Shown piece by piece: positions 1-64,000 of a stretch of 64,000 bases of DNA. The DNA comes from Streptacidiphilus melanogenes. GTDB taxonomy: Bacteria > Actinomycetota > Actinomycetes > Streptomycetales > Streptomycetaceae. The notes under the pieces were generated by a model. It was not told the origin of the DNA, ran no database searches, and was given only the letters and a program-made list of their open reading frames with translations. Location of the stretch: the NCBI RefSeq assembly GCF_000787835.1, contig NZ_BBPP01000009.1, positions 1 to 64,000 on the forward strand, written 5' to 3'. Within the stretch, counting starts at the first letter, position 1. Each line of letters starts with the position of its first letter. A program made the translations under genes and the position numbers.

Positions 1-938
1 GGGGAGAACGGGGTCGGGGTCGGTGGCGTCGGGGCGGGGACCGCCGTGAGCGGGGTCGGGGTCGGCGCGGCAGCGGGTATCGCGTGCGGCGCGTGCTGGT
101 CCGAGGGGGCGGCCTGGGGTATCGACGGCGGGTCGGCGGGCTGGGCCTGGGGGCGGGCGACCAGGCGGCGACGCGCCGTCAGCGCCCGCAGTTCGTCGCT
201 CGTCGAGCGCGCGGCGCGCATCAGCTCGGAGCGCTGGAAGCGTCGGTCGGAGGTGCGGCCGCCGCCGTCGGACAGCGTGCGGGCCTCCTTCGGCGCGAAG
301 GGCAGCAGACCGACGACGGGCGCGCCGAGCGCGCGGGAGATCTCCGCCGCGGCGTACGGGCCCTCGCGGACCAGCAGCAGGGCGAGGGCGTCGCTCACGC
401 CCTCCTGTGCCAGCTCCGCCGTCAGCGCCGCGACGCGCGGACGCGCGGTGCTCAGACCGCGCAGCGTCGTGCGCAGGACGGCGACGACGGCGTCGGCGCG
501 GCGCGCCAGGACCGCGGAGGGGCCGTGGCCGCCGGAGCGGCCGAGGTCGAGGATGACGTCGCAGCCGTAGCCGTCGAGGGTGCGGCACGCCTCGGCGAGG
601 GGCTCCCAGGTGTAGACGAGGGCGGCGGCCTGCGCCGGATCGGTGAGGCCGGGGAGCAGCAGGCGGTCGCCGGTGCCCTGCGGGGACAGGTCGATGCACT
701 GGTCCCACATCTCCTGGAGCAGGCGGCCGCGCCGGTCCGAGACGGCGAGGTTGCGCAGGCCCTTGTCGGCCCGCACCTCGCCCCGGAGCGCACCGGCCAG
801 CACCGCGCCGCCGTCGGGGTCGGCCTCGACCAGCAGCACCCGGCGGTGCTCGGTCAGCGGCCAGCTCAGCAGCAGCGCGAGGGCCGCGCTGGTCGCCCCT
901 GGCGCGCCGGGACCGCCGGTGATCGCGACGACCGCCAT
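1..938 (-). CDS. MinD/ParA-like ATPase of a secretion-type locus (C-terminus outside window)
   Basis: About 312 residues are visible; the gene runs off the left edge. The N-terminus has a P-loop-like segment GGPGAPGATSAAL (residues about 8-20) followed by VLLVEADPDGGAVLAGAL, the A-prime-like Asp motif of MinD/ParA/CpaE-type proteins. The usual deviant Walker A lysine is not evident, so ATP hydrolysis is uncertain. A later segment reads CDVILDLGRSGGHGPSAVL, as in ParA-like proteins. The visible C-terminus is a Pro/Thr-rich low-complexity tail. The ATG shares one base with the stop of the upstream SAF-domain gene (TGATG), so the two are translationally coupled. Inference: a cytoplasmic partner of the adjacent membrane/secreted proteins, as in actinobacterial T4SS-like or Flp-pilus-like loci. 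The family call is good, the role is inferred. Confidence 0.8.
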   Translation of the reverse strand, partial: MAVVAITGGPGAPGATSAALALLLSWPLTEHRRVLLVEADPDGGAVLAGALRGEVRADKGLRNLAVSDRRGRLLQEMWDQCIDLSPQGTGDRLLLPGLTDPAQAAALVYTWEPLAEACRTLDGYGCDVILDLGRSGGHGPSAVLARRADAVVAVLRTTLRGLSTARPRVAALTAELAQEGVSDALALLLVREGPYAAAEISRALGAPVVGLLPFAPKEARTLSDGGGRTSDRRFQRSELMRAARSTSDELRALTARRRLVARPQAQPADPPSIPQAAPSDQHAPHAIPAAAPTPTPLTAVPAPTPPTPTPFS

Positions 939-1699
939 CAGCCGCCTCCCTTCGTGCCGGGGGCGGCGAGCAGCACGGCGAACTTGCCGCTCGCGACCAG
1001 GTCGGCGACGGGCGCCGCCTGGTCGCCCGGGACGGCGACGTCGACGACGGTGGTGCCGTCGTCCACGGAGGTGGCGCCGACACTGACCACGCGCACGGTG
1101 ACGGACTGGAGCAGCGTCGCCCCGGTGCCCGTCGCGCCCGCTCCGCCTGTCCCCGCGGTTCCGCCGGAGGCTGTGGTGGAGCCCGGCAGCGTCTCCGCGC
1201 CGGTGCCGGTGCCGTTGCCCTCGGCCGACGGGGTGTAGACGAGCACCACCCACGTTCCCGCGGTCAGGCCGGAGGCCGGGAGCTGGGCGGGTTTGGCGTC
1301 CACGCCGAGCACCTCCTGACCGGTCTGGACGAGCGGGTCGTTGGTGAGGTCCTCGGCGGTGAGCAGTTGTCCGGCCTTGAGGTCGGTGGTGGCACGCATG
1401 TTCAGGACGTGGCTGTCGGCGGAGAGCGGGTGCAGGGCGGGGTCGAGCGATATCCGCACTTCCGTCAGGTCGGCGGCGGTCAGCGGTTGTCCGGCCGGTA
1501 CGTCGTGGGTGAGCGCGAGCACGGGGACGCGCTGGCCCGTCGTCAGGTACAGCGCCGCGCCGCCGAGGCCGCCAGCGGCAACCAGGGCGACGCCGAGGGC
1601 GAGCACGGCGGGGCGGCGCTTCCGCCGTTGCGGGGCGCGCGCGGGTGCGGCGGTCGGGCGTTGTCCGGCCGTGAGCGTCGGCGACGCGGGGGCTTCCAC
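938..1699 (-). CDS. SAF-domain membrane protein, CpaB/RcpC-like
   Basis: 253 residues. An Arg-rich cytoplasmic N-terminus (PQRRKRRPAVL) is followed by one membrane segment at about residues 31-52 (VLALGVALVAAGGLGGAALYL) and an extracytoplasmic SAF domain (VPVLALTHDVPAGQPLTAADL, then LKAGQLLTAEDL). A Gly/Thr/Ala-rich low-complexity linker lies in the last third, followed by a VDVAVPGDQAAPVADLVASGKF segment. CpaB/RcpC proteins are periplasmic-side components of Flp/Tad pili, but similar SAF proteins also sit beside MinD-like ATPases in Streptomyces T4SS-like clusters. No Tad pilin or CpaF ATPase is in view, so the system type is open. It is coupled to the downstream MinD-like gene. Confidence 0.8.
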   Translation of the reverse strand: MEAPASPTLTAGQRPTAAPARAPQRRKRRPAVLALGVALVAAGGLGGAALYLTTGQRVPVLALTHDVPAGQPLTAADLTEVRISLDPALHPLSADSHVLNMRATTDLKAGQLLTAEDLTNDPLVQTGQEVLGVDAKPAQLPASGLTAGTWVVLVYTPSAEGNGTGTGAETLPGSTTASGGTAGTGGAGATGTGATLLQSVTVRVVSVGATSVDDGTTVVDVAVPGDQAAPVADLVASGKFAVLLAAPGTKGGG

Positions 1700-1804
1700 C
1701 GTGGTTCGCCTCTTTCCTTCGTCCGTGGCGTTGCTGTGCGTTCCTTGCGTTCCTTGCGTCTTGCGTTCTTGCGTTCCCTGCTGAGTCGTTGCTGATCGGT
1801 GCGG

Positions 1805-2746
1805 TCAGTTGAGGACCTGGATCTCCTTGACCGCGAGGTCGATCTGGTTGGCGCTCTGCATGTCGTCCAGGCCGAAGTTGCCCTTCGCGCCGGTGCTGGC
1901 CTTCCAGCGCACGTGCCAGCCGACCACGGCGGTGATGACGTAGCCGTCGTTCGCCTTGTCATAGGTGTAGGAGCAGCCGGCGACGAACCCGGTCTTACTG
2001 CTGAACGCCGTGCCCGGTCCGTGGCACACCGTCTGGCCCTCACCGGTGTTCCAGGTGACCCCGGTCGACCAGACGTAGGCGGTGACGGAGAGTCCGGGCA
2101 CGCTGGCGGTGGCCCAGTCGGGCGCGCTCGGTGGGATGTAGGTGTTGTCGTAGCCGTCACCCTGCTCGCCGATCCAGAGCATGACGGGCGAGTTGACCAG
2201 CCCGTGCTGTCCGTCGCTGGGCGCGCTGTGGATCACCGCGGCGCGGCGCGGGATCTTCGCGATCGCCCAGGCGGCGAGCTCACCCGGCGTCACCTGCGGC
2301 GGCATGGGGGGCGGTGCGGCCATCCAGAGGGTGACGGTGCCGCCGCCCGCGTCGAGGGAGCAGGTACGGACGTAGACGGCGCCGTCGCCCGGCTGGTGGC
2401 CCTGCCACAGCGGGTCGCCCGCGGGGGGCTGCGGCGTCATCTGCATGTAGTAGCAGCCGTCCTGGGCGGACAGCCAGCCGATGCCGGGGACGTAGCAAGC
2501 CATCGGGGTCGGGCCGTACCAGCAGGCGCCGCCCTGGCCGCCGCCCCCGCCGGAACCGCCGCCGCCCGTCGGGGGTTTGCCGCCGTGGCCGACGACGACG
2601 CAGACGTAGCTGTTGTCGCACGGGCCCACATCAGCGTGCGCGGTGCCGCTCGCGCCCACCAGGCCGCCGAGCGCCAGGGTGAGCGCGGCACCGACCCGCA
2701 CCCACACCGGTCGGCCGCGCCGACGCGCGGGCGCGGCGCTCAGCAT
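1805..2746 (-). CDS. Secreted PKD-like protein of a T4SS-like locus
   Basis: 313 residues with a Sec signal peptide (RRRGRPVWVRVGAALTLALG, cleavage after GTAHA near residue 39). Next come DNSYVCVVVGHGG, a polyglycine linker, and a Cys- and Trp-containing domain (CWYGPTPMACYVPGIGWL). The C-terminal part has GVTWNTGEGQTVCHGPGTAF and a CSYTYDKAND segment, resembling PKD-type beta-sandwich repeats. Proteins with this architecture are often misnamed 'ATP/GTP-binding protein' in Streptomyces; no nucleotide-binding motif is visible here. Its start lies inside the end of the lipoprotein gene (7-base overlap), and it precedes the SAF gene by 105 bases, so one operon is likely. The function is unknown; presumably an exported component of the same apparatus. 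Confidence 0.75.
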   Translation of the reverse strand: MLSAAPARRRGRPVWVRVGAALTLALGGLVGASGTAHADVGPCDNSYVCVVVGHGGKPPTGGGGSGGGGGQGGACWYGPTPMACYVPGIGWLSAQDGCYYMQMTPQPPAGDPLWQGHQPGDGAVYVRTCSLDAGGGTVTLWMAAPPPMPPQVTPGELAAWAIAKIPRRAAVIHSAPSDGQHGLVNSPVMLWIGEQGDGYDNTYIPPSAPDWATASVPGLSVTAYVWSTGVTWNTGEGQTVCHGPGTAFSSKTGFVAGCSYTYDKANDGYVITAVVGWHVRWKASTGAKGNFGLDDMQSANQIDLAVKEIQVLN

Positions 2747-3438
2747 GTTCTGCCCGTCTTGCGGGTGACTTCACTGATCATCCAGGCTCCTCCGACGGTA
2801 CGGGCCGTCACCACCAGCGGGTAGCGCAGCAGTCGGTCGCCGGGCTCGCTGGTCCGGCCGCCCTGCGCGGTCACCTGGTGCCAGCCGGAGACGTCCAGGC
2901 AGTCCTGGAGCGTCGCCTGCTGCTCCCCCGCCGCGCCGCGCAGCGGGCCGACGGCGGTGACGACGGGGTGGATCTGGGGGGCTCCCGACATGAGCAGCCC
3001 GGCCGAGACGAGCCGCACCACGTTGGCGTAACTGTCGCTCAGCGCCTCACCGGTGGCGTAGGTGGACAGGTCGCTGCCGTCCGCATGGCCGGTGGACATC
3101 GCGCGTATCTGGGCCGCCCAGTAGCCGCGGTAGGCGCGGAGCACGACCTCGGCCGCCGGGCCGCTGATCCCTTGGGCCGGGCGCAGGCTGGGGGCGGGGG
3201 CGCTGGCGGGGCTCGAGGGCGCGCCGTCGAGTGTCTGGGCGCTGCCTGCATCGCCGCAGGCGGTGAGCAGCAGACCGATCGCGGCGACCAGCAGCGCCGC
3301 TCCCGCGAGGCGGCGGGTGGGAACGCCGAGCCGACTCGTGGTGGTGACCGTCGTGACCGGCCGTGGTGGCCCGCTGAGCGGGTGGGCCTTTTGGTCACGT
3401 AAAGGGTGGTTCAGGAACGCGGGTCCCAGGCGCCGCAT
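2740..3438 (-). CDS. Lipoprotein, hypothetical
   Basis: 232 residues from the ATG at 3438, chosen because AAGGGGGGAG lies just upstream; the reading frame stays open further upstream to 3558. A hydrophobic stretch (RRLAGAALLVAAIGLLLTAC) ends in the lipobox LLTAC followed by GDAGSAQ. The mature domain contains AAEVVLRAYRGYWAAQIRAMSTG and a late TLQDCLDVSGWHQVTAQGG segment, and ends EVTRKTGRTC. This layout (lipobox, helical stretch with YW, late W-H-Q) is common in actinobacterial lipoproteins of unknown role. It overlaps the secreted protein gene by 7 bases and is probably co-transcribed with it. The likely location is the outer face of the membrane. Confidence 0.75.
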   Translation of the reverse strand: MRRLGPAFLNHPLRDQKAHPLSGPPRPVTTVTTTSRLGVPTRRLAGAALLVAAIGLLLTACGDAGSAQTLDGAPSSPASAPAPSLRPAQGISGPAAEVVLRAYRGYWAAQIRAMSTGHADGSDLSTYATGEALSDSYANVVRLVSAGLLMSGAPQIHPVVTAVGPLRGAAGEQQATLQDCLDVSGWHQVTAQGGRTSEPGDRLLRYPLVVTARTVGGAWMISEVTRKTGRTC

Positions 3439-3577
3439 GGCTCCCCCCTTGCCGCCGATTCCCCGGTTGACGGTGTTCAGCACCATATGCCTCGCACAGC
3501 GCGGTGTCCCGGGTTGTGGCTGAAATTCTCCCCACGGTAATGCCCACGTCAAGGTCACTCACAGGAATATGCCGATG

Positions 3578-4495
3578 TCAATACCCGGGAGGCGTCGGAC
3601 CACGCCGGGGACCGGGCCTGAGCAGGCCTCGGAGCAGCGCACGGTTGCGAAGCAGCAGTCGGCTCGCGTGGGGCGGAGCGGTCCAGTGCGCGGCGGGCGG
3701 CGGGCCGCCGCGACCCGCTGCCGCCTGCGGCGCGTCCGGGTCGAGGGCGACCAGGGTCGGATGCAGCAGGCCCGGATCGAGCACGGCTGGCGCACCGGGC
3801 ACCCCGGCGTCCAGGAGCGTGCCGAACACCTCCGCAAGCGTCCCTGCGCGGCCGTACGCCGGAGCGCGCCCCCGGCGCGGGGGCTCGTAACGCGCCACCC
3901 GGCCCCACACCGGCACCGTCGACGTCGCCGTCCGCACCCACTGCGGCCACTCCTGCCACGCCTCCTGGTCCGCCGTCAGGTCCACCACCAGCAGCGACTC
4001 CGCGGCCGAGCCGTGGGCCATGGCACTGGTCACCCAGTCGCAGGCCAACCCGCGCTGCGGAGCGCTGTCACGCAGGCTGCCGGCGACGACGAGGACGGGA
4101 CGGCGCCGGCGCTGGTCCCAGGCGAGCTGGCCGGCCAGGTAGACCAGCAGCAGCCGCCCCTCGCGGGCGGCAGCCTGCTGGAGCGCGGCGAGCGCGGCGT
4201 TCGCGTCGGCCTCCGGATGCACGGTGGTGACCCGGCAGCGTCCCGGACCGGCGTCCGCGAGCGTCGCCGTCACGGCACGCCAGAAGCGCTGTGCTCCCTG
4301 CGCCGCGCCGAGCGAGCCGCCGAAGGCGCGCTCGTCGGGGCACTCGGCACCGAGGAGCACGAGCTCCACCCCGAGATCCACGCCACCCCCACAGCTGACC
4401 ACACCGGAACGTTCCAGAAGCGAGCCGTCGAGGAGACGCCCCGGGCGCGCACCCACGGCGGAACCGTCCCCCGCCGTCCGCACCACGCGCCTCAC
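3578..4495 (-). CDS. Degenerate caspase-like (C14 fold) protein
   Basis: The frame is open far upstream (to 5098), but that part is antisense to maoC. A GTG at 4495 is a plausible start (305 residues); a GTG at 4531 is another option. The body reads LGVELVLLGAECPDERAFGG, then a helical stretch, then LLLVYLAGQLAWDQ, then AESLLVVDLTADQEAW. In caspase-like peptidases these strands carry the catalytic His in an AGHG motif and the Cys in a DxCxSG motif. Here the positions read AGQL and DLTA, so both residues are missing. It is therefore read as a pseudo-enzyme with the caspase fold, perhaps a scaffold or sensor for the adjacent secretion-like locus. The C-terminus is Pro/Arg-rich. The fold assignment is inference from motif order only. 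Confidence 0.6.
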   Translation of the reverse strand: MRRVVRTAGDGSAVGARPGRLLDGSLLERSGVVSCGGGVDLGVELVLLGAECPDERAFGGSLGAAQGAQRFWRAVTATLADAGPGRCRVTTVHPEADANAALAALQQAAAREGRLLLVYLAGQLAWDQRRRRPVLVVAGSLRDSAPQRGLACDWVTSAMAHGSAAESLLVVDLTADQEAWQEWPQWVRTATSTVPVWGRVARYEPPRRGRAPAYGRAGTLAEVFGTLLDAGVPGAPAVLDPGLLHPTLVALDPDAPQAAAGRGGPPPAAHWTAPPHASRLLLRNRALLRGLLRPGPRRGPTPPGY

Positions 4496-4919
4496 CTGCT
4501 CGCCCCGGCCCTCTACCCCCTGCCACCGCACCAAAAACCGTCCACTCAGGCCCGGCCCCTGCTGACCGACGCACTCACGGCGCGCACGGGCCCAACCCCG
4601 AGCGGTCGAGCCCCACGCGCTGGGCGCACAGGCGGACTGCGCCCGGCGGGCGGGGTGAGCCCGGTACGAACAGAGCGTCTGAGGTGGCACGCCGACAAGG
4701 TGTGCGCCGTGCGAGCCGGGCGGGCGGACGGCCGAGTCCGGGCGGCGGGAGGGTCGCGCGCGTGGAGCCGAGCAGTGGTCCGGTGCCCGGGCCGACCGCG
4801 GCGTGCCGGTCCGACCGCCGCACGGCCGCACGCCCCCGCACGCCGAGGCCGCGACCCTCGCGCGCGCCGTGACCTGCGCCACATTCAGGAGGGGTGGACC
4901 GGGGGCTACGCTCCGGACC
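4496..4919. other. Intergenic region, 424 bases
   Basis: This lies between the divergent pseudo-caspase and maoC genes. It probably holds promoters for both. Several open frames cross it but are Arg/Pro/Ala-rich shadows. An unusually A-rich patch around 4530-4545 is the only compositional feature I see. Confidence 0.5.
4884..4912 (+). promoter_or_regulatory. Putative leaderless promoter of maoC
   Basis: TTCAGG at 4884-4889 and TACGCT at 4907-4912 are 17 bases apart. The ATG follows the second hexamer by 7 bases, so transcription would begin at or next to the start codon. There is no Shine-Dalgarno at the normal distance. Confidence 0.4.
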
Positions 4920-5372
4920 ATGACCACCTTCGCCTCCCTTGAAGACCTCGCCGCCGCCGTGGGAACCGAGCTCGGCAGCAGCGACTGGCACCTCGTCGAC
5001 CAGAAGCGCGTCGACCTCTTCGCCGAGGCCACCGGCGACCACCAGTGGATCCACGTCGACCCGGAGCGCGCAAAGGACGGGCCGTTCGGCACCACCATCG
5101 CCCACGGCTACCTGACCCTGTCGCTGATCCCGGTGCTCGCGAAGGAGTGCTACAGCGTCGAGGGCGTCCGGATGGCCGTCAACTACGGCTCGGACAAGGT
5201 GCGCTTCCCCGCGCCCGTCCCGGTCGGCTCCTCCGTCCGGGCGACGGCCGAACTGGTCTCCGCCGACTCCGTCTCCGGCGGCCTCCAGGTCGTCGTCCGC
5301 TACACCATCACGAGCAAGGACGGCGGCAAGCCGCACTGCGTCGCCGACACGATCACCCGCTTCTACGCGTGA
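4920..5372 (+). CDS. MaoC-like (R)-specific enoyl-CoA hydratase
   Basis: 150 residues, the normal length for a single hot-dog MaoC domain. The hydratase-2 signature is present: FAEATGDHQWIHVDPERA (about residues 35-52) supplies the Asp and His of the active site, followed by GPFGTTIAHGYLTLSL. The enzyme adds water to 2-enoyl-CoA to give (R)-3-hydroxyacyl-CoA in fatty-acid or polyketide-type metabolism in the cytosol. The ATG at 4920 starts the conserved MTTFASLEDL region; the longer frame from 4803 is rejected because its extension is Arg/Pro-rich. The gene is monocistronic: a terminator hairpin follows and a separate promoter precedes the next gene. This is a confident family call; the natural substrate cannot be told. 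Confidence 0.93.
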   Translation: MTTFASLEDLAAAVGTELGSSDWHLVDQKRVDLFAEATGDHQWIHVDPERAKDGPFGTTIAHGYLTLSLIPVLAKECYSVEGVRMAVNYGSDKVRFPAPVPVGSSVRATAELVSADSVSGGLQVVVRYTITSKDGGKPHCVADTITRFYA

Positions 5373-5407
5373 GGCACGCGTGAGCCACACCTGACGGGAC
5401 GGGCACG

Positions 5408-5434
5408 CCCGGGTCGCCGCCCGGGCGACCCGGG
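5408..5434 (+). terminator. Strong hairpin after maoC
   Basis: The arms CCCGGGTCGCC (5408-5418) and GGCGACCCGGG (5424-5434) are perfectly complementary over 11 bp with a 5-base loop. There is no U tract, as is usual in actinomycetes. It begins 36 bases after the maoC stop. Confidence 0.6.
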
Positions 5435-5500
5435 TGGCGCGCGGGTAGGCTGCGAAAGATCGTCACGCAGTTACCGCTCACCGCGTCTCCTGGAGGTGCT

Positions 5501-6871
5501 GTGCCCGGCCGTGCCCGTCCCGAGGGGTCCCCGCGTCCCGCGGAACCGACCTCGCCGTCCCTGCTGCTGGACCCGCTGACCTCCCTCCCGTCCGTCTCGC
5601 TCCCCTCCGTCACCGGCCCGCTCTCCGAACGCCTCGAGCGGCTCGGCCGCCTCGGCCGCCGCGGTCGCACCGGCCGTGTCCGCCCCGAGGGCTTCGGCTG
5701 CGCGGCCGAGCCGACCGGCGAGCGCCTGACCCGCATCCTGCGCTCGCCGCAGTTCGTCGACGGCGCCTTCCGCAACCCCGTCCGCACCCGGCGGATGCTT
5801 CCCGGGACCACGCTCGCCGCCCTGCAGGCGGCGCTCATCGAGAACCGCGACCGCCGCCGCCCGGCCCGTGCCGTGCCCGTCCACCGGCTCACCGCCGAGC
5901 AGCTCGCGCTCCCGCCCGCGACCGGCCTGCGGCTCACCTGGCTCGGGCACGCCGGGGTGCTGGCCGAGATCGGCGGGCGCCGCGTCCTGTTCGACCCGGT
6001 CTTCGGCGAGCGCTGCTCGCCCGTCCCGGGCTTCGGCCCGCGTCGGCTGCACCCGGCGCCGATCCCACCCGCCGAACTCGGCGCCGTCGACGTCGTGGTC
6101 GTCTCGCACGACCACTACGACCACCTCGACCTGCCGGCCGTACGCGCGCTGGCCGGGCGCGACGCGGTCTTCGCGGTGCCGTTGGGCGTGGGCGCGCACC
6201 TGGAGTTCTGGGGCGTCCGGCCCGAGCGGATCGTGGAGCTGGACTGGCACGAGTCCGCCGAGGTCGCGGGGCTGACGCTGACCGCCGCACCCGCGCGCCA
6301 CTACTGCTCGCGCGGGCCCCGCACCAGCCGCTACCAGCTGTGGGCGTCGTGGATCGTCGCCGGGGGCGGCCACCGGATCTACCACAGCGGCGACACCGGT
6401 TACTTCCACGGCTTCGCCGAGACCGGCGCCCAGCACGGGCCGTTCGACGCGGCGATGATCCAGGTCGGCGCCTACAGCCGGTTCTGGCCGGAGGTCCACA
6501 TGACGCCCGAGGAGGGCGTCCGCGCCCACCTCGACCTCGGCGGCGGTGTGCTGCTGCCGATCCACTGGTGCACCTTCGACCTCGCCCCGCACGCCTGGGA
6601 CGAGCCGATCGAACGGACGCTGGAGGCGGCGCTCGCCCACGAGGTCCCCGTCGCCACGCCGCGTCCCGGGGAGCCCTTCGAACCGGCCGAGCCGCTGCCA
6701 CAGCGCGCCTGGTGGCGCGTGATCGCGGCCCCGGGCGCGCACGAGGACGTCGACGGCGACACCCAGTCGCTCGTCCCCATCCCCGCCGACCTCGGCGCCG
6801 CCGCCACCGCGGACGCCGCGGACCGGCCGGACGAGGACGACGAGAACGACACCGTGGGCGCGCCCGCCTGA
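5501..6871 (+). CDS. Metallo-beta-lactamase-fold hydrolase (UlaG/NAPE-PLD-like)
   Basis: 456 residues from the GTG at 5501, preceded by TGGAGGTGCT. A TAGGCT at 5446-5451 may be its -10. After a Pro/Arg-rich N-terminal region of about 140 residues comes LTWLGHAGVLAEIGGRRVLF and the metal-binding SHDHYDHLD (HxHxDH). Later come the ligands RHYCSRG, YHSGDTGYF and LPIHWCTF. This is the order seen in the UlaG/N-acylphosphatidylethanolamine phospholipase-D-like branch of the superfamily, which hydrolyses phosphodiesters or lactones. The C-terminus is acidic (DRPDEDDENDT). It ends 12 bases from the convergent methyltransferase gene. The substrate is unknown. Confidence 0.88.
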   Translation: MPGRARPEGSPRPAEPTSPSLLLDPLTSLPSVSLPSVTGPLSERLERLGRLGRRGRTGRVRPEGFGCAAEPTGERLTRILRSPQFVDGAFRNPVRTRRMLPGTTLAALQAALIENRDRRRPARAVPVHRLTAEQLALPPATGLRLTWLGHAGVLAEIGGRRVLFDPVFGERCSPVPGFGPRRLHPAPIPPAELGAVDVVVVSHDHYDHLDLPAVRALAGRDAVFAVPLGVGAHLEFWGVRPERIVELDWHESAEVAGLTLTAAPARHYCSRGPRTSRYQLWASWIVAGGGHRIYHSGDTGYFHGFAETGAQHGPFDAAMIQVGAYSRFWPEVHMTPEEGVRAHLDLGGGVLLPIHWCTFDLAPHAWDEPIERTLEAALAHEVPVATPRPGEPFEPAEPLPQRAWWRVIAAPGAHEDVDGDTQSLVPIPADLGAAATADAADRPDEDDENDTVGAPA

Positions 6872-6883
6872 CTGCGGCTCGCC

Positions 6884-7648
6884 TCAGCTGCGGCGCAGCG
6901 CCAGCAGGCGGAAGGTCGGGTCAGGCCGCTTGCGGTCCTGGTCCGGCAGCGCGGCGAGCCCGTCGAGGACGCGCTGCCGGTCGGCGGGCGCGAGGCGGCG
7001 GGCCCAGAACTGGTACCGGTCGCCGCGGATCAGGTCCGCGAGAGAGGTGGGCGTCGTGCCGCGCAGATGCGCGGTGAACGCCCCCTCCCCGACCGGCTCC
7101 AGCCCGAAGTCCGCCCCGTGCGCGACGATCCGCGCGGTGGCGTCCTGCTCGGCCGCGCCCACGGCGTTGTCCCGCCGCGGCCGCAGCTCCCCGAGCACGT
7201 CGTCGATGTCGCTGCCGACGTCGTGGCAGGCGTCCTTGTCGACCGTGCAGACCACCACACCACCGGGACGCAGGACCCGCGCGAACTCCGCGACCACGGG
7301 CCGCGAGTCCGGCAGCAGGTGGAGGAGCCACACGCTCGTCACTGCGTCCAGCGCCCCGTCCCGGAACGGCAGCCGGTCCGCGCTCGCGCGCAGGGCCCGC
7401 CCGGGCAGCCGGGAGTTCGCCAGCTGGAGCATGGCCTGGGTGAGGTCCACGACGACGACCTCCCGCCCCTGGCGCACGAGCCGGCGGCCGATGATCCCGG
7501 TGCCGCCGCCGACGTCGGCCAGCACGCGCACGTCCCTGGGCAGCAGTTGCTCCAGCCCCTCCGCCGCAGCCTGGGCCCGCACCTCTCCCCCGCGCGACTC
7601 GTCGTAGCGGTGTGCCTCGGACTCCCAGGAGAACTTCGCCGTCGTCAT
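6884..7648 (-). CDS. Class I SAM-dependent methyltransferase
   Basis: 254 residues. Motif I is VLADVGGGTGIIGRRL, followed by VVVVDLTQAML and, later, LDAVTSVWLLHLLPDSRPVV and RVLRPGGVVVC: a typical Methyltransf_11/25 Rossmann fold. The N-terminus KFSWESEAHRYDESRGGEVR matches small-molecule or ubiquinone-type methyltransferases. The start at 7648 is preferred because TAGCCT sits 7 bases upstream (leaderless pattern). An alternative ATG at 7684 overlaps the stop of the M23 peptidase gene as ATGA but has no ribosome-binding site at the right distance. The substrate is unknown. Confidence 0.88.
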   Translation of the reverse strand: MTTAKFSWESEAHRYDESRGGEVRAQAAAEGLEQLLPRDVRVLADVGGGTGIIGRRLVRQGREVVVVDLTQAMLQLANSRLPGRALRASADRLPFRDGALDAVTSVWLLHLLPDSRPVVAEFARVLRPGGVVVCTVDKDACHDVGSDIDDVLGELRPRRDNAVGAAEQDATARIVAHGADFGLEPVGEGAFTAHLRGTTPTSLADLIRGDRYQFWARRLAPADRQRVLDGLAALPDQDRKRPDPTFRLLALRRS

Positions 7649-7680
7649 GCGCGGCAGGCTACGCCGCGCATGATCGTTCG

Positions 7681-8925
7681 TCATCGGCGCGGGGCGGTCC
7701 TCGGGAAGTCGACCAGGTCGAGGTAGAGCGGCAGACGGCGTCGCTGCGGCCCCGGGCGGACGCCGCGGGCGTAGGTGAACCGCCGGCCGTCGAGGACGTC
7801 CGTCACCACGTTCTCCGAGGCGGCGCGGCCCCGCAGGAAGAACCGGTCGAAGGCGTAGGGGATGCCCTGGGAGGCCAGGGCCGAGGACCGGTCCATGACC
7901 TGGAAGTGCAGGTGCGGCGCGGAGCTGTTGCCGCTGTTGCCCAGCTGGCCGACCTGCTGTCCGACCCGCAGGTGCTCGCCGAGGTGGACGTGCGCGCGGA
8001 CGCTGCCGGGCTTCATGTGCGCGTACAGGGCGTAGTAGGTGTGGCCGGCGTAGGTGAACTTCTCGATGATGTGGTTGCCGGCGAAGTCCGCGAGCGGCAG
8101 TTGCCCCAGCGGCGGCTCCATCGTCGGCACCTGGTCGGGCAGGCCGTCGCGCAGCTCGACGACCTCGCCGTCGGCCGCGGCGGTGACGGGGGTGCCGTAG
8201 TAGGCGTAACTGGAGATCTTCGTCGCGGGGCCGGTGAAGAGCCGGTCGCGGTCGTTCAGCTTGATGAAGTCGATCGCCGAGCGCTCGGGGAAGTTGGTCC
8301 GTCCGTCGAGGGGGTTGACCGAACCGCGGTGGGCGCTGACGAGTCGGCAGCATCCGTTCGCGTCGAACCACCGCGTGCCCGCCAGCGGCGGGGCGACGAC
8401 GGGAGCGGGGAGGTGGGAGACGGCCGTCGGTGCGACGGTCACGGTGACGTCGGCCGGGACGAGGCCGCCGGCCTGTCCGGTCGGGAACGTCACCCGGATC
8501 CGGTGGACGATCTGGCGGGGGATGTCGGCCCTGCTCGGGACGGTGGCGTCCAGCCAGACGATCCCCTCCTGTCCGGGGCCGAGGACGGCCTGCGGCCCGG
8601 GCGCCGTGCCGATCTTCGCGATGGCGAAGTGCGTGGCGACCTGATCGCCCGTCAGTGAGTCGAGCACCCGCGAGGGGTGCGCGCGGTCGAGGGCCCGGAC
8701 CGAGTCGATCGTCGCGGGGTCGCCGCCGAAGTTCACCAGCAGCAGCTCGTACGGCATGTGGATGCGTCCGTCGGTGCCCTCGACGGGGACCGGGGAGATC
8801 GTCGGTGCGACCGAGACCGCGGTGACCTGGTCGCGCGCGGGGCGCGCGGTCCCCCAGGCGGCGGGAGAGCCGCCCGAAAGGCCGACGACGCCGGCGAGGA
8901 TGGTCGAGGCGAGAGCTCTCCACAT
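7681..8925 (-). CDS. Secreted M23-family metallopeptidase
   Basis: 414 residues with a signal peptide (MWRALASTILAGVVGLSGG...). An N-terminal beta-rich region of about 180 residues precedes the LytM domain. GTPVTAAADGEVVELRDG and ALYAHMKPGSV lead to GNSGNSSAPHLHFQV, where HLHF supplies the second metal-site histidines. The first LytM ligand motif (normally HxGxD) reads ERSAIDF here, so the canonical first His is replaced; this variant occurs in a recognised actinobacterial subgroup, and activity should not be assumed. A strong AGGGGAACGATC precedes the ATG. The likely role is cell-wall peptide cleavage or binding outside the membrane. Confidence 0.85.
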   Translation of the reverse strand: MWRALASTILAGVVGLSGGSPAAWGTARPARDQVTAVSVAPTISPVPVEGTDGRIHMPYELLLVNFGGDPATIDSVRALDRAHPSRVLDSLTGDQVATHFAIAKIGTAPGPQAVLGPGQEGIVWLDATVPSRADIPRQIVHRIRVTFPTGQAGGLVPADVTVTVAPTAVSHLPAPVVAPPLAGTRWFDANGCCRLVSAHRGSVNPLDGRTNFPERSAIDFIKLNDRDRLFTGPATKISSYAYYGTPVTAAADGEVVELRDGLPDQVPTMEPPLGQLPLADFAGNHIIEKFTYAGHTYYALYAHMKPGSVRAHVHLGEHLRVGQQVGQLGNSGNSSAPHLHFQVMDRSSALASQGIPYAFDRFFLRGRAASENVVTDVLDGRRFTYARGVRPGPQRRRLPLYLDLVDFPRTAPRR

Positions 8926-9105
8926 GATCGTTCCCCTGGGGTCGGTGGGGCGCGCGGCCGCGAGGCGCCTGCGCCTGCGCCTTCGCCTTGATTCGGACCG
9001 ACCCTAAGTCGCCTGCGCCCGAGGGGACGCCCGTTGATCCGAGCGTGGGTGTGTCGCCGGCCGTCAGCGCGTCCGCGTCAGTGTGTCCCCGTCGGCTTGT
9101 CGGCC

Positions 9106-9546
9106 TCAGCCGATCTGTTCGGCCAGGGCGACGATGACACCCGCGGGGCCGCGGAGGTAGCAGAGCCGGAAGACGGACTCGTACTGCGCCACCTCGCCCA
9201 GCAGTTCGGCTCCGTGGGCGCGCAGGCGGGCGACGGTGTCGTCGATGTCGTCGACGGCGAACATGACCCGGTGCAGGCCGAGCGTGTTGGGCGGCGGGTT
9301 CCGCGGCACGGGCTCGACCGGTGCGGGATGGTGGTACGTCGACAGCTCCAGCCTGCCGTGGCCGTCCGGGGTGCGCATCATCGCGATCTCGCTGCGGACG
9401 CCGTCGAGCCCGACGGTCAGGTCCGCGAAGCGGCCCTCGATCTCCTGCCGGCCTTCGAGCTCCAGGCCGAGCTCGGTGAAGAACGCGACGGCGGCGTCGA
9501 GGTCGTCGACGACGATGCCGACGTTGTCCATCCGCTGAACAGTCAT
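9106..9546 (-). CDS. VOC-family (glyoxalase/dioxygenase fold) protein
   Basis: 146 residues. Two beta-alpha-beta-beta-beta modules are visible: DNVGIVVDDLDAAVAFFTEL near the start and LHRVMFAVDDIDDTVARLRA in the second half. The segment LELSTYHHPAPVEPVPRNPP is typical of a widespread actinobacterial subgroup of unknown substrate. The start at 9546 is supported by TATGCT seven bases upstream on the coding strand (leaderless pattern); the ATG at 9558 is an alternative. It is probably a cytosolic metal-dependent isomerase or dioxygenase, but no reaction can be given. Confidence 0.85.
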   Translation of the reverse strand: MTVQRMDNVGIVVDDLDAAVAFFTELGLELEGRQEIEGRFADLTVGLDGVRSEIAMMRTPDGHGRLELSTYHHPAPVEPVPRNPPPNTLGLHRVMFAVDDIDDTVARLRAHGAELLGEVAQYESVFRLCYLRGPAGVIVALAEQIG

Positions 9547-9577
9547 GTCCCCGAGCATAGAACCGCGCAGTAGCCGC

Positions 9578-10390
9578 TCACCGGAGCCGCCACGGCGTCC
9601 TCGCGCCGGAGGCGAAGGCCGCCTGCCCCTCGGCGAGGGACTGGGGGTCGTTGCCGACCTGGATGAGCGTCTTCGCGACGTCGAGGGCCTGCCGGTAGCC
9701 GAGCTCCTGCGCGTACCAGACCGCGCGCAGGGTCGCCTGGACGGCGAGCGGGGGCTGGGAGGCGAGAGCGGCGGCCGCCCGCCCGGCGGCCTCGCGCAGC
9801 TCCGACGCCGGGACGACCTCCTGGACGAGACCGATCTCGTACGCACGGCGGGCGCTGATGCGCTCGTGGTTGCCCATCAGCTGCATGCGCATCACCTCTC
9901 CCAGCGGCATGCGCTGCAGCATCGCCATCGACTCGAAGACCGACGCCATCCCGTACGTCGTGTGCGGGTCGAAGAAGGTGGCGTGCTCCGCCGCGATGAT
10001 GAACTCGACCTGGCCGAGGAGGTAGAACGCACCGCCGCAGGCCATGCCGTTGACGGCGGCGATGACGGGCTTCCACAGGTCGCCCGCCGTCTTCGGGCTG
10101 ATCCAGTCGCCGGGGTCGTCGAAGTGCAGCGGCGTGCCGCCACGGGTGCCGACACGCAGCTCCGGGTCGGCGAGGGCGCCGCGGTCGACGCCGGTGCAGA
10201 AGGCGCGGTCGCCCGCGCCGGTGAGCACCACGACGCGGACGGCGTCGTCCTCACGCAGCTCGCGCCAGAGCGTGCGCAGCTCACGCAGCATGCGGGCGTC
10301 GAAGGCGTTGTGCACCTCGGGCCGGTCCAGCGTCACCCAGGCGACGCCGTCCTCGCCCGCCTCGTAGTCCAGGGTCTCGAAGCGGCCCAC
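9578..10390 (-). CDS. Enoyl-CoA hydratase/isomerase family protein
   Basis: 270 residues, normal crotonase length. Recognisable segments are VAWVTLDRPEVHNAFDARML, VVVLTGAGDRAFCTGVD (first oxyanion-hole region) and AAVNGMACGGAFYLLGQVEF (second oxyanion hole), followed by FFDPHTTYGM and the ASRRAYEIGLV-type helix (ISARRAYEIGLV). The two Glu residues of classical hydratases are not obvious at the usual positions, so an isomerase or other crotonase reaction is possible. The GTG start at 10390 has GGGAGGATCC upstream. The protein is cytosolic and probably works in fatty-acid or CoA-ester catabolism. Confidence 0.9.
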   Translation of the reverse strand: MGRFETLDYEAGEDGVAWVTLDRPEVHNAFDARMLRELRTLWRELREDDAVRVVVLTGAGDRAFCTGVDRGALADPELRVGTRGGTPLHFDDPGDWISPKTAGDLWKPVIAAVNGMACGGAFYLLGQVEFIIAAEHATFFDPHTTYGMASVFESMAMLQRMPLGEVMRMQLMGNHERISARRAYEIGLVQEVVPASELREAAGRAAAALASQPPLAVQATLRAVWYAQELGYRQALDVAKTLIQVGNDPQSLAEGQAAFASGARTPWRLR

Positions 10391-10510
10391 TCGGATCCTC
10401 CCGCACTCCGGTGCACCGAAAGTCCGGCCCAGTCAGACTCTGGCGCAGTGAATGAGAACACGTTCTACTAGTGCCTCATCGTCCGCCATCCCGGCGGGAG
10501 GGGGAAGGCC

Positions 10511-10987
10511 ATGCGCGCACAACGCCACGGACGCCGCATCATGATGACCCCCGGGGAACGCGACGCGTTCCTCGGCGCGCAGCGCACCTGCCGGGTCGCC
10601 ACCGTGTCCGCCGACGGGCGTCCGCACGTCACGCCGCTCTGGTTCGCCTGGGACGGCTCCGCGCTGTGGCTGTACTCCATCGTCCGCAGCCGCCGCTGGG
10701 CGGAGCTGCGGGTCGACCCGCGCGTCGCCGTGGTCGTGGACGCGGGCGAGGACTACGGGGACCTGTGCGGCGTCGAGGTGACCGGCTCGGTCGAGCCGGT
10801 CGGCGAGGCGCCGCGGACCGGGGCGGAACCGGTCCCGGAGCTGGAGACCGTCGAGAAGGCGTTCGCGCTCAAGTACGGCTTCGGCGGGCAGATGTTCCAC
10901 GACGGACGTCACGCCTGGCTCCGGATCAGGCCGGAGACCCTCACCTCCTGGGACTTCCGCAAGCTGGGCGGCGTGTTCCGGCCTTGA
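10511..10987 (+). CDS. Pyridoxamine-5'-phosphate-oxidase-fold (PPOX class) flavin/F420 protein
   Basis: 158 residues. FLGAQRTCRVATVSADGRPH and VTPLWFAWDGSALWLYSI are the split-barrel core; RWAELRVDPRVAVVVDAGEDYG and LCGVEVTGSVEPVG complete it. The family binds FMN or F420 and reduces small substrates or binds haem. The ATG at 10511 has GGGAGGGGGAAGG upstream; two ATGs at residues 11-12 are possible alternatives. The gene is divergent from the enoyl-CoA hydratase gene and in the same direction as tesB, 70 bases downstream. Cofactor and substrate are not determinable here. Confidence 0.87.
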   Translation: MRAQRHGRRIMMTPGERDAFLGAQRTCRVATVSADGRPHVTPLWFAWDGSALWLYSIVRSRRWAELRVDPRVAVVVDAGEDYGDLCGVEVTGSVEPVGEAPRTGAEPVPELETVEKAFALKYGFGGQMFHDGRHAWLRIRPETLTSWDFRKLGGVFRP

Positions 10988-11057
10988 AAGGGCCGTTGAC
11001 ATGCAACGTTGTGCAGATCACAGCGAGGGGGCAGTTGCGGTCTGAAACGATAGGGCG

Positions 11058-11990
11058 GTGACAGCCGCGACACCGCACCAGCCAGCCTCCCCGTCCTCCC
11101 CCGTCGGACCGACCGAGATCAAGGGGTTCGACGACCTGCTCAGTCTCGACGAGATCGACCAGGGACTGTTCCGGGGCTGGTGCCACGCCGGCGCTCCGCT
11201 GCGCGCTTTCGGCGGGCAGGTCGCGGCACAGGCGCTCGTCGCCGCCGGGCGCACGGTGAGCCCGGGACGGCTGGTGCACTCGCTGCACGGCTACTTCATG
11301 CGGCCCGGCGACCCGCGCCGCCCGCTGGTCTACGAGGTCGAGGCGCTGCGCGACGGCGGCTCCTACACCACGCGCCGGGTCACCGCGATCCAGAACGGCG
11401 AGGCCGTCTTCACCCTCTCCGCCTCGTTCAAGATCCCCGAGGAGAGCCCGGACCGCCAGCGCGAGATCCCCGACCTGCCCGACCCGGAGGGCCTGCCCGA
11501 CCCGTACGCCGCCTGGGCGGCGGGCGGCCCCGAGAACTACTGGGGCACCACCGGCCGACTCACCCTGGACATGCGGATCATCCCCCGCGACCGTCCCGGG
11601 CTGCCCGTCGAACTTCCGGGCGTGGTACAGCAGTTCGTCTGGCTCAAGTCGGCGCAGGCGCTGCCGCAGGACGAGCCGCTGATGCACGTCTGCGCCCTGG
11701 CCTACCTCTCCGACCTGACCCTCGCCTCGACCGCCGCCCTGCACGTGCAACGGCCGCGGGCCGAGCGGACCGAGCCCTCGCAGATCAGCCTGGCCTCGCT
11801 GGACCACGCGATGTGGTTCCACCGGCCCTTCCGCGCGGACGAGTGGCTGCTCTTCGCCCAGCGCAGCCCCTCCTCCTCCGACGGCCGCGGCCTCGCCCAG
11901 GGCGAGTTCTACACCCGCGACGGCCGCCTCGTCGCCTCCGTCGTCCAGGAGGCGCTGATCCGCGTCCGCAGACCCAAGCCCCAGGACTGA
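11058..11990 (+). CDS. tesB: Acyl-CoA thioesterase II (double hot-dog)
   Basis: 310 residues from the GTG at 11058. The TesB signature is clear: [20 protein letters not shown] and [20 protein letters not shown] in the first hot dog; [40 protein letters not shown] and [11 protein letters not shown] in the second. The Asp (LDHAMWFH), Thr/Ser and Gln region expected for TesB enzymes is present. It hydrolyses medium/long-chain acyl-CoA to the free acid in the cytosol. It stands alone, with 67 bases to the preceding stop. Confidence 0.93.
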
Positions 11991-12101
11991 CGGGACCGAA
12001 TCGGGCCGACCGGACCGGCGGGAGCCGGGAAAACCCGCCGCCCCCGGACGTCGCAGCCGCCCGGGGGCGGCGGGCACGGACGCGACGCGAAGGGACTCGG
12101 C

Positions 12102-12763
12102 ATGGGACTCGGCCTGGACCGACCGGTACTGCAAGGCTCGCTGCTGCGCCTCGAGCCGCTGGAACACCACCACGCGGCCGACCTCGCCACGGCAGCCGCG
12201 CAGAACCGCGACTCCTACGGCTTCACCCTGGTCCCCGCGCCGAACCGGGTCGACGCCTACGTCGACGCCCAGCACGCACGGCGCGCCACTGGCCTGCTCG
12301 CCCCCCTACGCGCAGATCTCGCGCGACCGGACGCGCCGTCGGCTGCACCGCGTACGGGGCCCCGCGCTGGGCGGACTGGACCGAGGAGCCTGCGCTCTTC
12401 GCCGTCGAGGTCGGCTGGACCTGGCTGGCCGCGTCCGCCCAGGGCACCGGCATCAACGCCGAGGCGAAGCTGCTGCTGTTCCGGCACGCCTTCGAGACGT
12501 GGGGCGTGGCCCGCGTGGATCTGAAGACCGACGCGCGCAACGCCCGGTCCCGCGCCGGGATCGCGTCCGTGGGCGGGGCCCTCAAGGGCGTCATGCGCTG
12601 GTCCGCACGTTCCTGGGTGCCCGGCGAGGAGGGACGGCTGCGCGACGCCGCCGTGTTCTCGATCGTCTCCGACGAGTGGCCCGAGCGGAGGCGCGCCCTT
12701 CAGGCGCGCGTCGCGGCGGCCGTGGACCGTGCGGCTGAGGGCCGACCGCAGGGCCTAGGCTGA
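12102..12763 (+). pseudogene. GNAT acetyltransferase disrupted by two nearby frameshifts
   Basis: Frame 1 encodes [20 protein letters not shown] ... [17 protein letters not shown] up to about 12300, the normal N-terminal part of a RimJ/RimL-like acetyltransferase. The family sequence then continues in a second frame for about 7 codons (PYAQISR, 12304-12324) and in a third frame from about 12323 ([12 protein letters not shown]) to the stop at 12763, including [20 protein letters not shown] and [19 protein letters not shown]. The first jump is at a run of six C (12301-12306) and the second at a GCGCG (12321-12325). Either the gene is recently inactivated or the assembly has two indels. ATG 12102 has GAAGGGACTCGGC upstream. 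Confidence 0.75.
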
Positions 12764-12768
12764 CGGTC

Positions 12769-13560
12769 ATGAAGATCGACGACGTGACCGAGATCCTGCG
12801 CGAGGCGGCGGAGACCGTGATCCTGCCGCGCTTCGGGGCACTCGCGGCCGGTGAGGTGAGCGAGAAGACCCCAGGGGAGCTCGTCACCGTCGCCGACCGG
12901 GAGGCGGAGGCGCTGATCGGCCGACGGCTGCGCGAGCTGCTGGACGCGCCCGTGGTCGGCGAGGAGGCGACCGCCGCCGATCCGACGCTGCCGCGCGCGC
13001 TGAACGAGTCGCCCGCGGCGTGGGTGGTCGACCCGATCGACGGCACCGGCAACTTCGTCGCCGGACGGCCCGGCTTCGCCGTGATGGCGGCGCTGGTCAG
13101 GGACGGCGAGACGGTCGCCGGGTGGATCCTGCGGCCCGTGGACGGGACCGCGTACGTCGCCGAGCGCGGCTCGGGCGCGTGGCGCGACGGGACCCGCCTG
13201 CACCGCGGCCCCGCGCCCGCGGACGCGGCCGAGCTGCACGGGGACGTGCTCACCCGCTTCCTCGACGAGCCGGCCCGGGCCCGCGTCGCCGCGGCCGCGC
13301 CCCGGTTCGCCTCCCTCGGTCGCGGGGCGAGCTGCGCGGGCGTCGACTACCCGCGCCTCGCCGAGGGCGAGCGGGACTTCGTGCTCTACCGGCGCATCCT
13401 GCCGTGGGACCACGCGCCCGGCACCCTGCTGCTGGACGAGGCCGGCGGCTACGCCCGCCGCCTCGACGGCTCCCCCTACCGGCCGGGCGAGGACCGCACG
13501 GGCCTGCTCGCCGCGGCGGACCCGGACTCCTGGGAGCGGGCGCGGGCCCTGCTGACGTGA
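12769..13560 (+). CDS. Inositol monophosphatase family phosphatase
   Basis: 263 residues, normal length. All family motifs are present: GELVTVADREAE (metal site), WVVDPIDGTGNF (the DPIDGT signature, two Asp and the Thr) and WDHAPGTLLLDEAGG (C-terminal Asp). The enzyme removes phosphate from inositol 1-phosphate or a related sugar phosphate or 3'-phosphoadenosine compound, with Mg2+, in the cytosol. The start is only 6 bases after the broken acetyltransferase, but TAGGCT at 12756-12761 lies 7 bases before the ATG, so it can be transcribed on its own as a leaderless message. Confidence 0.92.
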   Translation: MKIDDVTEILREAAETVILPRFGALAAGEVSEKTPGELVTVADREAEALIGRRLRELLDAPVVGEEATAADPTLPRALNESPAAWVVDPIDGTGNFVAGRPGFAVMAALVRDGETVAGWILRPVDGTAYVAERGSGAWRDGTRLHRGPAPADAAELHGDVLTRFLDEPARARVAAAAPRFASLGRGASCAGVDYPRLAEGERDFVLYRRILPWDHAPGTLLLDEAGGYARRLDGSPYRPGEDRTGLLAAADPDSWERARALLT

Positions 13561-13673
13561 GGGCGATGTGAGGCTGGCGTGGAGCTCATGAGAACTTCGT
13601 GTGGTCGCTGAACCGTGGCGGCGCCGGGTGCGTAAACCATCCCCAACGGCCCCTCACACCACGGGAGTAACAC

Positions 13674-14207
13674 ATGACGACCACCCCGCAGCGTACGAAC
13701 GAGGACGAACCGGACACCACCCAGCCCGCCGCCTCCCACCCTGCGCGCCGCACGGTCCTCGCCGGCGCCGGTGTCGCCGGTGTGGCCGCCGTGCTCGCGG
13801 CGTGCTCCAGTGCGGGCGGCGGGAGTACCGACTCCGCTCCGCCGTCCCAGGGGAGCGGGGACGGCGCCCAGAGCGGAGCGCCGAGCAGTGCGCCCAGCGG
13901 CGCGCAGGCGCAGGGCGCGGGCACGGTGCTCGGCCCCGTCTCGGACGTGCCGGTCGGCGGCGGCAAGGTGTACTCGGCGGAGAAGGTCGTCGTCACCCAG
14001 CCGACCGCCGGAACGTACAAGTGCTTCACGGCCGTCTGCACGCACCAGGGCTGCACGGTGAACAGCGTCTCCGGTGGCACCATCAACTGCCCGTGCCACG
14101 GCAGCCAGTTCCACATCGCCGACGGCTCGGTCGCGGGCGGCCCGGCGCCGAGTCCCCTCGCGGCCGAGAAGATCAGCGTCAGCGGCGGGCAGATCACGCT
14201 GACCTGA
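13674..14207 (+). CDS. Rieske [2Fe-2S] lipoprotein with Tat-like signal
   Basis: 177 residues. ARRTVLAGAGVAGVAAVLAAC combines a twin-arginine start with a lipobox (LAAC), followed by a Ser/Gly/Ala-rich linker of about 45 residues. The Rieske domain is at the C-terminus: CTHQGC and CPCHGSQFHIADG supply the two Cys and two His cluster ligands. It is an extracytoplasmic, membrane-anchored electron carrier; its partner is not in this window. A GGGAG lies upstream of the ATG at 13674. A terminator hairpin follows. Confidence 0.92.
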   Translation: MTTTPQRTNEDEPDTTQPAASHPARRTVLAGAGVAGVAAVLAACSSAGGGSTDSAPPSQGSGDGAQSGAPSSAPSGAQAQGAGTVLGPVSDVPVGGGKVYSAEKVVVTQPTAGTYKCFTAVCTHQGCTVNSVSGGTINCPCHGSQFHIADGSVAGGPAPSPLAAEKISVSGGQITLT

Positions 14208-14234
14208 CGGTCGGATGAGAACCCCGTTCCACTT

Positions 14235-14260
14235 CCGGGGGACGCCCGCGCGTCCCCCGG
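14235..14260 (+). terminator. Terminator hairpin after the Rieske gene
   Basis: CCGGGGGACG (14235-14244) pairs with CGTCCCCCGG (14251-14260) over 10 bp, with the 6-base loop CCCGCG. It lies 28 bases after the stop codon. Confidence 0.65.
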
Positions 14261-14363
14261 AGTCCCGCGCCGCATGCCACGGCCGGGTGGTCGGCCTCCG
14301 CGCAGGGGAACCGGCTGACGAGGCGTCATACACGTGCAACGGGGTTCCCGGTACGATGGCGGC

Positions 14364-14993
14364 GTGTCCAAGGTAGACCTGTCACCGAGGCCCGTCGAGA
14401 CCATGTCTCCTCGCCAGCTGGAACGCCGGAAGCACCTGATCGACGCAGCTCTGACCCTGGTCTCCGAGACCGGTGTGGAGCGGCTGCAGATGAAGCAGGT
14501 CAGTGAGCGCTCCGGGGTCGCCCTCGGGACGACGTACCGCTACTTCTCCTCGAAGGACCATCTCCTGGCCGCCGCGGCGTCCGACTGGCGGGCCAAGCTG
14601 ATGGACGATCTCGCCGCGGAGCTGCGCGGCTCGGTCCCGCCCACGCGCGGCAGCGACCGCGTCGTCCGCTTCGTCCGCCGCGGCATGCGCGCGTTCCAGC
14701 GGCAGCCCAACCTCGCCCGGCTCCTGGTCACCGTCACGGTGTCCACCGATCCGTTCGCCAGCGAGGTCGTCGACGCGATGGCGGCGACGGGCCGCGCCTC
14801 CCTGCTCGCCCTCATGCCGGACGTCCCGCCCGCGGCGCGGGAGGTGGTCCCCCACCTCATCGACGCGGCGTGGCAGAGCGAACTGGTCGCCTGGGTCACC
14901 GGCCGCAGCACGCTGGCGGACGCCTTCGCCCGCCTCGAGGAGGTCATCCGCCTCGTCCTGGCGCCGTACGGCGCGGGCTCGATGGCCGTCTGA
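14364..14993 (+). CDS. TetR-family transcriptional regulator
   Basis: 209 residues from the GTG at 14364 (MSKVDLSPRP...). The helix-turn-helix is VERLQMKQVSERSGVALGTTYRYFSSKDHLLAAA, with the TetR hallmark TxYRYFxSKxxL. The C-terminal ligand domain includes FVRRGMRAFQRQPNLARLLV, in the manner of KstR-like regulators of lipid or steroid catabolism, though no target operon is adjacent. The GTG start is preferred over the ATG at 14334 because TACGAT at 14352-14357 is 6 bases upstream (leaderless pattern). The last codons and stop lie inside a 42-bp tandem repeat. Confidence 0.9.
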   Translation: MSKVDLSPRPVETMSPRQLERRKHLIDAALTLVSETGVERLQMKQVSERSGVALGTTYRYFSSKDHLLAAAASDWRAKLMDDLAAELRGSVPPTRGSDRVVRFVRRGMRAFQRQPNLARLLVTVTVSTDPFASEVVDAMAATGRASLLALMPDVPPAAREVVPHLIDAAWQSELVAWVTGRSTLADAFARLEEVIRLVLAPYGAGSMAV

Positions 14994-15077
14994 AAGCGGG
15001 CTGCGCCGTACGGCGCGGGCTCGATGGCCGTCTGAAAGCGGGCTGCGCCGTACGGCGCGGGCTCGACGGCGATCTGG
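14961..15077 (+). repeat. 42-bp tandem repeat (about 2.8 copies) spanning the tetR stop codon
   Basis: Copies begin at 14961, 15003 and 15045; the first two are identical and the third degenerates after about 25 bases. Each copy starts with the perfect 14-bp palindrome GCGCCGTACGGCGC and carries a TGA in the gene frame, so the second and third copies lie outside the coding region. The palindromes may act together as a terminator between the convergent tetR and WYL genes. Confidence 0.85.
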
Positions 15078-15098
15078 GGACGTGGGCGCGGCAGACCG

Positions 15099-16121
15099 TC
15101 AGGTTCGGCCTGCGCAGGACGCGAGGCGGTCGGCGAGGGCGGCGACGAGCTCGCGCAGTTCGGCGGGGCGCTCGATGACGAACGGCCGGTCGAGCGAGGC
15201 GAGGAGCGGCGGCAGCCAGTCGAGCCGCTCCGCGCGCAGTTCCACGCGCAGCCAGCGCTCGGCCGCCGGGTCCCCGCTCGGCGCGGGCTCGTGCTCCTGC
15301 CCGTGCCCGTGGTCGTGTTCCGTCACGGTTGCGACGCTTGCGGGAAGGCGCGCGCGGATCTGCTGGACCGTCCCGTGGATCCGCAGGGTCACCGCGTGCC
15401 GGTAGTCGGCCGTCGCGAACCCTGACAGCACACGCTCGGCCGGGCTCGGTCCCTCGGGCGGTTCGAAGGAGCCGGGCAGCGTCCGCGCGTCCGCGATGCG
15501 GTCGAGCCGGAAGGTCCGCTCCTCGCCGGCCCCCGCGTCCTCGCCCGTCACGTACCACCGGCCCGCGTGGGCGACGATCCCGTAGGCGTGCAGCGTGCGT
15601 TCGCTGCGGCGTCCGTCGCGGTCGGTGTAGCGGACCGAGACCGGTCGGCGGTGGCGCACCGCGTCGGCGACGGTGAGCAGGACCTCGGTGTCCGGGGCGT
15701 CCCCGGCCCCGAACCCGCCGGGCCGGTCCGTGAAGTCGAGAGCTTCCAGCAGGGCGTCGAGCCGCCGGGCGATGTGCCCCGGCAACACCCTGCGGATCTT
15801 CGCCGACGCCGTCTCGTTCGCGGTGAGCTGGGCCGGCGCCAGCCCCGCCCGGCGGCCGGCGACCAGGCCGAGCAGTACGGCCAGCGCCTCCTCGTCGCCG
15901 AGCATCAGCGGAGGCAGGCGGTAACCGCGTCCGAGCCGGTATCCGCCGTACCGTCCGCGCACCGACTCCACGGGCACGTCCAGGTCGATCAACTGGTCCA
16001 CGTACCGCCGCACGGTGCGCCCTTCGACGCCGAGCCGGTCGGCGAGCTCGGCCACGGTACGGGTGCCGCCCGACTGCAGCAGCTCCAGGAGTGTCAGCAC
16101 GCGGCCGGTGGGTCGGGACAT
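15099..16121 (-). CDS. WYL-domain transcriptional regulator (HTH_11)
   Basis: 340 residues. The N-terminal winged helix reads RVLTLLELLQSGGTRTVAEL and GVEGRTVRRYVDQLIDLDVP; the YafY-type linker SVRGRYGGYRLGRGYRLPPL follows. The WYL domain has VRYTDRDGRRSERTLHAYGI and GRWYVTGEDAGAGEERTFRLDRI; the C-terminus is the WCX region. WYL proteins sense ligands such as nucleic acid or small molecules and act as activators or repressors. TAGGCT lies 6 bases upstream of the ATG (16133-16128), suggesting a leaderless message. It is divergent from a VOC gene over a shared palindrome, the usual sign of local regulation. Confidence 0.92.
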   Translation of the reverse strand: MSRPTGRVLTLLELLQSGGTRTVAELADRLGVEGRTVRRYVDQLIDLDVPVESVRGRYGGYRLGRGYRLPPLMLGDEEALAVLLGLVAGRRAGLAPAQLTANETASAKIRRVLPGHIARRLDALLEALDFTDRPGGFGAGDAPDTEVLLTVADAVRHRRPVSVRYTDRDGRRSERTLHAYGIVAHAGRWYVTGEDAGAGEERTFRLDRIADARTLPGSFEPPEGPSPAERVLSGFATADYRHAVTLRIHGTVQQIRARLPASVATVTEHDHGHGQEHEPAPSGDPAAERWLRVELRAERLDWLPPLLASLDRPFVIERPAELRELVAALADRLASCAGRT

Positions 16122-16139
16122 GTTCCAAGCCTAGCCCGA

Positions 16140-16164
16140 ATACCGGACCGATTCTGTCCGGTAT
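16140..16164. promoter_or_regulatory. Operator palindrome between the WYL regulator and VOC genes
   Basis: ATACCGGAC (16140-16148) and GTCCGGTAT (16156-16164) form a perfect 9-bp inverted repeat with 7 bases between. It lies just upstream of TAGGCT (the -10 of the regulator) and of TAACCT at 16170-16175 (a possible -10 of the VOC gene), so a bound protein would cover both -35 regions. Confidence 0.65.
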
Positions 16165-16214
16165 CTCTCCTAACCTGCGAAGCGCAACGCCTCCAGCCAA
16201 ACCGAGGAGATCCC

Positions 16215-16625
16215 ATGGACTTCGTCTCGATCCGCATCATCACCGGCGACGTGGCACGCCTCGTCGACTTCTACGAGCGGGCCACGGGTGCCCGGGCGAC
16301 GTGGGCCACCGAGGACTTCGCCGAACTCACGACCGCCGGCGCGACCCTCGCGATCGCCGGCACCCGCACGGTCCCGCTCTTCGCCCCGGGCTCCGCCCGC
16401 CCGGCGTCCAACCACACCGTGATCACCGAGTTCCTGGTCGACGACGTGGACCGCGTCCACCGGAACCTGAAGGACTTCGTCACCGACTTCGTGACCGAGC
16501 CCACCACGATGCCCTGGGGCAACCGCTCCTTGCTCTTTCGCGACCCGGACGGCAACCTCGTCAACTTCTTCACCCCGGTCACCCCGGCGGCCATCGAGAA
16601 GTTCACCCGCCGACGTGACGCCTAG
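16215..16625 (+). CDS. VOC-family protein controlled by the adjacent WYL regulator
   Basis: 136 residues from the ATG at 16215; CCGAGGAGATCCC provides a GAGGAG ribosome-binding site. DFVSIRIITGDVARLVDFYE and NRSLLFRDPDGNLVNFFTPV mark the two halves of a vicinal-oxygen-chelate fold; the C-terminal Glu/Asp region is typical of bleomycin-resistance-like members. The long upstream extension of the frame is antisense to the WYL gene and not coding. Its stop TAG shares the bases CTAG (16622-16625) with the stop of the convergent gene. Confidence 0.9.
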   Translation: MDFVSIRIITGDVARLVDFYERATGARATWATEDFAELTTAGATLAIAGTRTVPLFAPGSARPASNHTVITEFLVDDVDRVHRNLKDFVTDFVTEPTTMPWGNRSLLFRDPDGNLVNFFTPVTPAAIEKFTRRRDA

Positions 16626-17080
16626 CGGGCCGCGCCCTCCGCGGCGTAGACGCGTTCGGCGCGGCGGAGGGCGGTGCGGAGGTGGGCGGGGTCGGTGAGG
16701 AATCCGCTGCCGTCCGGGGGGATGAGCCAGTGGTAGGGGCCGTGGGAGACGCGGGGGAAGGGGACGCGGAGCGGCTGGCCGCGGCCGGCGGCGGTGACGC
16801 CGCGGATGGGCGGGGACCAGCTCGCGGCCGTGCCCACCGGGACGAGGACGGAGACGAGGCGCTCCGCGACGGCGCACAGGGCTGGGCCGGCGTCGCCGGC
16901 GAGGCGCAGGCGGTCGAGCGCCTCGAGGCCCAGCTCCAGCTCGGCGCGGACGACGTCCCAGACGACGCCCACGGCCAGCTCGGCGCTGCCGTCGGGGCGG
17001 CCGTTCCATTCGGCCAGGGTCGAACCGGGAACGGGCGCTGCGCGCAGCAGCCAGCCGATCGCCCGCGAGCTGTCCGCCAT
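16622..17080 (-). CDS. Hypothetical protein linked to an XRE regulator
   Basis: 152 residues from the ATG at 17080, chosen because TACCCT lies 6 bases upstream (leaderless pattern). It has no signal peptide or membrane segment. Visible features are LAVGVVWDVVRAELELGLEA, LRVPFPRVSHGPYHWLIPPD and DPAHLRTALRRAERVYAAEG. I do not recognise a fold. It lies 48 bases downstream of the DUF5753 regulator on the same strand, so it may belong to the same WhiJ-like locus. Confidence 0.65.
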   Translation of the reverse strand: MADSSRAIGWLLRAAPVPGSTLAEWNGRPDGSAELAVGVVWDVVRAELELGLEALDRLRLAGDAGPALCAVAERLVSVLVPVGTAASWSPPIRGVTAAGRGQPLRVPFPRVSHGPYHWLIPPDGSGFLTDPAHLRTALRRAERVYAAEGAAR

Positions 17081-17128
17081 GGCAGGAGGGTAGGGCCTGC
17101 CCCCCGCGAGACGCACTCCGATTGCGCG

Positions 17129-18019
17129 TTATTGCGAATCTCGTCCCAGTTGCGGCGGAACGGACGCGTCAATCACCTCGTCGGACTGTCCGCACTCCGC
17201 CAGGACGGAGGAGACGATCGCGCGCGCCGCCGAGCCGTAGCGCGCCACGGTGACGTAACGGTCGAACACCCGCCGGTACAGGGCGATCTCGCTCTCCTCG
17301 AAGACGTTGACCTCGGCCGTCCAGGTCTCCACCTGGACCAGCCGGTCGTCGAAGATCCAGAACGAGTGCAGGGGGGCCAGCGGAAGCGTCGCGGTGTCGG
17401 GGATGACCCCGAGGCGGACGCCCGGCAGCGACGCCACCGCCAGCAGCCGGTCGAGCTGGCCGCGGTGCGCCTCGGGCGGGCAGAGCCGGGCGCGCAACGC
17501 GGCTTCGGTCAGCACGAAGTGGAACTCGTGGCCCGCGTGGTAGAGGACGCGCTGACGCTCCATCCGGGCCTCCACCGCCTGCGGGACGTCGTCGGGCGTG
17601 CCCTGCAGGGCGACGAGCGCGGTGAACAGCGAGCGTGCGTATCCGGCGGTCTGCAGCAGGCCGGGGACCATGCCGGGCTCGAAGACGCGCAGCACGGTGG
17701 TGGCCCGGTCCAGCTCCATGCCGACCCGCTGGCGCGGGGCGTGGCCGGCCCGCAGCGAGCGGCGCCAGGTGACGTAGTGGCTGTCCAGGGCCTGGAGGCG
17801 GGCGGTGAGTTCGGCGGCGGCGTCCGGCTGGCCGCAGGCGCGGGACCAGGCGGCGAGGTCGGCGTTGGTCGGGGTCTGCCGGCCGTGCTCGATCCGGGAG
17901 ACCTTGGACGGGGCCCAGCCGAGCCGTTCGGCGAGCTCCTTGCCGTTGAGGCCGGCGTCCCGGCGCAGGCGGTGCAGCCAGGCGCCCAGCGCCTCGCGTT
18001 CGCGCTGAAAGTCCGTCAT
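17129..18019 (-). CDS. XRE-family regulator with DUF5753 domain (WhiJ-like)
   Basis: 296 residues. An N-terminal helix-turn-helix (LGAWLHRLRRDAGLNGKELA, then GWAPSKVSRIEHGRQTPTNA) is followed by the DUF5753 effector domain: VFEPGMVPGLLQTAGYARSL, RVLYHAGHEFHFVLTEAALR and LPGVRLGVIPDTATLPLAPL are its signatures. In Streptomyces such proteins (the WhiJ family) work with a small partner protein to control sporulation and secondary metabolism. CGGGAGGGGCGG precedes the ATG. The small gene 75 bases upstream on the same strand fits the partner role. Confidence 0.92.
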   Translation of the reverse strand: MTDFQREREALGAWLHRLRRDAGLNGKELAERLGWAPSKVSRIEHGRQTPTNADLAAWSRACGQPDAAAELTARLQALDSHYVTWRRSLRAGHAPRQRVGMELDRATTVLRVFEPGMVPGLLQTAGYARSLFTALVALQGTPDDVPQAVEARMERQRVLYHAGHEFHFVLTEAALRARLCPPEAHRGQLDRLLAVASLPGVRLGVIPDTATLPLAPLHSFWIFDDRLVQVETWTAEVNVFEESEIALYRRVFDRYVTVARYGSAARAIVSSVLAECGQSDEVIDASVPPQLGRDSQ

Positions 18020-18094
18020 GAAGCCGCCGCCCCTCCCGAACGCCCTCCCGGGACTCGGCGGCCTCGCCTCCCGGGCCCGCGCCCGGCTCGGCGC

Positions 18095-18286
18095 TCAGCC
18101 CAGGAAGGTCAGCAGCTCCCGCGGGATCTCGACCGCGTCCTCCCCGGGCAACAGATCCCGCAGCTGCTCGCGCGCGTGCGGATCGGTGACCGCGTACCCC
18201 TGGACGACCAGGGTGCCCCGGTCGGTCGCGTAGAGGGTGGGGCAGTTGCCGTTGTTCGAGGTGGTCCCGAGGAAGGTGAGCCGCAT
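18095..18286 (-). CDS. Small conserved partner of the DUF5753 regulator
   Basis: 63 residues from the ATG at 18286 (MRLTFLGTTSNNGNCPTLYA...), with TDRGTLVVQGYAVTDPHARE and a C-terminal VEIPRELLTFLG. Proteins of this type (NGxCPTLY, then LVVQGY) are repeatedly encoded beside XRE-DUF5753 genes in streptomycetes, in the same position as DUF397/BldB-like partners. It probably binds the regulator rather than DNA. The frame is open upstream to 18427 but the homologous core starts here. Confidence 0.75.
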   Translation of the reverse strand: MRLTFLGTTSNNGNCPTLYATDRGTLVVQGYAVTDPHAREQLRDLLPGEDAVEIPRELLTFLG

Positions 18287-18419
18287 GGTCAGGGGGATCC
18301 CTTGGCAGGTGCGTTCAGTGACAATTGCTAGCACTCCCATGACAGAGCGCGCAAGCAGAGTGACACACCGTAAGATGCGTGAGGCGGATACAAGGCGCGC
18401 GCCTCCGGGAAAGCGCCCC

Positions 18420-20228
18420 TCACCCACCGTTCAGCGGAGCGTCCAGCGCGAAGGCCGCATTGACCAGCGCGACGTGGGTGAACGCCTGCGGCGCGTTCCC
18501 GAGCTGGCGACGCGCCGCCGGGTCCCACTGCTCGCTGAGCAGTCCGAGCTCGCCACCGACCGCGACGGTGCGGTCGAACACCTCGGCGGCCTCCTCCGAG
18601 CGCCCCCCGAGCGCCAGCGCCTCGGCCAGCCAGAAGCTGCACGCGAGGAACGCGCCCTCGCCGCCGGGCAGGCCGTCGGCGGTCGTGGCGGGGTCGTAGC
18701 GGCGGACGAAGCCGTCGAGGTCGAGCTCGTCGCGGATCGCGTCCACGGTCCGCGCGACGCGCGGGTCGTCGGCGGGCAGGAAGCCGCACTGCGCGAGCAG
18801 CAGGGTCGCGGCGTCCAGGCCGTCTCCGCCGTAGGCCTGGACGAAGACGCCGCGCCGCGCGTCGTAGCCCTGGGCGCAGACGTCGGCGTGGACGGCGTCG
18901 CGCAGCGCCCGCCACTCGGCGAGCGGCGCGGGCAGCCCGGTGGCCTCGGCCATCCGGACGGCGCGGTCCGCCGCCACCCAGCACATGACCTTGGAGTGGG
19001 TGAAGTGCCGCTTGCCGCCGCGCATCTCCCACAGACCCTCGTCGGGCTCGCGCCAGCGCCCGGCGACGGTGGCCATCAGGGACCGGAACAGGCTCCAGAC
19101 CTGGCGCTCCATGGGGATCCCGGCGTCCAGCGCCCGGTGCAGCATGTCGGCGACCTCGCCCTGGATGTCGAGCTGCACCTGCCCGACGGCGGCGTTGCCG
19201 ATCCTGACGGGCCGCGAGCCGTCGTAGCCGGGCAGCCAGTCGGCTTCGGTCTCGGGCATCGCCCGCTCCCCCGCGACGCCGTAGAGGGCCTGCACGCCCG
19301 AGCGCTCTCCGGCGATGGCCCGCAGCAGCCAGCGCCTCCAGGAAGCGGCCTCCTCGCGGTAGCCGCCGCGCAGCAGCGCGGCGAGGGTGAGGCTGGCGTC
19401 GCGCAGCCAGCAGTAGCGGTAGTCCCAGTTGCGGGGTCCGCCGAGCCACTCCGGCAGGGAGGTGGTGGGGGCGGCGACGATGCCGCCGGTCGGCGCGTAG
19501 CTGAGGGCCTTGAGCGTCAGCAGCGAGCGCAGCACGGGCGCACGCCAGGGCCCCCGGTAGCGGCAGCGGGCGGACCAGCCCTCCCAGCCATCCAGGGTCT
19601 GCTGCAGGCTGCGTTCGGGGTCGAAGCGGCGGGCGGCGGCCAGGTGCGAGGGCTGCCAGGTCAGCGTGAACGCGACGCGCTCCCCGGCGGCGACGGTGAA
19701 GTCCGAGCGGGTGCAGCCGTCGGCGCCCTCGCCGGCGCCGTAGGTGTGCACCCCGGGCGGGACGGAGAGCCAGGCGGCGTCCGGTCCGGCGACCGCGACG
19801 CGGTGGTGGCCGGTACGCCGCACCCACGGGACGACCCGGCCGTAGTGGAACCGGACCCGCAGGCTGCCGCGCATCGCGACGCTGCCGTCCACGCCCTCGA
19901 CGAGGCGGACCAGGCGCGGCGGCTCGCCGTCGCGGGTCGGGGGCCGCTGCGGCATGAAGTCGAGCACCCGGGCCTCGCCGGTCGGGGTGCGCCAGCGGGT
20001 CTCCAGGACGAGGGTGTCGCCGAGGTAGCGGCGGCCCGCGGGACGCGCGCCGTGGTCGGCGGGGGCGAGGGACCAGTGGCCGTGCCGCTCCTCGCCGAGG
20101 AGGGCGGCGAAGCAGGACGGCGAGTCGAAGCGGGGCAGGCAGAGCCAGTCGACGGAGCCGTCCGCCCCCACGAGGGCGGCCGTGCCCAGGTCTCCGAGAA
20201 GCGCGTAGTCCTCGATCCGTCCCGCCAT
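18420..20228 (-). CDS. GH15 family glycoside hydrolase (glucoamylase/trehalase-like)
   Basis: 602 residues from the ATG at 20228 (MAGRIEDYALLGDLGTAAL); the frame extends upstream without conserved sequence. The N-terminal trehalase-associated beta domain contains SVDWLCLPRFDSPSCFAALL. The (alpha/alpha)6 catalytic domain has LPEWLGGPRNWDYRYCWLRD, with the acid-region W-R-D motif, HFTHSKVMCWVAADRAVRMA, and near the end GLLSEQWDPAARRQLGNAPQAFTH, where E in SEQ is the catalytic base. There is no signal peptide, so it is cytosolic. Streptomyces homologues are annotated as glucoamylase or trehalase; the substrate is probably an alpha-glucan or trehalose. Confidence 0.92.
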   Translation of the reverse strand: MAGRIEDYALLGDLGTAALVGADGSVDWLCLPRFDSPSCFAALLGEERHGHWSLAPADHGARPAGRRYLGDTLVLETRWRTPTGEARVLDFMPQRPPTRDGEPPRLVRLVEGVDGSVAMRGSLRVRFHYGRVVPWVRRTGHHRVAVAGPDAAWLSVPPGVHTYGAGEGADGCTRSDFTVAAGERVAFTLTWQPSHLAAARRFDPERSLQQTLDGWEGWSARCRYRGPWRAPVLRSLLTLKALSYAPTGGIVAAPTTSLPEWLGGPRNWDYRYCWLRDASLTLAALLRGGYREEAASWRRWLLRAIAGERSGVQALYGVAGERAMPETEADWLPGYDGSRPVRIGNAAVGQVQLDIQGEVADMLHRALDAGIPMERQVWSLFRSLMATVAGRWREPDEGLWEMRGGKRHFTHSKVMCWVAADRAVRMAEATGLPAPLAEWRALRDAVHADVCAQGYDARRGVFVQAYGGDGLDAATLLLAQCGFLPADDPRVARTVDAIRDELDLDGFVRRYDPATTADGLPGGEGAFLACSFWLAEALALGGRSEEAAEVFDRTVAVGGELGLLSEQWDPAARRQLGNAPQAFTHVALVNAAFALDAPLNGG

Positions 20229-20409
20229 CAGTCCCGTCCCGCCCGTACGTCGACGACCGGCGCCACGCCATCTGGGGGCGGGTTCGAGGAGAGCCGGGAT
20301 CGATCCCGTGCGAAGTACCGCCGCTTTTGCGCCATTTGTCATAACATGGTGCCTCGCAGCCCCGGTATGTCGCTACCGTTGCCGCTCCCAACCGGGAAGG
20401 AGCGCACCC

Positions 20410-21225
20410 GTGGCCGGTCACACCTGGCAGACCTGGTCGCCCAGCTGGGTCGATCTGGAGACGCCGAACGCCGCGCGCGTCTACGACTACTACCTCGGCG
20501 GGAGCCACAATTTCGAGGCCGACCGGCGGATGGCGCGCCAGGCCATGGAGCAGTGGCCGGACCTGCCGAAGATCATGCAAGCCAACCGGGCCTTCCTGCG
20601 CCGTTCGGTGCACTATCTGGCAGCCGGCGGCTTCACCCGCTTCCTGGACATCGGCTCCGGCATCCCGACCCTCGGCCCCGTGCACGAGGTGGCGCGGGAG
20701 CTCCAGCCGGACGCGCGGGTCGTCTACGTGGACCGCGATCCGGTCGCGGTGGCCCACAGTCAGCTGATGCTGGAGGAGGACCTGCTCAGCCGCGTCGTGC
20801 AGGCCGACCTGACCGAGCCGGACGAGCTGCTGGCCCAGCCGGACGTCGCGGCCCTGCTCGAACCCGGCGAGCCGGTGGCGCTGCTGCTGGTCGCGGTGCT
20901 GCACTTCGTGCCGGACAGGCTGCACCCGCACGCCCTGGTGGCGCGGCTGCGTGACGCGCTGCCGCCGGGCAGCGCGATGGTGCTGTGCCACGCCTGCCGC
21001 GAGGGCCGCCCGGACCAGGTCGGCCCGCACCAGGACATCTACGCCCGCACCCGGACGCCGCTGACGATGCGCGGCCGCGAGGAGATCGGGCGCTTCTTCG
21101 ACGGCTTCAGGCTGATCGATCCGGGCCTGGTCTACCTGACGCAGTGGCGCCCGGACACCCCTGAAGCGGTGGGGCCGCATCCGGAGCGGCTTCCGGGCTT
21201 TGTCGGTGTGGGACTGCTGCCGTGA
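20410..21225 (+). CDS. DUF574 SAM-dependent methyltransferase
   Basis: 271 residues from the GTG at 20410, which has AAGGAGCGCACCC upstream. Typical DUF574 features are PNAARVYDYYLGGSHNFEAD, IMQANRAFLRRSVHYLAAGG, FLDIGSGIPTLGPVHEVARE (motif I) and VVYVDRDPVAVAHSQLMLEE. The family is highly amplified in streptomycetes and its substrates are mostly unknown. Its stop overlaps the start of the GGDEF-EAL gene (GTGA), so the two are translationally coupled, an unusual pairing of a methyltransferase with a c-di-GMP enzyme. Confidence 0.93.
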   Translation: MAGHTWQTWSPSWVDLETPNAARVYDYYLGGSHNFEADRRMARQAMEQWPDLPKIMQANRAFLRRSVHYLAAGGFTRFLDIGSGIPTLGPVHEVARELQPDARVVYVDRDPVAVAHSQLMLEEDLLSRVVQADLTEPDELLAQPDVAALLEPGEPVALLLVAVLHFVPDRLHPHALVARLRDALPPGSAMVLCHACREGRPDQVGPHQDIYARTRTPLTMRGREEIGRFFDGFRLIDPGLVYLTQWRPDTPEAVGPHPERLPGFVGVGLLP

Positions 21226-23363
21226 CCGCCGACCCGCAGGGACCCGCCCCTCCGCCCGATCCGCCGGAAGCAGGAAAGGCCCGGGCGGCACCGGAGGCCG
21301 CGTCTCCCCGGGAGACGGCGCGGGAGTCCGCGCAGACGTTCCCCGAGCGCTGGACCGCCATGCTGCGGCGGCACGGCACCTCGCTGCACCCGACCAAGGT
21401 CACGGCGCTGGGCGCGCGGACCGCCGCGATGATCTGCGAGGGACGGCCGGCCTCGGCTGCGACCACCCTGGTCGGCGCGCACTTCACCGACCCGGACCTG
21501 CTGGTCGAGGCGGTGGGGCTGTTGCGCAGGGCCCCGTCGTCGCAGACGGGCGACCCGGCCGGGGCCTTCGCCGCCGCCTGGGCGATCGCGCTGCGCGAGC
21601 GGACGCTGCGCCAGCAGGAGACCATCCGCACGGCGGCCGACGTCGCCCGTCGCGAGGCCGAGCAGGCGCTGCACGCCTCCGAGGCGCGGTTCCGCGCCCT
21701 GTTCGAGCACGCGGCCGTCGGCATCGGGGTGGGCAGCGTCGAGGGCGAGATCCTGGCCGCCAACCGCTCGCTGCTGGAGATGTTCGGTGCTCGGCTGGAG
21801 GACCTGCGCGGCCGCGCGGTCACCGAACTGGTGCACCCCGAGGACACCCCCGAGATCTGGCAGGCCTACGAGGACCTGATCGGCGGCAAGCGGGAGAGCT
21901 TCCAGTGCGACAAGCCGTACTACCGGCAGGACGGCGAGGTGGTCTGGACGCACCTGACCGTCTCACTGATCCGCGACGAGGACGGCACGCCGCGCTACCA
22001 GGTGGCCATGCTGGAGGACATCACCGACCGCTACCGCCTCCAGGAGCGGCTGCACCACCAGGCCACCCACGACCCGCTGACCGGCCTGCCCAACCGGGCG
22101 GCGTTCTTCGAACGCCTGGAGGAGCTGTTCGCGACGGCCGCGCCGGGGGCGCACTTCGGCCTGTGCTACATCGACCTGGACCGGTTCAAGATCGTCAATG
22201 ACTCGCTGGGCCACGCCACCGGCGACCAGCTGCTCGTCGAGGTCGCCGGACGGCTGGCGACGGCGCTCGGCCCGCTCGGCCACACCGTGGCCCGCCTCGG
22301 CGGCGACGAGTTCGTCGTGTTGCTGGAGCACTGCGACGGCGAGCACGACGCCGTGGCCGCCGCCCGCACGGTGCTGGGCGCGCTGCGCGAGCCGATCCTC
22401 ATCGACGGCCACAAGCTGGCGATCGGCGCCAGCGTCGGCGTGCTGGAACGGCCCGTCGGCACGATCACCCCGGGCGCGGCGGTACGTGCCGCCGACCTGA
22501 CGCTCTACCGGGCCAAGGAGGCGGGCGGCGCCCGCTGGACCCTCTACGACGCCCGCACCAACGCCGAGGCCGTCAGCCGCTACACCGTCTCGGTGCGGAT
22601 GCCGATGGCTTTGGACCGCGGCGAGTTCTTCCTGGAGTACCAGCCGCTGTGCGCGCTCACCGACGGCTCGCTGGCCGCCGTGGAGGCGCTGGTGCGCTGG
22701 CGGCACCCGCTGCTGGGCATCCTGCAGCCGGACGAGTTCGTCCCGGCCGCCGAGGAGACCGGCCTGATCCTGCCGCTCGGCCGGTGGATCCTCAGCCAGG
22801 CCTGCGCCCAGGCGGCGGACTGGCAGCGCCGCTACGGCAGGCTGGCCCCGCAGGTCAACGTCAACATCACCGCGCGTCAGGCGCGGAACAAGGGCCTGGT
22901 CGCCGACATCGGGCGGATCCTGGCCGACACCAACCTCGAACCAGGCCTGCTGCAACTGGAGATCACCGAGAGTACCGCGCTCGGCCCGCGTGACGAGTCG
23001 CTGCGCGTGCTGAACGCCCTGGTGGACAAGGGCATCACGCTGGCCGTCGACGACTTCGGGACCGGCTGGTCCAACCTCGCCTACCTGCGTGACCTTCCGC
23101 TGTCCGGCCTCAAGCTGTCGAGCTCGTTCATCGGCGAGCCGTCCGGCGAGCCGGTGCCGGACTCGGACGTCGCCTGGCGCATCATCGGCGGCCTCGCCGA
23201 CCTGTCCCGCAGCCTGGGACTGACGCTGACGGCGGAGGGTGTGGAGACGCGCGAGACCGCCGAGCGGCTGCGCGCGCTGGGCTGCGACTGGGGGCAGGGC
23301 TGGTACTTCGGCCGTCCGGTCACGCCGGAACAGCTGGAGGAGCTGTTCCTGGCGAATCACTAG
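21222..23363 (+). CDS. PAS-GGDEF-EAL cyclic-di-GMP turnover protein
   Basis: 713 residues. Order: an N-terminal helical region (FPERWTAMLRRHGTSLHPTK), a PAS/PAC domain (about 140-265; LHASEARFRALFEHAAVGIG), GGDEF domain (about 270-430; the site RLGGDEFVVLLEH is intact) and EAL domain (about 450-705; VEALVRWRHP carries EAL, ITEST and DDFGTGWSNL follow). In the EAL domain the segment usually reading LKIDRSF is LKLSSSFI, so one conserved Lys/Asp pair is altered; phosphodiesterase activity is uncertain. There are no membrane segments; it is a cytosolic enzyme that sets c-di-GMP levels, which control Streptomyces development. It is translationally coupled to the upstream methyltransferase. Confidence 0.94.
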   Translation: MTADPQGPAPPPDPPEAGKARAAPEAASPRETARESAQTFPERWTAMLRRHGTSLHPTKVTALGARTAAMICEGRPASAATTLVGAHFTDPDLLVEAVGLLRRAPSSQTGDPAGAFAAAWAIALRERTLRQQETIRTAADVARREAEQALHASEARFRALFEHAAVGIGVGSVEGEILAANRSLLEMFGARLEDLRGRAVTELVHPEDTPEIWQAYEDLIGGKRESFQCDKPYYRQDGEVVWTHLTVSLIRDEDGTPRYQVAMLEDITDRYRLQERLHHQATHDPLTGLPNRAAFFERLEELFATAAPGAHFGLCYIDLDRFKIVNDSLGHATGDQLLVEVAGRLATALGPLGHTVARLGGDEFVVLLEHCDGEHDAVAAARTVLGALREPILIDGHKLAIGASVGVLERPVGTITPGAAVRAADLTLYRAKEAGGARWTLYDARTNAEAVSRYTVSVRMPMALDRGEFFLEYQPLCALTDGSLAAVEALVRWRHPLLGILQPDEFVPAAEETGLILPLGRWILSQACAQAADWQRRYGRLAPQVNVNITARQARNKGLVADIGRILADTNLEPGLLQLEITESTALGPRDESLRVLNALVDKGITLAVDDFGTGWSNLAYLRDLPLSGLKLSSSFIGEPSGEPVPDSDVAWRIIGGLADLSRSLGLTLTAEGVETRETAERLRALGCDWGQGWYFGRPVTPEQLEELFLANH

Positions 23364-23678
23364 AAAAGCCGCAAATTGCATAAAACCCGGTTAAATAACC
23401 TTGACTTCCGGCCTTCGAGCTGACGATGATGTTCCCCTGGCAGTTGTTGGCACGGGTCTTTGACCCGACCGTGATCGACTGCCGACGTGGTGGTCGACGC
23501 TTCACGCGTCCAGATCGACCGGCGGCACGGGGGCGAGGCTCGGGGGCGGGCTTCGGAGCCAGGGCTGGGGCACTCCGCCGATGCGATCGTTCCTGACCTC
23601 GTGCGGGCCGCAGGCCCGCGCAGCGGTGACGCACGCCCTGATGGCGCATGCCCCGCCGCCCTCCGGAGGGCATCTCCG
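23364..23678 (+). promoter_or_regulatory. Upstream region of the polysaccharide operon
   Basis: 315 bases without a convincing gene. The first 40 bases are unusually AT-rich for this genome and contain the inverted repeat GGTTA-AA-TAACC (23390-23401). TTGACT at 23401-23406 and GATGAT at 23425-23430, 18 bases apart, could be a promoter with a long leader. A minus-strand frame crosses the region but has no start or family I can support. Confidence 0.35.
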
Positions 23679-24497
23679 ATGAGTACCGGCAAGCCCCTGA
23701 CCATGCCCCCGATCCCCCGCAGCGCCGCCGACGGAGTGCCCCTGCGCCGTGCGACGGACCGACCGCGGACCCGATCCACCGTCAGCCTGGTCATCCCCGC
23801 CTACAACGAGGCGCGCAACATCCCCTGGGTCTTCCAGGAGATCCCACGCTGCGTGGACGAAGTGCTCCTGATCGACGGCGACTCCCACGACGCGACGGAG
23901 CGGATGGCCCGGCTGTGCCGGCCCGCCACACGCATCCTGCGCCAGGACGCGCCCGGCAAGGGCAGCGCACTGCGCACCGGCTTCCTCGCGGCCCGCTGCG
24001 ACTACGTGGTGATGCTCGACGCCGACGGCAGCATGTGGCCCGGAGAGATCCCGCACTACATCCACTTCCTGGACAACGGCTACGACTTCGTCAAGGGCTC
24101 GCGCTACATCGCGGGCGGCGGTTCCCAGGACCTCACCACGATCCGCTCGTTCGGCAACAAGGTGCTGGTCGCCGCCACCAACCTGCTCTACGACGCCGCA
24201 CTGACCGACCTGTGCTACGGGTTCTGCGCCTTCCGGCGCAGCTTCCTGGACGAACTCGACCTGCATGCGCCCGGGTTCGAGATCGAGACGGAGATGGTGG
24301 CGCACGCACTGCGCTCGGGCCTGCGCGTCGCAGAGGTCCCGAGCCTGGAACTCCCCCGCCGCGCAGGCCGGTCGCACCTGCACGCGCTCTCGGACGGCCG
24401 ACGCGTGCTGCGTACCCTGCTCGCCGAACGACCGAGGACCACCGAAGGCGTTCGACGACCGGTCGGCGCGGCGGCGGGAACGGGGGAAACCCGATGA
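23679..24497 (+). CDS. GT2 glycosyltransferase, dolichyl-phosphate-sugar synthase-like
   Basis: 272 residues from the ATG at 23679; CCGGAGGGCATCTCCG gives the ribosome-binding site. A GT-A fold: STVSLVIPAYNEARNIPWVF near residue 30, EVLLIDGDSHDATERMARLC, then VVMLDADGSMWPGEIPHYIH (DxD) and YGFCAFRRSFLDELDLHAPGFEIETEM, characteristic of the DPM1-like branch that transfers sugar to a polyprenyl phosphate. It has no membrane segment. First gene of a four-gene operon; its stop overlaps the next start as ATGA. The likely role is sugar donation in surface polysaccharide synthesis. Confidence 0.9.
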   Translation: MSTGKPLTMPPIPRSAADGVPLRRATDRPRTRSTVSLVIPAYNEARNIPWVFQEIPRCVDEVLLIDGDSHDATERMARLCRPATRILRQDAPGKGSALRTGFLAARCDYVVMLDADGSMWPGEIPHYIHFLDNGYDFVKGSRYIAGGGSQDLTTIRSFGNKVLVAATNLLYDAALTDLCYGFCAFRRSFLDELDLHAPGFEIETEMVAHALRSGLRVAEVPSLELPRRAGRSHLHALSDGRRVLRTLLAERPRTTEGVRRPVGAAAGTGETR

Positions 24498-25903
24498 GAG
24501 GCCACGACCGGCGCTCCGCAGCAGCCTGTCCCTGCCTTGCCGCACGCTATCTGCGCTACACCCCCGTCCGGGTCGTGGAACTGGAGCTGGACCGGCCGCA
24601 GGAGCTGCGCGCGCCGGGCGGCCTGGGTCCCGTCGTCCCGAGCGGACGCGTGTCGGCGCTGGTGCGACTGCACGGACACCCGCTCGGGCTGGTCCAGGCC
24701 GACGGCGCACCCGGCGATCCGGCCGGGCTCCGCCGGGCGCTGGTCGCCGCCGCCCATCGCGAACTGACCGTCCCTGAACAACGCCGCCCGGAACAACGCC
24801 GCCCGGAGGCCTCCAGGCCCCAGGCGACCGTCAGCGTCGTCGTCGCCACCCACAACAGGCCCGACTCACTGCGCCGCTGCCTGGACTCGCTGCTCCGCAC
24901 GCGCTACCCGGGCCTGGAGGTGCTGGTCGTCGACAACGCGCCCGCCACCGCCGAGGCGCGGGAACTGGTCCTGACGCGGTATCCGCCCCAGGTCCGCTAC
25001 CTGCGCGAGCCCGTCGCCGGGCTGGCCCGCGCGCACAACCGCGGTCTCGCCGCCGCGCACGGCGCGGTGGTGGCGTTCACCGACGACGACACCATGGTCG
25101 ACCCGCGCTGGCCGGTCGCCCTCGCCGACGCCTTCGCGACGGACCGTTCGGTCGGCTGCGTCACCGGTCTGATCCTCCCGGCCGAGCTGGAGACGCCCGC
25201 CCAGGCCGCGCTCGAGGCGCACGGCGGCTACGCCAAGGGCTTCGCGCCGCGCCGCTGGTCGATCGGCGAACCGCCGACGGGCGAGCCCCTCTTCCCGTTC
25301 GCCAGCGGCCGGTTCGGCTCCGGCGCGAACATGGCGTTCCGCACCTCGTTGCTGCGCCGCCTCGGAGGATTCGACCCGGCGACCGGCACCGGCACCCCGG
25401 CCCGCGGCGGCGACGACCTGCTCGCCTTCTTCCGCGTACTGACCTCGGGCGCGTCCCTGGTCTACCAGCCGGACGCGATCGTCTGGCACCACCACCGCCG
25501 CACCCTGGACGCGGTCCCCGCGCAGGCGTTCGGCTACGGGGTCGGCTTCGGCGCCTATCTCGCGGCCGCAGTGCGGCACCAACCGGCAGCGCTGCCAGCG
25601 CTGTTGAGAATCCTGCCGCGCGGCGTCGGGGTGGCCCTGCGGGGCACCGGCCGACGCGCCGCGCCGAGCCCGCCCGTCGCCGGGGCGAGCCCGGCGGAGC
25701 TGGCCCGGCTGCAGCTGCGCGGGCTCGCCTACGGCCCCATCGGCTATCTGCGCAGCGCCCTCCAGGACCGGTACGGCGACAAGTCCGGCTCAGGCCGGGC
25801 CCGGACCGGGAGCCGGAGGCGGGGACGGGACGGCGGGCGTCGGCGCCTGCCGACGACAACGACGAGGACGGTGAGACCAGGTGCGGCCGGCCTGCGGCGC
25901 TGA
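24494..25903 (+). CDS. GT2 glycosyltransferase with N-terminal extension
   Basis: 469 residues from the ATG that overlaps the previous stop. Residues 1-110 form an extra small domain (RYTPVRVVELELDRPQELRA, SGRVSALVRLHGHPLGLVQA) seen in a subset of actinobacterial GT2 proteins. The catalytic domain starts at TVSVVVATHNRPDSLRRCLD; AVVAFTDDDTMVDPRW holds the DxD, and GRFGSGANMAFRTSLLRRLGGFD and GGDDLLAFFRVL follow. The C-terminal end is basic and low-complexity. A direct repeat CCGGAACAACGCCG-type (around 24775-24800, EQRRPEQRRPE) marks the linker. Probably transfers a sugar to a lipid- or protein-linked acceptor. Confidence 0.88.
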   Translation: MRGHDRRSAAACPCLAARYLRYTPVRVVELELDRPQELRAPGGLGPVVPSGRVSALVRLHGHPLGLVQADGAPGDPAGLRRALVAAAHRELTVPEQRRPEQRRPEASRPQATVSVVVATHNRPDSLRRCLDSLLRTRYPGLEVLVVDNAPATAEARELVLTRYPPQVRYLREPVAGLARAHNRGLAAAHGAVVAFTDDDTMVDPRWPVALADAFATDRSVGCVTGLILPAELETPAQAALEAHGGYAKGFAPRRWSIGEPPTGEPLFPFASGRFGSGANMAFRTSLLRRLGGFDPATGTGTPARGGDDLLAFFRVLTSGASLVYQPDAIVWHHHRRTLDAVPAQAFGYGVGFGAYLAAAVRHQPAALPALLRILPRGVGVALRGTGRRAAPSPPVAGASPAELARLQLRGLAYGPIGYLRSALQDRYGDKSGSGRARTGSRRRGRDGGRRRLPTTTTRTVRPGAAGLRR

Positions 25904-27023
25904 CCCGGCAGCCGCGCCCACGCTCTCGGTGGTGATCTGCTGCTACACCACCGACCGCTGGGACGACGTGCGCGCCGCCGTCGCCTCCGTGGCGGCCCAA
26001 CGGCCGCCCGTGCTGGAGACCGTGGTGGTCGTGGACCACTGTCCCGCCCTGGAGCGGCTGGTACGGGAGCAGCTCGCGGACGGGACGCGTGTACGGGCCG
26101 TGGCGAACGCGGAACGCCGCGGCCTGTCCGGCGCGCGCAACACCGGGGTGGCCGAAGCCCACGGGGAGGTGGTGGCCTTCCTGGACGACGACGCCGCGGC
26201 GGAGCCCGGCTGGGCGGCGGCGATCCTGGCGGGCTACGCACGCGGGGCCGGCGTGCTCGGCGTCGGCGGGGCCGTGCTGGCCCGCTGGGAGGGCGAGCGC
26301 CCCCACTGGTTCCCGCCGGAGTTCGACTGGGTGGTCGGCTGCTCCTACCGCGGTGGTCCCGAAACCGCCACGGCCGTGCGGAACTTCATCGGCGCGAACA
26401 TGTCCTTCCGCCGCGCCGCCCTGCAGGCGGCAGGGGGCTTCCGCACCGACCTCGGCCGGGTCGGCACCCGTCCGCTGGGCTGCGAGGAGACCGAGCTGTG
26501 TCTGCGGCTCACCGCCTCGCGCCGCGACGCGGAGCTGCTGCACCGGCCGGACGCCGTCGTCCGCCACCACGTGCCGCCGCAACGCGGGACCTGGCGCTAC
26601 TTCCTGACCCGCTGCTACGGCGAGGGCCTGTCGAAGGCCGCCGTCACCGCCCGCACCGGCGCCTCCCGGGCACTGGCGAGCGAGCGCGCCTACCTGCGCC
26701 GTACCGTGCCGCTCGCCGTCACCGCCGCGCTGCGCCCCGGCCGGCAGTGGGCCCCACGCCGCGCCCTCGCCCTGGGCGCGGGCGTCTCCCTGACCGTCCT
26801 CGGCTACGCCGCGGGAACACTGCACCGGCTGCACCGGCCCGCACCGCCGGCCTCGTGGGTCACTCGCCTTCGGGCGCTCCTGGCCCGACGCGCCCTTGGG
26901 CTCGCGACCGAGCCGCCCGCGACCGCCCCGGCCGAGTCCGGTCTTCCTGTCGGCGTGGTCGCCGTCCCCGTGCTGCTGTCCGCACGGCCGGCCCCGCGTC
27001 GGCGGACAGGTGGTGGGACATGA
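25881..27023 (+). CDS. GT2 glycosyltransferase with C-terminal membrane segment
   Basis: 380 residues from the GTG at 25881, overlapping the previous gene by 23 bases; GTGAGACCAG lies upstream. TLSVVICCYTTDRWDDVRAA begins the GT-A domain; EVVAFLDDDAAAEPGW has the DxD; NFIGANMSFRRAALQAAGGF and CEETELCLRL complete it. A hydrophobic helix near residue 300 (RRALALGAGVSLTVLGYAAG) could tether it to the membrane. Third gene of the polysaccharide operon. Two consecutive related transferases suggest a repeating unit with at least two linkages. Confidence 0.88.
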   Translation: MRPACGADPAAAPTLSVVICCYTTDRWDDVRAAVASVAAQRPPVLETVVVVDHCPALERLVREQLADGTRVRAVANAERRGLSGARNTGVAEAHGEVVAFLDDDAAAEPGWAAAILAGYARGAGVLGVGGAVLARWEGERPHWFPPEFDWVVGCSYRGGPETATAVRNFIGANMSFRRAALQAAGGFRTDLGRVGTRPLGCEETELCLRLTASRRDAELLHRPDAVVRHHVPPQRGTWRYFLTRCYGEGLSKAAVTARTGASRALASERAYLRRTVPLAVTAALRPGRQWAPRRALALGAGVSLTVLGYAAGTLHRLHRPAPPASWVTRLRALLARRALGLATEPPATAPAESGLPVGVVAVPVLLSARPAPRRRTGGGT

Positions 27024-27820
27024 CCCCCGTGCCGGTGCTGCTCTACCACTCCGTCAGCGACTCGCCGGCGGAGTGGATCGCGCCGTTCACCGTCTCCCCC
27101 GCCGCGTTCACCGAGCAGCTGGACCGGATCGCGGACGCGGGCCTGACCGTCGTCTCGCTGCGCCGTCTGGTCTCGGCGATCCGTGGCGGCCCGGCGCTGC
27201 CCGCGCGACCTGCGGTGCTGACCTTCGACGACGGCTTCGCGGACTTCTACTGGACCGTCGCCCCGCAGCTCCAGTCGCGGGAACTGCCCGCAAGCCTGTT
27301 CGTCACGACCGGGGCCGTCCACCCGCCCGGCGGCTCCCCGTCCGGCAGCCTGCTGGGCCCGGCCGACATGCTGAACTGGCGCCAGATCGCCGGCCTGGAC
27401 GCGGTCGGCATCGAGATCGGCGGCCACTCGGTCACCCACCCCCAGATGGACACCCTCACCAGCCGCGCGCTCTGTGAGGAGCTGCAGGTGTGCAAACAGG
27501 AGCTGGAGGAGGCCCTCGGCCACTCCGTCAGCAGCTTCGCCTACCCCCACGGCTACTCGAGCCCGGCGGTGCGTCGCAAGGTGCTGCGGGCCGGCTTCGA
27601 CTGCGCGTGCGGGGTGGCCAACGCGTTCAGCTCGACCTCGGACGACACGCTGCGGCTGGCCCGACTGACCGTCCGCGCGGACACGACCGCCGCGACGTTC
27701 CAGGGCTGGCTCGAAGGCCGGGGCGCGCCGACCGCCCCCTTCCCGGACCGCTGGTCCACCGTCGGCTGGCGCGCCTACCGCCGTCTGCGCGCCCGACTCG
27801 GCCTGCCCGTACCGTGCTGA
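27020..27820 (+). CDS. Polysaccharide deacetylase (CE4)
   Basis: 266 residues, ATG overlapping the previous stop (ATGA). NodB-homology motifs: VLTFDDGFADFYWTVAPQLQ (motif 1, two Asp), IGGHSVTHPQMDTLT (motif 2, HxxxH metal ligands) and FAYPHGYSSPAVRRKVLRAG (motif 3). The enzyme removes N- or O-acetyl groups from a polysaccharide with a divalent metal. There is no signal peptide, so it acts in the cytosol or on a lipid-linked precursor. Last gene of the operon, coupled to the glycosyltransferases, so it probably modifies the product they make. Confidence 0.92.
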   Translation: MTPVPVLLYHSVSDSPAEWIAPFTVSPAAFTEQLDRIADAGLTVVSLRRLVSAIRGGPALPARPAVLTFDDGFADFYWTVAPQLQSRELPASLFVTTGAVHPPGGSPSGSLLGPADMLNWRQIAGLDAVGIEIGGHSVTHPQMDTLTSRALCEELQVCKQELEEALGHSVSSFAYPHGYSSPAVRRKVLRAGFDCACGVANAFSSTSDDTLRLARLTVRADTTAATFQGWLEGRGAPTAPFPDRWSTVGWRAYRRLRARLGLPVPC

Positions 27821-27833
27821 GCCCGGGTCCGGG

Positions 27834-28079
27834 TCAGACGGGCGTGTGCCATTCCCACTCGTCGGGCCCGCCGCCGCGCCACTCGACCGGACCCGGCTCG
27901 TCGAAGTGGTCCGCGTCCAGCCCGGCACGGCGCATGAACTCGGCGACGTCCGCAGGGTTGTAGGCGTGCCCCACGGCCCGGCCGAGGATGTCGACGCGCC
28001 GGAACGGCTGGTCGCCGTGCCCCACGTCGACAGGATGGACGACCACCTGGGCCGGCTGCTCTTCCGCTGACTCGGTCAT
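27834..28079 (-). CDS. Small conserved hypothetical protein
   Basis: 81 residues from the ATG at 28079 (MTESAEEQPAQVVVHPVDVG). RRVDILGRAVGHAYNPADVA, then EFMRRAGLDADHFDEPGPVEW and a Gly/Trp-rich end (GGGPDEWEWHTPV). It is acidic, with no membrane segment or known domain. It ends 14 bases from the convergent deacetylase gene. I do not recognise the family. Confidence 0.6.
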   Translation of the reverse strand: MTESAEEQPAQVVVHPVDVGHGDQPFRRVDILGRAVGHAYNPADVAEFMRRAGLDADHFDEPGPVEWRGGGPDEWEWHTPV

Positions 28080-28186
28080 CGCACCAGGCTGCCCCAGCCG
28101 CCGCCGCTCGGCACGCGCGGGACCGCCACCCGCCACTCCGCGTGACCCACCCGATCGGACGCCCCGGCGGGCACTCCCCCGCCGCC

Positions 28187-28213
28187 CCTGCTGAGCTGAG
28201 CGCGCTCAGCAGG
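28187..28213 (+). promoter_or_regulatory. Nested inverted repeats in the leader of the 45-residue peptide gene
   Basis: CCTGCTGAG (28187-28195) pairs with CTCAGCAGG (28205-28213) over 9 bp. Inside it CTGAGCGCGCTCAG (28196-28209) is a perfect 14-bp palindrome, so two mutually exclusive hairpins are possible. The site ends 11 bases before the AAGGAG ribosome-binding site. It could be an operator or a translational switch. Confidence 0.5.
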
Positions 28214-28234
28214 AACCGAGCCAAGGAGTGCCCC

Positions 28235-28372
28235 ATGCCGCAGAACCGCATCACCCCGCAGGACGAGGACGCCGACGCCCTCGCCATGGTGGAGGAACCG
28301 GACGCCGACGACCTGTCCGACGAGGACTTCCTCGACGACATGGACGTCGTCCTGTCGGACGAATGGCCGTAA
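28235..28372 (+). CDS. 45-residue, extremely acidic peptide
   Basis: The ATG at 28235 has a strong AAGGAGTGCCCC. About 17 of 45 residues are Asp or Glu and only one is basic (Arg5). After a polar start (MPQNRITPQDEDAD) the sequence continues in acidic blocks and ends VVLSDEWP. There is no Cys, signal peptide or membrane segment. The gene is a complete unit with its own leader hairpin and terminator. It could be a ribosomally made peptide precursor whose leader is acidic, a nucleic-acid mimic, or an anti-regulator. No maturation enzyme is adjacent, so no function is assigned. Confidence 0.6.
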   Translation: MPQNRITPQDEDADALAMVEEPDADDLSDEDFLDDMDVVLSDEWP

Positions 28373-28392
28373 CCGTCCCCACCCCGCTGCCA

Positions 28393-28425
28393 AAGGCTCC
28401 CGCGCGCCCAACACGCGGGAGCCTT
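28393..28425. terminator. Bidirectional terminator
   Basis: AAGGCTCCCGCG (28393-28404) and CGCGGGAGCCTT (28414-28425) form a perfect 12-bp stem with a 9-base loop. It lies between convergent genes and ends with a short T-rich stretch on the plus strand. Confidence 0.85.
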
Positions 28426-28435
28426 GTCCGTTTCT

Positions 28436-28906
28436 CTACAGCCCGAGGTCGGACAGGCCGGGGTGGCCGTCGGGGCGGCGGCCCAGCGGCCAGTGGTACT
28501 TGCGCTCCTCCTCGGCGATGGGCAGGTTGTTGATGCTCGCGTGACGGGCGCGCATGAGGCCGCCCTCGTCGAACTCCCAGTTTTCGTTGCCGTAGGCGCG
28601 GTGCCACTGGCCGGAGTCGTCGTGGTACTCGTAGGCGAACCGGACCGCGATGCGGTTCCTGTCGAACGCCCACAGTTCCTTGATCAGGCGGTACTCCAGC
28701 TCCTGGTTCCACTTGCGGGTCAGGAACCCGACGATCTCGTCGCGGCCGGCGACGAACTCCGCGCGGTTGCGCCACTGCGAGTCGGGGGTGTAGGCGAGGG
28801 CGACCCTCTCGGGGGCACGGGTGTTCCAGCCGTCTTCGGCCTGCCGGACCTTCGTGATCGCCGTTTCCCGGGTGAAGGGCGGGAACGGGGGACGTTGCTC
28901 GGACAT
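28436..28906 (-). CDS. NTF2-like DUF1348 protein
   Basis: 156 residues, ATG at 28906 with GAAGGAGCCCGTC upstream. [60 protein letters not shown] and [20 protein letters not shown] are the DUF1348 signatures of a cone-shaped SnoaL/NTF2 fold. The family has no settled activity; members may act as small-molecule enzymes or stress proteins. It is divergent from a TetR gene with two operators in between, so it is probably that repressor's target. Confidence 0.9.
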
Positions 28907-28940
28907 GACGGGCTCCTTCGGGAGGTTCTTCGCTGTGGGC

Positions 28941-28992
28941 GAGAACGAGCGTTCTCGACTCTGTCCGTTACGCTATGAGAACGCTGGTTCTC
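28941..28992. promoter_or_regulatory. Two TetR operators between the DUF1348 and TetR genes
   Basis: Site 1 is GAGAACGAGCGTTCTC (28941-28956); site 2 is GAGAACGCTGGTTCTC (28977-28992). Both are 16-bp near-perfect inverted repeats with the consensus GAGAAC-N4-GTTCTC, with centres 36 bp apart. Site 2 lies 17 bases before the tetR start codon, so the regulator probably represses itself too. Confidence 0.75.
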
Positions 28993-29009
28993 ACGCAAGG
29001 GGCAGAACG

Positions 29010-29582
29010 ATGGACACCGATCTGGCACGTGAGCGGATCCTGGACGCCGCCGAAGATCTCTTCTACGCACGCGGGATCCAAGCCGTCGGCATGGACGTGA
29101 TCCGCGACGCCTCAGGCGTCACGCTGCGGCGCGTCTACCAGCTGTTCCCCTCCAAGAGCGACCTCGTCGAGGCATACCTGGCCCGCAGGGACACTCGCTG
29201 GCTCCAGAGCCTGGCCGCCTACGTCGACGCCGCCGCGGGAGCCCCGGCAGAGCGGCTGGCGGCCGTCTTCGACTGGCTGGAGAACTGGTTCGCGCAGTCC
29301 GACTTCCACGGATGCGCGTTCATCAACTCCTTCGGCGAGCTGGGCGGCACATCGCCGCAGGTCGCTGCCGCGGCCCGGCGCCACAAGGACACTTTCCACG
29401 CCTACCTGCGCGAGCTGGCGACGGCTGCGGGAGCGACGGCTGACATCGGCACCCAGATCGCCCTGCTGGCCGAGGGGGCCATGACCACCGCCGCCATCTC
29501 AGGCACGCCCGCTCCAGCCCGCCAGGCCAGGCAGGCGGCGCAGACCCTGCTCACGCTCGAGACAGGCAGGGCCAAGCGCTGA
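29010..29582 (+). CDS. TetR-family repressor
   Basis: 190 residues from the ATG at 29010; AAGGGGCAGAACG is upstream. The DNA-binding region is ARERILDAAEDLFYARGIQA, VGMDVIRDASGVTLRRVYQLFPSKSDLVEAYL (RRVYQLFPSK in place of the common YxHFxSK). The C-terminal domain has WLENWFAQSDFHGCAFINSF, as in AcrR-like C-terminal TetR_C_11-type regulators that control small-molecule resistance or metabolism. It probably binds the two upstream GAGAAC-N4-GTTCTC sites and governs the divergent DUF1348 gene. Confidence 0.92.
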   Translation: MDTDLARERILDAAEDLFYARGIQAVGMDVIRDASGVTLRRVYQLFPSKSDLVEAYLARRDTRWLQSLAAYVDAAAGAPAERLAAVFDWLENWFAQSDFHGCAFINSFGELGGTSPQVAAAARRHKDTFHAYLRELATAAGATADIGTQIALLAEGAMTTAAISGTPAPARQARQAAQTLLTLETGRAKR

Positions 29583-29598
29583 CCTGTGTCTGAGGCTC

Positions 29599-30510
29599 CT
29601 AGTGCTGCCAGACCTTCACCCACTGCACCTGCATGTCGGCCTGGTTGACGTTCGCCGGTGGGGCGTACGGGTAGCCGACGGCCAGGTTGAGGATCACTTC
29701 CATGGGCAGGGTGGGGATCTCCGCGGGGTCGGCGATCCGCCAGCGGGCGACGCCGTCGACGTACCAGGTGACGGACTTCGGCTCCCAGTCGACCCCGAAG
29801 ACGTGGAACCCGGCCGGGAAGTTCACCGGGCCGAACCAGTTCTGACGCTGGGCGGCGCCGCCGTCGGACTTCTGCCAGTGGAGGGTGTTCTGCACCGCCT
29901 GGGTGGTGCCGCTGAACTCGGCGATGTCGATCTCCTGCGGGACGTTGTGCTCCGCGGGGAGCAGCCAGAACGCGGGGAACATGCCCGCCTGGGGCGGGAT
30001 GCGGATGGACGCGGCGAAGTAGCCGTGCAGGAAGGTCTCGCGGGGCTGCGCGTTCCAGCTGTCGCGGCCGGTGGTGACCATGCCCGAGGTCCAGGGGTAG
30101 GTCTTGCCGTCGCTGCCCTGCGTGGGCGTGCGCTTGGCCTCCAGGTTGAGTGTGCCGTCGGCGACGGAGACCTGGCCGGGCTGGTACCACTCGAGTTCGC
30201 GGTTGCCCGCGTTGGTGCAGCCGGAGTCGTTCCAGTCGTAGCAGGTGGCCCAGTGGGCGGTGTCGAGGGAGTCGCCGCCGAAGTCGTCGGAGAAGACGAG
30301 GTTCCAGGAGCCTGAGGCCGCAGGGGTGCTGCCGGTGTTGCTCGCGGAGCTCCCCGAGGTTCCGGGCGGCGCTCCCACCACGGAGCCGCCGGACTCACCG
30401 CTCCCGGCTGCCCCGGCTGCCCCGCTGCCGGGAGAGGTGCCGCCGCAGGCCGCAGTCAGGCCCAGCAGCAGGCAGGCTGTCGCGGCCCAGAGCCGGCGGC
30501 CAACGGGCAT
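29599..30510 (-). CDS. GH16 family endo-beta-glucanase-like lipoprotein
   Basis: 303 residues from the ATG at 30510, with a very strong AGGAGGTGGGTCCG. The N-terminus RRLWAATACLLLGLTAAC has a lipobox (LTAAC), followed by a Gly/Ser-rich linker. The GH16 domain has FSDDFGGDSLDTAHW, GNRELEWYQPGQVSVADGTL and the catalytic QEIDIAEFSG (ExDxxE, nucleophile and acid/base Glu both present), then FHVFGVDWEPKSVTWYVDGV. The closest activities are endo-1,3- or 1,3-1,4-beta-glucanase. It is anchored outside the cell membrane and degrades beta-glucan for nutrition or defence. Confidence 0.93.
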   Translation of the reverse strand: MPVGRRLWAATACLLLGLTAACGGTSPGSGAAGAAGSGESGGSVVGAPPGTSGSSASNTGSTPAASGSWNLVFSDDFGGDSLDTAHWATCYDWNDSGCTNAGNRELEWYQPGQVSVADGTLNLEAKRTPTQGSDGKTYPWTSGMVTTGRDSWNAQPRETFLHGYFAASIRIPPQAGMFPAFWLLPAEHNVPQEIDIAEFSGTTQAVQNTLHWQKSDGGAAQRQNWFGPVNFPAGFHVFGVDWEPKSVTWYVDGVARWRIADPAEIPTLPMEVILNLAVGYPYAPPANVNQADMQVQWVKVWQH

Positions 30511-30684
30511 CGGACCCACCTCCTCAGCCGGCCACGGAGCGGGGGGCCACCGCGTCGGCGTGTCCGTGAACCAGTGTGGATCGGGGGGCGACCGGTGCGG
30601 CATCCCCCGGCCGGGCGACAGTGCTGCCGGGCAGTTCGCAGGTCCGCCTGCGTGCCCCGGGCGCCGTCACCGGCCCTTGACCGC

Positions 30685-33588
30685 TCATCGGACCACGCTC
30701 CCCGCCCGCCCGTGCCGGTCCCGCCCGTGCCTCATCGGGCCGTGCCTCATCGGGCCGTGAGTCTCCGGAACATGCCGGTCCAGACCGTGCGCCTCCAGGC
30801 TGTGCGCGGCCGTCAGGTCGGCGTTCTCCAGCGCCAGCCGGGCGAGCCGCCGCAGGGCGCCGCGTCGGCCCGCCTCCGGCAGGGCCAGGACCGCGAGCAC
30901 GGCTCGCGTCTCGTGCGGCAGCGAGGGCGGACGGCAGATGTGGCAGTGCCCCGGACGGTGGCCGAGGAGCGCGGCGACGGCGTCGGCCAGGCCGGCCTGG
31001 TAGGCGCCGGGGGCGACGTGGATGCCGGGCTCGGCCCACTTCCGTGCCTGCGCGGGCACCACGCCGTTGCGCGACCAGCGCAGCAGCGGCAGGTCGGCCG
31101 GACCTCCGCCGACCGCGAGCACCGGCGGCTCCGCGGGCTCGCCCATCAGCGCGAGCAGCGCTCGCACGCCCTCCGCTGTGTCCGCGCCGCGGGGCACGAA
31201 GTCGGTCTGCTCGGCGCCGGGCACGACGTCGAAGAGGCGAGCGAACCGACGCCCCCTCAGCAGCTCGGCGGTCTCGGCCTCGGGCAGCCCGGTGCGCCGC
31301 CCGTCCGCGCGGCGGACCGAGGCGCGCACGCACCAGTGCGACAGCGGGTCGGTCTCGTGGCCCGGTCGGGAGGCGAGCAGGACGGCCAGCCCGGCGTCGC
31401 CCTCGCCGCGCCGCGCGTCGTCGAGGACCACGCGGACGCGCCCGCTGCCCGCGTCGACGCAGGCCGCGCCGTACTCCCCCACGCCGCCCGCCATTCCGTA
31501 GGCCGCACAGCGGTCGCCCACCTCGGCGAGGGAACGGCCCGTAGCCGGCAGCGCCCGGAAGCCGTGGGCGCGCAGGGCTCGCAGGGCCATGACCCCGAGC
31601 GGGGAGGCGGCGGGAAAGCCGAGGACGTCGGTCTCCAGCACGCCGTCGACGTCGAACACGCACCACCCGCGTGGCTCGGCCGGAGCCCGCCGGTCGAGGT
31701 CGGCCAGCAGGGCGCCCGCGAGGAACCGCTGCGCGGCTCTGGCCTGCGCCCTTCGCGCCCGGGCCCGCAGCATCGGGCCGTCGGCTGCGCCCGCCCCGGC
31801 CGTGAGCCGGACCGTGTTGCGGGCCTGGACCAGCTGGAACAGGAACCAGGATGCCGGGTCGACGCGACGGCCGGTCAGCAGGGTGAAGTGGCGCAGCAGT
31901 TCCCGTTCGGCCTCGTCGTCCGGCGGGCCGTGGGCGACCGCGCCGGCCAGGTCGTAGACGGCGTCGTAGCAGGCCAGGTCGAGGTCGGCGAAGCCGCCCT
32001 CCGCCCAGTCCAGCTTGCGACCGGCGCCGTCGCGGTCCGCCGCCCAGTGCTCGGGGGCGGTGCGGCCGTCGACGAGGCACGGCTGCCGCGCGGACGCGAG
32101 CAGATGCCGCGTCAACGGCTGGACGAGCGCGGGCCGCAGCAGCACGGCGGCCCGGCCGAGCGCGGGGGCGAGCGTCCGCGCGGCGGACTCCCAGACGGGG
32201 TCGCGCCCGCCGAGCCGCCCGCTGCGGTCCTCGGGCAGCGGGAGCCTGCGCTCGCGCTCCGCCAGGTAGACGGCCAGCTCGCGCGGTTCGACGGGCTGCT
32301 GCTGACCGCCTGCGGGACCGGACAGACCGGGCGGACCGGCCGGACCGCCTGCCGGGCGGTCGCGGAGCAGCACGCCGTCGGCGAAGCCGTACACGCGCGG
32401 GACGAGCCCGTCGAGGGCCGCTGCCGTGGCCGGGGCGAGCCGTCCGAACCGGCCGACGCCGGTCCATTCGGCGCACAGGGCGAGCTCTTCGCGCACGCCG
32501 TCGCGGTGTTCGACGACGGCGTCGACGGGGACGCAGAGGTGTCGGGTGCGCGCGACCGGCCCGGGCGCAACAGCCCGCACGTCGAGCACCCGCACGCCCG
32601 TCAGCAGCCGCGGCAGCAGCGCCGCGAGCACGCGCGGCGCGAGCAGGGTCGGCACGTGCCAGGCGGATCCCGGCAGCATCACGCAGTCGTGGCGGGCCAG
32701 CCGCTCCGGGACGACGGCCGGGTCGGCGAAGCAGGCGAAGACGGGGACGATCGCGGCCGCCGGAACCCCCACGCGCTGCAGCGCGGCCGCTGCTTCGGCG
32801 AGCGCGCCGCCGGTGACCGGCGGCTCGTCCACCAGCAGCACGCGCGCGGCCGACGATGCGCCGGGAGGCGGCGGGAAGCCGGGCCGGGTCGTGGCCACGG
32901 CGACACGGCGGTACCCCAAACCGCGCAGGGCCGCTGCCAGCAGCGGCGCGAGGTAGCTGCCGGAGGTGCGGACGCCGAGCACCAGCATCGGCGGCTCCCG
33001 GGCGGGGTAGACCCGGGCGAAGCGGCGGGCCAGCTCGGCGATGTCGTTCGGGTGCTGGTCGAAGCTGCGGAAGCAGGCGGGCGGGCGCAGCAGATCCCGC
33101 CCGACGAGCCGCGCGGCGGGACCTGGCCCGGCCAGGACGCGTCCGGCGGTGACGGCTCCGGCGTCGTGTCCCAGGGCCAGGCCCGCGAGCGTCAGTGTCA
33201 GCCGCGTCGCCTCCCGGGCCCAGGCGCGCAGCGAGCGGGTCGGCGGGGCCGCCCGGTATCCCGCGCCGACGGCGTCGAGCGCGCGGGAGGCGAGGCGCAG
33301 CGCGGGACGCACCCCGGGACCTTCGGCCCCGTGTTGGGTCAGGTGGACGAGCAGACGGCGCGTCGGCCAGCTGACCCCGTCGATCCGGTCCTCGACGATC
33401 TGCGACGCCCCAGCCGACCACAGGAACGCGTCCAGCCACGCGTCCGCGGCGAGCGCCGCGCACAGACCACCCAGCGCCTCGTCCAGCGTCGCAAACGGGT
33501 CCGGCACCAAGGCGCCCGTCTGCCCGAACGAGGCCGGGGCCCCGGCCGCGCCCGTCGGGCTCGCCTCGCTCCTGGTCGGGCTCATCAT
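30685..33588 (-). CDS. Multidomain PRTase / kinase-like / HAD phosphatase fusion
   Basis: 967 residues. Visible order: an N-terminal helical region (1-195); a type-I phosphoribosyltransferase-like domain (about 196-300) with MLVLGVRTSGSYLAPLLAAA and RVLLVDEPPVTGGALAEAAA, where the usual acidic DD-TGGT site reads DEPPVTGGA; a middle region (about 395-600) with CLVDGRTAPEHW and RKLDWAEGGFADLDLACYDA, resembling the end of an aminoglycoside-phosphotransferase/kinase fold; and a HAD domain (about 640-880) with the nucleophile motif CVFDVDGVLET, PATGRSLAEVGDRCAAYGMA and VGGGPADLPLL. A CHIC motif at 881-884 and a His/Arg-rich repeat tail (GPMRHGPMRHG) end the protein. It resembles the PRTase and HAD enzymes of tellurite-type (Ter) nucleoside biosynthesis operons, but as one fused polypeptide. 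Domain calls are from motifs only. Confidence 0.7.
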   Translation of the reverse strand: MMSPTRSEASPTGAAGAPASFGQTGALVPDPFATLDEALGGLCAALAADAWLDAFLWSAGASQIVEDRIDGVSWPTRRLLVHLTQHGAEGPGVRPALRLASRALDAVGAGYRAAPPTRSLRAWAREATRLTLTLAGLALGHDAGAVTAGRVLAGPGPAARLVGRDLLRPPACFRSFDQHPNDIAELARRFARVYPAREPPMLVLGVRTSGSYLAPLLAAALRGLGYRRVAVATTRPGFPPPPGASSAARVLLVDEPPVTGGALAEAAAALQRVGVPAAAIVPVFACFADPAVVPERLARHDCVMLPGSAWHVPTLLAPRVLAALLPRLLTGVRVLDVRAVAPGPVARTRHLCVPVDAVVEHRDGVREELALCAEWTGVGRFGRLAPATAAALDGLVPRVYGFADGVLLRDRPAGGPAGPPGLSGPAGGQQQPVEPRELAVYLAERERRLPLPEDRSGRLGGRDPVWESAARTLAPALGRAAVLLRPALVQPLTRHLLASARQPCLVDGRTAPEHWAADRDGAGRKLDWAEGGFADLDLACYDAVYDLAGAVAHGPPDDEAERELLRHFTLLTGRRVDPASWFLFQLVQARNTVRLTAGAGAADGPMLRARARRAQARAAQRFLAGALLADLDRRAPAEPRGWCVFDVDGVLETDVLGFPAASPLGVMALRALRAHGFRALPATGRSLAEVGDRCAAYGMAGGVGEYGAACVDAGSGRVRVVLDDARRGEGDAGLAVLLASRPGHETDPLSHWCVRASVRRADGRRTGLPEAETAELLRGRRFARLFDVVPGAEQTDFVPRGADTAEGVRALLALMGEPAEPPVLAVGGGPADLPLLRWSRNGVVPAQARKWAEPGIHVAPGAYQAGLADAVAALLGHRPGHCHICRPPSLPHETRAVLAVLALPEAGRRGALRRLARLALENADLTAAHSLEAHGLDRHVPETHGPMRHGPMRHGRDRHGRAGSVVR
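30726..30755 (-). repeat. 15-bp tandem duplication in the 3' end of the fusion gene
   Basis: CGTGCCTCATCGGGC occurs twice in tandem (30726-30740 and 30741-30755), and a further partial copy follows. It keeps the frame and encodes the repeated GPMRH pentapeptide at the C-terminus. Confidence 0.85.
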
Positions 33589-33776
33589 CGGGCTCCCGGG
33601 AAGCCGGTCGGTACGGGGGCGTCCTCCTCCGTAGGCACTCTTCGTTCAAGGGTGCACCCCGTGACAACGCCGGGCGAGTCGAACCGGTTCACGCCGACGG
33701 CCGTCCGACCGCCGCCGACCGCCGCGTGCGGACGGCGGTCGGCGGCCGGGCTGGGCGAGTTCAGCGACGCGACGGG

Positions 33777-34796
33777 TCAGCGACGCGTGACGGCCGGGAT
33801 CACCCCCTGCCCGTAGGCGTCGATCACGTCGTCCACTGCGTCGTGCATGGCGTAGACGGCGAACTGGTGGACGCCCAGCGCGCGCAGCCGCTCCAGCTTG
33901 GCGACGTGCTGCTCGGCGGTGCCGATCAGGCAGAACCGGTCGACGATCTCGTCCGGGACGAACGTCGTGTCCGGGTTCCCGGCGCGGCCGTGGTGGGAGT
34001 AGTCGTAGCCGTGGCGCTCCTTGATGTAGGCCGTCAGCTCGTCCGGGACCATGCCCGAGTGCTCGCCGTAGCGGGCGACCAGGTCGGCGACGTGGTTGCC
34101 GACCATGCCACCGAACCATCGGCACTGCTCGCGCGCGTGGGCGAGCTGTTCCGCGCTGCCGTCGGTGACGTAAGCGGGCGCGGCGACACAGATGGTCACC
34201 GTGTCCGGGTCGCGGCCCGCCTCCTCGGCGGCCCGGCGGACGGCCTTGACCATCCACTCCGTCAGGAACTCGTCGGCGAGCTGGAGGATGAAGCCGTCGG
34301 CCTGGCGGCCGGTCAGCTCCAGCGCCTTGGGGCCGTAGGCGCCCATCCAGATCGGGAGCTGCGCCCCCTCCCCCACCCAGGGGATGCGGATCATCGTCCC
34401 GTCGAGTTCGGCCTCCCTCCCCTCGGCGAGCTCCTTGATGACGTGCATGGCGTGCCCGAGCCGCTCCAGCGAGGCGGGCTTGCGGCCCGCGACCCGCTGT
34501 GCGGAGTCGCCGCGGCCGATGCCGCAGACGGTGCGGTTGCCGAACATGTCGTTCAGCGTCGCGAACAGGGAGGCGGTGACCTCCCAGGTGCGGGTGACGG
34601 GGTTGGTGACCATCGGGCCGACCGTCAGCCGCTCCGTGGCCGCGAGGATCTGGCTGTAGATCACGAACGGTTCCTGCCACAGCACGCAGGAGTCGAAGGT
34701 CCAGCCGTGGGTGAACCCGGCCGCCTCCGCGCGCTTCATCCGCTCGACGAGCAGACGGGCCGGGGGGTCGGTCTGGAGCACGAGGCCGATGTCCAT
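33777..34796 (-). CDS. LLM-class F420-dependent oxidoreductase of a pyrimidine operon
   Basis: 339 residues from the ATG at 34796, with AAAGGCCCCGC upstream. A luciferase-like (alpha/beta)8 barrel: MDIGLVLQTDPPARLLVERM, AGFTHGWTFDSCVLWQEPFV, VTNPVTRTWEVTASLFATLN, CGIGRGDSAQR and IPIWMGAYGPKALELTGRQA-type segments (LPIWMGAYGPKAL). The sequence belongs to the F420-dependent branch repeatedly found with hydantoinase/dihydropyrimidinase genes. Last gene of the operon, 61 bases after the dihydropyrimidinase. It may reduce or oxidise a pyrimidine or dihydropyrimidine substrate with F420; that role is inferred from context. Confidence 0.9.
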   Translation of the reverse strand: MDIGLVLQTDPPARLLVERMKRAEAAGFTHGWTFDSCVLWQEPFVIYSQILAATERLTVGPMVTNPVTRTWEVTASLFATLNDMFGNRTVCGIGRGDSAQRVAGRKPASLERLGHAMHVIKELAEGREAELDGTMIRIPWVGEGAQLPIWMGAYGPKALELTGRQADGFILQLADEFLTEWMVKAVRRAAEEAGRDPDTVTICVAAPAYVTDGSAEQLAHAREQCRWFGGMVGNHVADLVARYGEHSGMVPDELTAYIKERHGYDYSHHGRAGNPDTTFVPDEIVDRFCLIGTAEQHVAKLERLRALGVHQFAVYAMHDAVDDVIDAYGQGVIPAVTRR

Positions 34797-34857
34797 GCGG
34801 GGCCTTTCAGTGGTGCGGTGCGGGGGGTGGTGCACGGGATTGCGTGCAGGGCCGCGC

Positions 34858-36264
34858 TCAGTTCAGATACGCGCAGGTGGCGCGCGGCACGAAGGTGCCG
34901 TGGCCGGCGTGGCCGAGGTACTCGCCGCCGTCGACGACCACAGCACCGCGCGACAGGACCGTCCGGGCGCGGCCGGTGACCTGGCGACCCTCGTACGCGG
35001 AGTAGTCGACGTTCATGTGGTGGGTCGCCGCCGACATGGTGTAGCGGTCGTGCGGGTCGAAGACCACGATGTCCGCGTCCGCGCCGGGCGCGATGGTGCC
35101 CTTGCGCGGGTAGAGGCCGAACATCCGGGCGGGCGTGGCGCAGGCCAGCTCGATCCAGCGACGGCGCGAGATGTGCCCGTCCAGGTGGGCCTGGTGCAGC
35201 AGGTCCATCCGGTTCTCCACGCCCGGCAGTCCGTTGGGGATCTTCGAGAAGTCCCCGCGGCCGAGGTCCTTCTGGCCGACGAAGCAGAACGGACAGTGGT
35301 CGGTGGAGACCACGGACAGGTCGTTGGTCCGCAGCCCGCGCCAGAGTGCGGCCTGGTGTTCCCTGGGCCGCAGCGGCGTGGAGCACACGTACTTGGCGCC
35401 CTCGAAGTCCGGCTCGGCCAGGTTGTCCGTGGACAGGAACAGGTACTGCGGGCAGGTCTCACCGAAGACGTTCAGCCCCAGGTCGCGGGCCTGCGCGAGC
35501 TCGGCGACGGCCTGCTCGGCGGAGACGTGGACGACGTACAGCGGGGATCCGGCCACCCGGGCGAGCTGGATCGCCCGGTGCGTCGCCTCGGCCTCCAGCA
35601 GCTCGCGCCGCACCTCGCCGTGGTAGCGCGGGTCGGTGTGCCGGGCGGCGAGGGCCTGCTCGACCAGGACGTCGATGGCGATGCCGTTCTCCGCGTGCAT
35701 CATGATCAGCCCGCCGTTGCCGGCGGAGCGCTGCATGGCGCGCAGGATGCGGCCGTCGTCGCTGTAGAAGACGCCGGGGTAGGCCATGAACAGCTTGAAG
35801 CTGGTCACGCCCTCCTCGACAAGGAGGTCCATCTCCTTCAGCGACTGCTCGGTGACATCCGACATGATCATGTGGAAGCCGTAGTCGATCGCACAGTTGC
35901 CCTGCGCCTTCGCGTGCCAGGCGTCCAGGCCCTCGCGCAGGCTGTGGCCGACGCTCTGCACGGCGAAGTCCACGATCGTGGTCGTGCCGCCGAAGGCGGC
36001 CGCCCGGGTGCCGGTCTCGAAGGTGTCGGAGGCGAAGGTGCCGCCGAAGGGCAGCTCCATGTGCGTGTGCGCGTCCACCCCACCGGGGATCACGTAGCAG
36101 TCGGTGGCGTCGATCGTCCGGTCCGCCCGCCAGGCCTGGGCCTCCGGACTCCCCGTCGCCGCGAGGGCGACCACGCGCTCTCCGTCGATCAGCACGTCGG
36201 CGTGGAGCTCGTCGGCGGCGGTGATCACCAACCCGTTGCGGATGACGGTCCGTCCGTGCGTCAC
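34858..36264 (-). CDS. hydA: Dihydropyrimidinase (D-hydantoinase)
   Basis: 468 residues from the GTG at 36264, whose last bases are the stop of the aminotransferase gene (GTGA overlap). VIPGGVDAHTHMELPFGGTF supplies the first HxH metal ligands; SFKLFMAYPGVF contains the carbamylated Lys; MMHAENG, YVVHVSAEQA and VSTDHCPFCFVGQKDLGRGD give the remaining ligands and the catalytic Asp. The enzyme hydrolyses dihydrouracil or dihydrothymine to N-carbamoyl-beta-amino acids in the cytosol. It sits directly with beta-ureidopropionase and an aminotransferase, so the pathway assignment is strong. Confidence 0.95.
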   Translation of the reverse strand: MTHGRTVIRNGLVITAADELHADVLIDGERVVALAATGSPEAQAWRADRTIDATDCYVIPGGVDAHTHMELPFGGTFASDTFETGTRAAAFGGTTTIVDFAVQSVGHSLREGLDAWHAKAQGNCAIDYGFHMIMSDVTEQSLKEMDLLVEEGVTSFKLFMAYPGVFYSDDGRILRAMQRSAGNGGLIMMHAENGIAIDVLVEQALAARHTDPRYHGEVRRELLEAEATHRAIQLARVAGSPLYVVHVSAEQAVAELAQARDLGLNVFGETCPQYLFLSTDNLAEPDFEGAKYVCSTPLRPREHQAALWRGLRTNDLSVVSTDHCPFCFVGQKDLGRGDFSKIPNGLPGVENRMDLLHQAHLDGHISRRRWIELACATPARMFGLYPRKGTIAPGADADIVVFDPHDRYTMSAATHHMNVDYSAYEGRQVTGRARTVLSRGAVVVDGGEYLGHAGHGTFVPRATCAYLN

Positions 36265-37613
36265 AGTGCCTCCTCGATCGCCCACAGCTCCTTCTGCGCC
36301 CGGTCGAGCGCCTGCACCAGCAGCTCCGCGCCCTGCTCGGCCTCGTCGACGGTCAGCGACATCGGCGGCGCGATGCGCAGGGCGTTGCCGAGCGGGCCGC
36401 CCTTGCCGATGAGCAGACCCAGGTCGCGGGCGTGTTCGAGCGCCATCGCCGCGGCGGCCGCGCTGGGCTCGCCCGCGCGGTCCACCAGTTCGACGCCGAG
36501 CATCAGACCGCGCCCGCGCACCTCGCGGACGACCGGCAGATGCCGCGCCCCGGCCTCGAGCCGCTCGCGCAGCACCGCGCCGACGCGCCGGGCGTTGCCC
36601 TGCAGGTCGTGTTCCAGCAGGTGCCGCAGGTTGGCCAGCGCCCCGGCCGTGGTGACGGGGCTGCCGCCGAAGGTGGAGATGGAGTTCGCGCCGAGGGAGT
36701 CCATCAGCTCGGCGCGGGCCACGACGCCGCCGATGGACAGGCCGTTGCCGAGGCCCTTGGCGAAGGTCAGCGCGTCCGGCGGCCCGGCCTCCGCGTGGGC
36801 CTGCCAGCCCCAGAAGTGGTCGCCCGTGCGGCCCCAGCCGGTCTGCACCTCGTCGCTGATCCACAGGATGCCGTGCCGGTCCAGCACCCGCTTGAACGCG
36901 GCGAACAGCCCGTCCGGTCCGTGGGTGAACCCGCCGACGCCCTGGATCGGCTCGGCGATCAGCGCGGCGACGGGGCCGCCGACCTGGCCGAGCATGTCCT
37001 CCAGGTCGGCGGTGCAGGCCTCGACGAACGCGGCGTCGTCCAGGTGCGCGAACGGCCCGCGCGTGCGGATCGAACCGTGCACGTAGAGAGTCTGCAACGG
37101 CGAGAAGCTGGTCGGCGACCAGGAGCTGTTGCCGGTGATGCCGATGGTGGAGAAGGAACGCCCGTGGTAGCTGTTGCGCATCGCCAGCACCTGGTTGGAG
37201 CGCCGGTAGCCGGTGGCGAGCAGCAGCGCCGCGTCGTTGGCCTCGGTCCCGGAGGTGGTGAAGAAGACCTTGGCGTCCGGGATGCCGGAGAGCTCGGCGA
37301 TCTGCTCGGCGAGCTCGACCATGGGCGAGGAGAGGTAGAGCGTCGAGGTGTGCAGGATCCGCCCGGCCTGGTCGGCGACGGCCTTGGTCACCTCGGGCAG
37401 CGCGTGAGCCGTCATCGTGGTGAGGATGCCGCCGAAGAAGTCCAGGTAGCGGCGGCCGTCGGAGCCGTACACGTGCCGGCCCTCGCCGTGCGTCAGCTCC
37501 AGCGGCTCGCGGTAGTACAGCGCCAGCCAGGACGGGGTGACCGCCCGGTGCCGGTCGAGCAGGCTCTTGGCCTCGTGGGCGGTGTCGTCGGTCGTGTCGT
37601 CGGTCATCACCAC
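36261..37613 (-). CDS. Class III PLP-dependent aminotransferase (beta-alanine/beta-aminoisobutyrate type)
   Basis: 450 residues. Fold type I motifs: VFFTTSGTEANDAALLLATG, NSYHGRSFSTIGITGN, LIAEPIQGVGGF, WISDEVQTGWGRTGDHFWGW and ALTFAKGLGNGLSIGGVVAR, where the Lys of FAKG binds PLP. It converts beta-alanine or 3-aminoisobutyrate plus an oxo-acid to the semialdehyde, in line with its position between beta-ureidopropionase and dihydropyrimidinase. The start is a GTG at 37613 with GGAGG five bases upstream; an ATG at 37607 is an alternative. The upstream gene's stop is immediately adjacent. Confidence 0.93.
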   Translation of the reverse strand: MVMTDDTTDDTAHEAKSLLDRHRAVTPSWLALYYREPLELTHGEGRHVYGSDGRRYLDFFGGILTTMTAHALPEVTKAVADQAGRILHTSTLYLSSPMVELAEQIAELSGIPDAKVFFTTSGTEANDAALLLATGYRRSNQVLAMRNSYHGRSFSTIGITGNSSWSPTSFSPLQTLYVHGSIRTRGPFAHLDDAAFVEACTADLEDMLGQVGGPVAALIAEPIQGVGGFTHGPDGLFAAFKRVLDRHGILWISDEVQTGWGRTGDHFWGWQAHAEAGPPDALTFAKGLGNGLSIGGVVARAELMDSLGANSISTFGGSPVTTAGALANLRHLLEHDLQGNARRVGAVLRERLEAGARHLPVVREVRGRGLMLGVELVDRAGEPSAAAAAMALEHARDLGLLIGKGGPLGNALRIAPPMSLTVDEAEQGAELLVQALDRAQKELWAIEEAL

Positions 37614-38501
37614 TCAGGCCTCCGTCAGCGGGCCGTAGGCGTCGGGGCGGCGGTCGCGGTAGAAGGCCCACTGGTTGCGGACCTGCTCGATCAGTCCGAA
37701 GTCGAGGTCCCGGACCACGAGCTCCTCCTCCTTGTCGGAGGCGACCTCACCGACGAACTGGCCGCGCGGGTCCACGAAGTAGCTGGTCCCGTAGAAGTCG
37801 TCGTCGCCGTACTCCTCCACCCCGACGCGGTTGATCGCGGCAATGAAGTACTCGTTGGCCACGGCCGCGGCCGGCTGCTCCAGCTGCCACAGGTACGCGG
37901 AGAGCCCGCGGCTGGTGGCGGACGGGTTGTAGACGATCTCGGCCCCGGCGAGGCCGAGCGCGCGCCAGCCCTCGGGGAAGTGGCGGTCGTAGCAGATGTA
38001 CACCCCGACCCGGCCGACGGCCGTGTCGAACACCGGCCAGCCGAGGTTGCCGGGGCGGAAGTAGTACTTCTCCCAGAACCCGTGGACCTGCGGGATGTGG
38101 TGCTTGCGGTACTTACCGAGGTAGCTGCCGTCGGCGTCGATCACGGCGGCGGTGTTGTAGTAGAAGCCCGACTGCTCCACCTCGTACACGGGCACGACCA
38201 TCACCATGTTCAGCTCGCGCGCGAGCTCGCGCATCCGCGTCACGGTGGGCCCGTCCGGCACGGGTTCCGCCCACCGGTAGTGCTCGGGTTCCTGCACCTG
38301 GCAGAAGTAGGGGGCGTTGAACACCTCCTGAAACCCGATCACCTGCGCACCCTGTGCGGCCGCGTCCCGCGCGTACCGCTCGTGCACTTCGATCATGGAC
38401 TCGGTATCCCCGGTCCACTTCGCCTGCACGAGTGCCGCGCGCACCACGCGCGGCACTCCCTGCATGGACCCTTGCATCGACCTGCTGACGGATTCCGACA
38501 T
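37614..38501 (-). CDS. Beta-ureidopropionase (nitrilase superfamily)
   Basis: 295 residues. The catalytic triad Glu-Lys-Cys is visible in VIGFQEVFNAPYF (Glu), GKYRKHHIPQVHGFWEKYYF (Lys) and GVYICYDRHFPEGWRALGLA (Cys). The length and EKYYFRPGNLGWPVFDT segment match N-carbamoyl-beta-alanine amidohydrolases. It releases NH3 and CO2 from N-carbamoyl-beta-alanine to give beta-alanine. First gene of the operon; the aminotransferase follows directly. The upstream 174 bases to 38675 should hold its promoter. Confidence 0.94.
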   Translation of the reverse strand: MSESVSRSMQGSMQGVPRVVRAALVQAKWTGDTESMIEVHERYARDAAAQGAQVIGFQEVFNAPYFCQVQEPEHYRWAEPVPDGPTVTRMRELARELNMVMVVPVYEVEQSGFYYNTAAVIDADGSYLGKYRKHHIPQVHGFWEKYYFRPGNLGWPVFDTAVGRVGVYICYDRHFPEGWRALGLAGAEIVYNPSATSRGLSAYLWQLEQPAAAVANEYFIAAINRVGVEEYGDDDFYGTSYFVDPRGQFVGEVASDKEEELVVRDLDFGLIEQVRNQWAFYRDRRPDAYGPLTEA

Positions 38502-38675
38502 GTGCGGCGCCTCGCCTTCAGCGTGGATCTACGTGCGTAGAAGCATGGTCGTTCCCGACCTTGATGGCAATATGTCGGGCATACCACAACCCTGGCGGTT
38601 CTTCCCTGCTCAGGGGCGTGTCGCACCCTCCGTGGTCAGCAAACGGTCAGCACGGGTCGCGGAGGGGTCCCACAG

Positions 38676-38897
38676 ATGGCTGCAAAGTCCCTGGCCCACG
38701 GCATGGGGAAGTTCTTCAAGGGCTGCAACATCGAAGCGGCGGCCTCCGTGTCGCTGGGACACTGGCTCGTCGCGATCATGTTCGGAGTCAGCGGCCTGGC
38801 CGTCCCGGCACTGGCTGGTCGGGCACTCCACGGCGAACCGCGCCGCAAGAGCCGACCGTCAGCCTCCCGGGGGCCAAGCGCCCAGACCCCCAAGTGA
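38676..38897 (+). CDS. Small membrane protein, 73 residues
   Basis: GGAGGGGTCCCACAG precedes the ATG at 38676. One membrane helix is predicted at about 27-48 (SLGHWLVAIMFGVSGLAVPA), followed by a basic, Ser/Pro-rich tail. The first part MAAKSLAHGMGKFFKGCNIE is amphipathic. No family is recognised. It stands alone between the pyrimidine operon and the aldolase genes. Confidence 0.5.
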   Translation: MAAKSLAHGMGKFFKGCNIEAAASVSLGHWLVAIMFGVSGLAVPALAGRALHGEPRRKSRPSASRGPSAQTPK

Positions 38898-39148
38898 GAT
38901 CACTGCACCAACGGCGTGGTCCCCGCCCTCAACCCCCATCCGGACGTCGATTCCGGCCTGGTGACTGGCCACCGGGAGCTGTGCCGCACTGGGCTGGCTG
39001 ACGGCCGTGACCTGGAACGTCGCGGTTCCTCCGGCAGGACGACGGTCAAGGACCCACCCGGTGGCGATGGCGTGCCCGTGATCGGCCCGATCGCGGGCAC
39101 GGCCGGCGGGCCGAGGTCCCGCTCTGCGTCAGCCGGGGCGCTTGGCTC

Positions 39149-39556
39149 TCAGACGCCTGGGGTACCTTCGGCCAGCAACTCGGCGACGATCGCAATGCCG
39201 AGGGCGTAGCCAGGCGCACCTGAGGTGATCAAGGCCGTCTCGGCGACGCCGACGAGCTCGGCGAGGTCGGCGCCGACGTGGAGCGCGCCGCGCGCGTGCA
39301 GCCGGGCCGAGCCCTCGCGTCCGAGCGCGAGCAACTGACCGAAGTGGACCAGCTGCTGGACGCGGTCGCCCAACGGACTGTCGTGCAGCACGGTGTGCCG
39401 CAGCGCCATGAAGTGTTCCTCGGTCTCCAGGCGACCGAACGTGTCGGCCACCGTCAGCCGCTCCTCCGCGCCCTTCGGCACCGCGCCGAAGGTCACCCGG
39501 AATCGGTCGCGCAGCGCTTCCAGCCGCTCAGCTGCGGCTGCGGCATCGCCGCTCAC
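39149..39556 (-). CDS. Carboxymuconolactone decarboxylase-like (AhpD-fold) protein
   Basis: 135 residues from the GTG at 39556, overlapping the aldolase stop (GTGA). RFRVTFGAVPKGAEERLTVA, LVHFGQLLALGREGSARLHA and RGALHVGADLAELVGVAETA recall the helical CMD fold, ending VAELLAEG. The CxxC/His peroxidase site of AhpD is absent, so it is nearer to decarboxylase-like members. The frame upstream of 39556 is antisense shadow of the aldolase. Co-translation with the aldolase suggests the same pathway, unknown but probably of a small oxo- or hydroxy-acid. Confidence 0.75.
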   Translation of the reverse strand: MSGDAAAAAERLEALRDRFRVTFGAVPKGAEERLTVADTFGRLETEEHFMALRHTVLHDSPLGDRVQQLVHFGQLLALGREGSARLHARGALHVGADLAELVGVAETALITSGAPGYALGIAIVAELLAEGTPGV

Positions 39557-40242
39557 CGCGCGGCCCGCACGATCGACGCGCGCACGGCGTCGAGCGCGCC
39601 ATCGGGGAAGTCGACGGCCCCGCCCAGCGCGGCAGCGGCGATCTCGGCCTCGGCGCTCTCCTCGATCGCCATCACGAGCAGGGCGGCCGCGGCCGGGTCG
39701 GGCCCGAACACCAGCAGACCGTGGTTGGCCAGCAGCACCGCCGACGTGGTCGGGTGGGAGTGCAGGGCCTCGGTGATGCCGCTGATCGCGGCGTCGGAGC
39801 CGCGCGGCGCCCAGGGCACCACGGGCACGGGCTCCGCCTGCCCGAAGCGCAGCATCGGCTCGGTCCGGCACGGCAGCGGGCGGTGCGCCGCGGCGAACGC
39901 GGTGGCCGCGGGCGAGTGGGTGTGGATCACCGCGCCGACGGGCGGTCGTTCCCGGTAGACGATGCCGTGCATCGCCACGATCTCAGCGGCCGACGTCTGC
40001 AACTTCCCCTCAAGGACCTGCCCCTCGCGGTCCACGACCGCGACCTGCTCGGGCCGCAGGCCGCGCACGAAGCCCGGCGTCAGCAGGAACCGGTCCTCGT
40101 CGAGGCGGGCGCTGAGGTTGGCGTGCCCGGAGTGGGCCATCACCCCGGCCTCGAACAACTGCCGGACGGCCTCGACGATCTGACCGGCCCGCGCCACGCG
40201 GGTCCCGGCGTGGCTATCGGCCTCGAACTCAGTGGTCACCAT
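39553..40242 (-). CDS. Class II aldolase/adducin family protein
   Basis: 229 residues with AGGGAGACC before the ATG. VMAHSGHANLSARLDEDRFL binds phosphate or carboxylate; VIHTHSPAATAFAAAHR carries two metal-binding His and LLANHGLLVFG a third; AEAEIAAAALGG ends the domain. Members cleave or epimerise sugar phosphates (fuculose, ribulose) or act on 3-oxo-4-phosphate acids, with a divalent metal. The Glu usually acting in the active site is plausibly in PCRTEPMLRFGQ. Divergent from a MerR-family gene with an operator between, so probably induced by its substrate. Confidence 0.92.
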   Translation of the reverse strand: MVTTEFEADSHAGTRVARAGQIVEAVRQLFEAGVMAHSGHANLSARLDEDRFLLTPGFVRGLRPEQVAVVDREGQVLEGKLQTSAAEIVAMHGIVYRERPPVGAVIHTHSPAATAFAAAHRPLPCRTEPMLRFGQAEPVPVVPWAPRGSDAAISGITEALHSHPTTSAVLLANHGLLVFGPDPAAAALLVMAIEESAEAEIAAAALGGAVDFPDGALDAVRASIVRAAR

Positions 40243-40303
40243 GGTCTCCCTGGCTCGGTCGGCGGCTCGGATCGCCGCCGCATCGTTCGGAGTCCATCGG
40301 ACA

Positions 40304-40323
40304 ACTTAAACTCAGGTTCAAGT
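40304..40323 (+). promoter_or_regulatory. MerR-type operator between the aldolase and MerR genes
   Basis: ACTTAAAC (40304-40311) and GTTCAAGT (40316-40323) form an inverted repeat with one mismatch and a 4-base centre, TCAG. The length and AC-TT...AA-GT ends match MerR-family sites, which lie in the spacer between -35 and -10. Confidence 0.65.
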
Positions 40324-40349
40324 CAAACGCCCATGCCAGGAGGACGCAC

Positions 40350-40748
40350 GTGCGCATGACGATCGGCCGGCTCGCCGCGATCACCGGGGTACCGGCGTCG
40401 GCGATCCGCTACTGGGAGCGGCACGGCCTGCTGCCGGAGCCCGAGCGCCGCAGCGGCAAGCGGCGCTACCCGCCGGAGGCCGCCGAGCGGATCATCCTGC
40501 TGCGCAAGTGCCAGCGAGCCGGGCTGACCCTGGCCGAGATCGGCGAGTTCCAGCAGGAGAAGGCACGCCGCGAGGAGATGGTCCGCGCCAAGATCACCGA
40601 GGTCGACCAACGCCTGGTCGACCTCGGCCACGCCCGCCAGTTCCTCGTCCACGCCCTCGAATGCAGCAAGCCGGACATCCTGGCCTGCCCCACGTTCGCG
40701 CAGCAGATGGAGGCCTGGCAGGCGCAGACCACCGACCCCGGGCCTTGA
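40350..40748 (+). CDS. MerR-family transcriptional regulator
   Basis: 132 residues. The N-terminal winged helix is TIGRLAAITGVPASAIRYWE and RHGLLPEPERRSGKRRYPPE; the dimerisation helix follows (ILLRKCQRAGLTLAEIGEFQ). The C-terminal end has ECSKPDILACPTF with two Cys about 8 residues apart, as in metal- or redox-sensing members of the SoxR/CadR type; which signal it senses is not clear. Divergent from the class II aldolase gene over a MerR-like operator, it is probably its regulator. The start may alternatively be the ATG at 40356. Confidence 0.9.
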   Translation: MRMTIGRLAAITGVPASAIRYWERHGLLPEPERRSGKRRYPPEAAERIILLRKCQRAGLTLAEIGEFQQEKARREEMVRAKITEVDQRLVDLGHARQFLVHALECSKPDILACPTFAQQMEAWQAQTTDPGP

Positions 40749-41078
40749 CCCCGCCAGCCTCGGACGCTTCGGGCAAGCAGTCGGCGGACGTCATGGCTTC
40801 CGCCGCCCGCACCTCAGTCCCGGATGCCCACACCTGTTCCCCATCCCCGGGCCGCCACCGCCGCATCGACGCGGGACGACATGACCTGTTCGCTGCGTGC
40901 GTGGACGCCCACCCTGCCCGGACCTGGAGCTGGTCGACCAGAGGGTCGCTGACCGCCTTTCATGCCGGCGACAGGCCTGGTCATCGACCACGGCACCGAT
41001 GCGCTGTGTACTCACAGGTCGAGAGCCAGCGGCAGGCGTTCCATCGCCAGACTCGTCAAACGCAGGTCAGGAACAGGG
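40749..41078. other. Gene-poor region, 330 bases
   Basis: Between the merR stop and the TfoX-like gene. No open frame here has convincing codon use or a family, and no hairpin or repeat stands out. Confidence 0.5.
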
Positions 41079-41408
41079 CTACTTGGACGGCAGGCCCGAC
41101 GCGAACGAGCAGCCCTGGTCGATCCAGTCTGCAAGGGCGTCGTCCTCGGACAACGCGGGCGCCTCCACGACGACCCAGCCGCGCATCGGGCGCCCGGTGA
41201 AGTCGAACAGCCGCGTCCCGGTCCGCGCCAGGGCCGCATCGGTGGAGTCGGGGCCCACCCTGACGATCATCTCGTCGCCGATCACGCCTACGGCCAGGTT
41301 GCCCCTGTAAAGGAAGGACAACCCGCCGAACATCCGCTTCTCGGTGACGGCCGGATCCGTCCCAAGTCGGGCACGGATTCGCTCCGCCAGTCCTTCGTCG
41401 AAGGCCAT
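41079..41408 (-). CDS. TfoX/Sxy N-terminal-domain protein
   Basis: 109 residues from the ATG at 41408, with AGAGGACACCG upstream. MAFDEGLAERIRARLGTDPA, VTEKRMFGGLSFLYRGNLAV and DEMIVRVGPDSTDAALARTG are the TfoX N-terminal fold; FTGRPMRGWVVV and DDALADWIDQGCSFASGLPS follow. The family was named for competence regulators, but short single-domain copies like this occur widely and have no established role. The frame further upstream is not conserved. Confidence 0.85.
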   Translation of the reverse strand: MAFDEGLAERIRARLGTDPAVTEKRMFGGLSFLYRGNLAVGVIGDEMIVRVGPDSTDAALARTGTRLFDFTGRPMRGWVVVEAPALSEDDALADWIDQGCSFASGLPSK

Positions 41409-41723
41409 CGGTGTCCTCTCACTCCCACTCATGTCGCGCCTGGTGCAACGGGCCCCGAAGATCCCGAGCAACGGTGAGCGCACATTGCGCCCCCGCACTC
41501 CAGCGTCCGTCGGCAACACCCAGCTCGCACGTCGTCCCCGCACCCGATGGCGTCTCAATCTGGCGGCACCGTGTCAGCCCGCACAGCCGAGCCGGCCCGG
41601 TCAGGCATGCTGACGTTCAGGGCTCACTGAAGCCTCGCCGATGAGCGTCAGCGCTCTTCCGGTCTGACGCTCCGTTGGGTCGCTGGGAGCCGAAGTTCCT
41701 GGGGGGATCCCCGCGGGACTGGG
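41409..41723. other. Gene-poor region, 315 bases
   Basis: I see no supported gene. The frames are short and Arg/Pro/Ser-rich. It probably holds the promoter of the TfoX-like gene (minus strand). Confidence 0.5.
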
Positions 41724-42020
41724 CTACTCGGTCACTACGTTGAATGCCTCGTAGATCGTCGGTTGGCCCATGGGCATTCCGGCGGCCCGCATCAGCGGGG
41801 CGAGTTTCTCTCCGAATTTCTGGAACGCCTCTTCGGACTCCCAGACGTCCGTCACGATCCACCCCGTGGGGCTGGGCCCGGCGGCGTGGGAGATCAGGCC
41901 GGGCACCGGCCAGTCGTTTCGCTTCCGCACCAGGCCGCGTCCGCCGGTCATCTCGTTGGTGACCTGCTCATATTGCGCCTGGGTCCCGCCGGGGATGTCG
42001 AAGACGATGATGATTGCCAT
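41724..42020 (-). CDS. Small dimeric-alpha/beta-barrel-like protein
   Basis: 98 residues from the ATG at 42020 (MAIIIVFDIPGGTQAQYEQV). GLISHAAGPSPTGWIVTDVWESEEAFQKFGEKLAPLM is the shape of antibiotic-biosynthesis-monooxygenase-like (ABM) dimeric barrels, where a single small domain binds a substrate between subunits. The upstream DNA is unusually AT-rich (42018-42032). Function unknown; an ABM-like fold is inferred from pattern. Confidence 0.78.
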   Translation of the reverse strand: MAIIIVFDIPGGTQAQYEQVTNEMTGGRGLVRKRNDWPVPGLISHAAGPSPTGWIVTDVWESEEAFQKFGEKLAPLMRAAGMPMGQPTIYEAFNVVTE

Positions 42021-42336
42021 GATTAAAATCCACTTCGATGGTGTGCCGCGACTGGGCTTTGCGTAACTCAGTGGATCAGGGCACGGATCAGGTCGCTCGG
42101 ACGACGCGGCCATTCGGCCGCGCCTTTTCAGGCGATGCCCGGCGCGTGACCCGTCAGGCCGCTCGCGAGCAGGCCCTCGGGTGAATCCCGGGCTCGCGTT
42201 GCGTCTCCCTGTCCGGTGACGTCGGCCACCTTCCGGCGGCAAAGGTGACGGATTGTCAGGCTGGTGACGCCACGGCAGACCAGACGGGCTCCTGTGGCCC
42301 GTTCCTGCCGCTCATGAGTCGTGCGAAGATCACGAC
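42021..42336. other. Gene-poor region, 316 bases
   Basis: Several overlapping frames but none with family features. The first 20 bases upstream of the ABM-like gene (GATTAAAATCC) are AT-rich and probably carry its promoter. Confidence 0.45.
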
Positions 42337-42733
42337 TTGGCAGTCGCATCGGGGAGTAGGGGACTTGGGTACCTGGGGGGTCTGGCGCCACCGTTCGAAC
42401 TGAGCGCGTGGTTCGGGTGGCGGTCGGTACTGATGGAGCCGGACGGGCTGGTCTGGCCGGAGCCGGGACAACGGGTCCACATCCCGTACGAGGAGCTCGC
42501 CGGGGTCTTCGTGGAGCGGCGGCTGCGAATCGAGGTGGGCGCCGGGCAGTCCCACGGCCGCATGGACTTCCAGATCGGTGGCCCGGGAGCGAAGATCCAG
42601 GCGTTCGCGGACGACCGACGAGCCGGACGAGTCGCAGGCCTTTCTGGACTACGGCACCGAGCACAGCCTCGCGTTCATCCTGCAGCCCCACCGCCACCGG
42701 CGCCCTTGCTGCGGCCGAGCCAGGGGCACGTAA
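42337..42733 (+). pseudogene. Frameshifted hypothetical gene
   Basis: Frame 1 has LSAWFGWRSVLMEPDGLVWP, EPGQRVHIPYEELAGVFVER and GRMDFQIGGPGAKIQAFA, which has good codon use. From about 42610 the coding signal moves one frame to TDEPDESQAFLDYGTEHSLA, then FILQPHRHRR and a stop at 42731-42733. A single +1 shift near 42607-42612 would join them into one protein of about 130 residues. Family unknown. Either a broken gene or an assembly indel. Confidence 0.55.
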
Positions 42734-42796
42734 TCTCGTCTGCGCCGCCCACTGTCACGGGCCCCGAGGTCAGGTCACGACCTCGGGACCCGGATG

Positions 42797-43000
42797 TCAC
42801 TGACCCTGCTCCGTCACAGGCGGCCTACGGCGGCCAGCGACGGCAACGCTACTCCCGGCGAGCAGGTAGACGATGGACTCGATGGCCTTGCTCTGCTCGA
42901 TGCCGAAGTCCGGGTGGACCAGGTAGAGCACGATCACGACCACGATGACCACCGTCGGCCACGACGGCGGGAGCAACTGGGTCTCGGGCTTTGCCTTCAC
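42797..43000 (-). CDS. Small membrane protein, 67 residues
   Basis: A GTG at 43000 with a strong AAGGAGAACC. One hydrophobic helix (WPTVVIVVVIVLYLVHPDFG) and a second moderately hydrophobic stretch (VYLLAGSSVAVAG), then RRRPPVTEQGQ. The ribosome-binding site and hydrophobic pattern support a real gene. No family recognised. Confidence 0.6.
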   Translation of the reverse strand: MKAKPETQLLPPSWPTVVIVVVIVLYLVHPDFGIEQSKAIESIVYLLAGSSVAVAGRRRPPVTEQGQ

Positions 43001-43170
43001 GGTTCTCCTTCAACGCACTCACGGATGTGTGGTGGGTTGTCGGGGCCGCTCCGGTGCAGCTCGGTCGATCTCCAGCGGTATCCGCGAGATCAGACGAGAC
43101 CGGCCCCGACTCGATGTAGATCTTCGGCCCAACGGGGGGTGCTCGGCCGAAGATCAAGAGAGGGGAGCCG

Positions 43171-43434
43171 ATGACGACCAGTCAACGGGATCTGCCCTTT
43201 CTGATCGGTGCCAAGCCCGACGGAGACCACGTCACGCATCACCGTGCGCAGCGACCCTCACCGGGCTCGAACTCGGATGTGACCACTCGATTCTTCTCCA
43301 TCCAACCGGCCGAAGTGTCAACTTCCGCCAGTTCGCTCGAGAGACTTCATCCGCCGCCCAGGACCGGGACGGCTCCACCAGGCGAGGCCACGCAGGATCA
43401 TCCGACTCGGACGCTACTGAGCTTGAACCCGTGA
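43171..43434 (+). CDS. Doubtful small ORF
   Basis: 87 residues with GAGGGGAGCCG upstream of the ATG, starting MTTSQRDLPFLIGAKPDGDH. The later part is Ser/Pro/Thr-rich without a recognisable domain, and the frame-usage signal weakens after about 30 codons. It may be a remnant or spurious. The surrounding 43001-43484 has no better candidate. Confidence 0.25.
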   Translation: MTTSQRDLPFLIGAKPDGDHVTHHRAQRPSPGSNSDVTTRFFSIQPAEVSTSASSLERLHPPPRTGTAPPGEATQDHPTRTLLSLNP

Positions 43435-43484
43435 TGTCGGCTGCCTTCGGGTCATGACCGGAGATCTGGGTGGATGAGTGAGCC

Positions 43485-43919
43485 CTACCAAGCCGGGCGT
43501 GGATCCTGGCGCTCGGTGCGGAATCCGGGCGGAATGGTCGTTTCCGTTCGCCACAGCAGGCCCGGGTCAGCTGGGTACTCCTCAGTGGTCGGCGCTGGAG
43601 GGTGTAGACGCCTATGGCCAGGAAGTGGCACCTCGGTCAGCACGCCCTCTTGGATCATCCACAGCCCAAAGCAGTCATCTTCCTCGTCATGGATGAGTAC
43701 CTGCACGCTCGCAGGTTCCGGCCACGCCAGCGACTCCAGCTGTCGAAACAGGCCGGATCGCGGACGTACATGGTTGAACTCGATCACCCACCCGTCGACA
43801 ACCGGGTGGAGCCGCTCGAAGCGGCCATGCCAGGCACGCGAGTCATCCGGCCGTGTCAGGGGTTCCATCACCTCGTCCGCGTACCGTGCCAGCACGATGA
43901 CCTCAGCGATTCTGCTCAT
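43485..43919 (-). CDS. Hypothetical protein
   Basis: 144 residues from the ATG at 43919 (MSRIAEVIVLARYADEVMEP). The frame is open upstream to 44003. Features: RFERLHPVVDGWVIEFNHVR, LESLAWPEPASVQVLIHDEE and DDCFGLWMIQEGVLTEVPLPG. No signal peptide or membrane helix. The pattern resembles small immunity-like or housekeeping proteins of actinomycetes, but I do not recognise the family. Confidence 0.6.
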   Translation of the reverse strand: MSRIAEVIVLARYADEVMEPLTRPDDSRAWHGRFERLHPVVDGWVIEFNHVRPRSGLFRQLESLAWPEPASVQVLIHDEEDDCFGLWMIQEGVLTEVPLPGHRRLHPPAPTTEEYPADPGLLWRTETTIPPGFRTERQDPRPAW

Positions 43920-44345
43920 GCCGAAGTATCTGCGCACTCCGTGGGTCGGCGACAATCGAATTCCAGGTCCGACCGAGGTGACGGTGCATCTTTGACCGCT
44001 CACGGTGCGGTGGATCGGACTCGGCTTCGCCTTCAGCGAGCTCTACTCCGTGCTCACCCGGGCCTGGCAGGCCCGGCCCGGCATCAGCCCGGCGATCAGC
44101 AGAACGTCTTGACCCTCATCCGGATGAGCGCGCAGTTCGCGCCCCCGGCACGCTGGGCCGCGTGGTTCGTGCGGCTGGCCGTCAGGTCTGACCACCAGGC
44201 CACTCAAAGCAGCAAGGCCGCTCGCAGGAACAAGGTGCCGGTGGCCCTGTCGACCTGTCAGGCGCCCAGGCGCGCCTGCGGTCGACACCATATGGATTGT
44301 GCTCGAATTGAATGGTGGGCCAGGTGGATTCCGGAAAGGGAAATC
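43920..44345. other. Possible gene remnant
   Basis: 426 bases with no intact gene. A short stretch near 44012-44120 reads IGLGFAFSELYSVLTRAWQA then stops, and near 44128 a second stretch reads RMSAQFAPPARWAAWFVRLA. These look like disconnected pieces of a decayed gene. The last 60 bases are AT-rich and probably hold the promoter of the glycine-rich protein. Confidence 0.4.
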
Positions 44346-45101
44346 ATGGTCGAGCATGCGACGGAGACCACGACCGCTCCCGATGAAGGCTCCGGCGAGT
44401 GGATCGCACCCCCGGATGCCAAGTGGGCGGAGTTCGAGGTGTGTGGCGGTCAAGGCGGCCACGGGGTTGACACCTCTGGCTCGGCGGGCTGGGGCGGTGG
44501 CGTCAAGGCGGTCGTGCCGGTCCGGCCGGGCGACCGCCTGACCCCCGTCGTGGCCCGCTGGAACAACGGCCGGGCAGGGGGGCACGGGTATACCAACGGC
44601 GGCAACGGCGGTGACAACGCCAGTGGCAGCACCGGACACGGTGGTGGGGGTGGTGGCGGGTCTTCGGCCGTGTTGCGCAACGGCGAGCCGGTCATCGTGG
44701 CCGGTGGGGGCGGTGGTGCGGGCGGCGGCGGTCTCACTGCGAAAGGCGGTGGCGGAGGGGACGGCGGCGATCCGCCCAAGGCCGGCACCAGTGGGCAGAC
44801 GATGCCCGACGGGCAGGGCGGCGTCGGCGGGCCCGGGGCGCCGACGCGATGGAAGCAGCAAAACGGCAGAAGCGGCGAGGGCGCCAGCAAACTCGGAGCC
44901 GGTGGCGGAGGCGGTGGCGGCGCCGGCTACGCCCCGGACGGCCACGGCGGAGGGGGCGGGGGCGATGCCGGCACCTACAGCTCAGCCGGAGGCGGAGGGG
45001 GCGCAGGCGCCTCCTGGGTCGTCGACGGTGCCTCTAAAAAGATCACCAAGGCCTGGCACGGAGAAAGCGGAAGCGTGAAGTTCATCGCGTGGCACAAGTA
45101 G
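44346..45101 (+). CDS. Glycine-rich repeat protein
   Basis: 251 residues from the ATG at 44346; GGAAAGGGAAATC is upstream. After an acidic start (TETTTAPDEGSGEWIAPPDA) most of the protein is Gly-rich with runs of four to eight Gly separated by short motifs (NGGNGGDNASGSTGHGG, VIVAGGGGGAGGGG, GAGYAPDG). The end is polar: KKITKAWHGESGSVKFIAWH. The periodic VIVAGGGGG-type layout is that of Gly_rich domains found in phage tail and bacterial surface proteins. No signal peptide is visible. Lower-quality neighbours and a possible phage-like composition suggest acquired DNA. Function unknown. Confidence 0.75.
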   Translation: MVEHATETTTAPDEGSGEWIAPPDAKWAEFEVCGGQGGHGVDTSGSAGWGGGVKAVVPVRPGDRLTPVVARWNNGRAGGHGYTNGGNGGDNASGSTGHGGGGGGGSSAVLRNGEPVIVAGGGGGAGGGGLTAKGGGGGDGGDPPKAGTSGQTMPDGQGGVGGPGAPTRWKQQNGRSGEGASKLGAGGGGGGGAGYAPDGHGGGGGGDAGTYSSAGGGGGAGASWVVDGASKKITKAWHGESGSVKFIAWHK

Positions 45102-45595
45102 CGCCGGGCAGACCCTGACGCTCACCGCGTTCCCTTCCCGCCTGTGAGTGCTTGGCCGTTGGGGCAGACCGGGCGGACCGCAAAGCGCCCGCGTGCCCGA
45201 GGTGAGCACGGGGCCCTGGTGCTTGGGCGCTGTCGGTGGGTCAGCCGGAGTTGGTCTCCCGGCCGTCCGAAGCAGTGCTGCACCCGTCGGTGAGGTGGGC
45301 GCCGACGACGGCGAGCCGGACCCGAGGGGTGAGCAGCCGGGCGATCCGGGCGAGTCGCTCGCCGGTGTGGGCAGGGGCCGATGGATCTCGGCCGCGGCCG
45401 CAAGGCTGCAGCCCGGCGCGGAAGAGCAAGATCCCCACGGGCACTGATTGCCAAGGTGTTGGCTTCGTCGGGCGGAGCAGACCGACAAGTCGGCAGGCGC
45501 GGCAGAGCGGGCGCCCCCGTCGAGGACCGTCGCGGATCAGTCACGCTACCGCCGGTCGGGAGGGCTGAGTCTTCTCCTCTGCCCGCGCTGGGTTG
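45102..45595. other. Gene-poor region, 494 bases
   Basis: Between the glycine-rich gene and the regulator gene. Open frames on both strands lack start signals and families. No clear hairpin or repeat was found. Confidence 0.5.
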
Positions 45596-46597
45596 TTACA
45601 GCCACCCTCGGCGGATCGCCTGGGCGCCGGCCTGGAAGCGGCTGGTGGCGCCGAGGCGGGCCAGCAGGTCCGTGATCCGGCGTCGCAACGTGCGCTCGCT
45701 GACGCCCAGTTGGCGGCCGATCGCGTCGTCCTTCAGGCCCGCGTGCAGCAGGTGCAGCAGCGCGCGCTCGGCCTCGGTGAGATCGGGATGCGCCTCGGCC
45801 GTCTCGTGTGCATCGGCGGAGAAGACGGGGGTGGCCTGCTGCCAGCTCGCCTCGAAGAGTTCGACGAGGGCGTCGCACAGCCGGGAGCGGTGCACCAGGG
45901 CCGCGATGCTGCGCGTTCCCGCGCTGCTGGTGCTGAGGGGGATGACCGCGTCGCGGCGGTCGATGACGACCATCTTCAGCGGGACGCGCGGCAGCACGCG
46001 GGAGAGTTCACCGGCGACGACGAGGTCGCGCAGCAGCGCCGCACGCTCGGGGATCGCCAGGACCTCGCTCGCGTACACCGCGCGCACCCGGACGCCGCGG
46101 GCCAGCAGTTCGCGCTCGACGCGCGAGGCGGTGGCGTCCGGGGTGACATAGGGCGGGGTGTCGAAGGCGAGGACCTCCTCCTTCGCCCCGGCGAGCAGTT
46201 CGGCCAGGCTCGCCGTGATCGCCGCCGGTCCCTCGACGACCTCCACCAGGCGCAGCGGGTCGCTGCGCAGCATGCGCTCGTGGTACTCGGCGGCGTAGGT
46301 CTCCACCGCCGCAGCCGTGCGCTCCAGTTCCAGGCGCTTGGCGTGGATCAGGGTCGTCAGACCCACCCGCGGGTCGACCGCGTGGTACCGGCCCGGGCGC
46401 CCGGCCTCGACGAAGGCGAGGTCGAGGGCGAGGAGCGCGTCGAGCGCGCGGCGGACCCGCTGCTCGCCGACACCGAGCAGCGCGGCCAACTCCGCCACGC
46501 CGGTCGGCGAGTGCGCCACGAGGCACCGGTAGACCTCCTCCACCTGGTCGTCCAGCCCCACCGAACCCAGCATCGCGGCACCCGTTCCTCTGACCAT
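45596..46597 (-). CDS. TrmB/LuxR-type transcriptional regulator
   Basis: 333 residues from the ATG at 46597 (GAGGGTGGACGC upstream). An N-terminal TrmB winged helix (EVYRCLVAHSPTGVAELAAL, LGVGEQRVRRALDALLALDL) is followed by a PLD-like sensing domain (KEEVLAFDTPPYVT, VRVRAVYASEVLAIPERAAL, LKMVVIDRRDAVIPLSTSSA) and a C-terminal LuxR helix-turn-helix (LTEAERALLHLLHAGLKDDA, IGRQLGVSERTLRRRITDLL). This architecture is common in actinobacteria beside secreted peptidase genes. It is divergent from the sedolisin fusion over a 206-base region with a large palindrome. Confidence 0.92.
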   Translation of the reverse strand: MVRGTGAAMLGSVGLDDQVEEVYRCLVAHSPTGVAELAALLGVGEQRVRRALDALLALDLAFVEAGRPGRYHAVDPRVGLTTLIHAKRLELERTAAAVETYAAEYHERMLRSDPLRLVEVVEGPAAITASLAELLAGAKEEVLAFDTPPYVTPDATASRVERELLARGVRVRAVYASEVLAIPERAALLRDLVVAGELSRVLPRVPLKMVVIDRRDAVIPLSTSSAGTRSIAALVHRSRLCDALVELFEASWQQATPVFSADAHETAEAHPDLTEAERALLHLLHAGLKDDAIGRQLGVSERTLRRRITDLLARLGATSRFQAGAQAIRRGWL

Positions 46598-46633
46598 GCG
46601 TCCACCCTCGCGGACCGAACCCCGCGATCCTAT

Positions 46634-46664
46634 GGCCGGGACCGGCAGCTGACCGGTTCCGGCC
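46634..46664. promoter_or_regulatory. Palindrome between the TrmB/LuxR regulator and the sedolisin fusion
   Basis: GGCCGGGACCGG (46634-46645) and CCGGTTCCGGCC (46653-46664) pair with one mismatch across the 7-base spacer CAGCTGA. It lies 36 bases upstream of the regulator start. It could be the regulator's operator or a hairpin in its leader. Confidence 0.5.
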
Positions 46665-46803
46665 GTCACCAGACCTCCCGGAGCCGCTCGGATCGCTGGG
46701 AGAGTGCAACAACTCCGCGCGGCGTCGCTCCGAGTCCGACTCGGCGTGGCCGCCGACGCGGTCCGACGAGGCCGCGCCTCCTGAGACGAAGTGACGGACA
46801 CCC

Positions 46804-49800
46804 ATGACATCTGGAAGGGGCATACGCTCCGGTGCGGTCGCCACCGTGCTGGCAGTGGCCGCCGCCTTGCTCAGCTCACCGCTGGCCCACGCCGGCGGCC
46901 AGCCGAGCCGGAAGGACATCCGCCTGAACGCCGTGGCGCTGGCCAAGCTGAGCCAGCGTTACGAGAACCGGACCGACGGCACCGCCGGGCAGGTCGCCGC
47001 GGAGGAGGGCAAGGCGACCGCCGCGCCCGCGCTCCCGAGTGCGACGCCGGGCACCAAGCCGTCCTCCGGTGCCCACACCGCCGGCGCGGCGGGCGGCTCG
47101 TCCGCCTCCGCCACCGGGCCCGGCTTTCAGCAGACCGGCCAGTGGGAGACCGCACGCGGCTTCGCCGAGACCACCGCCCTCCCCGGCACCCGCGACTGGG
47201 TCGGCGTCTTCTCGGGCGGCACGGTGGGCCGCTACGACGCCCACGGCGACCGGATCTGGAACCGCCCCGCCACCTCGCTCATCAAGGACTGGCAGGTCAC
47301 CGCCCAGAACTGGTACCAGCCCTACCCGTACACCCCGAACCTCTACGTCGGCTACAACCCCTACGAGATGTCCACCACCGGACAGCACCCGTACGTCACC
47401 GGCGACTTCAACCACGACGGCGTCGACGACGTGGTCGTGGCCTACGCGGTGGGCGACCAGCCCGCCCGGCCGTTCACCTCGCCCGGCTCGCAGCTGAACT
47501 ACGGCACCTTCCTGACCGTCCTGGACGGCCGCACCGGAAAGACCGTCTGGAGCAAGCTCGTTCCGGGCTACGTCGGCACCATGCTGGTCCAGAGCGGCAA
47601 GCTGATCGTCGCCGAGTCGACCGGCCCGCAGTGGAGTGTCGACCCCGTCGCCCAGCAGGGCGACAGCCGCAGCAATCTGACGGCCTACAGCTTCACGCCG
47701 AGGAGCGACGGCACCCTCGTCGGCACCACCGACTGGACCTACTCGACCAAGGCCCCCTGGGCCAACTGGGGCGACGTCGAGCCGACCGGCCACGACCAGA
47801 TCGCCGCGACCTGGTCCGACACCCCGCTCGGTCTCGGCGACCCGCGTCCGGCCGACGGCAACGTGCTGCTCATCGACACCGCCGACGGCGCGGTCACCAT
47901 GCACGCCAAGACCCCGGGCTACCCGCGCATGGTGGCAGAGGACCCGTCCAGCGACAGGGTTCTGGTCGTCGAGCAGAACGACCCCTTCGACGCGGTGCGT
48001 TGGGACCTGACCGCCTTCGAACCGCGCAGCGGCGCGCGCAGCGTGATCGCCGAGCGCGACGGCAGCGTCCCGGAGGCCCTCGCCGTCAACCCGGCGGCGA
48101 AGGGCGGCCAGGCCGTCTACGCCGTGGCCGAGCTCGGCATCAACGCGGACCTGAGTGACGGCCAGAGCACCGTCTCCGGATGGGACGCCAAGGGACGGAC
48201 CCTCTGGACGTACACCACCGCATCGACCGTCGGCGGCCCGAACGCGCCCACCCTGGCGCTGGCGTACCGGACCGGCGGCCACGGTGAGGTCGTCGCCTCG
48301 GTCTCCGACCCTGGCAACCCGACCGCGAGCCTGCCCGACGGCCCGGAGCACACCCAGCTGATCGGCTTCGACGCGCGCGACGGCCGCATCGACTGGCGGA
48401 ACCAGGGCGCGCTCTCCGGCGACACCCTGACGCCCTACCGGAACGGCCTGCTGACGGTCGGCTACGACGACACCGCCTACAGCGTCGACCCGACCACCGG
48501 CCGTTCCGCCGCGATGCCACTGGCCGGTGACCCCTACGCCGCCGCCACCGTCGACCTCGGCGGCCGACAGGAGCTGATCACCGGCGGCCAGAGCCGCGGT
48601 CTGTTCGGCCTCGACGCGCGCACGCTGAAGAACCCGACGCCGACCGTGCTGTGGCACGCCACGCTGGACGGGTCGGTGCACGCGATCAAGGCGCTGCCGG
48701 GCGGCCGCCAGGTCGTCGTCGGCACGGACGACGGCTTCTCGGTCGTGGACGCGCGCACCGGTACGGTGCTGCGCACCGTCCGCACCGGCGGCTTCGTCGC
48801 CTCGCTCACCGTCACCGGTGACGGCCACGGCGGCACCGAGATCGTCGTCCCCGGCGGCAGCCTCACCGCCTACCGTCCCGACGGCCGCGTGCTGTGGACC
48901 TACCGGCCCACCGGCACGGCGGGCAAGAGCCTGGTCTTCTCCAGCGTCACCACCGACAGCACGGGCCACCTGCTGCTGGAGTACGGCGGCGCCGAGACCT
49001 CCGGCCTGCTGACCGCCGCCAGCGACCCGGCGCCCACCGCCGTCAGCCTGGACCCGGCCACCGGCGCTCCGGTCTGGACCGAGACCACGAACGACCCGGG
49101 CGCGGCCACCATCGTGCCGACCAACCCGGCGCTGGCCTCCGCCGACATCCCCGGCGGCGACGGCCACGGCGTGGCCTTCGCCTTCGACGGCACGTTCAGC
49201 ACCAGCGCGCACCTGGTCCAGATCCTCGATTCCCGCACGGGAGCGGTGATCAGCACCCACGAGACCGTCGGTTCCAACACCTTCCTGGGCTTCGCGGCGT
49301 CGAAGGCGGACGGCCTGGTCGAGCTGCGCACCTTCGACATGACGGACTACCCCGCGGACGGCAGCGCGCCCTTCGACGTGCCGACCTTCCTCGGCTTCCA
49401 CTCCGGGACCTTCGCCACCACGCCGTCCGGCACCTCCGCCTTCGTCGGCGCCTACACCAGCCTCTTCTCCTACAACACCCCGTTCCCCTCGGGCCAGGAC
49501 TCCCTCAAGGAGAGCGCGACCGCCTTCGGACTGGGCGCCGGCCAGGTGCAGGCCGTCGACCTGAACGACGGCAAGGGCAGCGACGTCCTCGGCCTGCCGG
49601 TCGACTGGCGGGCGCTGGACATCTCGCTCCAGGCAATCGGCGGCGACACCTTCGAGCCCGACTACTACCCACACGGCGTCAGCACCTTCAAGTTCGCCGA
49701 CAACGTGCCGTCCGGCATCCCGGTCCCGCCGACCACCGGAGGGACGACCGCAGGCGCCGACACCACCTCCGCCGGGACGGTCGCAGCACAGCAGGAGCTG

Positions 49801-51024
49801 CTCTACCCCGCGCCCGCGCAGGCGTCGACCTCCGGCGTCGTCGGCCGGAGCAGCGCAGGCCCCCTGAAGGACCAGGGGATGCCGGTGGGCACCGCGGCGC
49901 TCCCGATCGAGGTCACCTCCAGCACCCCGACCGCCGAGCCGCTCTCCTCCCCCGCCGACAACGCCACCGAAGTCACCCGCGGCTACACCCCGCAGCAGAT
50001 CCAGACCCGTCTCGGCCTCAAGGGCGACGGCACCGGCCAGACCATCGCCATCGTCGACGCCTACGACTACCCGACCGCCGAGGCGGACCTCAACCACTTC
50101 TCGGCCCACTTCAACCTGCCACCCACCTGCGACACGGTGAGCTCGGGCACCGACTGCTTCACCTTCAAGCAGCAGTACGCGGACGGCACGCAGCCGGAGG
50201 GCAACACCGGCTGGAACGAGGAGGAGGCCCTCGACATCGAGTGGGCGCACTCCGTCGCCCCGCACGCCACGATCGTCCTGGTCGAGGCCGCCGACCCCTC
50301 CATGGCGGGCTTGGAGCGCGCGGACGACGCCGCGGCGGCGCTGCACCCGACCGCGGTCAGCAACAGCTGGGGCTCCGGCGAGTTCTCCGAGGAGGGCTTC
50401 TACGACGGCCACTGCAAGCTCGCCGACTCGGTCTGCGTGCAGTCCACGGGCGACAACGGCTACCCCTCGGGTTACTCCGCCACCAACCCGTACGCCCTCG
50501 CCATCGGCGGCACCAGTCTCCAACTGGACTCCGCGGGCAACACGTTGAGCGAGACGGCCTGGCGCAGCACGGGCGGCGGGCTCAGTTACTTCGAGCCGCG
50601 CCCCGCGTACCAGGACGGCGTCCAGTCCTCGTCCTACCGCGCCACGCCGGACGTCAGCATGGTCGCCGACCCCGCCACCGGCGTCCCGGTCTACCTGACC
50701 CTGACCACCGCGAGCGGCAACCGCTCGCTGTGGCTCGAGGTCGGCGGCACCAGCCTGGCCGCGCCGATCTGGGGGGCGATCATCACCGACGCCGACCAGC
50801 TCCGCGCCATCGTCGGCAAGCCCCACCTCGCCTCGGCCGGCCCGGACGGCGACACCGCGCACGCGGACGTCTACGCCCTCGGCAGCCACTACCTGAGCGA
50901 CATCATCTCCGGCTCCAACGGCCTGTGCGGCACGGAGTGCACGGCCGGTCCCGGCTACGACACCGTCACCGGCCTCGGCTCCCCGACCAGTGGCGTCGAC
51001 GCGGCGCTGGCGGCCATGAAGTGA
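46804..51024 (+). CDS. Secreted beta-propeller / sedolisin (S53) peptidase fusion
   Basis: 1406 residues, a Sec signal peptide at 1-30 (GAVATVLAVAAALLSSPLAHA). Residues about 100-960 form PQQ-/FG-GAP-like repeats: GDFNHDGVDDVVVAY, VLDGRTGKTVWSKLV, FDARDGRIDWRNQG and VVDARTGTVLRTVR recur at intervals typical of beta-propeller blades. Residues about 1060-1406 are the S53 domain: E1140 and D1144 in NEEEALDIEWAH, the oxyanion Asp1217 in STGDNG and Ser1317 in VGGTSLAAPIWG, so the Glu-Asp-Ser catalytic set is intact. A C-terminal SGSNGLCGTECTAGPGYD segment is the Ca-site/oxyanion region of the family. The usual N-terminal pro-kumamolisin domain is absent or replaced by the propeller. Likely an extracellular acid protease; the propeller may bind substrate or the wall. 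Confidence 0.9.
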   Translation: MTSGRGIRSGAVATVLAVAAALLSSPLAHAGGQPSRKDIRLNAVALAKLSQRYENRTDGTAGQVAAEEGKATAAPALPSATPGTKPSSGAHTAGAAGGSSASATGPGFQQTGQWETARGFAETTALPGTRDWVGVFSGGTVGRYDAHGDRIWNRPATSLIKDWQVTAQNWYQPYPYTPNLYVGYNPYEMSTTGQHPYVTGDFNHDGVDDVVVAYAVGDQPARPFTSPGSQLNYGTFLTVLDGRTGKTVWSKLVPGYVGTMLVQSGKLIVAESTGPQWSVDPVAQQGDSRSNLTAYSFTPRSDGTLVGTTDWTYSTKAPWANWGDVEPTGHDQIAATWSDTPLGLGDPRPADGNVLLIDTADGAVTMHAKTPGYPRMVAEDPSSDRVLVVEQNDPFDAVRWDLTAFEPRSGARSVIAERDGSVPEALAVNPAAKGGQAVYAVAELGINADLSDGQSTVSGWDAKGRTLWTYTTASTVGGPNAPTLALAYRTGGHGEVVASVSDPGNPTASLPDGPEHTQLIGFDARDGRIDWRNQGALSGDTLTPYRNGLLTVGYDDTAYSVDPTTGRSAAMPLAGDPYAAATVDLGGRQELITGGQSRGLFGLDARTLKNPTPTVLWHATLDGSVHAIKALPGGRQVVVGTDDGFSVVDARTGTVLRTVRTGGFVASLTVTGDGHGGTEIVVPGGSLTAYRPDGRVLWTYRPTGTAGKSLVFSSVTTDSTGHLLLEYGGAETSGLLTAASDPAPTAVSLDPATGAPVWTETTNDPGAATIVPTNPALASADIPGGDGHGVAFAFDGTFSTSAHLVQILDSRTGAVISTHETVGSNTFLGFAASKADGLVELRTFDMTDYPADGSAPFDVPTFLGFHSGTFATTPSGTSAFVGAYTSLFSYNTPFPSGQDSLKESATAFGLGAGQVQAVDLNDGKGSDVLGLPVDWRALDISLQAIGGDTFEPDYYPHGVSTFKFADNVPSGIPVPPTTGGTTAGADTTSAGTVAAQQELLYPAPAQASTSGVVGRSSAGPLKDQGMPVGTAALPIEVTSSTPTAEPLSSPADNATEVTRGYTPQQIQTRLGLKGDGTGQTIAIVDAYDYPTAEADLNHFSAHFNLPPTCDTVSSGTDCFTFKQQYADGTQPEGNTGWNEEEALDIEWAHSVAPHATIVLVEAADPSMAGLERADDAAAALHPTAVSNSWGSGEFSEEGFYDGHCKLADSVCVQSTGDNGYPSGYSATNPYALAIGGTSLQLDSAGNTLSETAWRSTGGGLSYFEPRPAYQDGVQSSSYRATPDVSMVADPATGVPVYLTLTTASGNRSLWLEVGGTSLAAPIWGAIITDADQLRAIVGKPHLASAGPDGDTAHADVYALGSHYLSDIISGSNGLCGTECTAGPGYDTVTGLGSPTSGVDAALAAMK

Positions 51025-51026
51025 CA

Positions 51027-51093
51027 GCTGGTCAGTCGCGCTGACCAGCCAGACCGCCGTGGGGCCCGACGCAGAGAACGCATCGGGCCCCAC
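51027..51093 (+). terminator. Two hairpins after the sedolisin fusion
   Basis: GCTGGTCAG (51027-51035) pairs with CTGACCAGC (51041-51049), 9 bp. GTGGGGCCCGA (51059-51069) pairs with TCGGGCCCCAC (51083-51093), 11 bp. Both start within 40 bases of the stop. Confidence 0.75.
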
Positions 51094-51441
51094 GCCCGTG
51101 GACCAGCCTCGAAGGAGGGTCAGAGCCGCGGCGATGGAGCGCCTGAGGATCGCTTCGCCGGCCCGAGGGCTCCGGCCGCCGCTTGCATACCTTCAGCTCG
51201 ACGCGGGTCAGTCGAAGACCGCGTCCGCGACGAAGAACACCAGCAACGCACCGGTCAACCACGGAAACCCGACGCCGGGATGAGTGCACCGCGCGGACAA
51301 CCCGCGAACAGTTCTGCGCGCACCCGTTCCGGTCCTGGCCGGCGAGGCGGACAATGTGTCCGTCCGCGGTCCGTCCCAGGGCGGGGAGGTCCAGGTGGCT
51401 GCATCCACGAGAAGTGGCGTCATCGGCCGGGGTGAGCCGGG
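51094..51441. other. Intergenic region before the ABC ATPase
   Basis: 348 bases. No gene is supported. A minus-strand stretch at about 51208-51270 reads VGFPWLTGALLVFFVADAVF and stops; it could be the end of a tiny hydrophobic peptide gene but has no clear start or ribosome-binding site. Confidence 0.4.
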
Positions 51442-52410
51442 ATGACCCGCCGGCTGCCGTCACTGCGCCGCAGAGGTGCGGCCTCACCGGAGGAGCCGGG
51501 GCCCGGCGAGACTCCGGCTTTCGAGCCCGCCGCGCCGATGCCGTCGGCCCCGTCGACCCCGTTGGCATCCACACCCGCACCGGTGGTCCAACTGCGCCAG
51601 GTGGTGAAGACCTATGGCACGGGGGACGCCGCAGTGCACGCCCTGACCGGCCCGTTGGACGCGGAGGGGCGGGCGCTCGGCCTCGACCTCACCATCCAGG
51701 CCGGGGACTTCGTGGCCGTCATGGACAGCTCCGGCTCGGGCAAGTCGACCCTGATGAACATCGTGGGCTGCCTGGACGCCCCGACGTCGGGGCGGTACCT
51801 GCTGGACGGCATCGATGTCGGGAACATGGACGAGCACCAGCTCTCGCTGGTGCGCAACCGCAAGGTCGGATTCGTCTTCCAGTCCTTCAACCTGGTGCCG
51901 CGGATGACGGTGGTCGACCAGGTCGAGTTGCCTCTGACCTACGCCGGCGTGAGGCCGGCGGAGCGCCGCCGACGCGTGCTGGCAGCCGTCGGCCTGGTCG
52001 GGCTGATGGACCGTGCGGAGCACCTGCCCCATGAACTGTCGGGCGGTCAGCAACAGCGGGTCGCCGTGGCCCGCGCGCTGGTGATGTCCCCCTCGATGCT
52101 GCTGGCGGACGAACCCACGGGAAACCTCGACAGCCAGAGCACCATCGAACTGATGTCCATCATCGACCGGTTGAACGCCGCACGACGCACTGTGGTGCTG
52201 ATCACCCACGAGGACGAGGTTGCCCGGCATGCCAAGCGGGTGGTCCGCCTGGTGGACGGGCGCATCGTCTCCGACGTCCGACAGGCGCCGCTGGACGGGC
52301 TTCCCCCGGCCCTTGCCGACCCGGAGGGCTTCGCGGGGCATTCACACCGCCAAGCGGTCCGCGACACCGGAGTGTCGGCGACAGGAACACTGGCCGACGG
52401 TACAGCCTGA
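51442..52410 (+). CDS. ABC transporter ATP-binding protein, MacB/LolD type, orphan
   Basis: 322 residues. A Pro/Ala-rich 48-residue lead precedes VVQLRQVVKTYGTGDAAVHAL. The Walker A is VMDSSGSGKSTLMNIVGCLD, where the first Gly of GxxGxGKST is Asp. The signature LSGGQQQRVAVARALVM, Walker B MLLADEPTGNLD and switch His LITHEDEVARHAKRV are normal. A dozen extra residues (TGPLDAEGRALG) sit between the first strand and Walker A. The family exports peptides or lipoproteins with a FtsX-like permease, but no permease gene is adjacent; the next gene is a convergent TetR. Its partner is elsewhere or the gene is a relic. Confidence 0.88.
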   Translation: MTRRLPSLRRRGAASPEEPGPGETPAFEPAAPMPSAPSTPLASTPAPVVQLRQVVKTYGTGDAAVHALTGPLDAEGRALGLDLTIQAGDFVAVMDSSGSGKSTLMNIVGCLDAPTSGRYLLDGIDVGNMDEHQLSLVRNRKVGFVFQSFNLVPRMTVVDQVELPLTYAGVRPAERRRRVLAAVGLVGLMDRAEHLPHELSGGQQQRVAVARALVMSPSMLLADEPTGNLDSQSTIELMSIIDRLNAARRTVVLITHEDEVARHAKRVVRLVDGRIVSDVRQAPLDGLPPALADPEGFAGHSHRQAVRDTGVSATGTLADGTA

Positions 52411-52610
52411 TCGGGGCGTCAGTCTGCGTCGACAGCCGTGACCTGGGCCCGGACGGCCGAGGACGCGCAGGCGCCTCCCTCGGCGGAGGTCGGTGTGCGC
52501 GGCCGGTCGCGGTCACCCCGCGGGTTGCCGCCCGGCATGCGGCGGGGTGGGCGCCGGACCACGCACGGTGCGGCCCGGCGCGGGCTTGCGCAGCTCCAGG
52601 TCGGGGGTGC

Positions 52611-53192
52611 TCAGTCGGCGCGGAGGCCGGCCGCGTCGAGCAGGGTCTGCGCCGTGCTCGTGGCCAGGCCGTCGAGACCGCGCGCCTGGACGACGCCCCA
52701 GGCGCCCGAGCCGTCGAAGACGACGGTCAACTGCCGGGCCAGCAGCGCGGGGTCGTGCGCGTGGCCGCGCTCGGCCTCGCGTTGGAAGAACGCGGTGAGC
52801 CGGTCCTTCTGATGGCGCGCCACCTCGCTCGCCGGGTGCCGCGGCGACTTGAGCTCCATGGCCGCCGAGACGTAGGGGCAGCCGCGGTACTGCGGGTCCT
52901 CGGCGATCTGCTCCAAGGCGTGGAAGACGTGCAGGATCCGCTCGCGCGCAGGGCGCTCGTCGTCGGGCGGCAGCAGCGCGTTGGTGTAGTCGGTCGCTTT
53001 ACGCCGCAGGCTGGCCGCGACGACCTCGTCCTTGCTGTCGAAGTGCAGGTACATGGAGCGCTTCGAGATGCCGGCGGCGCGGCAGAGCGCGTCGACGCCC
53101 ACGTGGACGCCCTCTTGGTAGAAGAGCTCCGCGGCCGCGTCGAGGAGGCGCTCGCGGGCTGAGAGGGCGGGGGCGGCGGTCGGGGTCGTCAT
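52611..53192 (-). CDS. TetR-family repressor
   Basis: 193 residues from the ATG at 53192, chosen because TACCCT lies 6 bases upstream (leaderless pattern); the frame has another ATG at 53213. HTH: ALSARERLLDAAAELFYQEG and VGVDALCRAAGISKRSMYLHFDSKDEVVAAS. Ligand domain: HVFHALEQIAEDPQYRGCPY, VSAAMELKSPRHPASEVARH and a helical end. The family regulates efflux or short-chain dehydrogenase genes. Divergent from the SDR gene; three copies of a palindrome in the intervening DNA look like its operators. Confidence 0.92.
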   Translation of the reverse strand: MTTPTAAPALSARERLLDAAAELFYQEGVHVGVDALCRAAGISKRSMYLHFDSKDEVVAASLRRKATDYTNALLPPDDERPARERILHVFHALEQIAEDPQYRGCPYVSAAMELKSPRHPASEVARHQKDRLTAFFQREAERGHAHDPALLARQLTVVFDGSGAWGVVQARGLDGLATSTAQTLLDAAGLRAD

Positions 53193-53223
53193 GGCTTCAG
53201 GGTACGTCGTCACCCACGGCCGT

Positions 53224-53239
53224 GAAACCGATCGGTTTC
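53224..53239. promoter_or_regulatory. TetR operator 1 (AAACCGATCGGTTT)
   Basis: GAAACCGATCGGTTTC is a perfect 16-bp palindrome 32 bases upstream of the tetR start. It matches the two sites near the divergent SDR gene. Confidence 0.75.
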
Positions 53240-53314
53240 CGCTCGTCGGGAGGGGGAACGGACCGGAGCGCGGCCCCGACCGCGGACGGCTTGCGACTCC
53301 CGCTTGATCGATGG

Positions 53315-53353
53315 AAACAGATCGGTTTACTCTGAGGGGAAACCGATCTGTTT
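53315..53353. promoter_or_regulatory. TetR operators 2 and 3, inverted pair before the SDR gene
   Basis: AAACAGATCGGTTT (53315-53328) and AAACCGATCTGTTT (53340-53353) are exact reverse complements of each other, each close to the palindrome of operator 1. They are 25 bp apart centre to centre and end 17 bases before the SDR start. Confidence 0.75.
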
Positions 53354-53370
53354 ACCCAGGGGAGAGCAAG

Positions 53371-54072
53371 ATGACCCAGATCAAGGACGCGGTGGCTCTG
53401 GTCACGGGCGGAAGCCGCGGCATCGGCAAGGCCTTCGTGGAGGAGCTCTACGCCCGCGGCGCGGCGAAGGTGTACGCCACCGCCCGCGACCCGCGGGCCG
53501 TCACCCACCCCGACGCCGTGCCACTGGCCCTCGAAGTCACCGACCCCGCCTCGGTCACCGCGGCGGCGGCGCAGGCCAAGGACGTGACGATCCTGATCAA
53601 CAACGCGGGCACGGCTTCCCACGCCCACTTCCTCGACTCCCCCATCGAGGACATCCGCCGGGACTTCGAGGCCAACTTCTACGGGCCGCTGCACATGACC
53701 CGGGCCCTGGCACCCGCGATCGAGGCGAACGGCGGCGGGCACATCCTCACCGTCCACTCCGTGCTGTCGTGGATCGGCCTCGCAGACTCCTACAGCGCCT
53801 CCAAGGCCGCCGTGTGGTCCCAGAGCAACTCCATGCGGCTTCACCTGCAGCCGCGCGGCATCACCGTCACCGGGCTCCACGTCGGCTACGTCGACACCGA
53901 CATGACCGCCGGCGTCGACGCCCCGAAGGTCCGGCCCCAGGACGTCGCGGCGCTGGGGGTCGACGGCATCGAGACCGGCGCGTACGAGGTCCTCGTCGAC
54001 GACCTCTCCCGGCAGGTCAAGGCCGGCCTGTCGAGGGACGTCTCCGTGCTCTACCCGCAGTTGGCCGGATAG
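53371..54072 (+). CDS. Short-chain dehydrogenase/reductase
   Basis: 233 residues from the ATG at 53371, with GGGGAGAGCAAG upstream. VALVTGGSRGIGKAFVEELY carries the TGxxxGIG cofactor loop; TILINNAGTA is NNAG; ILTVHSVLSWIGLADSYSASKAA gives the catalytic Ser, Tyr and Lys (S...YxASK). NADP is likely from the GSRG and YATARD region. Oxidoreductase on a small carbonyl or alcohol. Regulated by the divergent TetR through the AAACMGATCKGTTT sites. Confidence 0.93.
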   Translation: MTQIKDAVALVTGGSRGIGKAFVEELYARGAAKVYATARDPRAVTHPDAVPLALEVTDPASVTAAAAQAKDVTILINNAGTASHAHFLDSPIEDIRRDFEANFYGPLHMTRALAPAIEANGGGHILTVHSVLSWIGLADSYSASKAAVWSQSNSMRLHLQPRGITVTGLHVGYVDTDMTAGVDAPKVRPQDVAALGVDGIETGAYEVLVDDLSRQVKAGLSRDVSVLYPQLAG

Positions 54073-54215
54073 CCTGCGCCGGCGCTGACACGACCCGCCT
54101 CCGCGGGCCCGCGGCCAGGCCACCCCGACCGCACGACAGCGCGACAGCGCGGCCGGTCCAAAGCCGCCAGCCGGCGGGCTGCGGGCCGCCTCCCCACCAC
54201 GCTCTCGGTCGGCGA

Positions 54216-54986
54216 TCAGTCGGCGATCCTGGCGTGCATCTCCCAGACCAGGATCTCCGCGGGCTCGACCGCGGTGACCCTCTGCCCTCCCGTCGCCGTG
54301 AAGCGCACCGCGTCACCGGCGCTCAGCGGTCCAACGCCTTCCAGGGCGACGTCACCACGGGGAACGAACAGGTGGAGGAAGGGCGCGTCGGGCAGTTCGA
54401 TGCTCTGGCCGGGCCGCAGGCGGGCGGCATGCAAGGCCGCGTAGCGGTTCTTGATGCGGATGGCGGAGGCGCCGTCGTGCTTGTCCATGCCGGACGCGAC
54501 GGGGACCAGACCCCCGGACATCAGCTCGTGGTCGATCTCGAGCTGTTCGTAGCCCGGCACGATGCCGGCCTCGTCGGGGACGACCCACATCTGGACGAAG
54601 TGCACCGGCTCGGTGTGCGCGTCGCCGCCGTTCAGGCGCCAGGAGTCGTTCTTCTCCGAGTGCAGGATGCCGGTACCGGCACTCATCCGCTGCGCCAGCC
54701 CGGGATAGATCACGCCGGAGTGGCCGGTGGAGTCCTGGTGCACCAGCGATCCCTGCATCACCCAGGTGACGATCTCCATGTCGCGGTGAGGGTGGGTCTC
54801 GAAGCCGCTGCCCGGGCGGACGAGGTCGTCGTTGTTGACCAGCAGCAGCCCGTGGTGGGTGTTGGCGGGGTCGAACCGGTCGCCGAAGGAGAAGGAGTGC
54901 TTGGAGTCCAGCCAGCTGATCTGCGTCCGAGAGCGGTCGCCGGCACGGCGGACGTCGACCTGAGGCCTCATGTTGGCGGTGCTCAC
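54216..54986 (-). CDS. Pirin-family bicupin
   Basis: 256 residues from the GTG at 54986, AAGGGACC upstream. The N-terminal cupin has the four Fe ligands of pirin in THPHRDMEIVTWVMQGSLVHQD and GTGILHSEKN; TGGQRVTAVEPAEILVWEMH closes the second cupin. Bacterial pirins bind Fe and some are quercetinases or redox regulators. A convergent gap of 143 bases separates it from the SDR gene. Substrate unknown. Confidence 0.92.
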   Translation of the reverse strand: MSTANMRPQVDVRRAGDRSRTQISWLDSKHSFSFGDRFDPANTHHGLLLVNNDDLVRPGSGFETHPHRDMEIVTWVMQGSLVHQDSTGHSGVIYPGLAQRMSAGTGILHSEKNDSWRLNGGDAHTEPVHFVQMWVVPDEAGIVPGYEQLEIDHELMSGGLVPVASGMDKHDGASAIRIKNRYAALHAARLRPGQSIELPDAPFLHLFVPRGDVALEGVGPLSAGDAVRFTATGGQRVTAVEPAEILVWEMHARIAD

Positions 54987-55230
54987 TGTGATGGTCCCTT
55001 CAGATTCCCTGTCACGCTTCGTGCCTTGCTCAGCGTAGTTGATGCTTCAACTATTCCGGAGGGCCCGGATCGCCCGCGCGCCACCACGGAAGGGAATACA
55101 CGCAGGCGTGGCTCCGGTTGCTGGAAGACATCGGATGGATTCTCCGGAGGCGTCACCTGCGCGAGCAGCGGCACGCGATGCGGCAGCGGCCGGGGGTCGT
55201 CCTCGGCGAGCGGGCGCGGAGTTGGTTGCG

Positions 55231-55500
55231 ATGAGCCTCTTGGGACCTGGAGTCACGTTCAGTCGCGTCGGCGCGCCCACGAGGGCGCGTCGAGGACTTC
55301 GGACCGGGCGGCGTCTGCTGGTCGCAGTCATCGCGGTGACGGCGGACGCGGCAGCCGCCTTGCTCCTCGCCGGCCACGGTATGGCCGTCACCTTCGTCGG
55401 CGTCGCCTCGGCGATCCTGGCCTGGGTACTGGCAGGACGTCTGACAAATTGGCAGCCGCGGTCCACCCGCGAGGCCTTCGAAGACTCGGAGCGACGATGA
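55231..55500 (+). CDS. Small membrane protein
   Basis: 89 residues from the ATG at 55231 (GGAG 9 bases upstream), or 121 from 55135. MSLLGPGVTFSRVGAPTRAR is followed by two membrane helices (LLVAVIAVTADAAAALLLAG and TFVGVASAILAWVLAG). The C-terminus is polar. Its stop overlaps the next start (ATGA), so it works with the next gene. No known domain. Confidence 0.55.
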   Translation: MSLLGPGVTFSRVGAPTRARRGLRTGRRLLVAVIAVTADAAAALLLAGHGMAVTFVGVASAILAWVLAGRLTNWQPRSTREAFEDSERR

Positions 55501-56003
55501 GCGCGATCGTGCGACCGCCGTCCTCCAGCGCAGTCACCCGTCCGCGCAAGGAACGCGCGACTCGTTCGGGTGGGCGGTGCACGCGGCGGGAGGGGCGGCA
55601 TGCCGTCGAGCTTCTGGCCGTCTCGGCGCTCGGCCTGGTCCCGTGGACGGTCGTCCTGGGGCTGACGCTGCCCTCCGACTACCGCGTGCATGCGTGGAGC
55701 ACCGCCTGGGTGGGCTTCGACGTGATGCTGCTGGGCGGCATGGCGACGACCGCCGTGCTCGGCCTGCTCCGCCGCCGGGCCGTCGTCATTCCCGCGCTGG
55801 TGACCGCTGTGCTGCTGGTGTGCGACGCCTGGTTCGACGTCTCCCTCGATCTCGGAACGTCCGGCGTGTGGACGTCCTCCGCACTGGCGGTGTTCGTCGA
55901 ACTGCCGATGGCGGCGTTCCTCTTCCGCAAGGCCTACACCCTGCTGCGCCTGCAGTGGGGACCCCCGGAGCCGAAGCCGATCGTGGACGACGCCGCCGAC
56001 TAA
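55497..56003 (+). CDS. Multi-pass membrane protein
   Basis: 168 residues. Four membrane segments are plausible: AVELLAVSALGLVPWTVVLG, WVGFDVMLLGGMATTAVLG, AVVIPALVTAVLLVCDAWF and SALAVFVELPMAAFLF; a polar C-terminus follows (EPKPIVDDAAD). Start ATG overlaps the preceding stop. This layout resembles small actinobacterial integral membrane proteins of unknown function. The C-terminal coding end overlaps the end of an antisense transposase remnant. Confidence 0.75.
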   Translation: MSAIVRPPSSSAVTRPRKERATRSGGRCTRREGRHAVELLAVSALGLVPWTVVLGLTLPSDYRVHAWSTAWVGFDVMLLGGMATTAVLGLLRRRAVVIPALVTAVLLVCDAWFDVSLDLGTSGVWTSSALAVFVELPMAAFLFRKAYTLLRLQWGPPEPKPIVDDAAD

Positions 56004-56187
56004 GGGAGCGAGCCCCCAAGCTGCCGACGCAGCACCGCATTCTCATGCCGTAGCACCAGCAGTTCAGCGTCCTTGGCCGTGGTGCGGCGCAGCAGGACGC
56101 CCGGCACGGACAGCATCACACGGGTGATGCGGTCCAGGATCGACACGATCACCCGCACAGCATCCCAGCCGCCGGCGAACGCCTCTC
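56000..56187 (-). pseudogene. Transposase N-terminal remnant (IS481/IS3-like integrase)
   Basis: On the minus strand the frame reads RVIVSILDRITRVMLSVPGV, then LLRRTTAKDAELLVLRHENA and VLRRQLGGSLP before a stop at 56000-56002. KDAEILVLRHENAVLRRQ is the near-invariant N-terminus of actinobacterial integrase-core transposases; the catalytic DDE part is missing because the gene is cut off. A relic of a mobile element. Confidence 0.7.
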
Positions 56188-56245
56188 ACGCAGGTCCCTG
56201 CCTGCAGCGATGACTTGACGAGCCCCACAGGCTCGTCCGGCCGCG

Positions 56246-56854
56246 TCACTCGCGACGGTCGACGAGCAGCACTTCGAACTCCTCCAGGGCGATGACGTTC
56301 ATCGGGACGTCGGAAGTCGCCCGCGCCCTCGCGGCGGACTGCGCGCTGCGGGAGGCGGCCAGGGCGTCGCGGGTGGTCCACAGGGTGCCGACGGAGCCGA
56401 TGCCGGTGCGACGGTCAGCGAGGAGCGCTGCCCCCGCGAAGCCGGGAGTGGTCTCGAACCCCGGCAGGGCTGCGGTCCGGAACAGCTCGGCCATCTGGTC
56501 CAGCCGGTCGGGTGGGATCTGGAAGCGCGCCAGACGGAAGCCGCCGCCCGCCTCGACCTGCGGGTTCGGCGTGTACGCAAGCGCCTCCAGCGTCATCACC
56601 GACAGCGAGGACGCGAAGGGCGCCAACAGCTCCGCGCGCCGCTGCTGGACCTGCTCGTTGCTGGAGTGCGCCGCTTCGACGCTGTCCCACCAGCTCCCCA
56701 TGGTGATCTTGCCGAGCTCGCGGTCGGCGAACAGTCCGTAGCCCCGGTAGCCCGGCTCTTCGGACAGCAGCTTCACGGCCTCCACCAGCAGCCCGTCCAG
56801 AGCCTGGTCGATCTTTCCCGGATCGCCTGTCACGTAAGTCGTGCGTACATGCAT
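56246..56854 (-). CDS. ABM-domain protein (dimeric alpha/beta barrel, two copies)
   Basis: 202 residues from the ATG at 56854. Two ABM-like halves: VRTTYVTGDPGKIDQALDGL with KITMGSWWDSVEAAHSSNEQ, and FRLARFQIPPDRLDQMAELF with GSVGTLWTTRDALAASRS. Such proteins can act as monooxygenases without cofactor or bind quinone- or haem-like ligands. The frame also has an upstream ATG at 56881. Function unknown; the tandem layout makes it a pseudo-dimer. Confidence 0.82.
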   Translation of the reverse strand: MHVRTTYVTGDPGKIDQALDGLLVEAVKLLSEEPGYRGYGLFADRELGKITMGSWWDSVEAAHSSNEQVQQRRAELLAPFASSLSVMTLEALAYTPNPQVEAGGGFRLARFQIPPDRLDQMAELFRTAALPGFETTPGFAGAALLADRRTGIGSVGTLWTTRDALAASRSAQSAARARATSDVPMNVIALEEFEVLLVDRRE

Positions 56855-57040
56855 GACCGGCCCCCAATCCTGTGTCGGCATTACTGCCTACGACGCTCCT
56901 CTTGCGAGGACCGCGTCGCAACCAGGTGCCGAGATGGGACCTCCCGGCCGGAGATGGGACTCGGTCCGGCTCCCGCGGTCGATGTTCCGTCTGCGAACGG
57001 AGCGGTGGCGGCAAGGGTCCGCTCGCCATACGCTCGATTC

Positions 57041-57628
57041 ATGGCCAGTGCCTCGGGCCCGCCCAGGCGCACAGCGCACTGGACCCCGCGCCTGCGGCGG
57101 CGGCGTCGGGTCGGACTGATACTCCTGGTAACCGCAGCAGTCCTGGCGGCAGCAGCCCTGATTTTCATCCTGTCCTCCCTCGGCGGTTCGACCGCCACTC
57201 CCTCCCCCACGGTGTCACCGACAGCGACCGGCACCCTGCCTGGCGGCGCCTCGCCGCCAGCCGTGCCGGCACCTGCCCCCTCGGGTACGTTGGCGACGGT
57301 CGGCGCGACTGGAATCGGACTGACGGCGATCCTCGCGATCGTGACGGCCCTGGCGGCCCTTCTGACGGGAGTCGGCGGCCTGCTGGCCGCGTTGAGCTCC
57401 TACCGCAAGGCGCGCGCGCCGGTCGTCGCGGGTCCGCCGGGGCCCTACGCGCCCGGCCCGTGGAGCTCGGGGGGCCCGCCCGTCGAGTGCGCGGACGAGT
57501 TGCATTGGAGCAGCGCCGACGACGCGAAGAGCCCTTCGTCGGCGAGGCATTCGGGCCCCGTCCGTTCGAGACGCCGGCGGCGCCCGGCCGCACCACCTCG
57601 ACATGTCGGGGACAGGGGGCCCAGGTGA
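57041..57628 (+). CDS. Membrane protein with Pro/Thr linker
   Basis: 195 residues from the ATG at 57041, with TACGCT 6 bases upstream (leaderless). Helix 1 at about 26-46 (VGLILLVTAAVLAAAALIFI), a Thr/Pro/Ser-rich extracytoplasmic linker, helix 2 at about 88-112 (GIGLTAILAIVTALAALLTG), then a charged Arg/Pro-rich tail. The last 60 residues have atypical codon use and may reflect a frameshift into the region of the next gene. No known family. Confidence 0.55.
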   Translation: MASASGPPRRTAHWTPRLRRRRRVGLILLVTAAVLAAAALIFILSSLGGSTATPSPTVSPTATGTLPGGASPPAVPAPAPSGTLATVGATGIGLTAILAIVTALAALLTGVGGLLAALSSYRKARAPVVAGPPGPYAPGPWSSGGPPVECADELHWSSADDAKSPSSARHSGPVRSRRRRRPAAPPRHVGDRGPR

Positions 57629-58073
57629 CGCCGGACAGCCCGCCGTGGCCGTCCGAAGCCGGGCGCTCAGACCAAGGTGCGACCCGGGGCCGGACGCCGG
57701 GACGGCCCTGCAGGTCGGGGGCCAGGAGCAGCGGATCTTGGACCTGCTCCTGGAACGAGTCGGCGGGTTTGGATCCCTGCGCTCCGGTGGCGGAGTGCGG
57801 ACGGATTCGACTCGTGTCCTGGCCTTGGCAAGGGAGTTGAACCGGCTGGAGTTCGTGGTCGAGACGCTGCGGTGCGCCCTGGAAGCGCCGGCGGTGGCGG
57901 CCCCCCGACTGGCTGTGCTCCTGCCGGGTGGTGGACGAATCCTGGCAGGAGCGCTACTGACCACGCGCGGACACCTTCACCTCCCGAGACGGAAGGAGAC
58001 CCGGGCCGAGCTGGGACAAACGGTCGGCATGGACGGATACGCGCTCTTGGAATCCGTCTATCACCGCCCGTAG
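57603..58073 (+). CDS. Hypothetical protein
   Basis: 156 residues, ATG at 57603 within the end of the previous gene. LQVGGQEQRILDLLLERVGG and VRTDSTRVLALARELNRLEF give a helical, amphipathic C-terminal half; VVETLRCALEAPAVAAPRLA follows. The N-terminus is Gly/Arg-rich and may be noise. Coding potential is best from about 57720. No family recognised; it might be the soluble part of one protein split by a frameshift with 57041-57628. Confidence 0.45.
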   Translation: MSGTGGPGDAGQPAVAVRSRALRPRCDPGPDAGTALQVGGQEQRILDLLLERVGGFGSLRSGGGVRTDSTRVLALARELNRLEFVVETLRCALEAPAVAAPRLAVLLPGGGRILAGALLTTRGHLHLPRRKETRAELGQTVGMDGYALLESVYHRP

Positions 58074-58090
58074 GTCACGGATCGAGGCAG

Positions 58091-58342
58091 TCACTTCTTC
58101 GGCTTCTGATCACCCTCGACAACGACCAAGGAGCCGTCCGATTCGAAACGCAGAACCCGGGGTCCTCGTGGCTCCTCGGTTGCTTCATGCGACGGCCCAG
58201 GATGAAGCTGCTGCCAGCGCTGATTGAGGATGTCGATGGCGTCGTGGAGAGAACATCCCTGCAGCTCACGAATCGCCTTCACGGCGGAGATCATGCGCCC
58301 CTCCAGGATGTCCCGATCCACGCACTCCGGTAGCTCGGCCAT
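58091..58342 (-). CDS. Small protein with ribosomal L7/L12 C-terminal-like motif
   Basis: 83 residues from the ATG at 58342 (GGGAGACAA upstream). EGRMISAVKAIRELQGCSLH with DAIDILNQRWQQL is the shape of the L7/L12 C-terminal domain (K-I-AVIK-VREITGLGLKEA in the ribosomal protein). The rest is polar and acidic (SHEATEEPRGPRVLRFESDG). Short L7/L12-like proteins occur in actinomycetes with unknown role, possibly in binding translation factors. No ribosomal context here. Confidence 0.55.
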   Translation of the reverse strand: MAELPECVDRDILEGRMISAVKAIRELQGCSLHDAIDILNQRWQQLHPGPSHEATEEPRGPRVLRFESDGSLVVVEGDQKPKK

Positions 58343-58464
58343 GTTGTCTCCCGCCCTGTACGTACAGCAGGAAGGTACAGCCACCCTGGCGTTCGCAACC
58401 GGATCGCTTGCCTACCGCACTCAGGGAAGGGATGATCCTCCGCGGGCCGATCTAGGGGGCAGCC

Positions 58465-58782
58465 GTGTTCGTCGTTGTCCTGGGCAGCCTGCTCATCCTT
58501 CAAGCCGTGGTCTTGCGTGTGCTGGAGTGGACGAAGCTCCGAAACCGTGGTGGCACCCGTGACCCCCTGTATGTCGTGTGGGCCTGGTTTCCCCTCCTCC
58601 TGGGAAGTTCGATGCTGCTCAGCAACCTCCCGCGGCTTGTCGGCGCGCCCCACGGCGTCGTCGAGATCTGCGACCCACTGGGGGGTCTGCTGGCACTCAT
58701 CGACGCCGTCTGGGCCTTTCGGGTGGCGCAGCATGCTCGGGCCCGCAAGGCTCGGTCCCATGCCGAGGCACAGCGTGGGTAA
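58465..58782 (+). CDS. Small membrane protein
   Basis: 105 residues from the GTG at 58465; AGGGGGCAGCC upstream. Three hydrophobic stretches: VVVLGSLLILQAVVLRVLEW, YVVWAWFPLLLGSSMLLSNL and LGGLLALIDAVWAFRVAQHA. The C-terminus is basic and polar (ARKARSHAEAQRG). No known domain. Confidence 0.65.
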   Translation: MFVVVLGSLLILQAVVLRVLEWTKLRNRGGTRDPLYVVWAWFPLLLGSSMLLSNLPRLVGAPHGVVEICDPLGGLLALIDAVWAFRVAQHARARKARSHAEAQRG

Positions 58783-58932
58783 CGGCCGTAGAGCCGTGCC
58801 CGATGCGTGCCCGTTGGGGCGGTAGCCGACGGGGAACTCCGGGGAGACAGGCCGGCTTCGGGGAGCCGCACATTCGGGCGAATGCCCAGATCAGCGATGC
58901 CATGTACGGTGCGCAGGTCCAGATTCCCACGC

Positions 58933-59238
58933 TCAGGTCTCGTCGCTGGCCGGACCATCAGAATCGAACTCGACCCTCAGGTCAGGTCGGTACTCCGAGC
59001 GGTACTGACCAAGTTGGGACCTGAGCATTGCGGCCCCGAGTGGGACCCTGGCCACGAGGTGATTCCATCCGACGAGGCGTAGGTGGCTCGGGATCTCAAC
59101 CAGACCTTTCACGGCGTCCCAGAACGCATCCCAGTTCCGGCCGTAGAACGAGGGAAAGTCCAGTTGGAACGCGAGCAAGTCATGCAATTGGCGCTCGTCT
59201 TCAACGGCTCCGACATCAATCGTGATCACGTGCAGCAT
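58933..59238 (-). CDS. Barstar-family RNase inhibitor, orphan
   Basis: 101 residues from the ATG at 59238; a longer start at 59277 adds 13 residues. ITIDVGAVEDERQLHDLLAF, QLDFPSFYGRNWDAFWDAVK and GLVEIPSHLRLVGW match the barstar family, including the YGRNWDAFWD helix that inserts into a guanyl-specific RNase. Members neutralise secreted or toxin-borne RNases such as barnase. No barnase-like gene is adjacent, so it is an orphan immunity protein or neutralises an incoming toxin. Confidence 0.85.
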   Translation of the reverse strand: MLHVITIDVGAVEDERQLHDLLAFQLDFPSFYGRNWDAFWDAVKGLVEIPSHLRLVGWNHLVARVPLGAAMLRSQLGQYRSEYRPDLRVEFDSDGPASDET

Positions 59239-59511
59239 GCTCCCAGAACGGGCAGATTCGAGCCGTCCCTGGGCCATCGGGATCGATCGGCGATGACAAA
59301 GCGGTCAGCCTCTGACCTGTGGGGGACGGTTACCGACCAGGGCAGTCGCATCGAATTGCCAGTTCCTGCGCAACAAGCGCCAGGAGCAGGAGTGGGGGTC
59401 GCGAGGGACCCGCCTGGAGAAGCGATCCTGCGCCCCTCCGGCTACGCACCGGCGCCACGTGCTCGGCGCCCTGCGACCGGCTGACCGCTTCACCGGATCT
59501 ATCCTGGAGCC

Positions 59512-60000
59512 ATGGCCACGGTCGAACCGGGCACGGCGCCGGACTGGCGGGCCGAGGGCGTGCGGGTCGTGCCCGCCGACGCACTCGACTCGAACACCCC
59601 GCAGACGCCGGGGATGCATCGAGCTGCGGCGATCAATCAAGCTCGGGCGGGGGCGCAGAAGCTGTGGGCAGGGACCGTCACGATCCACCCAGGGGCGAGG
59701 ACCGGGGCACACCACCACGGCGAACTGGAGAGCGTGATCTACGTGATCCGCGGTCGTGCCCGCATGCGGTGGGGAGTGAACCTGGAGTTCACGGCAGAGG
59801 GCGGCCCCGGCAGCTTCATCTTCGTGCCACCGTTTGTGCCGCACCAGGAGATCAACGCCCTCGATGACCAGCCTCTCGAATGCGTGGTGATCCGCAGCGG
59901 CCAGGAACCCGTCGTGGTCAACCTGGACATCACCGGGGTCGCCGAGCCCGTGACCGTTCCCTGGATCGATCCCACCCACCCCGCCAGCACGGATCCTTGA
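59512..60000 (+). CDS. Cupin-domain protein
   Basis: 162 residues from the ATG at 59512; TATCCT 6 bases upstream suggests a leaderless message. VTIHPGARTGAHHHGELESV and IYVIRGRARMRWGVNLEFTA are cupin motif 1 with three His and a Glu; PGSFIFVPPFVPHQEINALD is motif 2 with the fourth ligand. The metal centre is complete. Could be an isomerase or oxygenase, or a sensor; the context gives no clue. Confidence 0.9.
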   Translation: MATVEPGTAPDWRAEGVRVVPADALDSNTPQTPGMHRAAAINQARAGAQKLWAGTVTIHPGARTGAHHHGELESVIYVIRGRARMRWGVNLEFTAEGGPGSFIFVPPFVPHQEINALDDQPLECVVIRSGQEPVVVNLDITGVAEPVTVPWIDPTHPASTDP

Positions 60001-60237
60001 TTGTGCCGCTCAAGCTGGCGAGACCTGCGAGTCCGGTGTCGACATGCGACGGCCAGGTCACCCGTGCTCGTCGGGGGTGGCCCGACGTGCCACCCCAAGA
60101 CAACAGGGCTCTGGCATTTCAGACAGTAAGAAAGTAGAGGGCTGGTCAGCAAGACCACCCCAGGCTCTCAACTCGGGCTTGCCCGGACGCAACGCAACGA
60201 CCTGCACCCGCCCGTCGCCAGTCAGAGGATGACGGCC

Positions 60238-60969
60238 TCAGGAATGGCGCGCCTCAGCCCCGCCGACCAGGTCGCCAGCAGGTTCGATCAGTGCGGCATG
60301 CCAACCCGGGTGGTTGGTCAGGCGGCTGGCGCGACGAGGTGGGAAATCCCGTGCGATCAGCCCTCCTCCGGAGCCAAGACGGGGGCTCACGGTGCCGGTG
60401 CGGGCTTTCGCGGTGCGGGTCCAGTCTTCCGTCTGGCGAGTCAGCCGGCGCAGGACGGAACGGGTGACCGCGAGGTCCTCCGGCGAGATGCCCGCACCTG
60501 TGGTCCTGTGCGCCGCGGCGGCCCGGGAGGCAATGGCCCCGAGCGCTTCGCGCCCGACATCGGTGAGGGCCAGCAGGGGTGAGGTGCGGTGGTCGGGGTT
60601 GTCCCGAAATTCCGCCAGGCCGTCGTGGACGAGGCCGGTGGCGATGCGCTGCACGCCCGGGCGGGCGACTCCGAGGCGGCGCGCGGCACTGGCCACGGAC
60701 AGCGCCTCCTCGCTGACCACGCTCATCAGCTGCCAGCGGGCCCGTGTCTGCCCCTCCGCGCCCGCCAGGATCTCGCCCGCGCGGCGCAACGTGCCCGCAG
60801 CCTTGTTGCTGTTGCTGCCAGAGCGGATTGCGAGACGCTGAGAGAAGCACCGCCCTGCACCGCCCCGGCCCCGCGCGCGGGAATCCGGCCGACTGGGAGG
60901 ACGTCCGCATGTCCGCCACCGACGAGTTGCTGAGGAACAACGAGGAATTCGCCGCTCACCCACCCGCAC
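60238..60969 (-). CDS. MarR-family-like regulator (start uncertain)
   Basis: The supported core is about residues 58-243: LRRAGEILAGAEGQTRARWQ, LMSVVSEEALSVASAARRLG, ARPGVQRIATGLVHDGLAEF and DNPDHRTSPLLALTDVGREA, the winged helix of MarR regulators. The frame is open to an ATG at 60969, but that part is antisense to the carbonic anhydrase N-terminus and Arg-rich. A TTG at 60789 would give only the core without the first helix; no start is well supported. Divergent from the carbonic anhydrase gene, so it may control it. Confidence 0.65.
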   Translation of the reverse strand: MRVGERRIPRCSSATRRWRTCGRPPSRPDSRARGRGGAGRCFSQRLAIRSGSNSNKAAGTLRRAGEILAGAEGQTRARWQLMSVVSEEALSVASAARRLGVARPGVQRIATGLVHDGLAEFRDNPDHRTSPLLALTDVGREALGAIASRAAAAHRTTGAGISPEDLAVTRSVLRRLTRQTEDWTRTAKARTGTVSPRLGSGGGLIARDFPPRRASRLTNHPGWHAALIEPAGDLVGGAEARHS

Positions 60970-61397
60970 CGCTCGAGGCGTCGCCGGCCAAGCATGTCGC
61001 GGTCGTCGCCTGCATGGACTCCCGCATGGACACGTCCGCCGTTCTGGGCCTCCGCCCTGGTGAGGCCAACGTGATCCGCAACGCGGGCGGAGTGATCACC
61101 GACGACGTCATCCGTTCGCTGGCCATCAGCCAGCAGCAACTGGGGACCCGCGAGATTGTCCTGATCCACCACACGGACTGCGCCCTGCTCGACCTCGCTG
61201 ACGACGCCTTCAAGCAGCGGGTCGAGGCCGAGTCCGGCAGCAGACCGGACTGGCCCGTGGAGGGTTTCCGCGATCTGGCGGTCGACGTCCACTGGTCCAT
61301 CTTCCGTGTCAGGACCAGCACCTTCCTGGCCCACCGCGATGCGGTCCGCGGATTCATCTACGACGTCACCACCGGACGGCTCACCGAGGTGACCTAG
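60909..61397 (+). CDS. Beta-class carbonic anhydrase
   Basis: 162 residues from the ATG at 60909, with GGGAGGACGTCCGC. HVAVVACMDSRMDTSAVLGL carries the first Zn Cys and the Asp-Arg dyad; IRNAGGVITDDVIRSLAISQ and VLIHHTDCALLDLADD give the second His and third Cys. Beta-CA catalyses CO2 hydration to bicarbonate. The length is a little short for the class but complete. It may help CO2/bicarbonate supply to carboxylases. Downstream intergenic DNA to 61591 holds no gene. Confidence 0.92.
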   Translation: MSATDELLRNNEEFAAHPPAPLEASPAKHVAVVACMDSRMDTSAVLGLRPGEANVIRNAGGVITDDVIRSLAISQQQLGTREIVLIHHTDCALLDLADDAFKQRVEAESGSRPDWPVEGFRDLAVDVHWSIFRVRTSTFLAHRDAVRGFIYDVTTGRLTEVT

Positions 61398-61591
61398 AAC
61401 GAGCAGGCAGAGCTGAGACTCAGACCTGGCGCATCGCGAGCGGAGGCGTTTCGCCCCCGGGGCACGCCGGGAGGCGGCGGCCGTCGGGGTTCCGTCCGAA
61501 CGGGTCCAGCCGGCGCAGCCGCGGACACGGGAACAGGACCAGCCCGAGCCACTTGGCCCGACTCCTGCGTGGGTTCAGGAGGTGCGTGGGT

Positions 61592-62722
61592 TCAGGACGG
61601 AGGCCGGAACTGGGGCCCGTAGGTGCCGGATCCGTCCGGCAGCGGCAGTTCCATCAGCTGCACGGCCGGGGACTCCAGCGCGCGCATGGCGCGCACCGCG
61701 GCGTCCAGGCTGGCAGGCCCGCCGCCCGCCCAGGCGCTGTCCAAGGAGCCCAGGACGGTGGCGTAGGTGCTGTCGAAGACGTCCAGCAGCTGTCCCACCT
61801 GCGGCGACGGGTCGGGCCAGCCCCCGGTGGGCACCTCGGCCATGGGCCGGGCATCGGGAAAGGGGACGGCTTCGCCGGTGAACCCCCAGGCGTCGCCGCT
61901 CTGCACCAGCCGCCGTCCGTGGTAGATCTCGGCAAACGCGTAGTAGTGCGCGAGGTGGTCGTCCTGGGAGGCGTCCTCCGGGGAGGCAGAAGTCCCCTCG
62001 CCCTGCTCCCTGACGGTCTCGATCGACTGTGCCACCGCGTCGAGGTCCGCGATCGGCACCAGGTCGTCGGCGCCGATCCGCACCGCGAGCTGACCGTCCG
62101 TCGACAGTCCGGGCGCCACGTTCTGGAAGGCGTCCTGCAGTCCGCCGTAGAAGGCGCCGATCGTCAGCCCGACGTCGCGGGCAAGTGGTGTTTCGGGGGC
62201 TTCGATCGCCATCATGACGTCGTGCACCAGGGACGGGGTCAGGCCCGACAGACGGACCGTGACCCCCGGCCGCACGCCGCCGGGCAGCGGGCCGGGGTAG
62301 ACCGGCGCCGCGTCCCTGATCCGCGGGCGGCCACCGACGGCGACGAGCAGGTTGCAGACGACGCCCAGGTGGTACATCTCGTCGTCCACGATGCGCCGGA
62401 TCAGCTGGGCGGCCTCGCTGTCCCGGTCCTTCACCGACCACCAACCGCACAGGTACGGCGGCAGGGTGGACAGCTCCAGCTCCACGGCGACCTGCAGCGC
62501 GTCCTGGATCCAGCCCAGGTCGCGATCGCGCTCGGCAACAGACAGCAGGCTCGCGACCGCCCCTCCCCCGCCGCCCGCGAACGGACTTCCGTCCGCAGGC
62601 ACGTTCGCCCGCGCCGGACGCGCCAACGTCACCGAGGCGGCCGCCGCAGCGGCCGCGAGCAGAGTCCTACGACCCAAGCCCTTCCGCCCCTGCCCGTCGC
62701 AACCCATGCCGCTGTCTGCCAC
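61592..62722 (-). CDS. Tat-exported ferritin-like (VioB-type) protein
   Basis: 376 residues from the GTG at 62722; GGAGGTATCC is the ribosome-binding site. The frame beyond is not conserved. GRRTLLAAAAAAASVTLARPARA has the twin-arginine signal. The mature protein starts with QDALQVAVELELSTLPPYLC and contains RRIVDDEMYHLGVVCNLLVA and LAHYYAFAEIYHGRRLV, metal-binding helices of the ferritin-like VioB/iminophenyl-pyruvate fold (DUF3066-like). Two Glu/His sites are visible. Secreted enzyme or metal-store protein of unknown reaction. Confidence 0.87.
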   Translation of the reverse strand: MADSGMGCDGQGRKGLGRRTLLAAAAAAASVTLARPARANVPADGSPFAGGGGGAVASLLSVAERDRDLGWIQDALQVAVELELSTLPPYLCGWWSVKDRDSEAAQLIRRIVDDEMYHLGVVCNLLVAVGGRPRIRDAAPVYPGPLPGGVRPGVTVRLSGLTPSLVHDVMMAIEAPETPLARDVGLTIGAFYGGLQDAFQNVAPGLSTDGQLAVRIGADDLVPIADLDAVAQSIETVREQGEGTSASPEDASQDDHLAHYYAFAEIYHGRRLVQSGDAWGFTGEAVPFPDARPMAEVPTGGWPDPSPQVGQLLDVFDSTYATVLGSLDSAWAGGGPASLDAAVRAMRALESPAVQLMELPLPDGSGTYGPQFRPPS

Positions 62723-63089
62723 GGATACCTCCACCACGCCTCTCCCGGCACCCGTCCTTCCGGCTGCCGACCGCGTCCCCCAGCCGTTCGGGGACCGCAC
62801 CCCGAAGCTAACAGCCACTTCCGTGCCCACCCGCGCATCCGGCCCTCTCCCGCCGTTCCGCCACCCGATCGGGGCAACCCATGGCCTGACGGTACGACGC
62901 ACTCCGCGTCCAAGGCGCCGAGCCACCGCCGCAGACGCCTCGTCGACCCGGGCCGAGCCCGGCCGCCCGAGCGGCGGCGCGGACGATGCGCGGTTACCGT
63001 GAGGCTGCGTGCATGGCCGAGCAGGGATCACCCGGGCACGGTGGGGGAGCCAGAAGCAGACGTGTGCGACGACATGCGGGAGTACGGCC

Positions 63090-64000
63090 TTGAGCACTGC
63101 TGGCACCGGCGCATCATCGCGGTACCTGGTCCTCGCAGCGATGATCTTCGCTGTCGCGATGACCTTCATCGACCAGACCATCGTGTCGATCGCGGTCCCC
63201 GAGATCCAGCGCGAACTCGGCCTGACCGCGACCGGCGTGCAGTGGGCGGTCAACGCCTACCTGCTGACGCTGGCCGCCTTCTTCGCCTTCGGCGGCAGGC
63301 TGGCCGACACCGTCGGGCACCGCAAGATGGTCGTACTCGGTGTCCTGCTCTTTGCCGGCGCCTCGGCCTGCTGCGGGTTCACGCCCAAGGGCGACTTCGC
63401 GGAGGCCTGGCTCATCACCTTCCGGGCCGTTCAGGGACTCGGCGGAGCGATCATGTTCCCCGCGGCACTCGCCATCGTGGTCCAGAGTTTCGCCCTGCGG
63501 GAACGCGGCCGGGCGCTGGCGCTGTTCTTCGGCATCGCCGGCGGCCTGACGGCCATCGGACCGGTCCTGGGCGGTTACCTGACCCAGTGGACCTGGCGTG
63601 CCATCTTCTGGGTCAACCTGCCGGTGGCGGCGATCGCACTGATCCTCATCGCGGTCTCCAGACCGGAGACCGAAAGCCGGCCCGCCCGAATGGACTACCG
63701 CGGCCTGGCCCTGATCGTCAGCGGGGTCGGCTTGAGCGTGTTCGGCTTCCAGCAGTCCCAGACGTGGGGCTGGTCGAACCCCGCGATCGGCCTGTGCATC
63801 GCCCTGGGCATCCTGCTCCTGGTCGCCTTCGTGCTCGTCGAGAAGCGCACCGCATCGCCGCTCATCCAAGTGGACATCTTCCGGATCCGGGCCTTCGCCG
63901 CGCAGAACCTCGTGCTCGGCATCTCCATGCTCGTCTTCGTCCCGGTGTTCTTCTTCTCCAGTGAGTACGCGCAGATCGCCCTGGGCGACTCCTCCTCGGA
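63090..64000 (+). CDS. MFS DHA2-family drug exporter (C-terminus outside window)
   Basis: About 303 residues are visible. Starting at a TTG at 63090 with GGGAG 7 bases before it (no ATG/GTG in frame nearby). TM1 includes IFAVAMTFIDQTIVSIAVPE, the D-TIVxVAxP motif of 14-TM DHA2 transporters; GVQWAVNAYLLTLAAFFAFG and GGRLADTVGHRKMV are motif A; FRAVQGLGGAIMFPAALAIV and GPVLGGYLTQWTWRAIFWVN (motif C) follow. At least eight membrane segments can be seen. It exports toxic compounds with proton antiport. Divergent from the ferritin-like gene. Confidence 0.93.
   Translation, partial: MSTAGTGASSRYLVLAAMIFAVAMTFIDQTIVSIAVPEIQRELGLTATGVQWAVNAYLLTLAAFFAFGGRLADTVGHRKMVVLGVLLFAGASACCGFTPKGDFAEAWLITFRAVQGLGGAIMFPAALAIVVQSFALRERGRALALFFGIAGGLTAIGPVLGGYLTQWTWRAIFWVNLPVAAIALILIAVSRPETESRPARMDYRGLALIVSGVGLSVFGFQQSQTWGWSNPAIGLCIALGILLLVAFVLVEKRTASPLIQVDIFRIRAFAAQNLVLGISMLVFVPVFFFSSEYAQIALGDSSS

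Follow-up and report, generated by a model that had tools for sequence, protein, structure and literature searches.

In relatives of Streptomyces, development and antibiotic production are under the control of small acidic proteins whose mode of action is poorly understood. The subject here is a 45-codon open reading frame (ORF) in Streptacidiphilus melanogenes and the role that its acidic product might have. The ORF lies in a 64,000-nucleotide stretch of contig NZ_BBPP01000009.1, the whole of which is called the window here. The first-pass annotation had described it as a self-contained gene for a regulated small peptide, and the coordinates, residue counts, ribosome-binding site (RBS) and both hairpins that it gave were all present in the window sequence. 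The features of the locus are listed below.

27824..28430, no strand: module comprising the VVHP gene, the two-box element, the peptide gene and the terminator; extent approximate, as is the right boundary
27834..28079, (-) strand: VVHP gene, 81 aa, divergent and head to head with box 1; member of an unnamed family
28142..28172, (+) strand: box 1 of the element, window sequence GTGACCCACCCGATCGGACGCCCCGGCGGGC; found at 16 loci in 5 genomes
28187..28213, (+) strand: leader hairpin with a 10-bp stem, arms CCTGCTGAGC and GCTCAGCAGG; specific to the window
28189..28201, (+) strand: box 2 of the element, window sequence TGCTGAGCTGAGC; spaced exactly 41 nt from CACCCG in box 1
28223..28228, (+) strand: ribosome-binding site AAGGAG, 6 nt 5' of the ATG
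28235..28372, (+) strand: acidic-peptide ORF, 45 codons and a stop; 10 further homologous loci, frame kept
28393..28425, (+) strand: terminator hairpin with a perfect 12-bp stem and a 9-nt loop, z about -4 to -5

The peptide gene and its family

The ORF starts with ATG at 28235, stops with TAA at 28370-28372 and has a GC3 of 0.96. Its 45-aa product, MPQNRITPQDEDADALAMVEEPDADDLSDEDFLDDMDVVLSDEWP, contains 12 D and 5 E (17 Asp/Glu) with a single R, carries a net charge of -16, and ends in the segment VVLSDEWP. Searches of the window's own genome and of its genus recovered one further copy in the former and homologues in four other species; together with copies reached via the promoter element described below, the family comprises 11 members in five Streptacidiphilus species. 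An exact-pattern scan of named genomes gave matches in S. anmyonensis, S. pinicola and S. neutrinimicus. The ten other members, at other loci, are 38-82% identical to the window peptide, the S. neutrinimicus ortholog being 82% identical with an E value of 9e-18. All share the N-terminus MPQNGxxPxD and the C-terminus [DE][DE]xFLDDLxxVLxDE, the latter followed by a terminal WP in 5 of the 11 and lacking it in 6, and between these conserved ends lies an acidic, variable middle. Members are 42-57 residues long, every length difference being a multiple of 3, and net charge runs from -12 to -20 across all 11.

A strong hairpin follows the stop codon at 9 of the 11 copies (z -3.4 to -6.8), which supports an independent, monocistronic transcript. 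The window hairpin at 28393-28425 scores z -4.8; a scan for consensus terminators made no call there because the tail, GTCCGTTTCT, falls short of a strict run of T. The ORF is more than a chance occurrence because of the S. neutrinimicus ortholog, the 11-member family, the 16-locus promoter and the hairpin downstream of nine copies; the 11 copies and 16 promoter sites between them rule out a chance ORF. Judged by this comparison, the (+) strand ORF at 28235-28372 is a genuine gene for a tiny, very acidic protein that had no earlier family name. The idea of a self-contained, regulated small-peptide gene thereby gains strong support, with start, frame, RBS and C-terminus kept in 11 of 11 copies, the two-box promoter in front of all 11, and a strong terminator-type hairpin behind nine. 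The first-pass annotation had looked to related genomes for conservation of the start, the hairpin and the frame; start and frame are kept, and the leader hairpin is not.

We calculated dN/dS values of 0.36 for the ortholog pair and 0.27-1.05 for paralogues. Purifying selection on the peptide, as estimated from these alignments, is moderate only, which is expected for a young, mostly flexible family. Membership in a known family was considered and rejected, as searches of Pfam, NCBIfam, PHROGs and the PDB with the peptide gave nothing convincing. At E<=1, Pfam returned 0 families for all 11 members, DUF397 included, the sole PHROGs match (E 0.064) came from one member only, and no solved structure resembling the peptide was found in the PDB. 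Structure prediction placed a C-terminal helix at residues 29-42, with a pLDDT of ~78 for residues 31-40 and a pTM of 0.24, which is low confidence. The hydrophobic moment of this helix, averaged over the 11 copies, exceeded that of all 1000 shuffles, a result that is supportive only, the copies being related. The predicted helix, at low confidence, would be acidic, amphipathic and conserved, with the motif [DE][DE]xFLDDLxxVLxDE(WP).

We found no homologue outside Streptacidiphilus in 200 genomes of the family and 394 of the class (the two samples overlap partly and together hold ~570 genomes), and the collections of phages (50,697 records) and plasmids (72,556), like IMG/VR, gave no match. 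Of the 14 Streptacidiphilus genomes, 9 lack both the peptide family and the element. In an rpoB tree all five carriers fall within one seven-species clade whose other two species (G004 and G006) lack the element, a distribution consistent with one origin and two losses. Within the genomes searched, then, the peptide is a new family found only in five species of one Streptacidiphilus clade.

The two-box element and its regulon

The alignment of DNA upstream of the peptide copies contains a block that is conserved better than most of the coding sequence. This block resolves into two boxes, with the consensus GTGACCCACCCGATCGGACGcGACGaCGcGC for box 1 and TGCTGWGCTGGGC for box 2. The distance from the CACCCG of box 1 to the TGCTG of box 2 is 41 nt in 16/16 sites, whereas start codons follow box 2 at distances of 40-48. 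That the boxes keep a constant spacing while the start codon shifts relative to them points to a promoter or operator acting at the DNA level and not to an RNA element. Box 2 would occupy a -10-like position; a promoter consensus scan found no sigma-70 consensus.

A first model of the element scored strongly at 16 sites, and the genomes that contain them are precisely the five carriers. A refined model of 67 positions recovered these 16 again, scoring 46.8-68.4 bits against 24.4 bits for the match ranked next. Weak matches of the first model outside the genus, such as those in genomes G078 and G060 with CACCCGATCGGGTGAG, had no similar ORF and were judged to be chance. The short motif CACCCGATCGGACG alone was too noisy to define the regulon, and the long model was required.

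Behind the 16 elements lie 11 acidic-peptide genes, 4 genes for an ABM-like protein and 1 for a TMEM175-type channel, each preceded by a purine-rich RBS. Since different ORFs stand behind one element, sequence comparison places the 11 peptide genes and the 5 others in one regulon with 2-6 members per genome. As the peptide genes have a distinctive control sequence in common, the window gene probably belongs to a small regulatory network. The acidic family arose recently, on a single branch of the genus, and its promoter signature is unusually clear. The clarity of that signature allows the regulon to be enumerated and its controller to be sought by presence and absence across 14 related genomes, and the birth of a small-protein regulatory circuit becomes directly testable.

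The ABM-like genes (loci G007d, G008c, G009b and G002f) encode a protein of ~94 aa (MAVLMEIDFPGVTAEQYDELDKRAGTRA...). They were located in four species at L084:3105-3389, L085:8473-8757, L086:8665-8949 and L087:8790-9074, the last two approximately, and the one member scanned against Pfam had no significant match. The channel gene, a TMEM175-type potassium channel homologue at L083:1351-2010 (-) in S. anmyonensis, sits just behind one copy of the element. At the same locus a short ORF runs from the element's own ATG (MPGNGIAGG...) and is unlike the peptide after the first residues.

The window leader at 28187-28213 folds at -20.8 kcal/mol with z -2.6, and its nested hairpins had been put forward as a regulatory feature. 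Box 2 supplies the 5' arm, and the other copies do not preserve the 3' arm, GCTCAGCAGG; regulation by RNA structure is therefore not supported. Four homologous leaders folded differently, with z values of -0.9 to +0.2 that are not significant, and a search for Rfam RNAs in the window found none, so that the leader hairpin was set aside as a riboregulator. By this comparison it is a by-product of box 2, present in the window alone.

The VVHP gene and the surroundings of the locus

Divergent from the peptide gene stands a gene of the VVHP family, whose members are ~80 aa long with the consensus VVVHPV..RRVDILG..VG.A...DV.EF.RRAGLD...VEW.GGGPDVW. A VVHP gene lies head to head with box 1 at 8/16 elements, one of these genes carrying a frameshift, and at a ninth element only an N-terminal remnant is left. 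The decayed genes are the frameshifted one in S. pinicola (L085 ~8820-9100) and the N-terminal part in S. anmyonensis (L087 ~8400-8690). VVHP is a probable functional neighbour of the peptide gene. We rejected it as an obligate partner, as most VVHP copies lack the two-box element; the family occurs in 71/101 Streptomycetaceae genomes sampled, at 1-14 copies each. Pfam and NCBIfam gave no match for VVHP. Its predicted fold is beta-beta-beta-alpha (pLDDT 81), and a fold search of the PDB with this model returned no match better than E 0.55. The VVHP copies on annotated plasmids are all labelled 'hypothetical protein' and have no common neighbours.

Among the matches listed, 10/67 VVHP genes lie <=5 kb from a DUF6879 gene where 0.5 would be expected (20-fold), and 3/16 elements lie <=7 kb from one where 0.1 would be expected. 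At the loci inspected, the DUF6879 genes adjoin XRE/DUF5753 regulators, so that an unnamed and widespread family is placed beside XRE-DUF6879 regulators. The three elements near XRE-DUF6879 pairs are two ABM loci and one peptide locus, and no XRE gene was found closer than 6.5 kb to the peptide copy in the window. The proximity may reflect shared variable regions only.

Gene calls around the loci came from a simple codon-usage caller. In the window the order is a polysaccharide deacetylase gene, the module, a DUF1348-TetR pair and a GH16 gene. In the sister species G004 a 12-bp gap separates the deacetylase gene from the GH16 gene; S. neutrinimicus has VVHP and the peptide at the same place without DUF1348-TetR, and S. 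anmyonensis has an unrelated small gene at the deacetylase-GH16 site. Because of this comparison, insertion of the module in the window's lineage appears most likely. The interval from deacetylase to GH16 (27820-29600) is a hypervariable spot in which the small genes differ among Streptacidiphilus species. The DUF1348-TetR pair of the window occupies 28436-29582; that of S. anmyonensis is at another locus (L009), where it adjoins a peptide copy on the opposite side. Further along the window, a predicted 967-aa protein at 30685-33588 (-) had no Pfam match at E<=0.001. Matches to a defence library near the elements involved just a few members.

Possible roles of the peptide

We prefer, as a possible role, the binding of another protein, either a regulator or the polymerase. 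The form of this reading that we rate highest, at a probability of a little under 0.4, has the peptide acting in trans as an acidic docking protein that would bind a regulator through its C-terminal helix and antagonise it, in the manner proposed for BldB/DUF397 proteins or for SinI. Box 1 would be bound by a dedicated activator, repressor or alternative sigma factor confined to the carrier species. The peptide so produced would be mostly flexible, its conserved acidic amphipathic helix at the C-terminus serving as the docking part, and this helix would settle onto the basic surface of a DNA-binding regulator and antagonise it. The target would probably be a regulator of the XRE/DUF5753 type encoded near several of the loci, or else the reader of box 1 itself. 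In favour of docking we counted the 11-copy family, the 16-site regulon, the hairpins behind nine copies, the conserved ends, the helix, the DUF6879 proximity and the single-clade origin; against it, XRE-DUF6879 pairs lie near only 3/16 elements, selection is moderate, pTM is 0.24, and there was no Pfam, NCBIfam or PDB match. A wider version, which we regard as doubtful, is a lineage-specific circuit in which a transcription factor or alternative sigma factor reads the new 41-nt-spaced two-box promoter and drives spreading acidic mini-proteins, often divergent from VVHP, that rewire XRE-type regulators. Such a circuit, if real, would amount to a layer of small-protein regulation that parallels BldB/WhiJ and is evolutionarily separate from it.

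SinI-type proteins of Bacillus are short antagonists of XRE repressors, and the peptide is likened to them as a functional analogue only, on the ground that a protein of similar shortness is proposed here to use a helix for docking onto an XRE regulator. For small acidic partners of WhiJ-type XRE regulators, docking and antagonism have been proposed (PMC6262351), and the biology of BldB and the other small acidic DUF397 proteins of Streptomyces has been described (PMC10294661). Like these, the peptide is a small acidic cytoplasmic protein, multicopy and from the same bacterial family, encoded at variable loci among small neighbour genes with XRE/DUF5753 regulators near some of them. Unlike them, it has 45 aa where BldB-type proteins have about 63-96, its window copy is not adjacent to an XRE gene, it has its own two-box promoter, and it was found in five species only, whereas the BldB family is widespread. 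Since none of the 11 members matched DUF397 at E<=1, the comparison with BldB is functional only.

The locus structure suggests another, rather unlikely, explanation, in which VVHP and the peptide, encoded divergently and sharing a single operator, make up a mobile module of the selfish or addictive type that spreads between loci. The peptide would then neutralise or regulate VVHP or else the expression of the module itself. VVHP is head to head with the element at 8/16 loci, the pair sits between genes that are adjacent in a sister species, copies occur at unrelated sites and VVHP is decayed at two elements. Yet VVHP, like the peptide, is an acidic protein overall, VVHP is missing from half of the elements, dozens of genomes carry VVHP without the peptide, and no terminal repeats were found at the window copy. 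Less likely again is a DNA mimic or polymerase/sigma-binding peptide that competes with DNA through bulk negative charge. A net charge of -12 or beyond in every member would suit this; the conserved positions, however, are specific (F/Y, L/M, V, L and DE(WP)) and not a matter of bulk charge alone, no solved structure or phage protein family was matched, and the structure model is of low confidence. The first-pass annotation had raised polymerase/sigma binding and DNA mimicry together: protein binding, to a regulator or polymerase, survives as our preferred reading, and DNA mimicry is the less probable of the two. Streptacidiphilus is acid-tolerant and grows in acid soils, a point for an acid-stress or ion-homeostasis protein, a charge buffer or chaperone-like factor co-regulated with the TMEM175-type channel and the ABM-like protein. 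One element drives the TMEM175 homologue and four an ABM-like protein, but the peptide is missing from most of the genus (9/14 genomes) and the TMEM175 case is single, and we consider this role distinctly improbable.

The suggestion of a ribosomal peptide (RiPP) precursor, with the acidic part as leader and VVLSDEWP as core, ranks lower still. The gene resembles precursors with acidic leaders in being small, acidic, regulated and, as predicted from its strong RBS, strongly translated, and the C-terminal segment is conserved. Among the 130 proteins within ~5 kb of the 16 elements, however, no RiPP modifying enzyme recurs in the 25 commonest families per library, a listing that a singleton or trans-acting enzyme would escape. 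The putative core is short, itself acidic, without Cys or a Ser/Thr cluster, and loses its WP in 6/11 copies, and variation is greatest in the middle, as would not be expected of a leader/core layout; these sequence features count against the proposal. Finally, we give hardly any weight to a leader ORF or RNA attenuator acting in cis, where it would be the hairpins and not the peptide that matter. The window does have a leader hairpin and a terminator, but the former is not conserved, downstream genes differ between loci with no conserved co-directional one among them, the terminator lies 3' of the ORF, and it is the amino-acid sequence that is conserved, at both ends.

Follow-up and report, generated by a model that had tools for sequence, protein, structure and literature searches.

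A fused PRTase, kinase-fold and HAD protein in a glycan-assembly locus of Streptacidiphilus melanogenes

What might a bacterial protein do that carries a phosphoribosyltransferase (PRTase)-like, a kinase-like and a HAD domain in a single chain? The gene for such a protein lies in the window analysed here, the whole 64,000-nt stretch at positions 1 to 64,000 of contig NZ_BBPP01000009.1 of Streptacidiphilus melanogenes (GCF_000787835.1). An earlier note on this DNA had likened it to a one-protein version of the nucleoside-like pathway of tellurite-resistance (Ter) operons, a pathway that is itself a prediction (Anantharaman 2012, as cited in the accessible part of PMC8115787).

Domain layout of the fused protein

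All the motifs that had been picked out by eye are found in the 967-residue translation of the minus-strand gene, which starts with ATG: VDEPPVTGG (residues 253–261), DGRTAPEHW (507–515), KLDWAEGGF (525–533), DVDGVLET (646–653) and CHIC (882–885). Pfam, PDB profiles and structure models bear out the presence of PRTase, kinase-like and HAD domains in one protein. Because their order is helical N-terminal part, PRTase, kinase-like, HAD (Table 1), the kinase-like part forms the middle of the protein and not, as had been supposed, an end. A longer antiparallel reading frame on the plus strand (30574–33816, 1,080 residues) was rejected as the gene; the minus-strand frame shows coding-type GC by codon position (0.83/0.59/0.92) and recurs in other genomes. 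A simple scan finds one hydrophobic segment, and the protein is predicted to be soluble.

Table 1. Features of the fused gene and its surroundings in the window
Feature	Position	Strand	Basis and remarks
GT2 glycosyltransferase	23679..24497	+	PF00535 E 9.6e-21 on longer ORF 23487-24497
GT2 glycosyltransferase, MftF-like by sub-cut-off match	24575..25903	+	TIGR03965 E 1e-30, 107 bits against cut-off of 280
GT2 glycosyltransferase	25929..27023	+	PF00535 E 2e-20 on longer ORF 25881-27023
Polysaccharide deacetylase family	27020..27820	+	Clusters by BLAST with PF01522-matching proteins; itself a seed of the marker HMM
GH16 glycoside hydrolase	29599..30381	-	PF00722 E 4.1e-22 on longer ORF 29599-30603; shorter start from codon model
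Remnant of second membrane protein gene (last 40 aa of L038:13995-15785)	30530..30649	-	tblastn 52.5% identity, E 1.5e-4
Deletion scar	30644..30713		About 2.8 kb of L038 missing (APH kinase and most of second membrane protein gene); blastn synteny
Fused protein gene, 967 aa	30685..33588	-	Helical N-part, PRTase, kinase-fold, HAD, C-terminal CxxC and helices
C-terminal part with CxxC, residues 879-935	30784..30954	-	Family form GHRPGxCPxC (alignment, AF2 model)
HAD subclass IIB (Cof-like) domain, residues 637-878	30955..31680	-	Fold match 1wr8; Thr replaces motif III Lys and Gly replaces motif IV Asp in window copy
APH/choline-kinase-fold domain, degenerate catalytic residues, residues 333-636	31681..32592	-	Structure model and residue census
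PRTase-like alpha/beta domain, residues 163-332	32593..33102	-	PDB profile matches and Pfam PF00156
PRPP-loop motif VDEPPVTGG, residues 253-261	32806..32832	-	Family form DDPPx[TS]G (alignment)
Helical N-terminal part, residues 30-162	33103..33501	-	AF2 model
Deletion scar	33703..33774		About 3.8 kb of L038 missing (flippase relative and two GNAT/FemAB-type genes); blastn synteny

The PRTase assignment comes from sequence profiles; the whole-model VIA-align fold list was filled by the HAD domain. Searched against the PDB, the family profile (A9) matches 1wd5 (E 0.0015) and a hypoxanthine PRTase (E 0.0028), with weak matches to purine PRTases and to PyrR. In a Pfam scan of 15 family members at E up to 0.1, Hydrolase_3 was matched in 14 and Pribosyltran (PF00156) in 8, the best E among members being 1.1e-5; the window copy on its own is near-silent (PF00156 E 0.28, no match at E 0.1). 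Type I PRTases have Asp-Asp ahead of T/S-G in the PRPP loop, and this pair is present in 13/13 other rows of the alignment that span the loop, the window copy having DE (D255E). Paralogues limited to the PRTase half were found at 12 places, and in all seven that were aligned both PRPP-loop Asp residues are gone, so the wider family includes non-catalytic roles.

Structure prediction, a check that the earlier note had called for, yielded models that match the APH/choline-kinase fold and the HAD fold. The middle-domain model (residues 328–637, pLDDT 82.9) aligns with 3csv (Z 15.0, rmsd 4.1, 250 aligned). The domain thus has the overall fold of the APH/choline kinase family but lacks its catalytic set of HGDxxxxN and DFG-type Asp: in a residue census, with the motif register taken from spacing in the APH alignment, HGDxxxxN is reduced to one invariant Asp (Asp507), HG being absent and the Asn position variable, and the DFG-type Asp is present in 11/15 members, with an invariant Lys525 close to the DFG-type position. 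The kinase call rests on the model, because comparison of the domain with the neighbouring true APH kinases revealed no profile similarity (hhalign probability 0.1%); a detectable sequence relationship between the two was rejected on the same figure.

The best fold matches of the HAD domain are IIB phosphatases (1wr8: Z 21.4, rmsd 2.8, 220 aligned), and its model has at least six strands between motifs II and III. HAD enzymes are recognized by motifs I (DxD), II (T/S), III (K) and IV (GDxxxD). All four are found in the other rows of the family, the motif III Lys in 14/14 and the motif IV Asp in 13/13 of those spanning the respective columns, and the window copy is without the motif III Lys and the first Asp of motif IV. 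Further downstream, the His of CHIC is peculiar to the window copy, its place being taken by Pro or Ala in 13/13 other rows that span the CxxC.

A recurrent glycan-assembly neighbourhood

The three-domain protein is rare. Its one-protein form, taken as a longest match of about 520 residues or more, occurs in 10 of 100 genomes searched, counting its own; in one of the ten (G002) the gene is interrupted by an internal TGA, and seven further genomes match only in the N-terminal/PRTase half. Named records gave 17 loci, partly from the same genomes; they came from a contig scan that can miss relatives because it used two peptide patterns. In a class sample of 394 genomes, with two candidates scored per genome, 30 matched at 1e-10, and beyond the protein's own genome the matches listed all lie at profile position 637 or beyond, in the HAD part. 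The plasmids searched gave no match, and none of 26 pattern matches in viral contigs was a relative. At one locus (L026) a half-size gene accompanies the fused one. Three families in the outer reaches of the PRTase-half loci (F7, F8 and F12) resemble cobalamin genes by eye and were treated as unrelated.

Glycan genes surround the fused gene in the window (Table 1) and at related loci. In 18 fused loci, marker HMMs detected GT2 in 15, an APH kinase, a flippase relative and the deacetylase in 14 each, and a second membrane protein and GH16 in 11 each; among 20 control stretches of 20 kb from three genomes, every marker scored 0/20 except GT2 (1/20), the HMMs having been seeded from the very loci counted. 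The 18 were drawn from 22 fused loci, with L044 (from another K. phosalacinea strain), L048 (which shares its match range and identity with L047) and the short L006 and L009 omitted; four of the 18 are Streptacidiphilus loci and several are short contigs (L041, L053, L054), and 6 of the 12 PRTase-half places were also examined. Out of ten marker families, L050 has the flippase alone, L041 the APH alone and L053 none, the last two being short or ending near the fused gene.

The two membrane proteins are labelled with caution. Neither has a convincing Pfam match or any match in the PDB (E cut-offs 0.01 and 1), and an NCBIfam search yielded nothing useful, so 'flippase' stands for one annotation and 'GT-C-like' for appearance: the putative flippase has a homologue (HMM E 3e-41) in Deinococcus aetherius, annotated 'oligosaccharide flippase family protein', that adjoins GT2s as well as a protein homologous to the second membrane protein. 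The locus backbone turns up repeatedly, in Actinomycetota, rhizobia and Deinococcus. It is also found without the fused protein, which is therefore an accessory. The APH is likewise not exclusive to the fused-type locus, as three loci on rhizobial plasmids (L107–L109), none of which has the fused protein, carry it in one frame with the flippase. A search of the window's own genome for the APH, run without a positive control, found none.

A probably eroding copy in the window

The altered PRTase acids and the CHIC motif had suggested a new version of the enzyme. We rejected a new catalytic version because these changes are confined to this copy, where they stand beside the loss of HAD catalytic residues and the deletion of partner genes. 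D255E and the losses of the motif III Lys and the motif IV Asp all affect positions that are invariant in the 12 homologues compared; the leave-one-out count kept 13 rows, with L052 and L054 dropped and L026 and L032 outside the alignment, and L053 was dropped from later alignments. The accompanying Fisher test used overlapping sets of columns, which makes its p value approximate. Against a related locus from S. neutrinimicus (L038), two deletion scars flank the fused gene, and a remnant of the second membrane protein gene survives beside one of them (Table 1).

Erosion is partial. The window copy has no stop codon, and its dN/dS against L038 (0.315) is like that of two relatives against each other (0.31). 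It lacks HAD catalytic residues and one Asp of the PRPP loop, and several of its partner genes are gone; it is probably an eroding remnant, and the window seems to capture a multi-domain enzyme at an early stage of decay, its partner genes deleted.

Candidate functions and related ribosylation systems

We propose, with moderate confidence, that the intact fused protein serves a surface-glycan assembly locus as its PRPP-dependent ribosylation module. The PRTase domain would ribosylate the glycan or its lipid carrier from PRPP, the HAD domain would then remove the 5′-phosphate, and the degenerate kinase-fold domain would hold or present the acceptor; the neighbouring flippase relative would flip the product and the second membrane protein hand it on outside. 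Successive PRPP-linked steps within one protein are plausible.

Precedents exist for such chemistry. In the accessible parts of the relevant papers, pairs of PRPP transferase and HAD phosphatase build ribofuranosyl glycans (PMC10299916, PMC12096443, PMC11127046), and dual-domain ribofuranosyltransferases include gPRT–PRP from Klebsiella O-antigen and Thermobacillus composti loci, CriT–CrpP in Bcs3 of Haemophilus influenzae type b, and Cj1432 of Campylobacter jejuni (PMC10299916, PMC12096443, PMC11231755). Like the fused protein, gPRT–PRP and CriT–CrpP join a PRTase-type domain to a HAD phosphatase in a glycan locus, a likeness of architecture and context only. The PDB profile searches, taken to E 1 (51 and 57 rows), list no chain so named, and the fused protein carries an extra kinase-fold domain between PRTase and HAD. 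As far as the available portions of these sources go, CriT carries the two acids in different loops (PMC10299916), whereas the fused family has an adjacent DD in a canonical PRPP loop; and the PRP domain of ORF15, though perhaps not every PRP, is modelled with an alpha-helical cap (PMC11127046), in contrast to the IIB-like HAD of the fused protein with strands in its cap.

A more tentative suggestion, to which we give less than even credence, is that of a new glycan ribosyltransferase class independent of gPRT/CriT. It would combine in one chain a PRTase of the nucleotide-metabolism type, a pseudokinase that holds the acceptor and a HAD phosphatase of type IIB, and would have been joined to a recurrent glycan locus. 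A literature search, with most subscription papers outside its reach, found no description of a PRTase–kinase–HAD glycan enzyme and no lead on Streptacidiphilus glycans. If the proposal is right, a classical PRTase would make O-glycosidic ribose in a glycan, which would be another structural solution to PRPP-dependent glycan ribosylation; the fused gene would mark ribose-containing polymers in actinomycetes, and the degenerate kinase domain would offer a pseudokinase in glycan assembly that can be put to the test.

A narrower possibility, which we regard as unlikely, is that the acceptor is specifically a lipid carrier, the PRTase making polyprenyl-phosphate ribose-5-phosphate and the HAD domain polyprenyl-phosphate ribose, which the flippase would export and from which the second membrane protein would transfer ribose outside. 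The gene set does resemble the three-component pentofuranose system of Citrobacter youngae (ORF15/ORF13/ORF12), in which, in the accessible part of PMC11127046, a PRPP transferase (synthase) with a HAD phosphatase works with a MATE flippase and a further membrane protein, a GT-C enzyme; and the second membrane protein of a sister locus (L028:3144-6077) bears an N-terminal GT2 domain (residues 34–197). However, the lipid phosphoribosyltransferase described in that source is UbiA-type and membrane-embedded, unlike the PRTase of the predicted soluble fused protein, and no GT-C model matches the second membrane protein here.

That the fused protein supplies the locus with a phosphorylated sugar or nucleotide precursor, by synthesis or salvage, and does not act on the glycan itself, is distinctly unlikely in our judgement. 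Sugar phosphatases occur among IIB HADs, small molecules are the usual substrates of PRTases, and an APH kinase adjoins; a weak counterpoint is that the NAD-dependent epimerase, the sole nucleotide-sugar-type family of the ten markers, was matched in only 3 of 18 fused loci (L046, L047 and L052). Improbable, too, is a mainly scaffolding or regulatory protein whose PRTase and kinase-like domains would bind ligands but catalyse nothing, leaving only the HAD active in most members. The missing HG and Asn of the kinase-fold domain, its DFG-type Asp in only 11/15, the Asp pair lost in 7/7 aligned PRTase-half paralogues and the regulatory PRTase PyrR among the weak profile matches would fit such a role, but among the other fused rows the PRPP-loop DD is kept in 13/13, HAD motif III in 14/14 and motif IV in 13/13.

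The fused protein lies outside the tellurite-resistance system, and we rejected as highly improbable the idea that it is a one-protein Ter pathway, with which it shares the broad enzyme types PRTase and HAD but neither PRTase family nor neighbourhood. The Ter-associated module of Anantharaman 2012 reportedly includes PRTase_2/TRSP, and no Ter model, PRTase_2 (PF15609) included, is among the Pfam matches of the 15 members at E up to 0.1. The earlier observation that Ter genes are absent nearby holds for the neighbours scanned; those of the homologues are also without a Ter family, glycan genes standing there instead. Such a missing link between homologues and Ter genes is an outcome that the earlier note had named as refuting its reading. 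A genome-wide search of the window's own genome covered TerD and PRTase_2: PRTase_2 is absent, and TerD lies on contigs C74, C107 and C101, the fused gene being on C99. TerD went undetected in 9 of 15 genomes with the fused gene, most of the nine being MAGs and two not, and 4 of the 15 encode a true PRTase_2 no more than about 2 kb from TerD, away from the fused gene.

Distribution and domains of the fused protein

The window's minus strand encodes, at 30685-33588, one 967-aa protein, in which we found all of the motifs quoted in the earlier note. The ORF is genuine: its GC content by codon position (0.83/0.59/0.92) and the recurrence of the same fused protein in other genomes exclude a chance reading frame. 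Among 100 genomes searched, the window's own included, the fused protein occurs in 10, and the N-terminal/PRTase half alone was matched in 7 more. It is also found at 17 loci of named records, several of them from these same genomes, with hosts in Streptacidiphilus, Kitasatospora, Streptomyces, Actinospica and Pseudonocardia and in MAGs labelled Blastococcus, Nocardiopsaceae, Acidimicrobiaceae and unplaced Actinomycetota. The family looks rare: across a 394-genome sample of the class, with scoring of two candidates in each genome, no listed match outside the own genome went beyond the HAD part.

An AlphaFold2 model from 15 aligned members reached a pLDDT of 81.1 and a pTM of 0.85. Hydrolase_3 was matched in 14 of these members, the sole miss being the window copy. 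The separately modelled kinase-fold domain resembles APH/choline kinases (see table). As read from sequence, its catalytic pattern is degenerate: Asp507 and Lys525 are each present in 15/15 members and the DFG-type Asp in 11/15, with the HG preceding Asp507 and the Asn five residues after it unconserved, in a motif register deduced from spacing in neighbouring APH proteins. The PRTase assignment comes from sequence profiles: Pribosyltran is matched in 8/15 members, and this part has weak matches to the uncharacterised PRTase-like 1wd5 (E = 0.0015) and to purine PRTases (hypoxanthine PRTase, E = 0.0028).

Features of the fused protein and of the loci compared
Feature	Location	Strand	Description
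Fused gene	window 30685-33588	-	967-aa protein
Kinase-fold domain	fused protein, residues 328-637		pLDDT 82.9; Foldseek E 1.2e-6; 3csv Z 15.0, rmsd 4.1, 250 aligned
HAD domain	fused protein, residues 637-878		IIB phosphatase match: 1wr8 Z 21.4, rmsd 2.8, 220 aligned
Second membrane protein gene remnant	window 30530-30649		last 40 residues; directly downstream of fused gene
PAS-GGDEF-EAL protein	window 21360-23363		adjoins glycan genes; relatives in L038-L040, from the same genus (cluster F10)
Luciferase-like monooxygenase, amidohydrolase, class-III aminotransferase and carbon-nitrogen hydrolase genes	window 33777-38465		adjoin locus also in L038, partly so in L039
Half-size PRTase paralogue	L026:17428-19020		~5 kb from intact fused gene
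Broken-looking fused gene	L052:8384-10953		in two frames
Second locus, own genome (L063)	C99, 195-214 kb		flippase relative, second membrane protein, GT2, GH16, ATP-grasp

A glycan locus with and without the fused protein

Marker HMMs were run against six-frame ORFs (E 1e-8) at 18 of the 22 fused loci. GT2 was present in 15/18, APH, the flippase relative and deacetylase in 14/18 each, and the second membrane protein and GH16 in 11/18 each. Across 20 control stretches from three genomes, GT2 and epimerase each appeared once and APH, flippase, deacetylase, second membrane protein and GH16 never; as the HMM seeds were drawn from the same loci, these controls give a background level, not an independent discovery. 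Six further loci were scanned in which the PRTase half stands alone; each carries GT2, deacetylase, flippase and second membrane protein, and none carries APH. At L046, a single 757-aa protein combines a flippase-like part with an APH domain (475-685), and a 744-aa protein at L052 resembles it by sequence; at L047, APH occupies positions 518-706 of a neighbouring 797-aa protein.

Half-size PRTase paralogues, which correspond roughly to fused-protein residues 31-428, also occur at L025 and L027-L031. Both PRPP-loop Asp residues are lost in 7/7 aligned paralogues, and the glycan neighbours are unchanged in kind.

Much of the locus backbone occurs on Rhizobium, Shinella, Sinorhizobium, Ensifer, Deinococcus, Pseudonocardia and Nonomuraea records, where the fused protein's domains had no match at E 1e-3; the fused protein therefore appears to be an accessory part of a glycan locus that is itself widespread. 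The full set of deacetylase, GNAT and GH16 is not in every such record. The Deinococcus flippase homologue (HMM E = 3e-41) is annotated 'oligosaccharide flippase family protein'.

GT2s and the two membrane proteins form a cross-phylum backbone common to rhizobial plasmids (L105, L107, L108, L109) and a Deinococcus plasmid (L106). The rhizobial loci also carry GNAT, GH16, deacetylase and APH; the genes for the membrane proteins are fragmented at L105. L063 gave no PRTase-domain match.

Ter genes and proposed glycan ribosylation

The earlier note's link to Ter and nucleoside genes does not hold by the refuting test that the note itself set: none of the Ter families sought was found in the fused protein, TerD lies elsewhere in the own genome (contigs C74, C107 and C101; the fused gene is on C99), and PRTase_2 is absent from that genome. 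Counted per genome, not relative to the fused gene's contig, TerD occurs in 6/15 fused-gene genomes. The nine without a match include two that bear no MAG label, Pseudonocardia asaccharolytica and Actinospica durhamensis. PRTase_2 exceeded the cut-off in 4/15, always on a TerD contig and within ~2 kb of a TerD gene.

By analogy with known ribofuranosyltransferases, the fused protein may act in two steps, in which PRPP-dependent ribosylation of a glycan or its lipid carrier would be followed by 5'-dephosphorylation. We keep it outside the known families (gPRT-PRP, CriT-CrpP) because its HAD cap differs from the one described, its acid arrangement is unlike that of CriT, and profile searches of the PDB found no sequence link to them.

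State of the window copy

The window copy departs at 6/86 columns that are uniform among the 12 other members compared, against 0/80 for each of three genus relatives (one-sided Fisher p = 0.018 versus one relative, a rough value); nine more distant members depart at 1 to 15, so the window's figure stands out only against close relatives. Of its six departures, three fall in catalytic motifs (D255E, K804T and D828G). With L040 as outgroup, the window copy has 32 lineage-specific replacements, compared with 19 for L038 (S. neutrinimicus) and 14 for L039 (relative-rate p for the window's replacements, 0.07 and 0.008). Contrary to full decay, the copy has no stop and a dN/dS of 0.315.

Synteny with L038 shows that the window lacks two stretches: one of 2.8 kb, which in L038 holds APH and the bulk of the gene for the second membrane protein, and one of 3.8 kb, which holds the flippase and two GNAT-type genes. 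The L038 APH had no match in the own genome, in a search run without a positive control, and the two membrane proteins have only diverged copies elsewhere in it (best 58% and 45% identity). Another fused gene that looks broken, besides that at L052, is a match containing a TGA at L006 (G002:C84).
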